Positions 1-64,000 of a stretch of DNA of 64,000 nt are shown here, piece after piece (position 1 is the first letter of the stretch; each line of letters opens with the position of its first letter). This DNA comes from Membranipora membranacea. Taxonomy: Eukaryota; Bryozoa; Gymnolaemata; Cheilostomatida; Membraniporidae. The notes under the pieces are model-generated. The model did no database searches and was not told where the DNA came from. It worked only from the letters and a program-made list of their open reading frames with translations. Made by a program: the position numbers and the translations under genes. The stretch is taken from NCBI GenBank assembly GCA_914767715.1, contig OU612071.1, positions 6,989,493-7,053,492 on the forward strand, in the 5' to 3' direction.

Positions 1-780
1 GCCTAGCTTTCTGCTGAATTTCATTTGGGGTGAGAAAAGATCCACCATGCTTTGACCTGCCAAAGAACACCTCAAATGGAGACTGATTCCCTAAATCACG
101 TTTGCGTCGATCATTCACCAATTTAAGATTGTCCTTCAATCCGTCAGCCCAGCACAAAGAGTTACCTTTAAGAATGTCAAATGCAAACACACTCTTCAGC
201 GTTCTGTGACTCCTCTAAACCTTTCCTTGGGATTGCGGATGATAGGGAGAGATCTGTATGTGTTTGATTTTCCTGATTTTCAAAAGCTTGGTTACCTCCT
301 CCTCAAATTCCTTTCCTTGGTCATTTTGAACAAGAAGAGGATCACCATAAGTGTCAAAGATATCCAACAGGGCGGCAGCCACCGATGAACTTGATTTACG
401 CTGAAATGGCCTTGCCCAACAAAATCGGCTCATGACATCAAGAACTGTCAGGATAGAGCGATACTCTTTGCCATCATTGGCCAGACAAGAATCAGAAGAA
501 TTATCAACCAAATCAATTTGAATCCTTTCCATAACCTGTTCAGCGGTGATTGGCGTGAATGGTGCTTTATTTGTAAAGGAAGTACGTGATTGGGTCTTGA
601 TGGAAATGCTCCGCAGATTTTCTTGGATGTTACCCTCAGATTTGCCGGCGAATCTGCTCAAGCTTCAATGTATCTCTCTTGCCCCACAGCCTTTACCCTT
701 GTAGAAGAGCTTTTCGTTAGCTTCTCCAGTTTGTTTTTGGTAAGAACTCTTTGACCATCTATAAGCAAAACCAAATTGTT
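1..780 (-). pseudogene. Decayed KRBA2-type integrase (rve) gene, 3' part
   Basis: Read on the minus strand from about 780 to the window edge, one frame gives an integrase-like protein. It has a Cys/Arg segment (KGCGARE), then QIDLVD with the first catalytic Asp, QNDQGKEF with the second, and HPQSQGKV. The expected third acidic residue (Glu after the last Val) is a TAG stop at 215-217. Downstream of it the frame stays open to base 1 with typical integrase C-terminal sequence. A second in-frame stop (TGA, 665-667) lies upstream of the core. The architecture matches KRBA2-like, Ginger/gypsy-derived integrases common in invertebrate genomes. The two stops, one at the catalytic Glu itself, make it inactive. 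It could be a transposon remnant or a broken domesticated gene; the rest lies outside the window. Confidence 0.75.
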
Positions 781-1070
781 CGTCGGTTAAATGTAACAAA
801 TATACTTAGACCAAAGAAGACTACACAATAACACCCCGATAAATCCCAATAGATTGGGTGTCAAATGTACCATGGAAGTTTGAGCTGTTACATTAGAACA
901 ATCGATGATGCTCGGATAAGGAAACCTTTGTTCAATTACCATTTTAATAGGATTTGTTCCCTCCCAAAGTAAAATAGGATAACTCATTACTGTAGAGTTT
1001 GATCAATGGTACAAAAACCTGTGTTCCTAGACAATAGTGTGTGCCATGTGAATATTTTGTATTAACTGAC

Positions 1071-1245
1071 CTATGAACAATACAGGGACAGCCCCTTTCA
1101 CTGAGTATCTGTGTCTGTTGCGATAAAATTTCCGTGGGACCGCCAACTGTTCTTTAGTCCTCTCATTGACAGGAACATTGAACTCCTCTGTGATCATTGC
1201 AATCAAAAGATCATATTCTTCCTCGCTTAGTGTTTTGATGGATCT
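1071..1245 (-). pseudogene. Possible upstream exon of the KRBA2-type integrase
   Basis: On the minus strand an open stretch beginning RSIKTLSEEEYDLL runs to a good donor (ATAG|gtcagt at 1071/1070). Its acidic then basic, aromatic-rich composition and its position just upstream of the integrase frame at 1-780 suggest the N-terminal segment of the same gene. The acceptor is not clear, so the left boundary is approximate. The stretch between 780 and 1071 shows nothing else recognisable. Confidence 0.35.
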
Positions 1246-1804
1246 TGGCCCACGTGCAGATGTTCTGTGAACTTCTATCAGAACCTAACAATTATATTGA
1301 TTTATTCAGTAGGTGTTTAAGCAACTCACTGCTCTCATCATGCACACATTTATGTCTCCTCAAATCCCTGAGTCAATCAAACATTCCACGCTATTTTAAA
1401 TCACATGTAGTGTTTAAGATATGTTTCCAAAAATTTAATGAATCACCATATAGCCCCCACAAGCACTAACTGTACTTGCTAGAAAATAAAGAGTGGCCAA
1501 GTTACAACCCGTAAAAAATAGATCATGGTTTTTAGGGTCAAACCAGTACTGAAGATCAGGATTATGGGTTACGTGTGATATGTAAGGACGGCTAAGTCCA
1601 GGCTTGCAGTAATATTTCACAACTGCATAGAAGTTAAATTAATGATCAATAGAATTTAAGTACTTACATAAAATATCGATAAATACCAGAATATTCTCAT
1701 ATTGCTGTGGTTGAGAATCAGCAAAACCTACAAAAAATGATAGTTGATGATTGAAAGACATTTTCAAGCTGTTGATAGGCGATGAAAACCTTTACCAGTT
1801 GCCA

Positions 1805-2004
1805 NNNNNNNNNNNNNNNNNNNNNNNNNNNNNNNNNNNNNNNNNNNNNNNNNNNNNNNNNNNNNNNNNNNNNNNNNNNNNNNNNNNNNNNNNNNNNNNN
1901 NNNNNNNNNNNNNNNNNNNNNNNNNNNNNNNNNNNNNNNNNNNNNNNNNNNNNNNNNNNNNNNNNNNNNNNNNNNNNNNNNNNNNNNNNNNNNNNNNNNN
2001 NNNN
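1805..2004. other. Assembly gap (200 N)
   Basis: Exactly 200 consecutive N, a conventional placeholder for a gap of unknown size. It removes the 5' part of the integrase-core gene that begins on its right side. Any reading frame drawn through it has no meaning. Confidence 0.99.
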
Positions 2005-2719
2005 CGGCAACCACATGATGAATCGCTGGGGCTTATATATCCATGGGGCTATAGATGGTTATTCGCGAAGCTGCCTTTACTTGGAGTGTCATAGCAATAA
2101 CCTGGCTGAAACTGTGTACCAGCTATTTGCAGAGGCTGTTGAAAGATTTAATATAATTCCTACACATGTAAGATCTGATTACAGAACTGAGAATGTTCGA
2201 GTTTGGGATTTTATGAATGATATCTCAGATTTAACCGGGAGTCCAGCAGTCTTCCTCGGATCTTCTATCCATAATCAAAGAATAGAGCGGTTCAATCGCG
2301 AAATCAATAAAAACATACGTGACAAGTTTGGTGTGTTGTTCAGAATGTTGGAAAGTCGAGGAATTCTAAATGTTGAAGACTCGCTGGACATTTTCGCCCT
2401 CCACTATGTCTTCCTACCCCGAATAAACGAGTCACTCAGAATACTTATGAATTCTCACAACAACCACCCAGTCAGCTCGGAGGGAAACAAGACTCCTTAT
2501 CAAATGCTTGCAACAGGAGGATTCGAAGTGCCATACAACAAAGAAAGTGTTGATATGACACAGACATTTCGAAATAAAAATGAAATAGAGGAGCTTATTC
2601 CTCCTGAATACTTAGAACACATGATTAATACAGTACCATCATTTACAGCTGATAATGATCATGGTTGTACCGTTTACGAGGCGATCAGGGAATTTCTACA
2701 CGCATATTGTTATGAATAA
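2005..2719 (+). CDS. Integrase core (DDE) domain protein, 5' end lost in gap
   Basis: An open frame directly after the gap encodes about 237 residues of an integrase-like core. The first Asp is in HGAIDGYSR (codon 2054-2056), the second in RSDYRTEN (2177-2179), and the Glu in NQRIERFNR (2285-2287). There are 35 residues between the last two, the classic D-35-E spacing. The tail (YLEHMINTVP and on) is acidic and not recognised. This resembles the single-copy 'integrase core domain' proteins spread through animal genomes, derived from DDE transposons or retroelements and often annotated as uncharacterised. All three catalytic residues and the stop are intact, so it could be functional. The start codon and any upstream exons cannot be seen. 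It belongs to a different family from the integrase at 1-780. Confidence 0.7.
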
Positions 2720-3389
2720 TTTTTTTTCAAGAGACTGACATGAATATACCTCAGTGTTTTACGACTGTGTGACCTCTGATGCTCTGACAAGGCTTTTCTT
2801 ACCACCTGCTAAATGCTTTTCACTCTCAGGTAATATATACATATATAAATTGAATTGATACATCCAATTTAAGCAGTAACACTAGTGAATACACTTGCAA
2901 CGCGCTTCATATCCGTTGTGGAATATTATTTATTGCATGTACAATGTTTGCAATATTTCAGATCTATGGAATTTAAATATCTGCCAGCATAACACAACCT
3001 TTATCTACAAACGCCCATGTAGAAAGCATAAAATAAAAATACAACATTAGCAAAATACATACCATACAATGCATATACCATGCATAGGCTTACAACAGAA
3101 GTTCCCGTTTAAAAGCCACAATTTTGAAATAATACGACAAGGTGTAATAACTATTTCTGAAACTTGAAAATCCTTATATTGTCCTAGCCAACTTAGACAT
3201 ACAAGTACGGTACAGACTTTTTTGACGTACAGGTCAACAGTCATCAATACAACGGTAATTAGACATGGTATTTAAAATTGGTTTACAGAGATAATTGCAT
3301 CCTATCAGCAGTGGTGCTGCAGTATGAAGGATATTAAACTTCAGACTAATTATGTGCCGGTAACACACAATGTTTAGTTGGGTAATATT
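2720..3389. other. Intergenic, no gene seen
   Basis: AT-rich sequence between the integrase-core frame and the 3' end of the HECT gene. No long open frame and no recognisable repeat. It presumably holds the 3' UTR of the minus-strand HECT gene, but no unambiguous polyadenylation signal was chosen. Confidence 0.4.
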
Positions 3390-6300
3390 TTACATTGTTC
3401 CAAAGAGTTTTGTGCTGAATGCTGTGTCCATCAGCGCCATCAGCCTGGATTCAGCAGGATAACGAGTAGTCGAATCTGGTGGGATCGGCAAATACATCTG
3501 GTTAGCACATGTAGATGCTGTAGGCATCCAGTGCTCATGAGGACGGAAGGTTATAGTAGGCTTCATCTTGAAACCAAGCACGGGTTCATATCTGCTGCCA
3601 GTGGCGAATTCCAGAATATCTTCTGGTGTTATTTTTCCGTTAACTCCTTTTAGATTTCCACCTGAAAGCAATGACACTATTGAACAACATGTATGTTTTT
3701 GCATTAACCAAGGTTAGATTGCCTGAGGGAGGATTTCTCCGCTGTGACAATACTGCTAAGATAGGTCTTCTCATGGTTTCCACTAACAATTAAGAAAGAA
3801 AACTCAAGTTAAAGGTTTATAAAAATGACAAGCTGAAACCTATGGAGCGCTCTTGTTCAGTTTTGAATTTTTAGCTATGTTGACTGCATTTCACTAAGAA
3901 ATCATGTGAAATAGCTGCATTTTACTTGATCTACCAAAGACAATTTATCAGCTAATTTGTGTATGTCACTTTGCTAGTATTTTAGGCTTGTAGCGGAGGG
4001 CCTGAAAAGTGACTTTGTAGCTATGAACTGTAAAGCTAAACTTATTTTTGCGCAGGAGTGTTCATCGGCACCATGACTAACAAGACATAATTATAACATG
4101 ATTCTCGCTTACCGAAGACGTCTCTGACATATTTATTGAACAGCCCGTAAGCTGGATCATGTCGTTTTCTCAAATTACTACTCTGGGGAGCATCAGATTG
4201 TGTGGTGAATATTCTGAGAAAACGGGATGGCGTTTCGTGTTTTTGTTTGTGTGTCATCATCAGCTGTTCCACTTCTTTTATCTCCATCAGCTACAATATT
4301 ACATTGGCATTAATCCAGGGGCGATTATGACCACTACGGAGATATTGGCAATGGGAGTTATCCTCCCATGAAAAAGAGGCAGACAATTAACATGTCTGAA
4401 AAATTGAAAACGGTCAAGTATGTCAAAACGGTTGAACATAGAGTTGATATAGGGGTTTTTTGGCACGTTTTATTCAAATTTCCCAGCTATATCTTTCTGT
4501 TTTCTCTACTCCTTCAACGTGTTTTGAGCCCTTTCGGGTTGGATGAGGCAACAGAAAGCTAGACTAGGCAGTAAACTTTTTTTTGCAATATACACCCCCT
4601 GCATCAATCTCACCTCACGTCTTTTTCAGTAGGGTATGGGAATGATGCCAGCATTCAACTAAAACAGCAGATTAAAACCTACCAGTTATTTCAAACTTGG
4701 TACCTACTACCCACCTTCCAAATGCCTGAGCGCTTCAGTCCACTCTTATATTGCTCGTAATGCTCTCCGTCCTTCAATGGTGGTACCGTACATACAGGCC
4801 CTCCCTGTATCACACTCATTCCTATTAAACGAGAATAAGATACTTACACCTCAATTTGAATACAGTTCATGTCTACTACAGGGTAAAAGTTTATGCGGAG
4901 TTACAATAGGAAGCATTGCTGCAATGTTGACAATGTACCAATATTTCCATCAGGGGATGTGACAATAAGGAAGTACCGTGATATCTTGCCTATAAGACAC
5001 AGGCCTTTTAAGTGAATCGTCAAATCTGTCAAATTTTCAGGCTTTATCTCATCCTAGAGTAAACGTTGAAATTAGATTGATTGATTGAGGGAAATATCCA
5101 GCTCTCGCTGTGGCAATTCATGGGAATGTTAAAGCGTTAGACTTAGTACTACGTGCATGGTGGGGGTGAATCACAATTTTCCCTATAGATAAAGACATAG
5201 ACAAAGAAGGCTTTGATAGGAGTTGGTCTAATGCGGGCAAGTCTTGATGTAATGTCATGGCCCTAAAAAGATGTTTGCGCATTTAAGATTAAGAAACCAT
5301 TTGGGAAAACCCGGTAATAGGTCACAGAAGATAACAATTTTTTGTGCATGCAGAAGATATAGCTGGCTGGCTGTTGATGAATTTTGCCGCCGAATCTTTA
5401 TCTGTAAAGAGTGCCGACATTAGGTCTAATGAGAATATGCATTGCCTTCAATGACACTTGCTTTAACCAGTCAATTGTAGGATGAGGAATGTTTAGCAAC
5501 AACTGCTTGCTCTTGACAACTTTTGCATTACCCAGAGTGGCTCGGCTCTGTATTATCCAATATTTGCAAATGTGGCCTGGCCCTGTAAATATCTGGTCCA
5601 TAGCTAATAAAGTGTACGACAAGACAGTCATGAAAGACCCAAAACTTCATCAACCAATCATTTTAAATATGTATTGTGGACCTATACGTTGAAAGCCTCC
5701 TCATTTTAAACTTCAGTACCTGTGATAAGGCCGTAAACATAGTAGAGCTGACTGTCAAAATGTCCCTTAATATACACTAGCTCGTTATCATCCTCTGTAA
5801 GCATCTCCCTCACTTCTGTGAGAAAAAGGTTGAACAATTCCTTGCGTGGACCTCCATAATCCTCTGCATCTGAATAAAAAACAATAATTATGATTAATGA
5901 GTGTACAAGAAACCTACAAGTATGGTAAAGATGTGAGAGATTAATCCTAGACTCTACGCAGGACTCGGGGGGGATGGGCCAGCAGAGGACAGGCTCCCTT
6001 CTCCCTTATGCACCAAGGAAGACCTAACCCTAAGTAATATAAACAATTTCCTCGTGATATTGAGGAGTTGTTCCCCCATTTACACTGAGAGAATAACTGC
6101 CATTATATTTGGTTTAACACAAATCTAACCAGCAATTTTTTTCCACCAAGGAATCGTTACTACATACATGAACTATTTTACTGTTTCATCTTCACATAGC
6201 TTACTAGATCAGACAAATGATTTGTAAATAAGAACTCAGATATTTGCTGTCCAAACATCTCGGATCTGAATGCCCACTTGAGACAGTGAAGTATCTGACC

Positions 6301-9300
6301 GGACAGTGAGTTAATATTCTCTACCTTCCAAGCGGAACGAGACCTCTAGAGGTACCCTCGTGTCTAAACACTCTGTAACTCGATGTTGATCTGCATCGAT
6401 TATCTCATCAACAGTTGAGCTCACTATATTGCTCCTAGAGATCATGATTGGTACTGTTGCGCCCTCTATTACTTCAAGTGTTGAAGTCAGATCAAGCGGT
6501 CTAGCATCTGGACGCCATGCAGCCTCCCTGTAAGCTTGGAGAACCTTCACCGCATCAGGTCTTGTGCAGCGACTGCTCACTCTAAAAACAAAGAGAAGAC
6601 ATTGGCGTAACTTGACAGAAACTACTACATGTCAGAAGTCATCTTTAAAACTGGTATTGATAAATTCTAAAGATCAAAAGCTTTCATGTGAGCTGATGTT
6701 CAATTCTCAAAACTCAAGTCCTAAGCGTTAGCCTGGCAGTGAAAAGTGGTCATGTTGGCAGTATTGTACATCAGGTCAGGACTTTTTTTTATATACGTCC
6801 ACCATTGAAATATTCGAAGAGCCCCGATATCAGACGGCTAAGTTCAAAATTTCTTATTTTAGTAAGCATAGGCTAATTTGAGACTGCCCACTACTGTTTT
6901 ATTAGATATAATTTTAGGCCTAAATCAATTTGGGCCAGGTTTTATCCTGGAACGAGCCTCTTGGTTTTGGCTAGCAAAGGGCTGTCCTAGGCTAGCCTAG
7001 GTCAATATGTTGACTGCAAATGGATGGGATACTGGACAACCTGATAGTACTGACTAGTAAGTTTTGGGAGGGGACAGATTTCTGGTTTGGTGACGTGGAT
7101 AAGTTGATCGATCTGCTTACAGCACTGGTTTCCATCAGAGGGATTTGTTAATGGTATTCACTTGTAACAAGCCCCATTTGCAACATTATTTTTTGGTCGG
7201 GAGGGCATAACTTTATCAGTGATCTACATCTCTGAGTATATTACGAGTGTAGTATTTAATAAGTACTGACTTTTCATTGTGTTGATTACGACAGGCAAAT
7301 AGCAAAGCTGGCAGCATGTACCTACATGTAGCTCTCACAATTAGCCACCATTGACAAGTTAATTCCAATCCATATAAATCGTACCAATGGGTGGGAAGAA
7401 ATGTTCACAAGCCTGGGTGAATCGTCGCCGAGGACGACGACCAGCCAGTATTCTATTACAAGACAGAGTTTTCAATTGTGGTCTTATCATGCTGAAACCA
7501 ACCCTAACCTGACCAAACTGCTATGTTTTTTGGCGACTCTATCTCGCATTGTGTTTGTGTTTCTAAGGCAGATACCAAATGTAGAATTATTGCGAAGTGT
7601 TTTCCATGACTTTAAATTAAAAATTTAATATACATACAGAATATCAATCTTAACTCCTTTGCTAATTTCTTGATTATACAAAATACAGCTGTGCCCCTTA
7701 TAATGAGCTGAGTTTCTCTTGTCTATTTATTAGCTATTATTGCTAGGAGGGTAATCATTTTCAGTTTTTGCAGGTTGATGTTTACATTCATGGTCATCAT
7801 TATGGCAGTAAAATTTTAGCTTTTGGCACAGTGGGGGATGTGCAAGTCTGCATTTGCTTGTATTAATGAAAAAAAATAACAACGCCAATTAGTACCGAAA
7901 TGGTACCCGAATACCTAACGTTCATCATGGAACAGTTTAATATTGGTTAACGTACATGTGCTACCAGTTTTCAAACTAGCCTTTTCTTAGTTAGACTTAG
8001 AGCTTCAAAATGATGGGAAATAATCTATTTACACGAAAAACATCTTAACAGGGCATGGTTTAACAATAGAACATACCACGCAACACTACCCAAGTCCCCT
8101 GTTTCCGCTGCTAGTAAATCGATGGTGTGAACAGGCTTGGGCCTATTAAATCACACATATTTTGCTGCAAAAGGTAAGTAGTACCTTTTGGCCTCATTGA
8201 AAGCTATGAGAATTGATTTTTCCTCATTTGACAAATCTTCACTATCAGCTGATGGCGCTTGAAGAGACAGATTGGCAGTGACTTGTGTAGGAGGATCCGA
8301 GTTGCCAGATGTAGTGGCCGCTTGGTTGGAGACTTCAGTTTCTTGGACTTCACGAGCTGTAAAACCATGGACACTGAGAGTGCCGGTACCAGAAGAGACT
8401 CTTGATCTGGTTGCGGCTGGTCTCCTCGCTGTGCCGGTAGCTGCCGGTCGATTGCTGCTCCCTACCAGCTGCTCAGATACGACCTCTATATCCTCGTCAC
8501 TATCAGCAGTACCTCTAACAAATATTAAATCAAGCATAAATCCAGCCAAATCTTGGGCAAATGAAGAGTGACACCAATAAAACTGCTGCCGATGTCGCAA
8601 CATCTCGGCATTTTGGTCAAAGCACACTCATCAATTCATCATGAGCCAGTTGACATCAACGCCACTGCACACCAATACTAAATGTTTGGGAACAAAGCTG
8701 AAGCCCTTTTGATTTGACAGCAAATTAACACTTCAATCGACTCAGGGAATATGCCAGCACCATAAAAGCAATGAGTAAAAGTATGTGATTCTCTCAAAAC
8801 TAGTAGTTAATAATGGAATGTCAATGTTGAAACTGATTATTCATCCTGATTTTTTTACATGTGTTTCAAAGGTTGTTGCTAAAAATAGCACCGTTGCTCC
8901 ATTTTTTTATTAAAATTACAATAATTTCTCCAAAACTACCCAGCAACCTATTTGCCCCAGGGGGCAGCTCTGAACAAAGCATACACTATGCTCAAGTCTT
9001 TCTTGATTTTCTACCACCTACAACCATAGACCTAATATAAATATTTATTTATATTAGGTCTATGCCTACAACACATTCTCTGACTTCTGACAAAAGACCC
9101 CATACAAAGACTCAAATTCTGAGGACTGAAATATACCCCCCAACAAGTCACTATAACGCATAATTATACCTAGAAAGGCAATTCGTTGTCAGTTACTCAA
9201 GCAACAATTATTAAAAGTCTTTATATGGCCTATAATATACATAGTAAACCATAATTTGATTAGGAGTCTTCTACACAATCATATTGTGGAGACAACTCTT

Positions 9301-12300
9301 TGAAAACCCTAGAACTCCAATTGCTCTAGCAAATGTTGAGAGGCTCCTGAGAACAACTCCCTACAAAGATGACTTTGGAAGTGTATAGAACCTCCCTTAA
9401 CATTGAGAAAGACCTGTGCGTAGTGTAGCTTCATTTGGAAGATGACCCTCGGGACTATTTTCTAAAATTCTCACCAAATTTTGTTAAGTTCAGAAAGGAT
9501 TATGGAAATGGCAGCTGTTCAAAATTAATTATGATAGACACAAAATGTATCGTCACTCAAGTCAACCCTGTTAATTCTGAGTTGGTTGCCTATGATGGTG
9601 ACTTCATACAGGCCTTCATCCCCTTGCTTCTCACTGAAAGAGAAACTTGACCTATATACAATAGTGGTATAAATAATATCGGTCAACAATACAATTGGTC
9701 AGGAATAGTACACAAGTCATTGAAAATGGAACATGGGGCTGGGACACACATGACATACGGTACACACAGCACAGTTTTGATATGGAGCGAGATCCAATGG
9801 GTTTTTTTTTACAATACTTAGGTAAAAGCCAGTGTTTACGTTACCTAAAAATTAAATATGAAAATCTGACAGGGTATGTTCACAACTGATTTGTAAAATT
9901 TATAGCCATACGGTATGTCTATCAATAAGGGGAATAAATGATACTGTATACCACAGGTAATAAAATACGATGTCAATCAATCATTGACTTGTAATACATG
10001 TCCCTATGCAGCTTGAGCACTCAATAAAATATCCTGAGACTGCGCCCAGCGGATGGTCAGCTAAAAATGATCACCAGGAAAGTGTAAGAGCTCCTCCCCA
10101 CTAATTCCACCAGCTTGAGTTAAAAGTGTAACCCTTTCCACTAACTAGTTGTACATACATGCTACCTTTGACACGATATCCCTCCCACAGCTGTTATCAT
10201 TACTTGAGAATTTTCTTGGCATTATCTGCTTGTCCTTAAGATGATAGCACCGATGGTCTCAAAAGCTCTTTCGTGTATTTGTTTTGTTGAATCAAACAAG
10301 AGCACGACTCCAAATCAAATATATACTTTTGCATAATCCAATGCCAGTTTGAGTTCTTTACTGAAGTGTACACTGCACCACACCATTGTTGGTTTGGTAG
10401 ACCCGACTAGGTGAACGCCTTAGAGCAACATCAGCTTCAATTAGAATATCAGAGAATACATTTATATAGGGCATGCCGATATCAATGTGAGACAACTCAA
10501 AATTTCACACACCTGGTATTTGTGGACTCTTCATTACCACTCTCATTCAAGGAGATAGCTGGTAGGTCATCTCCTTCATCTTTTTCCTCACTGTAAAACA
10601 TACAATTATACTGATGATACTGATGATACTAATGACTTTATCAGCTTTGAATGTTACCACCATATCAGCAAACTCATGGGCTCCTACCTATCGGCAGCTT
10701 TGGTTCGTTGGTCTGTCCTGGGTCTTCAAACATCGGTTATAATTAGTTTCGCAATCGATGCCACTGGCTGAACCAGGCACTTGCATTCAGGTCGCTAATA
10801 AATCCTATTGAATAACTGCTTATACAATGAGCAGGTTTGCAAAGTATCTGATGACAGTCAACTCATCAGAGCTTTTCTAATATGCTAAAATTGGAATGTT
10901 CAGGTATATGACTAGGTAGATAGATATAATAATCTCCAATCAGTTTGATATTCTAATAAGTTCAATTCAATACAAAATTTCCATACTATCCTTTGCAATT
11001 CGACTTCTCTAAATTTTAAGTAAAAGTACAATAAATCTTCCATATACATTGTACGTCATTATCTCATTTTGACAATGAAAGTAATGTCATGTTTGGAATC
11101 AGCATGCTCAAAAATGTCTAAGACCAGTATTCAATTATCACTTCCTGGTTGGGTCTACTGTGAGTTGTCCACCCCTGCACATGCAGAGATAAAAGAGGAC
11201 AGCTGACATTTTTTACTAAAAAAATTTTCTGATTCATGATCGAAATTTCAACTGTTTATCATGTTTTATTCAACTCGATACCTCTAAAGCCTCATATTGA
11301 TTCCTTGGATATTTTTAAGTCCTTACATGCAAACCCATCAACATACATTGAATCAAGAGGAGAGCCTAACAAATACCTGCAAACAGTTTATGAGTCAAAG
11401 TGACAAGTAAATTGTATGTGCCATGTGTAACTGAAAGCTGCATGTTAGGCATTGACCTGTTCAATACATTTCAGACATGCCTATGCCTATCAAATCGATT
11501 GAAAATACGAACAATGCAAACATGAGAACAAGAGACACTTTGCCAACTGAACAGATTTAACTTTGACAACCAACCTTTTTGTGTCCTGTAAATATCATAA
11601 ATGTTTATAATTACACAAAGGTCCTGCATGTACACTAATGTACATTTTTACTATCTTCATAAGATCATCGGAAATTAATGATCATAGTGACCAGGGTTTT
11701 CCTGGTGAATGCTAGACAAGTGGAGTGAATTGCCCAGAATTGATAATTATGCATTTTTCCAATAAGAACCTCTTTTCAAGGGTGATAAAGCTTTGGGGTT
11801 TGCCTTGGAATTTATAAAACAAGTTATCAAAATGCACAAAGCATGCTTACATCAAATAGTGATACCGGATTCAAGTTTTAAACTAGGCCTATGCAAGATT
11901 CGAACAGCAATGATCGGAAATACATTAAGGGCCAGTGATTATTTTCATGATTTCAATATCCAATGAGGTGCTATCAGCATAAAACCTTGATAAAAAAAGC
12001 TAAGGTATGCAAAGCATTTAACTAGCCGACTCCTACTCAGCCAACAAGCTGTCATTCAAGTATAATGCATTTTTTCTCAGTCATTGCTTAAAGTGCTTGT
12101 AAAGGAAACAGGTTTTTGGTATCATTCTAGAGCTCTCAGTCTAGTTTAGAACATTATGCTTTGTCCAAAAGCAGCATGTGACCCAGTTAAGAATTATTTT
12201 CACTCAAAGTTGGGATGAGAAGGTACTAAAAAGGTACTATTTTTCTCCTTTGGAGTTGTGATCACTTGTAGAAAATAGTACCTTTTTAGTACCTTAGATT

Positions 12301-15300
12301 ATAATGGGAATATACAGTATCTCGTAAATAAGACTTTTGTAATGACACAGTGGTTGATATTCCCTGCATACAATATTAAACCACACAGAATTTATCTATT
12401 GAATGAATGAGTGAATACAATGCAAAGTTAATCTGTCCCATGTTATGTGGCTTAGCTGGTAAAATGGGATAGTGTATAAAATTTCATAATTGAATGACAA
12501 AGCAAACGATCGAAATCAAGCAGGGCAAAAATTACAACTCTAGCTCATCCGACAGCGAGAGTGAAAATTATAGGGAGATTTACAGATCCAGTGAGAGCGA
12601 GATTGAATATCCTTCAGGAGGCAATTGTAGCAAATCGACGTCGAGTCCATGTGATTATCATAGGGAAAGTTTCCCTGAGGTAGTCACACCAATGAACTTA
12701 GTTCATTGGTCACACCACTAAGTTTAAATCTGTATGATTTCGGCCACTTGAAATAACCCACAGTGCTTTGACAGATACAACATTTTCTGTAAATCATGGT
12801 TACTGCTCGAGATAGAAATTGGCAATATAAAGGCAGATCAATACATGGCTAAAGTATTTCAAGGTTTTGTTTATATTTATTTGACGAATAAATGAAATTG
12901 TGGCTACATGGATTGTATTGAAGATTAAAAAAGCTAAGATATGACATTCCAATCAAACTCTGTCTTCAGCCGTTATGCTTTATGATTAGTGGCTTTCAAT
13001 AGAATGTCAATGGAAGATACAAAATTTACACATGTAGACTAGATGTTTTTCTAATTTGCACAAAAATCTAAAATAATTTGTTTTTAAATCTCGACATTTC
13101 AGGCATTTGGATGATGTTAAAATCCAAAGCATGCGATGATTAATACTGAGTGATTTGAAGTTTTGAGAAACAATTTTTGCAAATATTCTGATGTTTGGAC
13201 TCACAAGATTTTCTCGGGTAAACTTTGTTGTTTACATCAAAAACTGGAATTTACAAGTCACAAAGTAAATTGAAGTAAATAAAATTGTCATCTAGTTATT
13301 TCGGACTTCAGGGTGATGAAAAATGTAAATGAATTTGACTGCCTCCTAAAGAGAGGAGTATTGATAATTGTGTAAGCAGTGGGATACCTTGAGAAACTTT
13401 CTATATTATTTTACATCAGATCTTGTCCATCTGTGCATCACAGATACTCAGCACATCTAAACATGGACTATCAATATTACTGACTGAGTGCAGCATGCCA
13501 TATGAGAACCTATGTCAAAGCACATATCAGTCACATAGGAAATTAATTTGTTGAGTTTTTGAGTTATTTCATCAGTATGGATCTTATTTGGGGGGCTAGT
13601 GTTGGATATTATCGCAAGATTTGGTACTAACCATAAAGCATTGTATGGACCATTTTTAGGTAAATCTGAAATAAGCAAGGCTTTGTCAGCAGGAAGAATC
13701 CGTTGCTCCAGTGTAATCTTATTTAAACAGAGCAAACAAGCGCAGCGGTATGAAATGAAAATCACTCGCTTGAAAAGCTGTGGACAGGGAATGGGTCATA
13801 GTCATTGATTGTAATGTACAGTCAGTATTTATAATCTTTGGTACAGTGGTTCTTCTAATCTCTTCTTCAACATGGGCTCATAGCAGAAATGAAGGTTGTT
13901 TTGATTAGCGGTCTCAACTCATTAAATTTGAACTTTTATGTCATCGACAGACTTGTGAGTGACTTTGTCATGTATTTGCAAAAGTTGTTATCTGACCACA
14001 ATAGTCACTAATATTACTGTATTTCCCCCATAATAGGCTCATTACAAATTGCCTGGACAAGTTGGGCTGTGCGTGAGTAGGCAACTCAATAGTGTTAACT
14101 TATAACCCCCAAACCTACCAGACCAAGTAACCCTGAAGACTTATTTTTCATGCAAATGCATGTGTGATAGCTGTCTTAATCTCAATTCAAGCTCAAAAAT
14201 GATACCAAGAACCCTGTTCCTTTACAAACACTTTAATTGATTGGTAGCTGGTAGTTTTCTATCTCAACAGATAGCTCACCTGCACAAAGTAGCTGTCAGG
14301 TAGAGTCACTGCGTCGAGCTCTCTGCTGGGTAAGAGGTATATGTACTTAGACTGTCCGAGAACCTTTTTGAGGTTAAGAGCATTCAATGTCTGATCTGGT
14401 GGCAGATTCGGAGGTACTAGGTTTCGAGAGACATCTATCATAATCTGGGTAACACTAAAAATGAAATAAGGATGTCATTTAGTACGGAAATAATACTTTT
14501 TATAACTATCTGACTTTAAATGGAGTTACCAAGGCAGCTCATGTGTAGGCTACCGAGACATGGTATAATAATATTTTGCAACTATTACATTACGTCTATG
14601 GTAGGATACAATTAATATACCAGACAAGGATTGCTTGCCCTGGATGGAATGCTAATTCAGCATTAAAAAACCCCTCACTTCACGTGTGACGTGACATGCC
14701 GTCTCCAAAGATACTCAGTAATTTCTGTACATGTATAATCAGTGTTATATTGGAATGCATCATTAAAGTTATATTTCATCTTAACTAGGTGTAATAAAGG
14801 CAAAAGGTATATGCCACAACATGCAGCCGTAAGCCTTCTTCAATGTATCGCCAAGATAGTCATTTAATTATTTCAGCTCACATGACACAAACGATTCTAC
14901 AGGGTGTTGTTGAGAGAAATTGCGAATGGAAATAAAAATTCGGGCCGCATACGCTACTAGTATAATAGATAAGGCATAGAGCTATTGATTGCGGGAATCT
15001 AACGAATTGCTAATAATATCTGACGGGCAGGTTTGAAGCTGTATTTGTGTAAAATAAGGTGAGAAAGACCTATTTTTGACCAATTTTCTCTGCTTCAATT
15101 CCCGCCCAACAGATATTATTGGCAGTGTTGACTGTACCCCACATTTAATAACTCCACGCTTTATCTAGTAGCACATACAGCCCAAATTTTTAACTCCCCA
15201 CCCAAAATTTGCTCCAAAAGGATCATTACTGTGCTAACAAGCTTCATACTGAAATGTCCCGTGTATGCAATTTGAGTAGGGCTGTGGAGAAAAATTGAGA

Positions 15301-18090
15301 AAGAAATATGTGATATCCTCCGTGTGTGGTATCCATCATTCCAGATTTCATTTCTATGTTGTTGTGACCCATAGACTTAAAGGGGAACACAACAAAGAAA
15401 ATTGATGTTGACTGAAAATGAATAGTTTCTCAGCAGCTTTACCGGATCGGAAACATAATTTGTCTATCACGCTTAGTTTCCAAGCAAATTGAATTTGTAT
15501 TATGCTTGGGATTTCCCAAAAGATTCCAAGGTTGAGAAAACCAGCAATGAAGCCTCAAAAAATCTTGCTTTCTATGTACAGTAGAGCTCTGAATTGAGTG
15601 TCACATAGTTTATTAATAATTGCAGTAGCATAAAACAAGAGCTCGCGTCTTATGCCCTGCTCATTCCAAAGATAGCATTTAATCGAGATTATAAACAAAT
15701 CAACTTCCTTTTTGTTGACGTCAAATCAAAAATTTCACACTGCTGTAAAATTGAATCCGGCGCACCTAAACAAGTCAAATTTTGATTCTGTGCTCAACTA
15801 CAGTTCCTCCATGAGATATGAGCATTTCAGCAAAATCTATTTTTCACTCCCCCTGTGTTGTGTTTAGCTTTAATTTAATATAATAAACATGGCATCAGTG
15901 TCTGTTCTGCTGAACAATTAATTCTATGTCGCAATGTCACAGAAATTCCAACAATATATGTCCCACTTTGGACTGTATAGTCTAAGTGAGGCACATATCA
16001 AGTCCATGATGTGACCAAATCTGACAAAAGGAACCCTTGTACAGTCCCCAGATTTGGAGACTCTCATTAAAGACACCCCCTCTGCCTCTTTGTGAAGAGG
16101 AGCTGGGCTAGCGGCGGGCATGGGTATAAGGCTACAGCAGAAACAAGAGCTTTGGCCAACTTTGTGAGGACTACATTTCTATGAGTGCATACAGGGTACT
16201 ACTAACCTTGCACCTTTCAAAACACCCACAAACAGTTCATTAAACATCCTTATCATGTCCTGCTTGGTATATGAAAGGGTAATTTCAACATTTCCATAAT
16301 ATGTATGCGCTTGAAGATAAAGTGCAAGTTTTTCCGCCCCCATGGGTACTTTCCTAGCAGACGGGGATGTCATCAGTGTGACTGTTTTTGCGAACGTGCG
16401 ACCTTGCATCATCCTTCCCCCACTCTGATCACTAGCCCTGTAATAGAAAAAAGTTGTTTATGCTTGGGGCCAGGATCAAGTTTTACAATGGCCAATTGGG
16501 AAACCTAAGGCTGGTCTGATGATTATAATCAAATTGTAGTTGCTGGAATAGCTGAGTACCAGTAGTAACAAATGGCATGTATTTAAATATTTGAGCCTTG
16601 AACATCTGTCAACATGGTGAAATACACTGTTACATACCATTAGGCCATTCAAAATTAATGTGTTGGTCCAGATATACACTTTGGGATCTGCCCTGGTGAG
16701 GGAGGAGGACTTTTATTTTAGGATTTTTGAGTATTTTTACGCTAATTGAGGCATAAAATTGATAACATCCTCTATAATTTGGATATCTGACTTCTTTTTC
16801 AAGAAAAAAAGAATCAAATGTGCTCAATGTGAGAAGAAGGAAGGTGAGAGATGAGGTATTTTGTTTCATCAGACCCCATTTCCTGTGGAGCTGGAAACTG
16901 CTAACTTACCCCCTTGTTAACTGGACCAACACATTAATTTGGAGTAGCCTTACGACGAATGGACACTCATCATAGGCCTACATAATGTTCACTTGTTTGA
17001 GATAGAACAAAATGACCAAATGTATATACATGTATTTTAAAACACTTGGGGGACCTGTGCCCACAGGACGCTTCACCCAGGGGCGTATTAAGCCACCCAC
17101 GAGTCACATTTTTTCAGCGGGTGTCTCCCCAAAAGGGGATAACTCCCAAAGTGAAAATTCAACAGATATGGACAGACACTAGGGGTGATTGACCCTTCTG
17201 AGAAAAAAATCTGGCCTTATTTTTGCGCTAGGTCTACTCCTTACCTGTTATTTCAGCTTTTTGTTGTTGAAAACCATGAAAAAATCAGTAGAACTAGTGG
17301 GTGGGATCATCAGCCAATGACACCCCTGGCGTCATTCGTCTGACTGGTTAATTTGGAGGTACAAAAACACATAGATAGTAGATTCTTCAATAAAGGTTGC
17401 TTGTTATAAGCTGGATTATACAATTCAAACTCAGGGCTTGTCCTGCGGCAGTCAATAACTTCCTTACCATGGAGGAAATGATGAATTACAGTTACTGTAA
17501 CACTATGACATGAATGTCGATGCATCAACGCAAGGCAACTATATATTGCCTTTGGAAATCAATTACAATCAATCAATTACAAATCGATTACAATTACAAT
17601 CAATCTTACATTGATGTTGTTGCTGTTACTGTGTGGGTCGTGCAATGGTTGAAAACCAATATACATGTAAGACTATTAGTTGCCATAATCTTCATAAGCC
17701 AGTGTGTAACAAGAACTAGCTGAGGATAGAATGTTTGCTGTATGACGTTACCCTCATTGAGAGATCTTCCATGAAATGGCTGGAAATCTACCCATATTCT
17801 AGACCGTCAACACCAAGCTTAGGTCTAACTTCGACCAATCCATTTGCCTTTTTTTATTTGGGAAGAGGAACATCCCAAAAAAAAGGAAGAGACCAATGGA
17901 TTTTGTCTAGTCTTACTGAACCGAATTTCCTATTTTGGGACCCTATTATTGCATGCTAATTGACAGGGAAATCAATTTTGGAGAAGCATGGTGTTCAAAT
18001 GATAAAATCATATTCATACCTTCTTCGGGTAGCTCTCCGTTGTGAGGACGGGGGAATTAGCCGGTTACGTAGGTCATTTAAGTCTGACAT
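3390..18090 (-). CDS. HECT-domain E3 ubiquitin ligase, G2E3-like, multi-exon
   Basis: Minus-strand exons: 18093-18020 (ATG at 18090), 16437-16207, 14454-14280, 10590-10513, 8514-8185, 6581-6325, 5869-5720, 4821-4715, 4290-4113, 3664-3390 (stop). Each listed boundary has GT/AG, and phases agree at every junction except 14280/10590, where a small unfound exon (length 2 mod 3) must lie; a stretch near 10,688-10,720 with a GTAGGA donor is a weak candidate. The middle is a disordered Ser/Glu/Asp-rich linker. The C-terminal part shows the HECT hallmarks: SFRLEG then AEDYGGPRKE, and near the end TGSRYEPVLGF and MPTASTCANQMYLP, whose Cys is the expected ubiquitin thioester residue. The HECT domain is short, as in the divergent G2E3-like family. 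Substrate unknown; it would act with an E2 in ubiquitin transfer. Confidence 0.82.
9025..9064. repeat. 40-bp perfect palindrome (CATAGACCTA ends)
   Basis: Two perfect 19-bp arms beginning CATAGACCTAATAT, separated by TT, inside an intron of the HECT gene. The same terminal decamer, inverted, brackets an AT-rich core at 19782-19836, so this is a small dispersed hairpin family. Confidence 0.8.
12220..12295. repeat. Foldback hairpin with 25-bp arms
   Basis: Arms 12220-12244 and 12271-12295 are near-perfect inverted copies. Each arm itself contains two direct copies of the unit AGGTACT/AAAAAGGTACT. The loop is about 26 bp. It looks like a minimal foldback element or the relic of a MITE, in a HECT-gene intron. 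Confidence 0.75.
15378..15876. repeat. Possible MITE with degenerate terminal repeats
   Basis: About 500 bp bounded by TTAAAGGGGAACACAACA on the left and an inverted, imperfect match (TGTGTTGTGTTTAGCTTTAA) on the right. It encodes nothing visible and lies in an intron of the HECT gene. The low identity of the ends keeps this tentative. Confidence 0.35.
16065..16130. repeat. SINE-like fragment sharing a tail with 39363-39420
   Basis: The string CCCCTCTGCCTCTTTGTxAA followed by a (g)GCxGGCxxxGGTGGGCA-like stretch is shared with the SINE at about 39.2-39.4 kb. Probably a truncated copy of the same tRNA-derived family, without a recognisable tRNA head here. Confidence 0.4.
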
Positions 18091-19153
18091 CGTCTGTAAA
18101 GTAAGATCACAATGAATGGATTAGCCTGCACGATGTTCAATTGATCTTATGGGAGCCTAATGGCTAGCATCCACGATCCTGGTTCCTTCTCTGGTATTGA
18201 ATGTGTTTAGAACAAAAGCCTTTAGTTTGAAATGCCATGAGCAATGTTTGCTTGATAGTTAGCCTAATTGATATATAAAAACCATGGTGAAATAAAAAAA
18301 AGCAGCACCAATTCGTCCCAATCTAGGCTGTTATGTGTCAAAAAGCATGAAAGTACATTGTTGTGCATCTATCTTTCAATGCCATTTCCCCAAATTCTCA
18401 GTCCCAGATGTAGCTAGGATAAAAAGTGAAAACAGTTTTTGAAATGGGACAGTTTGGGTAATCCAATCAGCTGGCTTTTGTGACCAAAATTCTTCTACTT
18501 TCAGAAACGCATAATAGTGCCTAAAATCCTAACTCGGTTGACAGTCCCTCATATGGCTAAATACACTTCTGCAGGTCAAACTCCACTTTCTACACCAGAG
18601 AGACACACCGTCCTGTGTTTTGAAGGCTTGGTTAAGCATAATATACTAGGCATAATGCATGTAGACGTAAACAAAATGATCCCAGTTGGTTTGATCAGCA
18701 AAGAACAAACAAGCAAAGCAAAGCTGCTGTGTTGGTCAAACATTAACGGGTGACAACAAGGGTTGAATTGACTACCATAACCAAAGCAAACTCACTGGCA
18801 ATAAACTATAATTAGTATAGCATTTTATAGTGTACCCTGTCACCTTGACACCTTGGGCTCACACCTGCTAGCCTCGGTTGAAGGGGTGGGGGCAATGGAG
18901 TAATATTTGGGGCAATTCAATTGGATGGCGAGTGACATACGTAATATAACATTCTTTTACATACATGTATATGAAATCAGGTGTGAGAAGCTTGTTCCTT
19001 TAAAGTGGGGCAATAAGTAGTCTCACTCATTCACACTCATCATAGCCCCATCTCATAGCATATCCTATTGTTTGAAGGGGCATCCACTCAACCAATAAGT
19101 CAGAGAGAGTTGGCAAGCCTGCAGCCTGCCTAGCTCAGGCAGGCTGTTTCTCG

Positions 19154-19610
19154 TCTGGTCTGCAAAGTGGACTTTGCCCGGCAGGAGATTGTGCAAAGGG
19201 TCTACTTTGGCCCCATTGGACAGGCGAAAGTGCTTTTCCAGTGAACCAGTCCCGTTGTGGCAAAGTAGACATTTGCATTATCTCCTGCAGCGCAAACTCT
19301 ACTTTTGTGACCGGATAAAGCCCCAGGGGGTTCACTCTCCAGAAACCCCCATAGCACTCTGTGAAAGAATTTCAGGGAGGTACCCTTTTAACATTCAACC
19401 TATATGAAACCAGTACCCTTTTTGTGAGTCTTTTGAGACAGCAAAATGATGATAGATATTCATACCTATTATACTCTGTCCACCTAGGAAAAAGCACCCT
19501 ATTTCTTTAAATCACTCTAGAGCACCTGTGAGCTTATAAAGTGCCCCTAAAACGTGGATTTCCTGTTGAGCCGTGTGGGTCATTTTGGTCAAGTGAACCC
19601 CCTGGGGATA
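19154..19610. repeat. Nested inverted repeats (foldback element)
   Basis: About 19154-19207 is an imperfect inverted copy of about 19258-19306; the shared core is AAAGTAGACxxTTGCA..ATCTCCTGC. A second inverted pair, CCCCAGGGGGTTCAC at about 19320 and GTGAACCCCCTGGGG at about 19595, surrounds it on the right. A short palindrome (CAGCCTGCC..GGCAGGCTG) lies just outside at about 19123-19146. No coding sequence is apparent. Confidence 0.55.
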
Positions 19611-19781
19611 AAGCCTGCCTGTGCTGCCTGGATCCCACTTCAATGTTGCTTTCCAAGCAGCACCCAACTACATGTATTTTCCCTAGGGCAGCACACTGAT
19701 TTTGGGAAGCACTACCATAAATCAACTCAATCTTGTAATCAGTGAGCTAGGGTAGCAAAGATTTAATTCTATGAGGGTGGC

Positions 19782-19836
19782 CCATAGACCTACTAATAAT
19801 ATAAATAAAATATATATATGTATATAAGGTCTATGG
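19782..19836. repeat. Hairpin with CCATAGACCT ends, AT-rich core
   Basis: CCATAGACCT and its inverted copy AGGTCTATGG bracket an (AT)-rich core. It is the second member of the small hairpin family seen at 9025-9064. Confidence 0.65.
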
Positions 19837-20359
19837 GGTGGCTATTGCAAAAACAGAGCAGTAGAGTTACAAAAGGGCCTTTTGTAACTCCGACTGTGGG
19901 CATCTAGGGAGCGTGGCAGGGCTGCAGGGGGCCTGTGGTCACACTTTAGGTAGCTGAGTTAACAACTAAAAAAAAATCATACCAGTACAGTAACTCAGTA
20001 AGTAACAGTACTCAGTACAAAATTAAACATGTATCACACCAATCATACTGGACTCTGACCAGGAAGGTGTTAAAATTGACACAAAAATCATGGGTAAATG
20101 AGGAAGACCACAAGGGACCTGACACAAACCTAAAGTGTGATTTGTCATGGCCTTATCAAAGCAAGGAGTTGTTGATTGGCACTGCAGGAACTTGATGAAT
20201 GGGTGACACTATCCGTGCTGATACTGAACGAGGAAGATGCACACCTAACGTTCTCTCTATTATACATGTAATTATTTTTATAGTGGGAGCACAGGCTACT
20301 GCTAAGTGAGGATAAAATCATTGTCAGTCATGTTGACTCGCTGACAATTCTTGATGCCA

Positions 20360-20735
20360 CATAAATTTTTGTGTTGACATATCACATATAAATGTTGGTA
20401 TAACATAAATGAGAGAAGACAACTAGCAAGTGGGATACATGAATCAACAAAAATAGAAATCTTGGTATAGCAAACATGAATATTGATGTGACATGCATGA
20501 ATTTCAACATATCACACACAAATTATTACATGTCATGTATGAAAGGTGGCATATCATGGATGAATGTTGGAATAGCATGCATGAATGTCAGCTTATCACA
20601 TATGAATGTTGATGCAACACACATTAGAATTGGCATATAACATGGAAAAATGGGCATAAATATATAAATTATGACATGCAACATATAAAAGTTGGTATGC
20701 CATGTATAAAACTTGGCATATCACATATGCAATGC
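20360..20735. repeat. Degenerate minisatellite, ~23-25 bp unit
   Basis: About fifteen diverged copies of a unit resembling AATGTTGGCATATCACATATG follow each other in tandem. Point changes and small indels are frequent, so the array is old. No coding potential. Confidence 0.7.
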
Positions 20736-21474
20736 TCTAATTGACATGACAAATTTTTACAAAGGGCTCCCCATACACAAGAGATACATCAACCTTTTCT
20801 TGAAGTGTTTTCTCATTCAAAAGATTTTTATTCCCATTGAATAACCATTATAATATTTGATAAGTACCTCAGTGAAAGACTGAGTGAGCATTTACCTGAA
20901 ATTAGGCATATCAAGACCATGACTCAAAAACATAGTTTCCTACTATAGCCTACAAATCTGAGCTGAAACAGGATATAAATACCCCCATTTTATTGGGGGC
21001 CCTAGGACAAGTCCATCTAGCACAAGATTGACTGGTTCGGTCCATTGGTCAATCGGTTTAAACATTTCAGTGAAGTATGCCGATGTACATAGTGGTAACA
21101 TCTCTTATGCTAATTTCAGCCATGGTTCATTGATAACAGCTAAGATATGTAACTGCATAATAGATTATGTGTAGTTAGGTTATTGGAATGGTATATCATA
21201 AGAATTATGGTATCTAGAGCTGTATAAGTGATTCAGACCAAACATATGTCATTCAGCTAAAACTCATCATCGTTTTGTAGCCGCACGTCACATATAGGCC
21301 AGTACAGCTATAGCATAAGTTGTTATGGCACGGACAATATCTGATGGCAGGATACTGATCACGTTTTATACTTCATTGTTCAGTGAAATTCAACGGGCGT
21401 ACCCAGTTGTAGTAGTCATATTTAGGAATTAAATGGTGTTTTGTGTTGGCATTATATGTGTGGTGAAATAACAC

Positions 21475-22640
21475 CTATTCTGTGTAATCTAAGTAATCTA
21501 ATCATCAGGGAATTCCAGGTTCAAATTGCATTGTGGGATTTTGTTGACATGGCAATTAATTCACCAAGTAAACTTGGAGAGAAGGCTGCTCGTATCAGAC
21601 CAGCACAAATTGAAAAATTTCAATTGAATTATGTCAAACTTCTTACGGGACTAGTATCAAAGATTATAAATACTTGATGGCAGGATACTTGATGCTAGTA
21701 TAATATTGTATGGTCTTAAGATCACTGTCTTGGAGCAATTACAAACAACATTTTCGACGATTCAATTGCCTCTTATGTCATTTTTTGGCTGGATATCTTT
21801 TGCAAAACACATGAGCAAAGAGTTCAATGAGTGCTTCACTTTTCAGAAAGAAACCAAACTGTCAGAGTCTGAAAAACTTAGATATGCCAGCTTCGCATAC
21901 TTTCCTAACATGCTAATGGCATGATATGGGGATATGCGGTAGCGCTTTCTCTCATCAACCATCTCATGCAATGATAAAACATGTACAATGTAGCACCCAG
22001 TATTATAGTCTTGACTTGTGCCAACTGCATCAAACTCTTGACTTCCCACTAATCCCGTATCGATAGTGCTGCGGCTGACCTCTTCAACTGGGTACACACT
22101 TTTTTCCTACATCAAATTTGTCTCACGCTATCATGTTTTGAGCAGTCTTATGTCTAGGCTGCTTTTTGTCCTGTTCTCGTTGAGATGTAGTGCTGTCTCT
22201 GACCACCTTTTGAAATGAGGTGATATAATATCTTGTTAAAATCATACATATAGTCGTGTTTCCTGCTGACCATATTAATCACCTAACATTTCACTTTCCT
22301 AACCGATTGTGGAGAAAATTGCAGGTATGCTGCCACGCTGCCGCTGACATGATTGCTACAACCGGGTACACTCTCAGTTTTGGATTCAGCACGTTGTTCC
22401 ATGGCCTAGAAACACCTTTTATTGAATTCTAAACATTTCACTTATTATATGCAAGACATTATCATACTAACCTCATTAAGATCTGACATTATACTTATTG
22501 AAATTGAATTTGTCCTGATCTAAGACGAGCAGACTTCAGCAAGTTTACTTGGTAAATAAATTGGCAAAATCCCCACAATGCAGTTTCAACCTGGAATTCC
22601 CTATAGATTAGATTAGTAAGATTACACAGAATACTTCAGG
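21475..22640. mobile_element. ~1.2 kb element with ~150-bp inverted repeats
   Basis: The sequence at about 21475-21650 reappears inverted at about 22490-22635: TTCTGTGTAATCT, then GGGAATTCCAGGTT, GCATTGTGGG, CCAAGTAAACTTG. Identity is roughly 80-85% by eye. The interior has only short frames without known motifs, so this is a non-autonomous DNA element or foldback. No target duplication was identified. Confidence 0.6.
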
Positions 22641-23060
22641 GTAATAAGGTAACTGGTTCGGAATTGCCCTCTCACGTTAAAACCTTCCAAAATGAAGAGT
22701 TGCCCTCTCTCTTCGAAATTTCACAGGCTTTGATATGATTGGCCCATTACTTCTTACTTTTTTCTTATTGGCCTGTTCAATAACTTCATACTGATTACAA
22801 TATCTGTGTTGGGGAACACTGAGTTAGTTATCGATATTGCTAGTAGTCAACTTTCTGAACAGCAGTCAGACTCAGTGGCACCAATCAGTTACTTCACAGA
22901 CACATAAAACCACGATGAAGAGATGATGAGCCAACTCAGCTTCACAAGAAGAAGAAGAATGAAATTAGAACAGCTGTGAATGGACTTGATTCAATCAATT
23001 TGTTGTAGCTCTCAGGTAAATAAATGTTATTTATTTAGTATTTATATTTGGTACACTTCT

Positions 23061-23317
23061 ATTCTACTACTCAGTTGTGAGTGAAAAATGAGTAGACTAA
23101 CTAAGAAGTCTAGCTAGTAACTGTTAGTTACTATCACTACTAGTAGCTTTCTGTAGTTTACCAATGGTACCAGTCCAATGTACATGTGCAGTGTAATATA
23201 AAGCAAGGACTCCTTGCTTGATATTACACTGCACATGTACATTGGACTGGTACCATTGGTAAACTACAGAAAGCTACTAGTAGTGATAGTAACTAACAGT
23301 TACTAGCTAGACTTCTT
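23061..23317. repeat. Near-perfect ~215-bp palindrome
   Basis: From AAGAAGTCTAGCTAGTAACT at 23103 to its exact inverse ending at 23317 the two arms (about 107 bp each) match almost perfectly; the centre AAGCAAGGACTCCTTGCTT is itself palindromic. The left flank (CTACTACTCAG..GAGTAGACTAAC) plus the left arm recurs at 27261-27363. This is a long hairpin-forming element of a dispersed family. Confidence 0.85.
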
Positions 23318-23344
23318 GAAGGAGAAGGACTCCTAAGAGTTGTA

Positions 23345-24215
23345 AGAGGGGGGCGGTAACTGTAAATTGCTGAACAGGCCGAACATGCTGAACAGCTGAA
23401 CAGAATTTCTCAGACTACTAATTATGCACAAGCCTGGACAACTCCTTATATTCTGCTGAATACTTATATTAAGTTTGCAATTGCCTTTGTTTCTTTCTAT
23501 TATTTTATCCACAGTAAGTATTTGGGTATTACACTTAGTGAATGGATGGAAGGAACCAACAACACCCAACCCACCCCCCCCCCCCCCCAACAAAGCTTGT
23601 CAAGACTGCCTAGATGAAAGGATGGCATTGTGCTGAATAGTGTTTCTAGTTTCCTAAAATTTTCAGATTTGGTAGATTAATTGCATCATTTGTTTTCCCT
23701 CATTTATATGAATATTTATGAATTTATTCATCAGTGGAAAAACACATAGCGTTGCTATTTGTGAAGATATGCCATCAGTATAAAGCCTTGTGTGAGGATA
23801 TAACTAAAGTTATAAATCTTGCAGCTTGTACATTACGCATGATTGAAGTTCCAGTAACAACCTTCAAAAACTCAGGCAAGCGCTGCTTGACAAAAGTTTA
23901 CGAGTGTCAGCTATAACAGATTCTGAACTTGTGGACCATTTAAAGATGAGAAATGCGGTCCAGCAGCCACACATGAAATAGCCATACGCCTCCTAAGGGT
24001 TAGATATGTACCCCACGTTCGTGTAATATATATCAGTGATGCTCTAAAACAAATATTTTAGGTGCCATACTCATTAAATCATTTGGCTGGGAGGAATGTG
24101 TTTGAGAAGTTATAGTCAGCCACAGAAAATAATACAAAAACTAATTTTAGTCTGAGAAATTCTGTTCAGCTGTTCAGTCTGTTCAGCCTGTTCAGCAATT
24201 TACAGTTACCGAGAG
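23345..24215. mobile_element. ~0.87 kb element with ~75-bp inverted termini
   Basis: GGTAACTGTAAATTGCTGAACAGG .. CTGAACAGAATTTCTCAG at 23354-23415 is found inverted at about 24145-24215. The termini are rich in the repeated heptamer CTGAACA. The interior holds a 60-codon frame without recognisable features. Probably a non-autonomous DNA transposon, sitting directly beside the palindrome at 23103-23317. Confidence 0.65.
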
Positions 24216-26540
24216 GGGGGGGGAAGGCTCATACAAGTCCAAGGAGTTTACTCCTTACTCCTCGCTTTGTTGTTTGTCGGTGGTGGCATGTTTAGGTGGG
24301 CAACTCTCGTGCAACTAATTGTCTAGAACTGTTATTGCTAATCTACTATGGCTACATGTAGGCCTACATACTTTACATTGTAAGGAAATGCCCCCTCTCT
24401 TTACTACAACTACACTACAGCCTATGTAGGCTGGGTCTTGTATTTGTATAAAGTGAGTGCATAGGCTTTGCCTCGGCGCAACTGACGGATCATTATTGCT
24501 TTATGTCAACCATTCCCAACTGTCTGAGACTGGTGGGGTCACCCTTAAATACAAACAGCAAAACTATATACATATTAGTATGCACTTTATTTACTGATCA
24601 AGCATGCGCATATAAGACCAAGTGGTACATCATCATCTAGCTTAGTAGGCGAGACCTGCTTTTAGCTTCGTTCGAGAATTGGCCACTAATCAATTGAACT
24701 ATGCTCACTCTTGTGTGAACTATTTGCGAACAGATTTATCTAAGGAGCGAGGATATTGAGCATTTAAGTTGTAATGATCTTTTGGTTTACAAAGCACAGC
24801 TCATGCTAATTGAAATATTCCCTGGTCTATAATGTAATAAAGAATATACCAACCCCGATCACCAGAGGAAGGAAACCAGTGCAGACCTTGCCTTTTGCCA
24901 ATGGTATCGAATTCAAATGATTTGTTGGCTGTACAGAGTCTCAACTGCGTCACAGTGGTCATTTCATTATAATAAGCAGTGATCGGGGAGGGGGGCGGAT
25001 TGCGTATAATATTACATGTGTGGGCTCTTTGAGTTGCAAGCATGTACTTCGCCTTAATTCAAGGTCAACCACTGACAACCATTGGTTATAGTGGTCTGTA
25101 GTTGGAGAGTAGAGAAATTGGTTACTGAGAGAAACTAGACCATTGCCAGCTTGCACACAATTGCAAAAGTTTCCCAAATGTAAATCTTCATCAATAGAAT
25201 GGTGTATTCAAGTGTTGTAGCGGTACTAGCTCTCTAGAGTATAACACTGGTTTAATTATTCGTCTTGTTAATTAAGAATAAAGTAGATAGGCCTAGATAC
25301 AAGAAATGACTCCTTTTGATTGCAGATTTTTTTGTATTTTAGTCTACATTGTAAAGCAACACAGACCGCAGAATAGTACTGAGAACAGTACAATGAAGAA
25401 GAGAGTGTTTGGGTGGTTTATAGCAGATGTGATACAACTCGTAGTATCAATAGTCGTTCAGCTTACTCAATTCAAACAGGTAAGCAGACAATCAAATTTT
25501 CAATTTCGGTTGTAAAATTTGATTAAGTTGCAGCAGGGAACTGACCCAGAAAGGCTTGAAATGGCTGGTGTTATAAGCATCGATATGTCCACTGTTACAC
25601 TTGCATCAAGCATCGTTAGTAATATAATGATATAAATGTCAGGTGATATGTGTAGGCTAACTGATGATAATTGCGTCGGTGTAATCGTTGAAGTATCATG
25701 GCATGAATTTGGTAAAAACTGCTTGAACACTGGCAGGCCTCAGCAAGAATTTTTCATTGAAGCCGGCCAGTTAGTGTAATTAGGAGTTCAGTGACTATCG
25801 GAGTTGTGCTCTTTTTTTCATGGAGGGAACAACTCATTCCATCTCGCAACATCAAGTCACCTCTTCCCTATATTCCACCCTCCTTGCCACAGCTCATTAT
25901 CTTGAATGATCATTTTAGTAACAAATTTGCTGGCGTTATGTGCTGATCAAACCTATAGATCGAGTGTTTCCATTCCAAGACACCAGATATAAAATTTCAC
26001 AAACTTCTTCACCAACGGCTGGCAAATCTGTTTCCATCATAGGGATTGTAGATTTAACCAGGTCTTTAAGTGTTGTGTTATTTGTAATTTGGCAACATGC
26101 TAGAATCAGGCTCTCAATGCAGAGAAAATTGAAGGGTCCAGGGATGAACCTTGTAGCAGCAAAGCCTTGTTATAAGACTGCAAATAATTTGAATGCAAAT
26201 AATGTACTTAGGACATTGGAATGTATTATATTCATACTTTATCACATCATCAACTAAATATTTGTTGCAGAGAATACAGGAGAAAGACTGATTCAGTATG
26301 GCATGATAATGGCAGAGTTACGCATCAAAACCTTTGGTGGTTTGAATTCTGTCCTGAGAAATCTTGATGTACCAAGTGAGTGTCTGAGTGTCAAATAGTT
26401 ACATTATTATGATTCATGATGGCTCATGATATACTCTTCGCTACCCTGACGCAGTGATCATTTGTATTTGATTGTCCAAATCAAGGATATCATCGGTAGC
26501 CTAATTGGTAACCATATCTCATACTCATTGAAAGACCCCC
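24216..26540. other. No supported gene; one exon-like stretch
   Basis: No convincing gene. At 25393-25480 an open stretch starting MKKRVFGWFIAD, hydrophobic, ends at a good donor (CAAACAG|gtaagc). At about 26274-26373 an open stretch (ENTGERLIQYGMIMAELR) ends at a GTGAGT donor. Both could be exons of an unknown plus-strand gene or transposon debris. Part of 26050-26110 is repeated at 27585-27640. Confidence 0.3.
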
Positions 26541-26544
26541 CTCC

Positions 26545-26633
26545 CTCCCTCCCTTCACCTGCTATCTACCTTATCAACCTAATTAGTGGTTAACTAATTA
26601 GTTTGATAAGGTAGATTGCAGGTGAAGGAAGGG
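26545..26633. repeat. Hairpin element with ~41-bp arms
   Basis: CCCTTCACCTGC..ATCTACCTTATCAA..CTAATTAGT on the left pairs with its near-perfect inverse on the right. A six-base loop separates the arms, and a poly-G/poly-C bias extends on both outer sides. A short foldback with no coding capacity. Confidence 0.75.
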
Positions 26634-27227
26634 GGGGGGGGGTGAATGAAATGATAATGAAATCTGTCTCTTAAAGTATTGTCAATTGTTCGATTGTGGT
26701 TATCATGGGGCATTTAACTTCCCAACATATGTTGGTGTGTGGGTAATTCTAGGTCACAGGCCCTAAAAAAAATTAAACAGCATAAAACTTGTTTCTAATT
26801 TATAGTCAACTAAACGTATAGCCTTGGGAGTAAGTATTAGCTAAAGTTTAGTTTAGCTAGTCTTGAGATGACTTAATGTAAGCTAGCATTTAATTTTGGC
26901 TAGTGAAGGTTGAAGTCCATAAAAAGAAAAAAAGGGTGGGCGTATGTTTGCTACTCTTGAAGTTAGCTTTTTCAAGCCTGCGCAAAATGAAGAAAATTTC
27001 CTCCTATGAATACTTTACTCCTCTATGGAACTTTTTATGAGCATTATATCTGCTTGATTTTGATTACTGTACCTTACATTTTAGAATGTACTTGAGGCAT
27101 TGGATTAGCAGGATGTTGGCACCTATTGACATTTGACTACCGCGTCAAACAACTTGAAGGCAGTTAGTGTAGGAAGAACAAGTATTCATCAGATAAAGTG
27201 GTAAGCTACTCTCACACTACTCTGTAA

Positions 27228-27363
27228 GTCTACTCATTCTTGTCGACTGAGTAGTAGAGTAGTACTCTACTACTCAGTCGTGAAGAATGAGTAGACTAAC
27301 TAAGAAGTCTAGCTAGTAACTGTCAGTTATTATCACTACTAGTAGCCTTCAGTAGTTTGCCAA
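27228..27363. repeat. Second copy of the palindrome family
   Basis: 27228-27296 is a palindrome with about 34-bp arms (GTCTACTCATTCTT..AAGAATGAGTAGAC). It continues into 27297-27363, which matches the left arm of the 23103-23317 palindrome with a few substitutions. Here the opposite long arm is missing, so this copy is truncated or rearranged. Confidence 0.7.
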
Positions 27364-30300
27364 TCAGGGGTGTCTTTCAATTAGAAAGAGCGATACTTTA
27401 CTAAAGCAATTTATCACTATCGCATCACTCGAAATTATTGCCCACTTGGTCTTTCAATTAGACAAAATCACTCCCAAATCGCTCGCTCAGAATGTATATA
27501 GTTCAATCATTGACTGAACGATTTGAAAGTGAGATCCCTAGCAGGTATTGCTCACTCACCTGGTGAGCGATCAGATTGTGATTTTGGATTTTAAGTGTTG
27601 TGTTATTTGTAATTTGTTAAAATGTTAGAATCCGGCTCCAAACGCAATGATCTCAGTGCCCTAACTTCATATCTAGATAGGGTGAAAGAAAGAGGGCTTA
27701 CACGGTTTTCATCAGTAATAATACATCTGGTAAAAAAATCCAAAACTAAGAATTGCGAAAAAAATTCATCCTCAGCCATTCATATTTGTTGAGCCGACCT
27801 CAGCTGTTTCAGGGGAAACAATTGGTCCATAGTCAATAAGTTATATAATATGTGCCGAAATGTGAGTTGCTGGCAGTCAATGTAACATTGTGGATACCCT
27901 AAGAGAGTTAAGTATTTGCAGCAGGGAAAATTCACCAATAGCTACATTTAAAGCAAGCTAACATTTGCTCTCATTTCTTCATATAGACTCCCTACTCCGC
28001 TAGAGGAGTAATTTACTGCAAATCATCTTTAGACAACTATCCTGAATATTATGTAAGATCAAGTTTATCGTCCTATTGTATTTAGAGTGATATATGAATA
28101 TCTCAAAAAACTCAATATTCACACCCGTATATATATATAATATGTGGTTTTAGATCAGAAGATGATTTGATGGTATTCAGTAGCTAATAAACCATGGCTT
28201 CCCGCCAGAAATTGCCAGAAGATTAAACCGTGAGTTAGTTCAATACCATTGGACCCCACTTTCAATGATGGGATTACTCTAGTGGAGTAATGTTAGTTCA
28301 ATAGGAAAAGTTTGCATTTCGAGAAAATGGCTTGAAGTAATAAAATTATGGCTAGCCAACATTTTCTCAACTCCGTCACTTGACATTACCTTCCAGTGGG
28401 TGACCTCACGTTCAAAGTTTTATCATACTTGGGTTTTAATGAGCTCATTGGATGGTTGTGACAGGGTTGTCACATCCAATTCTTGAGAAAGGCACCCAAG
28501 TGCCTTCGGAGTTCACCTCTATTACAAAAACTAAGTGCAGACAACCATTGCAGTACTAACAGTCTGCTGAATAACAATAAAAAAAGCATGGCTGTAAATG
28601 CTGTTGGCAAATTCCCACATGATTATAATATAAGTTGTATGTCAATTAAAATATTTTCACCCCTGCATTTCCGGTTGCTCCAATCCTAGTAAAATCCAAG
28701 TAAAACGATGTTGTCTTGTGTTGATGGCTGGAGGGAGAGCAGCTCCAAATATATGCAAATTAGATTAAAATTTCTCTTGAGGTAGAGAATGTTTTACTTT
28801 TTGTCACCATGCTCAGTAAATAACCTAACAAAGAGTCAAGTAGATGTCGAGCACATAGTGCTTGCTTTCCAATCTAGTCAATGCAATGTCACAGTGTATG
28901 TTATGTCATTATCCCTATCGTTTTATCCAATTTTTCTGCATTTGGAATCGCTTCTGGTGTCACCAGTAAAATGGGAGGAACTTGAAATGTAGGCATTTAT
29001 CACAGAACTTGTAATGGTTCTGGATCAAAGAAAGAAGAAATATGTCTTCATCCAACCAACTTAACATTATTGATCGCCAACCACCCAACCAACGCTACTC
29101 CATATTGAAAAGTTTCCCCACTCCTGATTGCTAAAATGAATTATTCTGAGCCATGATTTTTGCGTCATATTGTGTACTCTGATCTAAACTTCAACAGTGC
29201 CTCTGTTAGAAGGGAATTAGTGGGTGGGGTTATTGTATGACACCTGAAGCTTTTAAACAAACCATCGGAGTGAGCATTTGCTAATGTTGTTTCACCTTGG
29301 GCCTGACACTGAGCTTATATATATTATATCTGCTTTCGCTTTGCATACTTTTGTCTTTTGTGATAGTATGGTACTTCAAAAAGTGCTGTTTTGATGTGGC
29401 CGCGTGGGCCTACATACATCTCAATTCGGAGTTTAGTGGACAGTCATAGCTTCATCATATTCTATAGACGGCATACAATAGATAGCTGTCAAGAGGTCAT
29501 TTCTCACAGATATACTCATATATGGTGTCCCAAACTCCGCACATAATTTTTTTCTACAACAATTTTACCGTTTTTTTGACTTCACAACATGAAATTTCTA
29601 CATACAAGATTATTTTTTACAGTTTTACTATTTGGAGGAGTGAACGTAGAATGGGGACAGTGACTCAGAAGATATACGACAGAGCATCATACTCAGCAGT
29701 TTTCTCACACCTTGTCACCCACCACCAATAACTCCAGCTTCAAAGAAGCACACTCTGCTGATGCTCTCTTTGTTACACTTGGAACTGAAGTTGTGAAGAC
29801 ACCAATTACAAATACCCCCCCCCCCCCCCCCCACCCAAGGTATGTATGGGCTTGAATGATCACCAATGCTTATCTATCAATATTTTGGGAGTCACCAGCA
29901 AAATTATTATGTCAAACAATGTAATCCTCTGATTCATGATTGTTGCTACATCACTTAGACGCGTATTATATATAGTTTTTTTTGGTGATGGGTTGCGGTA
30001 AATATCGAATATACCAAATATATCAAATTGAGGATACTTTAGCCAGCGACACGTTGACACCCTCCCCCTAATTTAGCCACAATCGCTCTGAAAGTATGAC
30101 ACGGTGATTGATATACATTTTTCTTCTTTTCAGACTATAATTGAGACTCATGGTGGTATAGAGCGGACACCAGTCATGACACATCAAATATGCACCATAA
30201 GCACCTCCTCCGATAGTGAACTGTCACAAAAGTCACACTCTTATATCTGCGCAGCACTATGTTGTCACTGCACACTGTTGAATCGATAGATCAAAAAGTA

Positions 30301-31323
30301 GTGCCACATAAACTTTCCCCATATGGTAATTGATAGGGATGGGCACATGCTCTCATTTTATCAAAATTTCAAGCTGTTCAGTGTTCACATTTGTATTGAT
30401 ATATCAATTGACTTTAGGGCATTTCTTGCGCCTAATGGTATTTTATAATCCTGTTGACAATCGCAGGAGGCCTTCTAGGGTTGTTGATTGTGAATGCCAA
30501 TGTTTTGTGGGTTAACATATGCAAGAATAACATCTAAACTTTTTAGTATTTTCTACTGATTCAATTTTTTTTTTGGACAGTTTATTGTAGCGCACACATA
30601 CATATTGAGGTTTGATCACAGCAATGAACTCCCTCTTCATTGATCACAGAATGGTTTCTCAGGCATTGTGTTTAGCAATGGCAGGCAAATTTACAAGTCG
30701 GTTTATCCCTGTGTTAAGCTTCTTATGGCTCATAGAGGGTTGCAGTTAGGTGGGAATCGGTGCTGCTAATACACATTTTTTGGTTAGTGAGGTCCAAGAC
30801 TACTATCCTGGTTAGTAGTTAGTACAAGGCAGTTTAATATTTTTTAGAAATTAGTACAAAGCAGCTTACCAATTGATAGAGGATTATAGTACGATGGCAC
30901 TGCTTGCATAAACTTTGCTAATATTGAACCCTCCTTGCTATAATCATCACCATGGTAGTATCATTGCTCGTAAAGAGTTAGTTATTTTTTTATTTCTCAT
31001 CTAAACAAAATTCCCTGTCCAGTGGTACAAATTAGGATTCTGTAAGACCGGTGTGAGAGTATTTGTGTTCAGATATATACAAAATAAGTCTAGTTGTACA
31101 CTTTTTTGTGTGTTTCAACACCTCATCAATCATTTCAGTTATTGCTGGGTGGTTAAAAGTTATATAGATAGATCAGGAATCTTGTTTAGAAGAAGTTTAT
31201 TTAAACTTTCCTTCTACACCCTCTAGATTTTAAGATATATCAATTTTTACAACCCCTTATCATTTTTAGGAATTTCAACAAGAATAGCTAACCAGAGGGA
31301 TTATATAGATGACACACTAAGGG
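27364..31323. other. No gene seen
   Basis: About 4 kb of AT-rich sequence with short frames only. A 20-base C run at 29814-29832 and several small hairpins (for example around 28487) are present. No frame has recognisable motifs or consistent splice phases. Confidence 0.4.
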
Positions 31324-33327
31324 TTAATCTACGCTCCTTGGGATTTTTTAGCGTGGATGGCTTTCATTAGCTGTTTGTTGGATGAAGATGTTCTGGGCAT
31401 GGAGCGCAAGCTCTGAATTTTATGGAATGTGGGTAGAGAGAAGCAAGGGTAAATCAAACCAAGGAGTAACAGCTTCCCCTGTTACTTCTTGATCAAAAAG
31501 ACCTATAGTTCAATGACACAATAGAACTCGTTTGTATGGAATGTCTGATGGTCACTGTAAATTCTAAATATATCAATGCAGGCGATAATATTAAGCTGAT
31601 AGCTTTGAAAGATTATCTGCTACAAGACTGTCCAGGCAATTATTTATCGCTCTAAATCTTAACTAATCTGGCAACCCAGCCGCCTGTCTAAGCTACCGGT
31701 CTCATATATAACAGAATAAATATCAGTGTGTGTATTCCTTTGGCAGGAATTTGTTGAAATGATTGGAACAAGGAGTAAAAGTACTCCTTGATTGGAACTC
31801 CAGACTATAGCTGCATTGTGGAAATCCTGTCGTAATGGTCGAAACTTCTAGGAAATGTTGGTAGACCACATGGAACTGATGCATCGATGTTGTTTCACTC
31901 AATTACATGCAATTGATTTGAAATTAAATGCTAAAAAAATTAAACCTTTTTAGTTGAAAATTGTATTAATCTGGAGTAGGTTGGTGAAATCAGTCTTGAT
32001 ATTCATTGATAAACCTTTAGGTTGAAAGAACTTTCAACATACCAAACTTTTCAATGCATGCATTCAATGGCTACAATGTACAGTTCAATCTGCCTGATCA
32101 CTTTCAATGGGATTAGCTTATTGAATTGAACAAGATTCTCAGTGTCTATTTGCCAATTGTTTACCTTTTACTTGACATCAACATCTTAGCCAAGCAGCTG
32201 AGTTCAAGCATAATTGGATGTATTGTTGTTATCCAAGTTGTTTACCCATGAAGTCATAATCAAGATAAGCCAGTCAGAATGTTAATTTTGTTGACATTGG
32301 CATTCATAGGCAACCTGCACAGAACTTAAAAGGTACCAGTAGATTTAAAAATGGTTAACCCTTTGGGTAAACACACAGATTATCGTAATGAGCTAGCAGC
32401 AGATTATCAAGAGCTGAGCCAGATACAACCACTGTATGTTGTATCGGGCTCAGCTCTTGTAGTTGACCAAGTAGCAGAGGAAAATCAATGAAACACCGGA
32501 TAATAAGGGCGCAAGAGATTTTTGCAAAGCAATCTCATTTTTGGCATAGTTACTCTGTACTATGATGAGCTTGGAAGCAGAGTTTGGTGAAATAATTTGA
32601 TGAAAATATACAAATGGAATTTGGTCAACCATCTAGTATTTTTCATAAAAGGTTAAAACTTCCCGCCCCCTCACTCTTCTGTCAAAAAATGATCATGATT
32701 GTACTTTCACCAAACAACCATCATTGTAAACTTGTACATTCGCAAAATTAAAAACTCACCGCATTCATTATCAGCGGCAAAAGACATGAAGTTAGGTCAG
32801 CTTACGATGACATCCTGTCTCTCTAATTCCACAAGTTTGTCATGATGACTTGTTACAAGTGCAATGGAATGTGTGTGTAGAATTAACTACCAGCGACAAT
32901 TAATTCGATAATTAAAAGTTTTGACAAGGAATATTGAGGTAATTAAGTCATTATGCCTGTTAAAGGCTAACCTCCCTGCTTGTGGCACACAAGCTGACAG
33001 CTTAAAATGTATTACTGTAACCGTTGTTGTCTTGTCACTAGCCTAACATTTAAATACTATCTGTACTAGTGCCAACACCTGCTAGGGAACTACCATCCAA
33101 GAGTGAGAGAGAAAAATGCCACAATTGCTTCCTGTACGCCATATAACTGAGATGGCTGGGAATGATAAAGTTTAACATCAAGAGCTCCTTTGTAGACAGG
33201 TAATGAATGTATACCAGGTTTACAATAGATTTACCTTTGCCTCATTTTACCCACATACCATAGCATTCAGAGCTAAATCCTTGCTCAGAGCCATTCAATC
33301 TCAAAAATCCCAAGGAGCGTAGATTAA
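31324..33327. mobile_element. 2.0 kb TTAA-flanked non-autonomous DNA transposon
   Basis: TTAA at 31324-31327 and 33324-33327 flank perfect inverted ends TCTACGCTCCTTGGGATTTTT (31328-31348 and 33303-33323). A TTAA target duplication is typical of piggyBac and Kolobok superfamilies; the ends do not begin with the CCY of most piggyBac elements, so Kolobok-like is possible. The interior has no transposase frame. It contains the hairpin at 32409-32458. Confidence 0.65.
32409..32458. repeat. Hairpin with 21-bp arms
   Basis: AAGAGCTGAGCCAGATACAAC (32409-32429) pairs with GTTGTATCGGGCTCAGCTCTT (32438-32458) with one mismatch and an eight-base loop. It lies inside the TTAA-flanked element. Confidence 0.8.
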
Positions 33328-33442
33328 GACTATGCCAATAATCAGTATTAATACTGCATGCTTTGACACCAAGTATGTTTTCTAGCCAGGGGCGTATATT
33401 CTAAAAAATTTCACTCACTGACTTTTTAGAGATGAGCATAAT

Positions 33443-33504
33443 GATCGGGCACAGCCCGATCCACACGCCGTAGGCGTGGCGGGGAGGGGCGCTTAAGCGC
33501 CCTC
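33443..33504. repeat. Three consecutive GC-rich hairpins
   Basis: GATCGGGC/GCCCGATC, CACGCC/GGCGTG and GAGGGGCGCTT/AAGCGCCCTC follow one another within 62 bp, a GC-rich island in AT-rich surroundings. The first motif recurs near 38618-38633 (GATCGGGCAAAGCCCGA). It precedes a tRNA-like SINE head at 33664-33750, so it may be part of the same repeat. Confidence 0.7.
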
Positions 33505-33663
33505 CCACCACGGCAATTTTTGCATATCGGTAGCAAAATAGTGCAAGCAGAGAGGTATTTCAATAGCTCACTGACCTGTTGGGTACTTTCAGAAAACAAC
33601 TCAATAGCAGTAGAAGATTACGGTAAAAATGCTCCAGTTATAAAGCATCCATTTGAAAAAAAA

Positions 33664-33750
33664 CTGACCCCGAAGGGATTCGAACCCACAACAATCTTAT
33701 TAACAGTGATTATTAGGCAGACGCTCTACACACTGAGCTAATATGAGTGC
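33664..33750 (-). repeat. tRNA-derived SINE head
   Basis: Reading the minus strand, TAGCTCAGTGTGTAGAGC fits an A box with D-stem, and GGTTCGAATCC is a perfect B box. The acceptor stem does not pair and the anticodon region is too long, so this is not a functional tRNA but a tRNA-derived SINE promoter. Confidence 0.7.
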
Positions 33751-34349
33751 TAATATACACCACTGTTTCTAGCATCAGTCAGCATATTTTCGGTAGTTCT
33801 GTGGAGAATATGGCCTCATTCGCATATCACTTTTCTCCACTTAGGCATGTAGGGCGATTAATACAAAGTAGATCCTCGCTCAACTGGTGAGCGATGTTGT
33901 ATTTTTTTATTAGTAGCAAAGTTTTGTGATCATTCTGCTAGCATAATTTAGCTGATGTATTCTATTTATGCAGTTGCTGCCTACATTCTCAGATTGCACA
34001 AGATATAGCTTAGGGTAGGCCTACAGTACAACACAGAAGAGTTGAACATAGGTATTTTGTGGGCTCATCATACTCAATACTAAGAGTTGTGCTTACAAAA
34101 ATTGTGAGGAGGACAATTCGAATGGAATGCTTTCATTGTAGCAGCTAACTTGCCTGGTCATCTAAATACAAACTCATTGAATACAATGTCAATCCAAGTA
34201 TATAATATTGACTAGAACTGGGCTAGAACTGTAAAGGATTATACTATAACAATACAATAAAAATAAAGAATGTAGTTTATTTGGCAGGCAGGGTTAATTA
34301 TACAATAATGTTGCTGGTTGGGTAATGATATATGGGGCATGAAACTCAG

Positions 34350-36030
34350 TGTATGTCCTGAAAATCTGAGGTCTTTAGCTCAATAATTGCTTATTATGCC
34401 AGCTACAAAAGAAGCTTTCTCTAAAGCATCACAAATCAGTAAAATAATGTGTAGGCACATTTTCTTTTTAGCAGCAGCATGGCTTCGAATGGTCTGACAC
34501 CACAAATTTTTATATCATTGGATTGCTCATCTTCTGAGGAACACAGTGGTTACTTTTTTTAGTAAACAAGGAAAATATCTATTAACATATCGAAAGCTTT
34601 ATGGAAAACAGTTAAAAAATGATATAAATTGCTGCCCTGCTGCCGGCTTATGTATGCAATTATTCCACTTTCATGGGGGCAAAGAAATTCACAGTTTTTG
34701 AGTGTGTCCTGAAAATCTGAGGTCTGTAGCTCAATAATCGCTTATGCCAGCTACAAAAGAAGCTTTCTCTAAAGCATCACAAATCAGTAAAATAATGTGT
34801 AGGCACATTTTCTTTTGAGCAGCAGCATGGCTTCGAATGGTCTGACACCACAAATTTTTATATCATTGGATTGCTCATCTTCTGAGGAACACAGTGGTTA
34901 TTTTCTTTAGTAAACAAGGAAAATATCTACCAACATATCGAAAGCTTTATGGTAAACAGTTAAAAAATTATATTAATTGCTGCCCTGCTGCCGGCTTATG
35001 TATAAAATTATTCCATTTTCATGGGGGGCAAAGAAATACACAGTTTGTGAGTGTGTCCTAAAAATCTGAGGTCTGTAGCTCAATATTTTCTTATGCCAGC
35101 TACATAAGAAGCTTTTTCTAAAGCATCACAAATCAGTAAAACAATGTGTAGCCAAATTATCTTTTGAGCAGCAGCATAACTTCTAAAGGTCTGACAGCAC
35201 AAATTTTTATATCATTGGATTCCTCATCTCCCGAGGAACATAGTGTTAATTTTTTTAGTAAAAAAGGAAAACATCTTCCAACATTTCGAGAGCTTTAGTG
35301 AAAACATTTTGAAAATGATAAAATTGCTGCCCTGCTGCCGGCATATGTATGCAACTACTCCATTTTCACGGGGGGCATTTTTTGAGTATGATCTGAAAAT
35401 CTGAGGTCTGTAGCTCGACAACTTATTTTGTTTGCAACAAAAAAGGCTTCCTCTTTACAATCATTATGATTTATAGCCATATTGAGAGTATAAAAAATTT
35501 GGCACCAACTCGAACCCAGAGCTCTGCGTTGACGAAATAGAGAATTATCCACTGAGCTACACAGACATGTTGTATCAAAATAAGAGCGTCTGCCTTAAAT
35601 TTAGTGGAGCATGAATTCTGTATTACAATAATTACATTACATTACTGATGATGAATACACACACAATCAGCATATTTGTGCACAGCTAAATCATCGCAAA
35701 TCAATAAAATAATATAGAAGCACATTTTCTTTTGAGCAGCAGCATGGCTTCAAATGGTCTGACACCACAAATTTTTATATCATTGGATTGCTCATCTTCT
35801 GAAGAACATAGTGGTTATTTTCTTTAGTAAACAAGGAAAATATCTACCAACATATCGAAAGCTTTACGGAAAACGGTTAAAAATGATATAAATTGCTGCC
35901 CTGCTGCCGGCTTATGTATGCAATTATTCCACTTTCATGGGGGGCAAAGAAATACACAGTTTGTGAGTGTGTCCTGAAAATTTGAGGTCTGTAGCTTGAT
36001 AACTTTTTATGCCAGCCACAAAAGAAGTTT
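34350..36030. repeat. Tandem array, ~347-bp unit, about 4.5 copies
   Basis: The string CCTGAAAATCTGAGGTCTGTAGCTC (or close) recurs at about 34356, 34708, 35055, 35388 and 35970. Between copies the same order is seen: AAATCAGTAAAATAATGTG, GAGCAGCAGCATGGCTTC, TTTTATATCATTGGATT, TGCCCTGCTGCCGGC. The fourth unit is interrupted between about 35420 and 35690 by a tRNA-like sequence. No open frame spans the unit. Confidence 0.85.
35501..35570 (-). repeat. tRNA-like sequence inside the tandem array
   Basis: On the minus strand TGTAGCTCAGTGGATAATT (A box, D arm) is followed 30 bases later by GGTTCGAGTTGG (B box) and GTGCC. The cloverleaf is incomplete. It is a SINE head different from the one at 33664-33750. 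Confidence 0.6.
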
Positions 36031-39000
36031 TTCGCTTTATAATTTATATGAATTTTGGCCTTTTCGAGATGTGGAGATAACTCGGGTTCACAAAATTACC
36101 TTATATGCCCTGAGTAGGAGTTATGTCCCCCCACATATAATGCAAAAACAAAACACCTTTTAATATCTTAATTTGACCACTACAACTGGGTACACCCGGT
36201 GAATTTTACAGAAGAAATATCAATGAAGTAAAATATGCGATCAGTTTCCTGCCATCAAAGATTGTCCGTGCCATTATTTTATAGAGCAGTTACAGCTAGG
36301 CTGTTTCTGGCCTAATAGGTTTAGGAATACTGATTTCTGATTGGTCAATTTATGCCTCCATATATCCCAAAGTCGCCGATGTATCATTGAGGATGAGTTT
36401 ACACTATTACTTTGATATTTCTTCCTGTGGCCATTTCCTCATTTTCAGGTTACTTAGTAACGAGGTAATTGCCATTTGTAGTCCGATGTTTTGCAATCTG
36501 AAATTATTCAGTATACAATACTGTCATACACATAGGCAATGCATCTGTACAGTTTGCATGTTAGGTGCCTGATAAGAAACCTACGTGAATAATGTTATCT
36601 ATCTCGAATTATGAGAGCCGTAGAGATTGAAGGGCAAAATCAGCAATGAGTCAATTTCTCTATCTAACAGTTATGACATGGCTTGATCATGATGTATCCA
36701 TTGATATCAGCGTAGATCAAGTTATTCATGTAACAGTGATGGGTACACTGTAGTACTATGTGTCCAGTCGATCAGGAGAAATGGCCAAATCCGCTGAGCG
36801 AAGAGAAACTTTTCTGGAGTGCTCTCTCTGCTTTGAGAACGATGAACTGAAGAGGCTACCGTGTCATCCTGGACACATATTCTGTGTGAAATGTTTGACT
36901 AAGGATTCTGAGGTCACCAAGGTTATCAAGTGTTCTCTATGCAGGTAAGTTATTACAATATCTTTATTGTTTTGTATGTGATATGATTGTAGTAACGATA
37001 ATAGTAGTGGCGAATGTAGGTTTCGTAAAATTTAAAATGTTAGTGAGTTTGTGTCAAGGCAGCTATTGGCAAAAAAATGGTAGACAAACTTTTTCAGCTA
37101 AAGTGTTACTGATCAAACCATATAAAATTATCAGTGTTCTGAGAGCTGTTCTGTTATGGTTGAGGGTACGCGTTCGGTGAATAAATGCATCTAATCTCGC
37201 TACTCCTGCTCATCATCGGGACATATGCAAGCCGATGCTTGCTACCAAATGATATAGATACCATCGGCAGAAAGTCAGTGATCATGCGTAATTATAACTT
37301 TTGTGAAAATTCTCAAAAATGATAGTGACAAGCATAATATCTGCTACTTGAGTGCAGACAGTATTGTTTCTCACTTAGCCGATTCCGTAATAAATGCTAG
37401 TGGTAGGCATAACTGCTACATAGTTCCAGACGGTATACAATCATTTCTTACTTAGCTGATTTCTTCAATGAAGTCAAGTTAATACAATTGCATGCAATTA
37501 AGCCCGCGATTCTTGCAAACAATAGGGCCTTGTATATACTTGAGATGCAATGTGTATTTATTATGTGGCAACATCTACTCATGAGCTAGGAATGTCCATT
37601 TCGGAATAGACCCATGTGCATTTGTTATCTCTTTGTTTTGATTGGTAGATGGGTTTTTGTTCGTTATTGTGCTGTGGGCAGTTGTCCCATGACAATTGCT
37701 GTCATAATTATCCATTTAACCAAGGTGCATCTGACATCTAATCTTTGTGTAACTTTCAGGCTTTGAGAGTATGAGAAAATTTGTATATTGCTCCCTAAAC
37801 AAATGTGTCCCCGTTTATGCCCTCAATTTCCTCTACCTCCTTTCATTACCTATTACTGTGTTCTTTTCCCAGTAGTGAGCATTGCCTAAGTTTCACACAT
37901 TGAAAACCGTAATATTCATTAGTTCCGATTCATGACTCATTTTCACAATAACAATGTCTTGCTTATCTCATCAGTGATAAAAGGTACAGATTCATGTTAA
38001 TGACAATTAGTCAGTGCATCTGTGCCTGGTCTGCCGATTATGCTGAAGTCACTATCGTATTTTCTCATTGCCGATAGAACAATCCGCAAACTTACTAAAT
38101 GGAATATCAAGATAACATTGTATCCTGATACATGGCACTTTCTTATTACTTGTATTGAATAGTCTCCCATACATTGTAGGCTAACAGTAGCAGGATCAAA
38201 GGCATAATAATAGAGTGTATTACAAGATAAGGAGCATTCATCTCCGTCACAATGACTGCATATTTCAAGTATACATTGAGACTGTCTCCCAGATAAGGCT
38301 CATATCAAATTACAAGAACAATGAACACACTCTGATGGGGGAAGTTAGATAAACTCTGATGTGTTACACCGCAGTATTTACAATGAATTCTCTCTATCAT
38401 AGTCCATTGTATTCATCTGAGAACTGTTAACTGTTAACTGATAACACAACAGTTCCAATGGCCAAGTGGTTGAAGAAATCAGGGTAAAGGCCATCATAGA
38501 GTAATTTAACCGATAATGTATCTATGTGTTCTTCAAAATTAGTATCAATATGAAAATTTTATTGGTACTTGTGGGTTTTGCCGCAAAAAAGCTTTGCAAT
38601 ATAACTGCAGAGCATTGATCGGGCAAAGCCCGACATGAATTGATAATCTGTCTTTGACAAGTGGGTTTATGTTACTTTATTATTTGTTTGTATCACTTTA
38701 TACGCATAATTTTTATTCTCAAAATATTGTTTGCAGTATTAGCCCTCAAAAGAAAAAAATACATATTTTATCGTAGATTGACAGAAAAAAATAAGCATAT
38801 TATTTGTGGAAAACAATGTTATACGGTCATAATTTTAGAAATATAATGTATTATATAAATATTGTATATTCTCAGAACCGTGTTTGACGAAGGAATCCGC
38901 TCTCTACCATCTGCTGGTGATCCGTTAGATGCGATTCTCTGCTGTGATGTTTGTATGAGAAAAGAAGATAAGCGACAGCTGGCTCAGATTTACTGTATAA

Positions 39001-39189
39001 TCTGTAAGAAGAAGTTCTGCACGACTCATGAGAAGGTAGGTAACCAGAATCCATATTATGATGAGTTCACCAATATCCCAAATATCATGAGTCTTAACAC
39101 ATTGTTATTGAAAACATTCTAATCCTTTCTCATTGGAAAATGACAGAGGATTGTCTAAGATTCATTTCCTTCTTTCACTGCACAACAAC

Positions 39190-39440
39190 TAGGAATCAGG
39201 AGTGGTCCTATAGTTAAGGGTAAGGATCTTAAGATCAAGGTTCGATTACTAGGCGCAGTTTGTCCTACTCGATTTGGCACTGGCAAGCCATTCATTCTGG
39301 CCAGGTCTGTTCGGATATAGACCATAAATACAGGAGCTCTAGTGTGTGCTTGCACACAGAAAAAAGATCCCCTCTGCCTCTTTGTCAAAAATAGTGGCCG
39401 GCAACGGTGGGCAAGGTAAAGGGTCACCACCCCACATGCC
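39190..39440 (+). repeat. tRNA-derived SINE in a TRIM-gene intron
   Basis: TATAGTTAAGGGTAAGGATC (A-box-like, about 39209) and AAGGTTCGATTAC (B box, 39237-39249) have tRNA spacing. A body follows that ends with CCCCTCTGCCTCTTTGT and GGCAACGGTGGGCA, shared with 16065-16130. Confidence 0.6.
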
Positions 39441-40249
39441 GCATGATCCTGAGTTCAATAGGGCGGTTAAATATCACCTAGTGTAATGAAAGAAAACAAA
39501 CTAATTCTCTCAGGATCGTAACTCTTTTTATTTTCTCAAACTAGTTTTGTTTGTCCTTAGTATTTTTATTTCCCTAGGCCCATAATGAATCTTTGGATGA
39601 TCACGCTCGCATCAGAATGGATGAGTATAAGAAGGAATTCAGAAAAATGGAGACCAGATACTGTCAGACACATACAGTATAAGCTGTGAGCGATGTCACA
39701 ATGTATATTGTCTCACCTGTCACCTTGTTCAGGGGATTGGATCATGTAATGATGGTTTGTACTTTTCCACAAAACATTATTAAATTGATTTCTCAAAGCC
39801 TTGCTGTAACTCCAGTTTTAGGATAAAATTCATCAGAACATCAGAAAGTATTATGATCATGAAGCGATAATGAGTGTTTCGTTTACCAAGTTGGTGTAAG
39901 CCATGGCTGAGGTTATATTTGTCTTTCAGGTTCCGCCCACAAGCTGTTGCCGATCATTTCACTCTACCATAATTTATTAGTAAAAGCCAATGAGAAGAAA
40001 CTAATGGTATTTGAAAAGGAGGAACATGTGCTAGGAATGATGAAACAGCTAACAACTGTTATATCAGACTGGGATGCAATTACAGAACAAATGATCAAAA
40101 AACTTCATCAGGCGAGAGATGAACAGGTATGAGTATTTTAAAGGCAAAAGAAGGACCAAAACAATATATAGTCTGGCAGCTAGGACAGCTGTAATTATTC
40201 AATATTTTGACACTGAACCAACTCATTGCATTTCTTGGTGCGAATTATG

Positions 40250-41640
40250 TGTAGCGCTAGAAACTGCCCCCTTTTTCTATTGATTGCTCCTGTGAGGTAT
40301 CAAAGCTCTGTGCTGTACATAAATTTAAAAACAGTATAGATAGGACATTGGGCTTCAGTAACTTTGCATTATGTCCAAACCCGTATTGTCATTGTGCCAC
40401 CCGCAGTGTCGCATTATGCATAGTGTAACTGCCAGTTGGTTTATAGTCAGCACCTTTTGCCTTTCATGATGTCAACCCACTGAATTAGATTCTTCTCTTA
40501 GAATGGAAATTGTATCATAGCGTTATACGGTAAGGACACTAAACACAGGGACCCATCTGACTGTTATCTGATTGGCTGTCCCTAGTAGCATGAATAATTA
40601 GCCTGAGAAATTGTCTTGTTTACAAAATTGCAAACAGTAATTATACCCCATACAGTGCATTCTGCGCATGCTCAGCTCTGGGCATGAGCTGATCTCTGCA
40701 AAATTGAGCCTCGGAATTCCGAAGCCATCTGATTGGCTACCTGCTCTGAGGGCACACTCACAAATGCGTGCGGAATTGTTAGAAAGAGTTATCTTCTATT
40801 GTCACTATTAGCTAAAGTTGACTGGCAATTTATGCAGGGGGTGTCCTATCTCCCCAGACCGAAATTGCAATTAGAACCCAGACTAAACTCATTGTTCTTG
40901 CACATGCGCAAATTCAAGTCACGCATGATACATACTTAGCCTTACGACATTCTCTTTGTGGTAATGATAGCCTAGTTTATCAGTGATCTACATGCCCAGT
41001 CAGATCACGAGAGTCAGTATGCATACAGTGTTGATGATTAGGGCATTTCTAGATTGCTACTAGGGACTGGCTATTTTTGCAAGCCCTTTGTTTTGCAAAA
41101 GAAAGCTAATGATGCTATTCCAGATATGGAATTCAATGTGTCAACCTTATCAGAAAGTATCCAATGAGAGAAGGCTATACTGAGTAAAACGACTTCTGAG
41201 CCAATCACAATATTGTAAGAACATGATTGGCTGGAAGGTTGTTTTACTAACAGTCATGTGAAACCCAGCCTTATGGTCTAAATTGCTAAAATTCCTAGAT
41301 TTGAGGCTAAAGTAGCTATCATATTATTCGATAGACAGAAGCACACAATGACCTATCTATACTGTCTTTAAATCTTTGGTGCTGTACCACTGTAATATGC
41401 TATCACTTCCGAATATTTTTCATTACTAATTATTTCCATATCAATTAATATAAATATTTGTTCAATGTCAGAAACATTGTACAATAGCCGATAACTTACT
41501 CCAACCTTTACAGTTCTCCTAAGATACAATAGCGTTAGGATCGTGCGCTGGCTGTTACAGCACTAAGTTTTGATACCTCACAGGTGTCATTGATTAGGGG
41601 AAAATTTCTAGCACTACGTTCGATTTTAACAAGAAGTGGT
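40250..41640. mobile_element. ~1.4 kb element with inverted ends in a TRIM-gene intron
   Basis: 40250-40320 (GCTAGAAACTG..CTGTGAGGTATCAAA..GTGCTGTA) recurs inverted at about 41557-41632. A second, inner pair (AACAGTATAGATAGGACATTG at about 40332 and its inverse at about 41343) keeps the same order. The interior encodes nothing recognisable. It is a non-autonomous DNA or foldback element that fills most of the intron between 40127 and 41853. Confidence 0.6.
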
Positions 41641-44328
41641 ATGAATTTCCCAGCTCAGCATTATTTCATTACAACTGATGAATCAGCTGCCAGACTTTAC
41701 ATTGATTTCGTCCTTCTGTAGGCTTAGTTTCATCTATGAATCATCTCTGTACAAATGAGATACTGTATGAACAGGTAATTCATTGACCTTCTAAGGCTAT
41801 TTTCCATCATACCAACGAACAATCAAAATATACGAAATGATTTTAATGATAAGATCATGAAATTTTCATTTTTGGATCTCAAAACCGAATATACAAAGCT
41901 TGAAACCAGACTCAAAGATTTGAGAGCAAAGTGCAAGACTGAAGTTACGCAGTTTCTAGATGGAAGTGTTGGAGTTACTCTTGACAAGCTGACAAGAAAG
42001 GCATCGAAAATAGACTCTATACTCTACACATACCACAAGGTGAGAATGTTGATTGCAATATTCACAAAATCCAACTTTCGATGAAGATAAAAACCAGCAG
42101 TAGCAGTTGGCTAACTTCTAAGAAACAAAACACCCATTTGTGTCCTTTTGCTCACTCTGATTTTTAGTACTGTTTACGTACTCACCAAGTGAGAGAACAT
42201 ATTATATACATTATGGATATGTATTTTATTGAGAAGGAGGCAAAGCTTTGGAATTAAATAAAGCGGGGACATTACTCAATTCTTTTAAAACGCAGTTTAT
42301 GAAGAGACAACTCTCTGAAATTATACATAAGTGAACAACATGGCAATTAGTATGCAGTGTAAACCTACCTTCATAGCTTGTTTTTTCAAATCTCATAATT
42401 AATTATTTTATTATGAACAGGTTGATGTTGTCGCACGTTTCAAGGAGACAGAAGCATTGATAACTGAGCTTATCCAGATGAAGATACCTGCTTTCAATGA
42501 ATCAGCCAATCATATTCAGGTCTCCAAACCGGGTAACTATCAAAGAATGAATATAATCAACCTTTCGTTGCATATGCAAACCTCTGTCTGTTAATCATGA
42601 CTTTATGGTTTCGCAAAATAGGCAAGGTGTTATTTTAACTACCTTACATAATACAAACAATCGGACACCGGTCTTGGTCTTTTGCATTTACTATTCTTTG
42701 TTGAAATATTCACGCATTTGGAAATTTTAAAATTGAGTGACACATCAATTTTCTTCCTTTTTTAGATTTCTTTAACGTAATTGGGCAATATGCAATGATG
42801 ATGAATCGAATTTGACAAATTATATCAAGGTTTTATGTTTTTAAGTCGATATGTCACAAAAATATGATTTCAATTAGTCTATTTTCAACACAGTTCATTC
42901 TTTGAAGGCCACTATCACACTTTATTTCTTCAACTTTCTTTTTTCTTCATCAGATATTAGAATGATTCAACCATCCGTGCAGCTTGTGCGTTCAGAGGTC
43001 GAGCTTCTGACACGACCATCCTCCATGGCTTTACAATTAGAAAGAGTGGTCCAAGTGGCAGGGTGGTTCTATTCTGTGACCACACATGATAGTGTCACAT
43101 ATATTGGCTCAAATCAATTGTATAAAATGAGTGGTGGGTCAGAAGAGCAGACAGCTCTGGGGAATGCTGGCTCTGTCACAAGTGTTCAGGTTTTCAAGGG
43201 CGAAATTTACATGTTGTGTCCTAGAGGGAGTGTCAAAGTTTTCGACATGACAGGCCAACCTAAAAGATCCTGGGACCTCTCATTCGGTAACAATTATTAT
43301 GAGAAAATTAGGGTTTTAGATGATAAAGTAGTTGTAGCCAATGGGAAGGACAAAATGGTAGTTGTATTTTCTCTAACTGGGGAGGTAGTGAAAAATATCC
43401 CAACTCCTGAACTTTATACAGGTGTAAAGTCCATGGCTGTTTGCGAAGAAAACTCAGTGATTGTAACTGATCAGCGAAATGTAATTAAAGTCAATATTGC
43501 TAGTGGTAAAGTAGTGTGGACTTCAAAAAAGATGAAACGTCCATATGGAGTTGTCTGCTACAAGAACAGATATGTACTTGTCTCTAGCGTCTCCACTGAC
43601 ACACCGATATGGATACTAGACATTGAGTCCGGTGAGTTTAATGGGAACTCACAGACTTAATGTGTCAATTACTTACAGTCTTACTAAAAAAAATATGGTC
43701 TATGACTAGTAATTAAATAGTCTTGCTTTGATCTAACCATCTTGCGATTGCTATAACAATTAGAATGATTGAGATAACAATAATTGGAAGTTGTATTCTT
43801 ATTCTAAATCGATAGGAGATATTATGAAAATGATCGCCCTATCAAGCCTTGCACCTGCTGGTTGCAAGAAATAGTAACTTAACTTAACTTACCCTATTCA
43901 ACCGATCTCAATAGTACAAAGAAAATTACGGCTACTTTACTAATTTTTTCAGATTGATGTTTTTAGCATCAGGATCACCTTGTTCTCTATGATGAATTTT
44001 CAAAGCAACGTAACATTAGCTTATTGTACCATGTCATTCAGAAGAAGATTGTACTTCCGCTTATTTGTCAGAATCCAATGAATCTATTATCCGATGACTT
44101 GTATGTGTTGTGCTTGGCTGAGAATCGATAATATTATTTACAAATTCTTGAGGTGAAATTTTGGACAAAATGTGCGGACATAAAGGGAGTTCAGACTGCC
44201 ACCTAGATCTTCACATAGATGGTGACACACTCCTAGCGGCAAACTGGAGCAAGAGTTTGATACAGTACTATAGGCTTGACTTTGATAAATTACCTCACTT
44301 CTGGAGTATTGGATGGAAAAACAAATGA

Positions 44329-45514
44329 ATACACAAGTTGTATGGTCTCTGTTTCATCCTAAACTTTTCATAAATTTTTGAAATACAGCTTTTAAATAAG
44401 TTGTTATTTGCCAGCAACAATGAGAAGCTATGAAATGTATTTATTCGGATGATCACAATGTTTTGCTTGATATTTTTCATTTTCAAACTTACTATTTTCA
44501 GATTTATTGGAGAAGGTATCATGGTAGAACATGTCCATTTGATAAGTATATGATTCTGATCAAATAAATTACTTGTAATCCAAAAAGAGTCAACAAAGAA
44601 TCTTATATAATGCAAGCTGGTTGATTCAAGCTTTATAATTCAAAACACCTGTTAATCAGACAAGGAAAATTGGTCATTTCAGCCAGCTTTTAATGCATTT
44701 TCTATTGTCACTTAATTCAAACTTTGCTTAATAAGAACAAATTAATGTGGTCCCAGGAGGTTTGAATTAAGTGAACTGCACTTGATATGGTTTAGTGATA
44801 CTCCCTTGATATTGATACTCTTTTACGCCCCAACTATGTGTATTGTCTATGAAATTGTCACACAAATCTTTCCAAAGTGATTGGGCTTGTATTTACAGTG
44901 CACAGTGCAGGGAGCCATCAATAGCTTGTATTTTTAGGCGCGTCCTGCGTGAGACATGAATGCAATGTAACCCCAAGTTACATCTGTATGACATGAATAA
45001 TATAATATAATAGGACAAATCGATATTGTAGAGGAGGTGACTTTCAAACAGGCAATAAGATACAAATTACTAACTTAACTTAATTAAAAGAGTTTTCTAC
45101 TCATATTGCATTTTATGCACTCTCTAAAGGGCTAATTTTAGCAATATTTCTATGAAGCACAGTTGTACATATGGACATCCTGATATACAGCTAACAATAT
45201 CATTTCAAGGATAAATGCGACTTTAATTAGATAACAAGTAATTGCTGTATTGGAGCAGTATGTCTGTCACAACGAACTGCTCTGTTCATTTTACAATCAT
45301 ACTGTTATGTGATTTCCATCGATATTGATAGGAATGTGAAATATTTTGGTCAAGACTAAGGAGTTTTATTTAACACTATAATTAGTTTGAAGGGAGTTAT
45401 CTAACCATGCACAGCGAGGTGACGATTTCCATTCTATCGTGATAAGTCAATGCTAGGAATTTAGAATAACCGGCAAATGAAGCCAATTTTCTTTGATCAG
45501 CTCTTCTCTGGTCT
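44329..45514. other. Intergenic, insertion site of the Polinton
   Basis: AT-rich sequence downstream of the broken TRIM-like gene without a supported gene. It ends at the GATGGC duplication of the Polinton. Confidence 0.5.
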
Positions 45515-45520
45515 GATGGC
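45515..45520. repeat. Left target site duplication GATGGC
   Basis: GATGGC directly abuts the first base of the left TIR and is repeated at 63230-63235 directly after the right TIR. Six bases is the usual Polinton target duplication. Confidence 0.95.
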
Positions 45521-45650
45521 AGTAGTAAAAGTGGGAGCAGGTCGTTAGCCCGAACCCATTGAAACGAATGAGCGACTCGATCCCTTTTGTAACGTTCCTG
45601 GTGGAACGACTACTCATATTGTATGGGAGTTGTCAATTTCTACCCTATCA
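45521..45650 (+). repeat. Left terminal inverted repeat, 130 bp
   Basis: Matches the inverse of 63100-63229 at 129 of 130 positions (CCCT here, CTCT there, near the inner end). It contains a small internal hairpin, CGTTCC-TGGT-GGAACG. It should be the integrase substrate and the origin for protein-primed replication. Confidence 0.97.
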
Positions 45651-45726
45651 CAATAATAAGATACATACTTAATCTATGGATATTTTCAGTACTTGTTATT
45701 TGCATTTATGTCGCATTAGAAGTAAC

Positions 45727-46047
45727 ATGGTGGATGCTAGGCTACAGCGTAATATTCATGTCTTAAGAGACCTGCATAGGAGCAGAGGAGCAAACCGCAA
45801 GCGCATACTTCAGAATCTGGGTGATGACACAGTTGATGCCTTGAGCGACTGTGCATGTAATATAAGGAATGGTAATGTTCCACTTACGACACACCAATTC
45901 AGGGCACTGAAGCCATATCACAAACATTTGAAACAGCTAAGCAAAAAGTCATTATCTCGCAAGAGCAGAAGGAAGACATTAATGAAAGGAGGATTTATTG
46001 GGCTTTTACTAAAACCACTTGTTAAAGTGTTACTAGGAGGAATGTAA
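45727..46047 (+). CDS. Small basic Polinton protein with hydrophobic tail
   Basis: 106 residues from the ATG at 45727; the frame is open from 45676, but the upstream 17 residues are less typical. The N-terminal half is predicted helical; residues 71-84 are strongly basic (KKSLSRKSRRK). The C-terminus after G89 is a hydrophobic or amphipathic helix ending LLGGM. M86-K87-G88-G89|F90 fits the adenovirus protease consensus (M/I/L)XGG|X, so the tail could be released in the virion. Proteins of this layout occur at this place in many Polintons and adintoviruses; the function is not established. A role as core or membrane-active virion peptide is inference. It is the first gene of the plus-strand block, four bases before the next. 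Confidence 0.65.
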   Translation: MVDARLQRNIHVLRDLHRSRGANRKRILQNLGDDTVDALSDCACNIRNGNVPLTTHQFRALKPYHKHLKQLSKKSLSRKSRRKTLMKGGFIGLLLKPLVKVLLGGM

Positions 46048-46051
46048 GGAG

Positions 46052-46879
46052 ATGTCTTCATTGAAAAAGTATTTCCTAATTGAACCAGAAAGGTATAATG
46101 AATTGGTCAGTCACTCCAAGTCTAGAACTGATTTGTTGACACACCCGAATGTCAAGGTTTTGAAAGAAATAGATACAAAGATTGATGATATTCTCAAGGA
46201 ACCAACAACTTCAGATGTGGAAAAGCTTGACGAGTACAACTCTAATCTAGATAGATACAAAAGGAATTTCCGAAATGCTATTGAAACTTCAAGAAAGGAT
46301 GCATTCTTGACTGACCCTATACCAAGAGAAAGTAATTTGCAAACACTTAAGCTACCAACTCAATCTGTCTCCGATTCAAACTCTAATGCTCATCCCAGCA
46401 ATTCATCCACAAACACTTCAACACCGACACTGGAAAAAGCATCAAAAAAAAACATTTTTACTGAAACATTAAAAACTGTTCCAAAATCTTATCAGTCTAG
46501 CGCTGTCAGACTTTCTAAATTCATTAACTCATCAAAGGATTTCACTATGACCACCCCAGGAGTGTTGAAATACAAGGGTAATGAATGGAATATATCAGAT
46601 GCTGAGGAATTGTTTAAGAGTGCGGTAACTTATAGGAACATTTTTGGAAAGCAGAGGGAGACAGTTAATAATTTCGTCGCGGCATTAGCAGAAGCAGGAT
46701 TCCCTACCTCCTCATTACCCTATACCCGTAAGTTAAAAGCTCTAGATAAGAAACGAGTGATTGTTGATAAACTTCCATCTCCATCATGGAAACAGCTAAA
46801 GCGAAAAGACAAAAACAAAGGATTAAAAAGCACACCAACAGGAACAAAACCAATAAAGTGGGAAAAGTTCGACAGCTGA
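46052..46879 (+). CDS. Conserved Polinton protein of unknown function
   Basis: 275 residues, starting ATG four bases after the preceding stop. The N-terminal 90 residues are charged and predicted helical. A Ser/Asn/Thr-rich linker (about 105-135) follows, then a compact C-terminal domain with PKSYQSSAVRL, a short turn around LKYKGNEW, and helices to about 235; the end is very basic. I recognise the layout as common next to the integrase or capsid genes of Polintons, but no function is known to me. Its 3' end overlaps the extended frame of the integrase, though not the integrase start preferred here. Confidence 0.6.
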   Translation: MSSLKKYFLIEPERYNELVSHSKSRTDLLTHPNVKVLKEIDTKIDDILKEPTTSDVEKLDEYNSNLDRYKRNFRNAIETSRKDAFLTDPIPRESNLQTLKLPTQSVSDSNSNAHPSNSSTNTSTPTLEKASKKNIFTETLKTVPKSYQSSAVRLSKFINSSKDFTMTTPGVLKYKGNEWNISDAEELFKSAVTYRNIFGKQRETVNNFVAALAEAGFPTSSLPYTRKLKALDKKRVIVDKLPSPSWKQLKRKDKNKGLKSTPTGTKPIKWEKFDS

Positions 46880-46887
46880 GCAATCAA

Positions 46888-47943
46888 ATGTCTCAAAAGC
46901 TTACACAATTGTACTATAAACCTTCCCTCCCATCATCTCTTGGAGGGCAACAACACCTTCATGACAAAGCAGCTGATATTCCACAGCAGATGATAAAGGA
47001 GTGGTTGTCAACACAAGATGCATATACTTTGCATAAAACAGCACGCAAAAATTTTTTGAGACGACCAACAATTGTGAGTGGGGCAAACGTTCAATACCAA
47101 GCTGACTTGGTAGATATGCGCAAATATTCACCTCACAACTCCGGTTATAATTATATCCTCACATTGATTGATGTGTTTACGAAGTTTGGTTGGTGTGTTC
47201 CTCTTAAAACGAAACAAGGGAAAGAAATAAGTGCAGAATTGGGAAAGATTTTATCCACTTCACCATGCAAGGATTTGCAGACTGATAAAGGAAAAGAGTT
47301 TTACAACTCATCGGTCAAAACTCTGCTGAAAAAGCTTCAAATAAGGCACTTTTCTACCGAAAATGATGATATTAAAGCGTCAATTGTGGAGCGTTTCAAT
47401 CGTACTATTCAATCTAAGCTCCATCGTTGGTTTACATATACTAACACATATGGATGGACCCAAGTGATAGATGATATAACGAAAGGGTATAATGCCACCA
47501 AACACTCTGCGACCAAGGTTCCTCCCAAAGATGCAGCAAAAGCCAACCAAGAAGATATATGGCTCAACCTTCACTTCCGAGAGAGTCTCCAGAAACACAA
47601 AAAGAATGACATTAACATAAATGACCCAGTGAGAATAAGCAAGTATAAGCATGTTTTTGCAAAAGGATATGACCGAAACTGGTCAAGTGAGGTATTTTTT
47701 GTTGACAAAATCGAAAAGACATTTCCAACATACAGGTTGCGAGATCAAAAAGAAGAAAAGATTCATGGAACATATTATGCAAACGAATTACAGAAGGTCT
47801 CTTTGCCAAAGACATTCATTATCGAGGATATTATACAAGAAAGAGGAAATAAGCGTAATAAGGAATACTTTGTGACATATAGAGGCTACCCTAGCAAATT
47901 TAATGAATGGATTAGTGCTGAACAATTAATAAAATTGCGATAA
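46888..47943 (+). CDS. INT: Retroviral-type integrase with chromodomain
   Basis: Inserts the element's DNA into chromosomes by DDE strand transfer at the TIR ends. The frame is open from ATG 46786, but the ATG at 46888, nine bases after the previous stop, is preferred because it avoids overlap and places the typical LYYKPSLPSS start near the N-terminus (about 351 residues). In numbering of the longer frame the catalytic residues are D107 (QADLVDM), D167 (QTDKGKEF) and E202 (SIVERFNR), with 34 residues between the last two. About residues 345-383 form a chromodomain (VTYRGYPSKFNEW, aromatic residues kept), which could steer integration to modified histones. Intact, no stops. Confidence 0.93.
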   Translation: MSQKLTQLYYKPSLPSSLGGQQHLHDKAADIPQQMIKEWLSTQDAYTLHKTARKNFLRRPTIVSGANVQYQADLVDMRKYSPHNSGYNYILTLIDVFTKFGWCVPLKTKQGKEISAELGKILSTSPCKDLQTDKGKEFYNSSVKTLLKKLQIRHFSTENDDIKASIVERFNRTIQSKLHRWFTYTNTYGWTQVIDDITKGYNATKHSATKVPPKDAAKANQEDIWLNLHFRESLQKHKKNDININDPVRISKYKHVFAKGYDRNWSSEVFFVDKIEKTFPTYRLRDQKEEKIHGTYYANELQKVSLPKTFIIEDIIQERGNKRNKEYFVTYRGYPSKFNEWISAEQLIKLR

Positions 47944-47990
47944 ATAATTTTGTCTCCTCACTTACTGTCTCTACGCACTCCAGGGCAGTC

Positions 47991-48746
47991 ATGAGCAATT
48001 CATTTTATGTAGTTCTGCCATCAAATGCATCTTTAAAATTTTTTCCAGATAATAAACTTCATTCATATAAGACTAAAATCCCAAAACTTCCAATTCATGA
48101 TGGTGCCTGGGAGGTGGGAATGACAGAAATTCAGTTTCCTGCCAGATGGCCAAATGTCATGAATGCAAAGGTTTGGATTAAATTCTCCAACGGAACAATG
48201 ACTGAGTTCAGTTTGCACGATGGGTTTTACCCCTCTGTTGAAAAGCTGGTCTCCGAAATAACAAAGGTCATCAGCAATGCTGGGTGCACGGGTAATTTAA
48301 GTATATACTATGACGAGCTTCGTGATAGAACAGCTATAACAGTGAAGGGTAATGAAGTAGCCGGTGTGACTTTCACAGAAAACCTAATACAGATCATGGG
48401 TTTTAACAAAAACCATGGCGAGTTATTTCTAAATGGAGTTCATTGGTCAGGCGCAGCTAGCGATATCAATGATGGTTTGGTTGGGCTATTTGTGTACACA
48501 GATATTATTCAGCGTAGATTGGTTGGAGACGTAATGGTGCCATTGCTCAGAGTTGTACCGGCTGAGCCATCTCGCCAAAGCTCAACATTTAAGTGGGTTA
48601 CTTTTCAAGACGTGCAATATGTTCCAGTTGTCTCCACACATACAGACACAGTGGAGGTGAATATAAGGCGAGACGATGGAGGAATAATTGCATTTGAGAA
48701 AGGAAAGACAAACGTGACGCTACATTTCCGGAAAGTCAAACCATGA
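47991..48746 (+). CDS. Polinton minor capsid (penton-like) protein
   Basis: 251 residues beginning MSNSFYVVLPSN, the usual start of Polinton minor capsid proteins. The family is predicted to form a single jelly-roll that occupies capsid vertices, like adenovirus penton base. Beta-strand-rich throughout: WEVGMTEIQFP early, LRVVPAE in the middle, and VTLHFRKVKP at the end are family-like segments. No transmembrane segment. Its TGA overlaps the next ATG as ATGA, pointing to coupled late expression with the following gene. The assignment rests on family resemblance and on its place in the capsid gene block. Confidence 0.85.
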   Translation: MSNSFYVVLPSNASLKFFPDNKLHSYKTKIPKLPIHDGAWEVGMTEIQFPARWPNVMNAKVWIKFSNGTMTEFSLHDGFYPSVEKLVSEITKVISNAGCTGNLSIYYDELRDRTAITVKGNEVAGVTFTENLIQIMGFNKNHGELFLNGVHWSGAASDINDGLVGLFVYTDIIQRRLVGDVMVPLLRVVPAEPSRQSSTFKWVTFQDVQYVPVVSTHTDTVEVNIRRDDGGIIAFEKGKTNVTLHFRKVKP

Positions 48747-49171
48747 GTAGATCATATAGCTTTGATACCCCGTCAAACATATTACATAAACATTACAAAG
48801 GAAATGCGTACCAACAAGGTGGCTTTATACCTGTATTTCGCGGTGCAACAAGACAGCGTGGCTATGGGTTAGGAGGTGTCTTCACGCGTATTTTTAGAAG
48901 TTTTGCGCCAACTCTCAAAACTGTAGCAAAGTCAGCTGGCAAGCAACTACTAAAGACAGGTGCTAACTTTGCTTCTGATTTGATTGATGGACAGAAACTT
49001 TCCACTGCTGCAGTCAAAAATTTGACCTTAGGTGGGAAGAAACTTATTAGAACTCTAACCTCAGACATAACTGGAGGCAAAAGGGGAGGAGTCAAGAGGA
49101 AACTGGCTGTGGGAGGTTTGAAGGGCAATAAAAAGCGACGGCTACAGAAGAAGCGCGACATTTTCTCATAG
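48743..49171 (+). CDS. pVI/pX-like basic virion protein
   Basis: 142 residues, overlapping the penton gene by ATGA. The N-terminus is short, then a Gly-rich stretch leads into a long amphipathic helix (about 44-83, GGVFTRIFRSF..). The C-terminal third is Lys/Arg-rich (KRKLAVGG, KKRRLQKKR). I109-T110-G111-G112|K113 fits the adenovirus protease consensus. Layout and position resemble adenovirus pVI/pX and their Polinton counterparts: membrane-active and DNA-condensing virion peptides. Which of the two it corresponds to cannot be told from sequence reading alone. Confidence 0.6.
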   Translation: MSRSYSFDTPSNILHKHYKGNAYQQGGFIPVFRGATRQRGYGLGGVFTRIFRSFAPTLKTVAKSAGKQLLKTGANFASDLIDGQKLSTAAVKNLTLGGKKLIRTLTSDITGGKRGGVKRKLAVGGLKGNKKRRLQKKRDIFS

Positions 49172-49176
49172 GCAAA

Positions 49177-50526
49177 ATGACAACAACAGGTGAATATCAA
49201 AAACTTGACAAACATGCTGTGGAAATTGCTATGGATGAATTACAGATCTTTGACAACATTCACGTCAACACAAATCTTAAGGAATCTGAGATCCATGAGA
49301 TAACACCAGAGACGCATCCTCAAGGCTTAGAACCAGTGACATTCGAAATAACCGGATCCAATACTCACTACTATGATCTTGCAAACTCGTTACTTCATCT
49401 TCAGATCATGATTCAGAATTCAGATGGAACTAAATTGGATACTGATGGAACGAAAGTTGTTGTAACTCCATCACAGCAGATTTTTCATAGCTTGATTTCT
49501 AAGTTCTCAGTACTGCTTAATCACAAACAAGTTGAAGATAATGTACATTATGCACACAAAGCATTTCTTACCAACATTTTGAATCATGATGACGGAGCTA
49601 AGCACACTCATTTGCGAACAGTTGGATGGATATCAGACGACATGATTGAGGAGCATTCTGAGCAATTAACTGGTACTCAAGACGCAAAAATGAAAGCAAG
49701 GGCTGCAAAGCTAGCGGGAAGTCCAGTACTAGACCTCATTGGAAGATTGAACTCCCCGATTTTCATGCAAAAAAAGTATATGTTGCCAGGGGTTTCAATG
49801 AGGTTTGAATTGCAATTTAACAGCCCACAATTTGTCCTACAACATATTAAAGGTGTTACGGATCCGCATGATTACAAAATTGAGATTGTTAAGGCATCAA
49901 TGCTGATGAGAAGATTAGAAGTGCATCCGTCTGTCAGCATCTCACATATTGAGACTCTGCGTAAAACACCAGCCAAGTATGTAATGAATGGGTCGGATGT
50001 CAAGTTCTTTACGATCTCACCAGGAAGAGGAAGTGAAACAATTACGGTATTATCAAACCAACAGGAGCCCAAACTGATCATTTTTGGTATGGTAAAGCAC
50101 TCTGCCAAGAATGGGTCCTACAACCACTCCCCATTTAAGTTTGAACCATTTCACCTATCATCCATCAATGTTATGGTTAACAACAACTATGCGCTGAAGA
50201 AACCACTAGTAGTTGACTTTGAAAAGAATATCTATATGAGAGCTTATCATAATCTTCAAACAGTGTGTGAGAAAACCTTCACAGAGCAAGGTAACGGGAT
50301 AACACCAGAACATTTTAAGAGCAGCCTTTGTCTCTATGCTTTTGATTTGACAAGCGATTGGTGTCATGGTGAAGGGACCCATCTGCAGCGCATAAGTGAC
50401 ACAAAAGTAGAACTTACTTTCTCCCAACCACTGAATGAGACTGTCAATTTGATGGTTTACTATGAGTATGACGAATTACTGAATATTGATGAATTGAGGA
50501 ATGCAAGTTTGGCATCGGTATCATGA
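49177..50526 (+). CDS. MCP: Polinton major capsid protein (double jelly-roll hexon)
   Basis: 449 residues starting at ATG 49177, five bases after the preceding stop. The family usually measures 430-650 residues. Characteristic segments are ELQIFDNIHVN near the N-terminus, EFEITGS-like VTFEITGSNTHYYDL, SPIFMQKKYMLPGV in the middle, and FTEQGNGITPEHFKSSLCLY near the end. Homologues are often annotated in animal genomes as 'uncharacterized protein F54H12.2-like'. It is predicted to form trimeric double-jelly-roll capsomers like adenovirus hexon. Intact. The stop overlaps the protease start as ATGA. Confidence 0.9.
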   Translation: MTTTGEYQKLDKHAVEIAMDELQIFDNIHVNTNLKESEIHEITPETHPQGLEPVTFEITGSNTHYYDLANSLLHLQIMIQNSDGTKLDTDGTKVVVTPSQQIFHSLISKFSVLLNHKQVEDNVHYAHKAFLTNILNHDDGAKHTHLRTVGWISDDMIEEHSEQLTGTQDAKMKARAAKLAGSPVLDLIGRLNSPIFMQKKYMLPGVSMRFELQFNSPQFVLQHIKGVTDPHDYKIEIVKASMLMRRLEVHPSVSISHIETLRKTPAKYVMNGSDVKFFTISPGRGSETITVLSNQQEPKLIIFGMVKHSAKNGSYNHSPFKFEPFHLSSINVMVNNNYALKKPLVVDFEKNIYMRAYHNLQTVCEKTFTEQGNGITPEHFKSSLCLYAFDLTSDWCHGEGTHLQRISDTKVELTFSQPLNETVNLMVYYEYDELLNIDELRNASLASVS

Positions 50527-50984
50527 ACTCACAACAGCTAAGGAATATTTTGAACAGTGATGAGCACACATCAAGGCTGAACCCGAGTGTTAAATCATTG
50601 GATGAATTTGTGAACACCGAGATATTTATTCCATCAATGAATATTGTCAACTTTGACCAATCTCATCAGCCAGGAAGCCATTGGATCGCGGTGAATATAA
50701 CAGACTCCGGAAGCATAGAGTACTTTGACTCATATGGAGACACTGTCCAAAATATTTTGATTGATACCAAACTAAAACAAATGGGAAGAATAAAGCGTAG
50801 TAAACATGTATTGCAAGGGATTTCTACAGTTTGTGGACAATATTGTCTTATTTTTCTGTTGATGCGAGCAAGAAACTACTCATACAAAAATATTTTATCT
50901 AAATTGAGACAAGTTGACTCATCAAGGGAGAGGGACTTTATTGTTAGCCAAGTGATCAATGACCTTTATTTTGGAAATATTTAA
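50523..50984 (+). CDS. PRO: Adenain-like maturation cysteine protease
   Basis: 153 residues of the Ulp1/adenain fold. Catalytic residues by motif: H53 (GSHWIAV), D69 (EYFDSYG), Q98 (LQGIST) as the oxyanion-hole residue, and C104 (TVCGQYC). The family processes capsid-associated proteins during virion maturation; likely substrates are the GG-site proteins at 45727 and 48743. It starts inside the major capsid stop (ATGA). It is the last gene of the plus-strand block, followed by AATAAA at 51034. Confidence 0.92.
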   Translation: MNSQQLRNILNSDEHTSRLNPSVKSLDEFVNTEIFIPSMNIVNFDQSHQPGSHWIAVNITDSGSIEYFDSYGDTVQNILIDTKLKQMGRIKRSKHVLQGISTVCGQYCLIFLLMRARNYSYKNILSKLRQVDSSRERDFIVSQVINDLYFGNI

Positions 50985-51033
50985 AAAAAAAAGGTAGAAG
51001 TTTTTGATAAAAATATGCTATATAATGAAAATC

Positions 51034-51039
51034 AATAAA
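51034..51039 (+). terminator. Polyadenylation signal of the plus-strand block
   Basis: AATAAA 50 bases after the protease stop; another AATAAA lies at 51117-51122. The 315-base gap between the convergent protease and polymerase genes holds nothing else recognisable. Confidence 0.6.
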
Positions 51040-51299
51040 TATTTTAACAGAGCACAGATTTATACAGTAAACATCCATGTGGAATACAAATGCAAATGAA
51101 TATACATGGGAAGTTTAATAAACCACAAGAGTAAGCATTTCTCATCACGATAAAAGGAGGTGAGACATTAGAAAAATATCATAGAAGCATAGACACCATA
51201 AGTGGAAGCATGTACATGTTATCATTTAAAGAAATTCAAGGGTGAGTTCAGAAATCAGTGTTCATGCATAGTATTTAGCGCAATATTTTTCATAATACA

Positions 51300-54200
51300 C
51301 TATAAATTAATAGGTGAAGTAGACACACCATCATCACAAACTAACCGTTTCGCGTAGAAAAAAGAAAGTCCAGACCTTAATTGGGTATATGTGACCATTG
51401 AGTTTTTCTTTCTCATGATCCCTTTATTTGTACCAAAAACAGGTTTTTTGGTGGTAAGTGTGCCAAGAAAGTGTGCTTTGTTGAAAGAATTCAAATTACG
51501 CATTATTCCTTTAGTGCTAGTTTTACTGGTTGATGCATTGAAAGTGTGATAGGTTTTGGCGTTTAGTGCAATGATCCCAGTGCCTGAAAACTCCTCTTTA
51601 AACAAACCAGGTGTTCGCTTATGATATACATGTACAGTCTTACAGCAAGGTTGCATGGTCCATGGAAGACCTTGAACTTTAGTCTCAACGAAGGATTTTT
51701 TATGCTCCGCACAGAATTCAGGGATAAACCATTCACCAAATTCTTCAAAATACTGTTGTCTTAAGTTCATGGGAACCAAAGATTCCAAATCCCCACATGT
51801 AGCAAAATAGGCCGAATCGGTATCCATGCACACATACTCAAAAGAAGAATCGTGAAAGAATTTTTGCATGAAATCATAATAGAACTGCAGCATGCGTAAC
51901 TTGGCAATTTGCAGAATAGAGAAGCCTATTATTATGGGAGTATCAAGTTTTATTTTCTTTTTACTCAACTCGATCTCAAATACATCGTCATCCAACTCCT
52001 CTATAGACATAAAATTTTTGTTGTTGACATATGAGTTAGCTGTTTTGAGGTCAGTTGTATATTTGATATCGGTAAACCGTTCCTTATTAATTATAGTGGC
52101 CCCAAAAATAGCGTTACCCTGTAACTTAGCGGTGTCAGATCTGACCTTGGTTGAGGGGTCACCATCACCTTGTCTTCTTTCATCACAGATTGCTTCTCCA
52201 AACTCACGGAAACACCGATGTTTTTTGAATTGAACTATTTGGTAAATTTTCGAGATCTTTAGTCCATGGTCAATGTACCATTTCAGCAGAGATGTTAATA
52301 CCAGAATTTTTTTACCAAACATACTACCAATGAGGGATCGCTGTGGAGTTCGATACAGATTGTTCTCAATCGCAAAGTTCTTCATCAGAGGGGAGAGATC
52401 TTCCCGACTGATGCTAACATTTTTGAAAATTGGTGGCATTTCCTGAAACTTAGATTGTAAATCAGTTGGCACATGTACATCACATTCTACAAGACCAAAA
52501 AAGCTCTCTGATTCTATTGCTGAAATAATTTCACTCTCAGTCATCGATTTCTTTTCACTCATATCTCTAAAAGAAAGTTTTTTCACAAATCTAGAGACCA
52601 TCCTAGATGATTTTTTTTGTTCTAACCACTTGCACTCAAAAATAGAGACAACTTTGAAACCTAGCTTTTGTAAATATCCCTCCTTTTCTACTGTGTCCTG
52701 ATACAATTGTTGATAAGGGACACCATTAATGGGATTTGTTCCCTGATTGTTCGTGTTTGGGCATTGTGGGATTGGGCATCCGTGAAAAATACAGCCGTGA
52801 AACTGGTATACGGTGTTATTTTCTTTGCAAAATCCATCAACTGGTAAGGCATGCTGACCCAAATAAATTTCACCTTGGTTATATTTGTGTCTGATATGTG
52901 TCTTTGTCAAGTGAGCATTGAACTCAAGCCACTCATTGGCTAAACGCCCTCGAACATCCACAAAGCATGGATAGAAATTTTCGTCACATCGTCGTCTGAT
53001 CATACAGCCGGTTGGTAAAGGCTGCATCGCTGCATATAGATATAAACTATTGGCATCATAGCCTTTTATCTGTTTACAAATTTTTGCCTGCTGACCATAT
53101 TTATTTGACTTAAGATAGGTTTTATCACACTCATGGTACCTATGAAACACAAGTGCTGGCCCTCCAACAATGTTATCTCTGATTGTCTTATGTAAGTCTG
53201 AATTTTTTTGAGATATGAGTGGAATAGAAAATTCATTTGTCAATGACTCCTTGAAAAGCCATTTTGTAGCAAGTGATGGGACACTGACAGCATCTTTGAG
53301 CATGTCTAAACCTTTTGAGATGTACACAGAGGACTGTTTCTCAAGAGCCTCAAGAAATGGGACCACATCCAAATTGTTGTACCATATCAGGAAATCACGC
53401 ATGGTTTCCATATTGTGATCACGCCATATCTTTTTGCAGTAGTCGTATTCATCATGCGTAATATTGGACTGTCTAAGGGATGAATAAAATGCAGAGTGAG
53501 GGGGTAACGTAGTCGCATCAAGCATGTCCAAAGAAGTGATGTATTCATACGGGAAGTAGCCTTTTTGCACAGAACAATTGTAAGCTTTTAGGAAGGACTC
53601 ATAAGAAAATCCTGGCGCGATATAATTAGTGGCATCTACAAATTTTAATTTTTTGGTTTTAATACATTTCATACAATTGTTTCTTTTTATTGCAAATTTT
53701 ATTTGATCTGTTTGACATAGGTGACGGATCAAAGGCGCACGGATGACATTTAAGTCATACTTTTGACCGTTAAAAGAGACCACTGGCAGTTCCGCTAAGT
53801 GGTCTTTGAGCTTTTCGATAAGACTACCAATACTATTGGATTGATATTTTGCGGGATGGGACCAATGTTTCTGTGAGTATTCTAATTCGGTTTGCATGCG
53901 CATGCTATCTAAGCTCTCAAGTTTTTCCAGCAGGGGGGAAACTTTTTCTAGACACAGAGAGTATGCAATATCACTGAGATGAGACAAGTAAATGACAAAT
54001 TTTTTAACAAGCGTGTCAGTGTCTCCATCACTTACTAAACAAAATGGATCAAGGTACCCAGGGATGTTGGAACACACACTGATGCTCATGAGCTTGTGGT
54101 CATTGTTAAAAGTCAGCTTGGGTGTGTTTTCTAAAGTGGACTTGGGTAAGTAGCACTCGATATCAAATGTCACACGATAGGGATAAAACCGTAATTCATT

Positions 54201-55541
54201 AGGAATGGTAAGTCCTGTCCTATTCTCTATCTCGTCAAAGATATTACCCGGTGGGTGAAATACATCTTTATCAAATCTGTAGCGTGATTGCTGCTTAGCA
54301 CAAATTTTCCTATGTCGCAGAAGGTTATTTTTTCTAGGGAAGCTCAACTTGCATGTTTTGCAAGTAAAACACTTAGAAAAAGTTGACATATCTTGTATGT
54401 AACAGAAGTGTTTGCCAACCATACACAAGTTTAGCTCTACTTTGGACTTACTCAATGATTGAAACAACAGTGTGCAGTTTCCATCACTTGACAAGCTGTA
54501 TACTGATATCTTGAGGTCAAAAATCTTTTCGATAGATGTCAAATCATCTAAAGTCACCCCTTGGAACTCAGAGGCTGAAGGTAGAGATCCACCAATGTAT
54601 TCAACAAATCTATGGAGCAAGTCATGTATTTTTACCAAACTGCTTTTTGGAAATAAACAGTCACATCGCTTTTTACAAGTGCAATTTTGTTTCAAGTAGA
54701 GTGCACGGAAGAAACAAAGATTATCAGAGATGGGTTTGTTGTTTACTCCCCTCTTTAGAGTTTTGACACATTTCAGTTTTTTTATATGTGATGGAATGTT
54801 ACCGGGTGATCCAATCTTGGGAAACGGAAGTTTACTCAGGTAAAATGATATATTTGTTACATGAAGGACACCCCATGAACTGTTGGGTCGATTGGCTTTT
54901 GCCTTTTCACATAAGTCCACACTTTCTAGAAGCTCTGCAACATCTTGCATGTCTGTTAATGATTTAATAGTCATGGGCTTATCGAAAATCATCGTGTTGT
55001 TTGCAGAACTATGGTAGTATCTTAATTCGTCGGTATTGGTGTTTTTGAGCACATAACCTAAGCAGCATTGAAGCTTGACTTGTTTGGATAATTTTGTAAG
55101 CCAAAGGTTGCATAGAGCATCATATATTGTCACAGATTGATTTATCAGTCGGAAATTGAATATGTCAACAATTTTCCTACAACGAAAGTACGTTTTGATG
55201 GCTTCCCAATTTGACTTAAGGATGTCTTTAAGAGGAGATGCATGTGCAAAGGTTTCTACCTGGGTGGATTCATTTGTGTCATTGTGATTGATTGCACCGC
55301 CAATCTGTTGGGAGGCACCATCTGATCTTGACACAGTAGAATTGATTGCTTTCGAGCACTTCTGCTTGTGTAAGTTCAGTTGGTGGCGCCTGGTAAAGTT
55401 CCTGCCACAGCTATCGCATTTAAAACCGATAAAGTTTTTGTCGTGTTTGGTCTTAAAATGCCTATTGAGATTGGATTTGGTTGAGAACTCAACTAAACAC
55501 ACTTTGCACATGTACATTGATAAAGTGTTATTGCTTTCCAA
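51300..55541 (-). CDS. pPolB: Protein-primed DNA polymerase B with OTU-like and Vsr-like domains
   Basis: 1,413 residues in one exon. Order: two zinc fingers (C12, C15, H28, H33; C42, C45, H58, C62); an OTU-like cysteine protease region with D263/C266 (SDNLCFFRAL) and H378 (GKHFCYIQD); a third finger (C394, C397, H410, C414); 3'-5' exonuclease motifs D460/E462 (FDIECY), N591/D596 (FNGQKYD) and D725; polymerase motif A D829 (GYDANSLY); a Vsr-like endonuclease insertion about 880-975 (VDGFCKEN, QFHGCIFHGC, FECKW); motif B K1139 (KLQGNAIFG); motif C D1240/D1242 (MDTDSAY). It should replicate the linear element from the TIRs with a protein primer. All catalytic motifs are intact. It converges on the capsid block and lies 66 bases downstream of the next gene's stop. 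Confidence 0.95.
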   Translation of the reverse strand: MESNNTLSMYMCKVCLVEFSTKSNLNRHFKTKHDKNFIGFKCDSCGRNFTRRHQLNLHKQKCSKAINSTVSRSDGASQQIGGAINHNDTNESTQVETFAHASPLKDILKSNWEAIKTYFRCRKIVDIFNFRLINQSVTIYDALCNLWLTKLSKQVKLQCCLGYVLKNTNTDELRYYHSSANNTMIFDKPMTIKSLTDMQDVAELLESVDLCEKAKANRPNSSWGVLHVTNISFYLSKLPFPKIGSPGNIPSHIKKLKCVKTLKRGVNNKPISDNLCFFRALYLKQNCTCKKRCDCLFPKSSLVKIHDLLHRFVEYIGGSLPSASEFQGVTLDDLTSIEKIFDLKISVYSLSSDGNCTLLFQSLSKSKVELNLCMVGKHFCYIQDMSTFSKCFTCKTCKLSFPRKNNLLRHRKICAKQQSRYRFDKDVFHPPGNIFDEIENRTGLTIPNELRFYPYRVTFDIECYLPKSTLENTPKLTFNNDHKLMSISVCSNIPGYLDPFCLVSDGDTDTLVKKFVIYLSHLSDIAYSLCLEKVSPLLEKLESLDSMRMQTELEYSQKHWSHPAKYQSNSIGSLIEKLKDHLAELPVVSFNGQKYDLNVIRAPLIRHLCQTDQIKFAIKRNNCMKCIKTKKLKFVDATNYIAPGFSYESFLKAYNCSVQKGYFPYEYITSLDMLDATTLPPHSAFYSSLRQSNITHDEYDYCKKIWRDHNMETMRDFLIWYNNLDVVPFLEALEKQSSVYISKGLDMLKDAVSVPSLATKWLFKESLTNEFSIPLISQKNSDLHKTIRDNIVGGPALVFHRYHECDKTYLKSNKYGQQAKICKQIKGYDANSLYLYAAMQPLPTGCMIRRRCDENFYPCFVDVRGRLANEWLEFNAHLTKTHIRHKYNQGEIYLGQHALPVDGFCKENNTVYQFHGCIFHGCPIPQCPNTNNQGTNPINGVPYQQLYQDTVEKEGYLQKLGFKVVSIFECKWLEQKKSSRMVSRFVKKLSFRDMSEKKSMTESEIISAIESESFFGLVECDVHVPTDLQSKFQEMPPIFKNVSISREDLSPLMKNFAIENNLYRTPQRSLIGSMFGKKILVLTSLLKWYIDHGLKISKIYQIVQFKKHRCFREFGEAICDERRQGDGDPSTKVRSDTAKLQGNAIFGATIINKERFTDIKYTTDLKTANSYVNNKNFMSIEELDDDVFEIELSKKKIKLDTPIIIGFSILQIAKLRMLQFYYDFMQKFFHDSSFEYVCMDTDSAYFATCGDLESLVPMNLRQQYFEEFGEWFIPEFCAEHKKSFVETKVQGLPWTMQPCCKTVHVYHKRTPGLFKEEFSGTGIIALNAKTYHTFNASTSKTSTKGIMRNLNSFNKAHFLGTLTTKKPVFGTNKGIMRKKNSMVTYTQLRSGLSFFYAKRLVCDDGVSTSPINL

Positions 55542-55607
55542 ACAGATTAAATGAGTGTAGTAGTAGGAAGAAAAACAAGTTGAAAATATAACTAATAACT
55601 AATATAA

Positions 55608-58600
55608 CTATAAAGACAGATAGTCAAAAGACCCGTCTGCCACGGGATTAGGAAGATTTCCTGACCTTGTGGGGAGTATCTCCTCCAATCTTGCTATATT
55701 GATTTTTGGCATGATGTTAACTGCCTCTCCAATTGTTGCCAGTCCGAGCTGGACAACATATGATACACGTGTTTGGTTTCCTTTGCACGCTGCTCCTAGC
55801 TCCAATGCATCCTCGAGTGTGAGTGTCTGCTGACAGTTGTATAATCTAATCAACAAAAAAACTCGGGGATTACTTATCGATTTGTGAAGGTTTTACATGC
55901 AAATGTGATAGAAATGGCAATGAGTCACTTTATAATCTACACTACGAAGCCAACTGGCAAATCAAAGCTGTATATAGGTAATGAAGAGAAGAAGACTATT
56001 ACTCACACTGTATCAGTATTCTCTGGTGTTCCTCTTATCCTGAGACGAGCATACTGACTTCTGAAACGTTTATTGACCTTGGTACCCATAAAACATTTCT
56101 CATACTTGCTCTCTATTGCAGCAAGCGCCCGTGCCAACGGCGAAGATACTGCCGGTGAAACCTGATACCCGCGGATTGTTTTTGTTCCGTATTGGTACCT
56201 TGGGCTAATAACTGCAAAAACAACAGAAAAATAATGACATTTTGACAATAGTAAAACGACACATCATACAACAGCTGTCAATACTTTGAAATGACACCAC
56301 TGCAAAAATACCTGAAGCATTTGTCACTTATTCTATTCTCAATGTAGTGCAGTGTAAGTCCAATAACAGTGTTTAAATATTTAGTAGTTGTCCTATCCTT
56401 GCATAACATAACTCCCAAAACTAAACACAATACCAATAGTTAACCATTTTTACAGTTGTCCTTTTTTTGCAAAGTCAGTTCAGAGAAGAAACAACTTATA
56501 AAACTTACATCCTTCCGACAGTTGGTGAAGAGCAGTGATGCTCAATGGTCTTCTGAGTGTGTCCGACTTGTGCCAGACGTCACCATCCTCCTATAATCGT
56601 AAATATATAAGTTATATTTAAGGATTGTCGTTATACTCTATTTATAATGTGCAATTTACATGTATATGAATTCCATTTTTAAGGATTATGCTAATACTCT
56701 AATTATGATAAACATATGATATGAATGTGGAGAGTTTGTCATGAGAAGGATAAGAAGAATCAATAAATGGAAAACATACGTTTAGTTCGACGTCATCAAT
56801 ATCAAAGGCCTCCACCTTCACAGGGAAAACCACTAGTCCAGGAAATTGAGTTGTTGGAGGAGTTGGTGGTAGAAGTAGGGGCCTTTGTTGTGGTGGTGGA
56901 GGTGTTGGCTCTGGGGTGCTAGGCTTTTGGGAATTCTTTGCACGTTGTTGCTTGAACTCCCTCACAACTGACGAAGTAGACGGCTCTTCGTCATCTAAGT
57001 CAGGGAGTTCTCCATCATCATCCACTTTTGGTAGTGGGAGCTTAATTAAACTCAGCTTCGTCATGTTCTAAAATGATCATAATCAGAAAATTATTTAATT
57101 ATTTGAGAGTATATTATTATGAATTCAAACAGGGATGTATTGATCACAGATATACCTTGGGTTGAGAGATGGAATCTGATAAAATGATTTGATACACCAC
57201 CAAACTAGATGCATGGTATCATTTATAATTTGGGAATGCAAGTTAAGAAACGTGAGTCACCTTTTTGGATGGTTGGATGGTTTTTTTCTTTCGTTTTGGA
57301 ATCGGTGCATCAAGCATATCACCATTACCATCAACATTCTCCTCCTCACTATCGCTGAACATCTATAAAAAATAATTTTTAAAATAAGTCCAACGCAATG
57401 CGGACAACAAGCACACTTAGGTACGATGGTATACACATTGGACTTTGTCGGAGATAAATATGCATCAATGAAAGTCACTCGTGAATGACAGTTTGATACT
57501 TTGATAATCTAAAGTAAAATGTGCTTACCCGCTGATAAGCTTTGCGCTTCTTGGAGTGGGAAGCATGTAACTCATCTCTTTTTTCATCGTCTTCCGACGA
57601 TAGGACAATAGGTTCGTCGTCAACTTCATTATCAAGCTGAAATGAATAATTCCATGCTCATTACACATTAATCTTTCAAAAAGAGAAACAAGCTATTTTC
57701 AGAGTGTTGCTTTGAAATAACAGCCAGGTCATTATTCACCTGACTTTCTCATCAATCAAACTTTGACATAAGATGTGTAGTTACTATGCATTATAACGCT
57801 GTAAAAGTAGTACATTATAATATGTGAATTGAATTAAAAACAGACTCTAATAACTCACTCTTTTTAGTTTCTTTGCCGGGGACTTCCCTTTACTTGAAGC
57901 TGGTCTTTTTTTTGGACACTGTATCTGAAATTCATTCTCAAATTCTTCCTGAAACCAAACAAGTTTGGAGTTATCAATTCAATACAAGTCAATTCAATGC
58001 TAGGTTGCCTAGCAATGGTAACAGTAATTACAATAACATGTACTTCACTCCATTTAATCCCCGCACATCAAATTATGCATCAGGCAATAATTCATGAAAG
58101 TTACTTACCATTTCATCATCATATGCACCATCAGACAATTTAACCTCCTTAGCTTCATCGTCAAGAAACATACGTTTGGCATAGGAGCTCATCGCATCAC
58201 CTCCAATTCTCTTGGGCATCTAAAATGAAACAAAATGAAAAATGAATGGTTTGCTTAAAACTGAAATGCAGCTGTTTATGCAAAAATACAACATTATCAA
58301 TTTAAAACTGTTTATTGCAAAAAAAAATTTTTTAAACCAAATATGAATCAATACTCTGTTCACGCATCATTGAAATTTAGTCTCTACAACGATTATTGAA
58401 TGAGGTACACCCCAAACACAGATGGTTACAAAAAGAAAATAATGAGTTAAAAGATGAGCGTTTTCGACACGCCCTCAGGGTGGACCTAATCTTCGCTAAA
58501 AAACTGAAAAAAAAATCTTGGGCAATTTACAAAAAACACACTACAATGAAACTTAACCAGTAAAGTCAGCATTCTTACATGAATGTTGGTCCTCATGTCT

Positions 58601-58680
58601 GTTGACAGACAACCACCATCTCCCATATGGGATCTTTGCCCAGGTTTGTCATATTGACATCCAAAACAAGTGTCTAGCAT
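55608..58680 (-). CDS. Intron-rich Polinton gene: Cys/His-motif acidic/basic protein
   Basis: Ten exons on the minus strand: a non-coding one (about 58880-58795), then 58680-58579, 58219-58109, 57948-57859, 57636-57529, 57362-57261, 57067-56780, 56590-56509, 56211-56007 and 55845-55608. All introns are GT-AG; phases are 0 six times, then 1, then 2, and together encode 441 residues without a stop. Residues 5-24 form a C-x2-C-x9-H-x5-C motif (CFGC..H..C). Exon 4 has a bipartite nuclear-signal-like KKRP..KKLKR. Exons 5-6 are acidic with KKRKAY and PKRKKK patches. Exon 7 is Pro-rich (TPEPTPPPPQQRP). The C-terminal ~150 residues look globular. The Cys/His motif is reminiscent of proteins in other Polintons; function unknown. 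A nuclear regulator or DNA-binding protein is inference. Confidence 0.8.
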
Positions 58681-58904
58681 CTATAATATAAAAAAATTAA
58701 AAAAGATTAAAAAAGAATTTCAAAACAAAAGTAAAAAAATAAAAATGAAAAAAACAAAGATCATTGTATGTGAAAACATTTAAAACAAACTTACGATTAA
58801 TATTTGAAGGAAGATCAAATCTGCTAAAGAAGAGTGGTGGCTTCTTGTGAGCTTAGTGAATTCAAACTAAACTGGAAGAATGTGTTGGCTATTCCAGCGC
58901 TGAG

Positions 58905-58912
58905 CTTTTATA
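58905..58912 (-). promoter_or_regulatory. TATA box of the intron-rich gene
   Basis: TATAAAAG on the minus strand, about 30 bases before the start of a leader exon that ends at a good donor (TTAATC|gtaagt, 58795/58794). Spacing fits a TATA-dependent Pol II promoter. Confidence 0.65.
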
Positions 58913-59067
58913 CCTTGGTTTCCAGCCTAAAATCTACACAGCTTAGAGGTGTCTTAGAGGGAGGGTTACTTTTCTGTTGCATGAAAAAATATTAATGTTT
59001 GCCTGTAGCTCCAATGATTACTGTGTTCAACAACCCATGACTAAGATATTTCTGTGTTCTGAGATAA

Positions 59068-59073
59068 TTTATT
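59068..59073 (-). terminator. Polyadenylation signal after the packaging ATPase
   Basis: AATAAA on the minus strand 82 bases beyond the ATPase stop. Confidence 0.5.
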
Positions 59074-59154
59074 GACTACCACTTAGACTTTGAAAAATTA
59101 ATTGATGAGTGCTGTTTAACCCTTGTGGAAACATCAGTTCTTTAGAAAAAAATA

Positions 59155-60568
59155 TCACTTTGTTAAATAGACAACGCTTGGATTTTCAAAAATCTTAGCT
59201 CGCACACGAGCTTTTTCATCACAACCCGGGGAGCAATTCAAAAACAGATAACCATAACGATCTTTCACTGCATCCAAATAAGCTTCTATCACAAGTTTTT
59301 CCTTACCCATTTGTCTGCCAATTGTTTTGATTACTGAAATGTCTCTCACAGATTTCATCAACCAGAAATGGTGTGAGTTCAAACTAATCGTACGAAAAAA
59401 TGGTCCTTTACAAAATAGATTTTGTGTCAGTGTGATTATACTATAATTATAATGATGACTAAATTTTGTATAAAAGTCAGCAATATCCTTAGAGCTGGAG
59501 ACTTCCTCCATTAAATCATCAATGACTAGAAGTCTATGCTGTCGATCTTTAGGTAATGATTCCATTGTTGCTAGCCCTTCTATAAATTTTATTGGCACCG
59601 AGGCATCATAAGAGTTGTAAAGTGGTTGGTAGATTGAGTAACAGATAATTATTTCCACAGGCGGTGGAACAAAGATTTTGTCAGCATTGGAAATAATCTC
59701 CCTTAGTAGGGTAGATTTACCACTTGATGTTGGCCCTAGAAACAGACAGCATAAACAGTCAGCAGGTCAGAGATTGTGACTAAAATTCTCTCATCTACAC
59801 ACATACATCGAATATTGCTCATCATTTCACTATGACCTCTTAAGTGTTTGTTTCAAGTTTGCAGCCACAGATGATTAATTACTGTTATGCGAGCTAATCA
59901 TCACATGATAACTGTACCTCCAAGTACTGGAAGTGATGAAAATTAAGGGAAGGATTTTGGTAATGAAATGCTCATTAAATTTCTCCACACACAGATGTAA
60001 TTACTGTTATGCAAGCTAACCATCACATGATAACTGCACCTCCAAGTACTGGAAGTGTTGAAAATTAAGGGAAGGATTTTGGTGATGAAATGCTCATTAA
60101 ATTTCTGCAGACACAGATGTAATTACTGTTATGCAAGCTAACCATCACATGATAACTGTACCTCCAAGTACTGGGTGTGTTGAAAATTAAGGGAAGGATT
60201 GCGGTAATGAAATGCTCAATAAATTTCATATTTTATGAGAGTTTTTACCCGCAAAAGTTCCGATAATATGGAGTTTTTACCCGCAAAAGTTCCGCTTCTG
60301 GTCTAATTTTGAACGCATTAAGGAGATTAGTTAGTCATTCAGCACCACCCTTTGACGTCAATTACAAATAGCCTTGGTTGATTGCTCGGCAAATTCGCTG
60401 TCATAAATCCCAACATGAAGTTTCATGAAGGCTCACCTCCGCTATGGATATGAGGCACATATAACCATGCTTAAGGTCAAAAAACAACTAGATAAAATTC
60501 TTACCTGAGATTATAGATGTGAACGGTGCCTCAAGTTGAAATTCTGTCGTCTTAAGATTTGAAGCCAT
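59155..60568 (-). CDS. ATPase: Packaging ATPase (FtsK/HerA, A32-like), two exons
   Basis: Motor that pumps DNA into capsids. Exon 1 is 60568-60505 (21 codons plus one base), exon 2 is 59735-59155; the 769-base intron has GTAAGA and CTAG ends. The spliced product is 214 residues. The Walker A motif (GPTSSGKST) starts at the codon split by the intron, so neither exon alone carries it with its leading strand. Walker B is RLLVIDDLMEE, and LTQNLF and MKSVRD are family-typical sensor-region segments. The start ATG follows the preceding stop by one base (TAG-T-ATG). Length fits Polinton ATPases. The intron holds three tandem 121-bp repeats. Confidence 0.92.
59865..60228. repeat. Three tandem copies of a 121-bp unit in the ATPase intron
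   Basis: AATTACTGTTATGC recurs at about 59877, 59999 and 60120, each followed by AAGCTAACCATCACATGATA, CCTCCAAGTACTGG and AAAATTAAGGGAAGGATT in the same order. Copies differ by a few percent. Confidence 0.9.
60239..60294. repeat. Direct duplication GAGTTTTTACCCGCAAAAGT..
   Basis: A 24-base string occurs twice, at 60239-60262 and 60271-60294, period 32. It lies inside the ATPase intron just beyond the 121-bp repeats. Confidence 0.85.
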
Positions 60569-60569
60569 A

Positions 60570-60770
60570 CTAGAGTGTAGAGTTTGTTGACTTTGTAGTG
60601 GATTCAAAGTTTTCACCGAGGAGTTTTATGATAGAATGAAGCTCTCCTTTCTCTTGTTGAAAAAACGCTGCACACAGCGAACATATGGTGGCTATGGTAA
60701 TCAGGATAATTGTGAGAAGTGCACGGTATTGTGATAAAAACTGTCTGGTTGTGATATCAGACACAGGCAT
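60570..60770 (-). CDS. Small single-pass membrane protein
   Basis: 66 residues from ATG 60770. One hydrophobic segment (about 18-38, LLTIILITIATICSLCAAFF) follows a short polar N-terminus; the C-terminus is charged then Ser/Thr-rich. Not recognised. It sits six bases after the 112-residue gene and one base before the ATPase start in the minus-strand block. A virion-membrane or entry-associated role is only inference. Confidence 0.6.
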   Translation of the reverse strand: MPVSDITTRQFLSQYRALLTIILITIATICSLCAAFFQQEKGELHSIIKLLGENFESTTKSTNSTL

Positions 60771-60776
60771 AGTAAA

Positions 60777-61115
60777 CTAACGTAAATGAGGGGGTAATGT
60801 CACAGTATAGGGTGCGTCTGGTAACAGTACCACGATCTGACTGAACAAAGTCTCTTTCTTTGCCTTTATTAAATATCTTGTCACAGGTCTATGAAGTCCT
60901 GATGGAATCATCTGCATTGCGATTTCATACCAAATATCAAAATGGTGACGTAATTTGTCAGTGTGCAAAAGATACATGTATTGATTTATAAGTTGACAGT
61001 CATGATGAGAGAAGTCTGTATAGCCTTTAGAATTACAGCCTTGACAATTTTTGCTGACCTGAAGGGAGATTAATTCCCACAAAGTAGCAGCCATAGATGC
61101 ATCTGTTTTATCCAT
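60777..61115 (-). CDS. Small Cys/His-motif Polinton protein
   Basis: 112 residues. C24-x2-C27 and H37/H38-x-C40 (NCQGC..HHDC) form a possible zinc site close in spacing to that of the intron-rich gene at 58680. The following region (YLLHTDKLRHHFDIWYEI) is helical. Its ATG lies inside the 3' end of the preceding gene (8-base overlap). Similar Cys/His proteins occur in other Polintons; function unknown. Confidence 0.6.
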   Translation of the reverse strand: MDKTDASMAATLWELISLQVSKNCQGCNSKGYTDFSHHDCQLINQYMYLLHTDKLRHHFDIWYEIAMQMIPSGLHRPVTRYLIKAKKETLFSQIVVLLPDAPYTVTLPPHLR

Positions 61116-61638
61116 TATGTTGTAGCCATAGACTGATTATGCTAAATAACAGCAAAGTAACCAATACATAAAGTATCTGCAGTGTCACTGTCTGAAATCT
61201 CATGCGAACGATAGCTTTATTTAAAGTTCTGCAAAAACTGTTTATTGATTGGGTGGTTATTATACTCCTCACTTCATTTTTGCCCAATGACAAAAATACC
61301 TTTTGTAGAATAGTCAATAATGTGATAGAATGAAACAGCAACTTCTTGCTGTTTGTGGAAGAAGATAAGATTTCTTCACAGAGGGAGGCATAGGTCTGTG
61401 AAGTTTGGCTGGCAGATAAGATTTTTCTTGATATCAATTCAATATCATTTACATACAATTCTTCCACATTTTGTTGAATCATGTACAGCGTGCTGGATTT
61501 GTCATCCATCAATGTCACAGATAGAGGATAACATTTCCCTGCAAGATTGCTTAGCAAATATTGCCTTGCATTGATGGGTGAACTCAGATGTTTCAACAGG
61601 TTAATATAATCACTTGTCTCTTCTAACCGTTCCATCAT
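61108..61638 (-). CDS. Late-type protein with C-terminal membrane segment
   Basis: 176 residues from ATG 61638; the frame extends to 61656 only through a GTG, and an acceptor-like TTTCCTAG just upstream suggests either a direct start here or a spliced leader. Mostly helical and polar. The C-terminus (about 150-172 of this start, LQILYVLVTLLLFSIISLWL) is a clear transmembrane anchor. No homology recognised. First gene of the minus-strand block that ends with the ATPase. Confidence 0.6.
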   Translation of the reverse strand: MMERLEETSDYINLLKHLSSPINARQYLLSNLAGKCYPLSVTLMDDKSSTLYMIQQNVEELYVNDIELISRKILSASQTSQTYASLCEEILSSSTNSKKLLFHSITLLTILQKVFLSLGKNEVRSIITTQSINSFCRTLNKAIVRMRFQTVTLQILYVLVTLLLFSIISLWLQHNG

Positions 61639-61681
61639 AGGTTGCCTAGGAAACACTAATATGAATAGGTATCTTCCGAGT

Positions 61682-61690
61682 AATATATAA
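61682..61690 (-). promoter_or_regulatory. TATA-like element before the minus-strand late block
   Basis: TTATATATT on the minus strand, about 45 bases before ATG 61638. This region (61657-61824) separates the leftward block from the rightward gene at 61825, so it is probably a divergent promoter region. A (CA)n tract lies at 61749-61760. Confidence 0.45.
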
Positions 61691-61824
61691 CCACTTGGTT
61701 CACTGGTATTTAAGTGCTTGCCTGCTTACCAAATTCACTCACGGACGCACACACACACACAGACGGACTTACACACTACCAAAGTGACTATTTGTTTGAT
61801 CTATTATAGGACACTTTTATCACT

Positions 61825-62437
61825 ATGGAACATGTGAGTATACACATGTACTTTGCTTTATTTTTCCTACTATAATTATAATATTTTTTATGTTTCAATT
61901 TTTTTACCTTTGTTGTATATGACTTGACAAATTGCTTATGTGAATTTCCATTGCTCAGAATACTATGTTGGCTTGGTAACTAGTCATGGGTTTTTTGTTG
62001 CAGACTCGTTCCTGTACAGAATGCGCCAAAGAAATGTTTCCTAATGGTGAGGAGCTGTGCCTCACGAGACAGACGGCAAAGACAGATGAATTAAAAGAAA
62101 TATTTGCTGCTGAAAGTTTTCACTGTCCGACATGTGAGAGTAGAGTGCCAATAATGGATGCCAAACGTAAGTACATACATTCAGTACACTAACCATCGAT
62201 GTTTTCTGAAGGTAGTGATACTTTCATTACATTCCTGAAGGCAATTGTCATTAATACGTGAACTCAAACTTCTGTGTTGTAGATGTAAAGAGGTTGCAAC
62301 ATCGATTCAAAATTATGAGATCGGATCTGGTGCGTAAAACAAGAGCGACACTCAGGGAATTGGCAGCAGCAGAGGCAGAGTTAGATAGAAATATGAGACA
62401 AAAACTACGACGAATGGCAATTAAAGACAGTCTGTAA
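61825..62437 (+). CDS. Three-exon small zinc-motif protein
   Basis: Exons 61825-61833 (only nine coding bases, ATG GAA CAT, donor GTGAGT), 62004-62166 and 62283-62437; junction phases 0 and 1 agree and the product is 108 residues. C7-x2-C10 (SCTEC) and C44-x2-C47 (HCPTC) form a probable zinc ribbon, with H58 and H64 following. The C-terminal third is a Lys/Arg/Glu-rich helix (LRELAAAEAELDRNM). The pattern FHCPTCESRV slightly recalls the zinc-ribbon start of CoiA-like nucleases, a weak resemblance. The only clear rightward gene of the right half; an early regulatory role is inference. Confidence 0.7.
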
Positions 62438-62455
62438 TCTTTAATTGATAACTAA

Positions 62456-62722
62456 TCATTTTTTCTTCTTTTTTTTGTTAATTTTTTTTATCTGTTTTTC
62501 TACTTTTTTGTTGTTTTTATCCAGGGCAGCGTAATTTGCGTTGGAATGGTGGGTGTCAAAGTTATGTTCATCAGCTTTATGCTCATCAAAGTCATAGCAT
62601 GAGTCTGGCGTTGTTACCCTGCTACCTACGGGAGCACTCACAAATTGCGTTGCCAATTTTGTCAGATCAGGAATGCTTGCACCTGCTACCAGTAACATGT
62701 AAACTAGTACAATCTGTTCCAT
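62456..62722 (-). CDS. Possible small secreted or membrane protein
   Basis: 88 codons from ATG 62722. The N-terminus (about 1-18, QIVLVYMLLVAGAS) resembles a signal peptide or anchor; the middle is Asp/His-rich (DEHKADEHNFDTHH) and the end is a Lys run that comes from a T-rich tract. No homologue recognised. It is convergent with the gene ending at 62437 and does not overlap it. The composition might be chance. Confidence 0.35.
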   Translation of the reverse strand: MEQIVLVYMLLVAGASIPDLTKLATQFVSAPVGSRVTTPDSCYDFDEHKADEHNFDTHHSNANYAALDKNNKKVEKQIKKINKKKKKK

Positions 62723-63099
62723 GGGCTATGTCAGATGCCTAATCTGTCAACTTTGCATTCATTTATTCCCGTGTTATTTTATGTGATTTTATGCATGTAT
62801 CTCATTTCAAAACCTTGTCTTTGCCGCATTGTCCTCAGATTTTTATTGAAATTGTTTTAACACTTCAATGAACATATATATACAGCTGCTCATTTTGTAT
62901 ATCAATTTATCATTCTACCCTGTACCAATGAACATTTATCCTCACAAACAAACTGACACTCAATTCATTAATATTTACAACAACACTAGCTAACAGTGAA
63001 TGTGATCAATCACATTACCCACACAAGCATCTCATTTATCATGAATAAATATACATAAAAAGAATTACATAAACAAACTTCCATCCTCACCATACAAAA
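62723..63099. other. Non-coding AT-rich right end of the Polinton
   Basis: About 380 bases between the last ORF and the right TIR, without a recognisable gene or repeat. Confidence 0.5.
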
Positions 63100-63229
63100 T
63101 GATAGAGTAGAAATTGACAACTCCCATACAATATGAGTAGTCGTTCCACCAGGAACGTTACAAAAGGGATCGAGTCGCTCATTCGTTTCAATGGGTTCGG
63201 GCTAACGACCTGCTCCCACTTTTACTACT
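63100..63229 (-). repeat. Right terminal inverted repeat, 130 bp
   Basis: Inverse of 45521-45650 with one substitution. It ends ..TTTTACTACT. Confidence 0.97.
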
Positions 63230-63235
63230 GATGGC
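63230..63235. repeat. Right target site duplication GATGGC
   Basis: Identical to 45515-45520. The empty site would read CTGGTCT-GATGGC-TGAGTATC. Confidence 0.95.
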
Positions 63236-63399
63236 TGAGTATCTTAAGTAAGGAGGGGCATATTTCAGTTGGCAACATTATAGGTCACCGATTCTTAAAA
63301 ACATAAAATACCTAGGACAGTGATGGGACGTGACATGTGTCAGTAGAATGTAAAATGTGATAGATAAAAACGCATTCAACGCGCAAGTATGGTGCCTCA

Positions 63400-63960
63400 T
63401 AACTTTTCTTAAAATTTAGCTTTTTATTAAAAGTTTTACCTAGATATATGATGATTCTACCTGCTCAACTACAGTTTTATGAACAACCACATGATCGCAA
63501 TCATGGTTGTCTCGCAGATTGGTAAATATGACTTCTGTAGTTTTAGAAACATTGAGTAGTGAGTCTTGAATCGGTTGATGAGTTTTCCTGCTGCACCATG
63601 TGTGCAGATGGTATTTAAGGGTGACACAGCTCTAGCAGGATGATTATCATTTATGCATATTTCAGGATGTTAATGTTTCCCATTGAAGGTACTGTAATAT
63701 CTTGTACATGTATTGAGAATAGGAGAGGACTCCAAACACATCATTGTGCTGAACCGATGGAGAAGGTTTTAACCTTAGATGCGTTCTCCTTTCTTATGAC
63801 TCACTGCTTACAGTCTACGGTCAAGGGTGTCCTATGTCAAACATTTTGTCAGTATTAACTTGGTGGAGCTTGTGCAAAGGTCTCAGAAAGTACCAATTTG
63901 AGGGCTGTTGGCCAATATTCTTTGGCTGTTTTATCAGGGTTTTATTTAGGATAGGCTTTG
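63400..63960 (-). pseudogene. Decayed LINE reverse transcriptase fragment
   Basis: Minus-strand reading across frames gives pieces of a non-LTR reverse transcriptase in the right order: VWSPLLFSIHVQDIT (the SPLLF motif), NINILKYA then a stop where the catalytic Asp-Asp should be, KTTEVIFTNLRDNH, and VVVHKTVVEQVES. Several stops and shifts interrupt it. A CR1/L2/RTE-type element is likely; too decayed to place. Confidence 0.6.
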
Positions 63961-64000
63961 TTTACAGCATTCTCCATCTGAGATGTAGTTATTGAATAGA

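Follow-up and report, generated by a model that had tools for sequence, protein, structure and literature searches.

A young Polinton family in the bryozoan Membranipora membranacea with a packaging ATPase gene split by a predicted intron

The element analyzed here occupies positions 45521-63229 of the window, the 64,000-nucleotide stretch of Membranipora membranacea DNA that was studied, and is very probably a canonical Polinton (Maverick) from a young family, 22 copies strong, that was amplified recently. More tentatively, and with appreciable doubt, we propose that the family is still moving and that it obtains its packaging ATPase only via a spliced nuclear message, the intron having been acquired by this lineage immediately ahead of the Walker A motif. 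As a Polinton family it is ordinary and young and probably still competent, and the split ATPase is its one real oddity.

Termini, genes and relatives of the element

The first-pass annotation gave the element these same boundaries, with 130-bp terminal inverted repeats (TIRs) differing at one base and a 6-bp target duplication, and all of this proved correct. The two arms are the sole inverted pair of at least 30 bp within 44500-64000. A chance origin of the repeats and the duplication was ruled out by the 22 copies with the same ends. The features are as follows; the pieces of the ATPase gene are given in the last section.

45515-45520, no strand: left 6-bp target site duplication, the same six bases as 63230-63235
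45521-45650, plus strand: left TIR, 130 bp, starting with an (AGT)2 motif
45676-46047, plus strand: small basic accessory protein p124, open frame
46055-46879, plus strand: accessory protein p280, open frame
46786-47943, plus strand: RVE integrase with a C-terminal chromodomain (Pfam rve and Chromo)
47991-48746, plus strand: p274, candidate minor capsid protein or penton (PX), by position and gene order
48743-49171, plus strand: basic protein p157 in the PW position, open frame, with a weak Pfam match below cut-off
49177-50526, plus strand: major capsid protein (MCP), double jelly roll, by fold
50523-50984, plus strand: adenain-like cysteine protease (Pfam Peptidase_C5 6.3e-4, 19.9 bits against a cut-off of 21.3)
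51300-55517, minus strand: polymerase, open frame of 1432 codons from stop to stop
55605-57660, minus strand: accessory region made up of short open stretches that may encode a spliced acidic/proline-rich protein
60570-60770, minus strand: small protein p68, membrane type as judged by eye, open in 12 of 12 copies compared
60777-61115, minus strand: p119, in the PM/PZ position (by position only), open in 12 of 12 copies compared
61108-61638, minus strand: p205, lineage-restricted (9 database proteins only), with a C-terminal hydrophobic stretch
61980-62192, plus strand: small CxxC zinc-type open frame, with a weak CoiA_N match (7e-4) below cut-off
63100-63229, minus strand: right TIR, 130 bp, one mismatch to the left arm
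63230-63235, no strand: right 6-bp target site duplication, the same six bases as 45515-45520

Termini, duplications, integrase, MCP fold and gene order all bear out the assignment to Polintons. The integrase matched Pfam Chromo above cut-off (1.2e-6) and rve below the curated cut-off (1.4e-6), and it matched foamy-virus-type integrase chains in the PDB at 9e-6 to 1.4e-4. Pfam searches with the polymerase itself gave no direct polymerase match, and its assignment to the protein-primed family B polymerases comes from its relatives at 41-46% identity, many of which, among those listed, bear PF03175; the named ones at 41-43% are from starfish, sea cucumber and amphioxus. The Cys and His of the OTU, the D/E of the exonuclease and the aspartates of motifs A and C were kept in 32/32 aligned sequences, and protein priming is predicted. 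One residue of motif B is constant in 31/31 relatives and changed in the 7/7 family copies read. The MCP has a double jelly-roll fold like that of the Mavirus and Sputnik virophages, with only about 10-12% identity in structural alignments. The protease and the packaging ATPase were recognized from Pfam matches below cut-off together with position, and the ATPase would need splicing. To judge from these protein families, protein-primed synthesis by the polymerase, starting at the inverted repeats, would copy the linear DNA, the integrase would insert the DNA with 6-bp target duplications, and the MCP, the penton candidate, the protease and the ATPase would package it.

The assignment of p274 as a candidate minor capsid protein or penton rests on position, gene order and constraint. 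Its position is that seen in vertebrate Mavericks, and one gene separates it from the MCP, as described in the accessible part of PMC4028283; three library searches with it gave no match and a fourth yielded a single weak hit (E 0.016), in a family whose function is not known. Two family searches with p124 were empty and a third gave one weak match (0.037), and a 103-residue match of 79.6% identity, with 2 stops inside, lies at the left end of one copy of a second family in the same genome (family 2, described below). The p280 frame is broken by a frameshift in 1 of 7 copies compared. The nine database matches of p205 comprise two identical proteins marked as the window's own and seven that are 79-91% identical. 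In 2 of the 12 copies compared a stop interrupts its stop-to-stop frame ahead of the first ATG, and a predicted model of its fold was unusable as a guide to function (pLDDT 41). Between 55599 and 57807 indels among copies occur only at 56351-56625 and at 57807, and the sole internal indel of the CxxC frame is of 3 bases; the stretches 55605-57660 and 61980-62440 resemble additional genes, either small or short and spliced. At gathering thresholds, Rfam returned no match anywhere in the window. A separate integrase-like fragment at 113-520 of the window, 33% identical to the integrase of the element over 138 aligned positions, is probably part of another mobile element.

Compared by description with the vertebrate Mavericks in the accessible part of PMC8097293, the element has the same two facing modules (int-mcp-PW-MCP-pro against polymerase-ATPase-further genes), (AGT)2 termini, 6-bp duplications and a similar size range, and likewise purifying selection on core genes and many intact copies per genome; counterparts of PM and PZ are guessed from position. 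It differs in its split ATPase, where theirs is intronless, and in about 3.5 kb with accessory frames between the polymerase and the ATPase. The Polintons of Krupovic et al. 2014 (PMC4028283, accessible part), again compared by description, share the double jelly-roll MCP, a position one gene from the MCP for the penton (here a candidate), the protease and the ATPase. Adintoviruses, as defined in the part of PMC11071296 available, share an N-terminal OTU-like domain of the polymerase and a C-terminal chromodomain of the integrase. Both were found here, the chromodomain by Pfam and the OTU by its Cys and His residues. That definition also includes recognition of the hexon by reciprocal BLASTP, and the element was matched on the other criteria only.

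Copies in the genome, insertion sites and age

The first-pass annotation had proposed a search for other copies with the same TIR, and such copies abound. In the 339-Mb genome (18 contigs), 40 of 44 candidates were scored and gave 40 repeat matches, all 98-100% identical, which fall into 18 pairs with a spacing of 17.71-17.73 kb plus 4 unpaired ends. The 4 absent ends were recovered from small pieces at the expected partner positions, one of them as only 29 bp of repeat. The family has at least 22 copies, 21 with both repeats whole, and searches with the MCP, the ATPase and the polymerase each return the same 22. Exact 6-bp duplications flank 20 of the 21 whole copies, the exception being C5:14075601. 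Because up to 38 intact Maverick copies are reported in one fish (Barreat and Katzourakis 2021, PMC8097293, accessible part), high copy number alone is not new.

The copies at C7:6916557 and C7:7513418 have flanks in common over 1.5 kb on each side (99.9 and 99.7% identical), which points to a segmental duplication that carried the element along, so the 22 copies represent 21 insertion events. In random draws with 8 contigs pooled into one, 4 event pairs at most 200 kb apart were found against 0.25 expected (1/5000 draws), 1 pair within 50 kb against 0.06 (302/5000 draws), and 7 pairs within 2 Mb against 2.4 (80/5000 draws). This clustering may reflect either local reinsertion or a preferred region. 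Local clusters lie at C7:6.92-7.10 Mb and C2:22.32-22.47 Mb, and C7 holds 6 of the 21 events (p 0.006). Two copies (L036 and L043) apparently lie within tandem satellite arrays, judging by their self-similar flanks. Two places on C7 were examined for an empty site of the window copy by way of a larger duplication, and none was found there.

The copies are very similar to one another. A 5.5-kb block (5,554 columns, 7 copies) had 42 variable columns, 5 of them private to the window copy, and a 7.5-kb block (7,539 columns, 12 copies) had 89, of which 4 were private to it, so that its private substitutions come to 9 over the roughly 13 kb compared. Neither the 6 other copies in the first block nor the 11 others in the second have large deletions there, and the most that any of them differs from the window copy is 23 substitutions in the first block and 33 in the second; two copies have no private substitution at all in the 7.5 kb. 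The ends of all 22 copies are separated by a full element length. With so few private substitutions, few differences and no large deletions, the insertion was recent in relative terms, and the earlier suggestion of a recent insertion stands. Present mobility of the family is plausible.

Constraint on the virion genes

Most copies keep their major genes open. Of the 22 copies, 20 have an open MCP frame, 18 a polymerase frame open over its full length, and all 22 an open exon 2 of the ATPase; when the three lists were merged by position, 16 of 22 copies had all three open and 6 had a broken MCP or polymerase. Among the 7 copies (of 22) that were read closely, the polymerase carries an insertion in one and the integrase a stop in one; in the left block read, the copy with the integrase stop also has a stop in the MCP. 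The window copy shows no stop or shift in the frames compared, and to that extent the description of it as intact was right, but its ATPase is split and its integrase is one codon shorter than in 6/6 other copies read.

We counted nonsynonymous and synonymous variants in 12 gene pieces, with the window copy counted once and only one member of the duplicated pair included. Among variants present in at least 2 copies, 9 were nonsynonymous and 12 synonymous, which is 0.24 times the neutral ratio (p 0.0013). Private variants numbered 37 and 18 (0.66, p 0.16), and comparing the two classes gave p 0.068. An unsplit count over 11 pieces for all genes was 42 against 24 (0.48, p 0.006), whereas the MCP, p274, protease and ATPase together gave 22 against 9 (0.66 of neutral, p 0.28). 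The MCP of young copies alone gave 8 against 2, and the integrase 3 against 2 (p 0.27). The young copies thus show constraint overall, but these counts do not show it for the capsid genes taken separately.

Family 2 allows the same genes to be compared over a longer time. It has 5 copies in the same genome (C3:15.76 Mb, C3:27.84 Mb, C6:26.43 Mb, C7:3.03 Mb and C9:9.23 Mb), with an MCP 84-85% identical to that of the present family (family 1) and open in all 5, an ATPase exon 2 that is 94-95% identical, and, at one end, a repeat 73% similar over 92 positions. Two family 2 copies gave an MCP dN/dS of 0.03 and 0.04, and a single copy gave 0.06 for p274 and 0.10 for the integrase. Because synonymous divergence between the families is saturated (dS 2.3-3.0), these ratios are rough and the order of dN is safer: 0.10 for the MCP, 0.16 for p274 and 0.24 for the integrase. 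The MCP is thus under constraint between the two families, and tighter constraint than the integrase. Lineages farther away, with MCP matches of 26-56%, comprise open as well as decayed copies.

These results bear on whether the family makes virions, a capacity that, as the first-pass annotation noted, is predicted for Polintons with such a gene set. The fold of the MCP and its constraint between the two families favor that capacity, but the variation of the capsid-module genes among young copies, indistinguishable from neutral, does not add to it, and virion formation is predicted here from the genes and their divergence. The family might instead spread only as a germline transposon, with the virion genes as carried passengers that are no longer used. 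The near-neutral capsid-module genes and private mutations of the young copies would fit such a life, as would the clustering of insertions (4 pairs at most 200 kb apart where 0.25 would be expected), but between families 1 and 2 the dN/dS of the MCP is 0.03-0.04 against 0.10 for the integrase, and the MCP remains open in 20 of 22 copies; we therefore consider disused virion genes unlikely, although a real contender.

A different possibility, which we rate slightly lower, is that element-length database contigs are free viral genomes and that the family is infectious now. Proteins identical to p205 of the window lie on contigs of up to 17,811 bp, and for relatives of the MCP, the polymerase and p205 (98, 97 and 91% identical) the longest contig is in each case 18,037 bp, presumably one and the same contig. 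These lengths of 17.8 and 18.0 kb fit whole elements, free and integrated alike. Assembly of a multicopy integrated element, however, also yields contigs that end near its ends, and the identical entries were marked as the window's own protein and possibly come from assemblies of the host itself. Scans of IMG/VR with the MCP, an MCP alignment, a polymerase alignment and a 24-base repeat pattern, and of GTDB with the repeat pattern, gave no relatives among records from which those near the window's genome were possibly left out. According to the accessible part of PMC8097293 (2021), animal Polinton particles have not been observed, and a literature search for later reports gave none for animal Polintons among the matches listed, by title. 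The present family makes the virion question testable, with 22 near-identical copies, 16 of them with three open genes, and an MCP more constrained than the integrase.

The split packaging ATPase gene

The first-pass annotation had listed open frames for the integrase, PolB, ATPase, protease, and major and minor capsid proteins. This holds for the integrase, the protease, PolB and, by fold, the MCP; the minor capsid protein is assigned by gene order only, and the ATPase frame has no ATG upstream of its Walker A motif. The pieces of the ATPase gene are the following.

59155-59735, minus strand: packaging ATPase, exon 2, from Walker A (Pox_A32 7e-4 and Adeno_IVa2 1e-3, both below cut-off)
59736-60504, minus strand: predicted GT-AG intron of 769 nt (by donor, acceptor and phase)
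59866-60227, no strand: tandem array of 3 x 122 bp inside the intron (second estimate 59876-60241)
60505-60568, minus strand: packaging ATPase, predicted exon 1, from ATG to donor (21 codons and one base)

A textbook acceptor lies immediately before Walker A, and 769 bp upstream a frame with an ATG ends at a CAG|GTAAG donor in matching phase. The donor and the context of the acceptor are unchanged in 11/11 other right-block loci. In family 2 the same two edges lie 524 nt apart and would form a GC-AG intron with a GC donor (2/2 copies read). Exon 1 has 20 of 22 residues alike in family 2, with 2 synonymous and 2 nonsynonymous codon differences, but its conservation is weak proof by itself because the intron, too, is 82-88% alike between the families (against 77% for MCP DNA and 69% for integrase DNA). 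The ATPase and the intron are far more alike between the families than the integrase is, which may be due to recombination. Among four distant-lineage loci read, two near-identical ones cross the intron point without a gap. Since these loci are gapless and the edges are present in both families, the gap looks like an intron gained in the lineage. The likeliest source of the ATPase protein is a spliced nuclear mRNA.

That the ATPase is instead a broken gene, split by a repeat-bearing insertion with packaging lost in the lineage, we regard as distinctly improbable: the missing ATG before Walker A, the tandem array within the gap, the GC rather than GT donor of family 2 and gap DNA no more diverged between families than the coding DNA of the MCP and integrase could be read that way, but exon 2 is open in 22/22 and 5/5 copies of the two families and 94-95% identical between them, and phase-matched splice signals stand at both edges in both families.

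According to the accessible part of PMC8097293, intact elements showed no introns, a result that it describes as agreeing with Kapitonov and Jurka 2006, and the intact vertebrate-type Mavericks described there have intronless core genes; here the ATPase frame is split and splicing is predicted. In the literature covered, mostly as titles and including the accessible parts of PMC3671162 and PMC6431247, no paper was found that reports an ATPase intron in a Polinton. The predicted intron is an exception to the absence of introns reported for intact elements. If our tentative reading of a still-moving family with a spliced ATPase is true, assembling virions would require expression in the nucleus, and spliced reads of the ATPase would readily mark a productive cycle.
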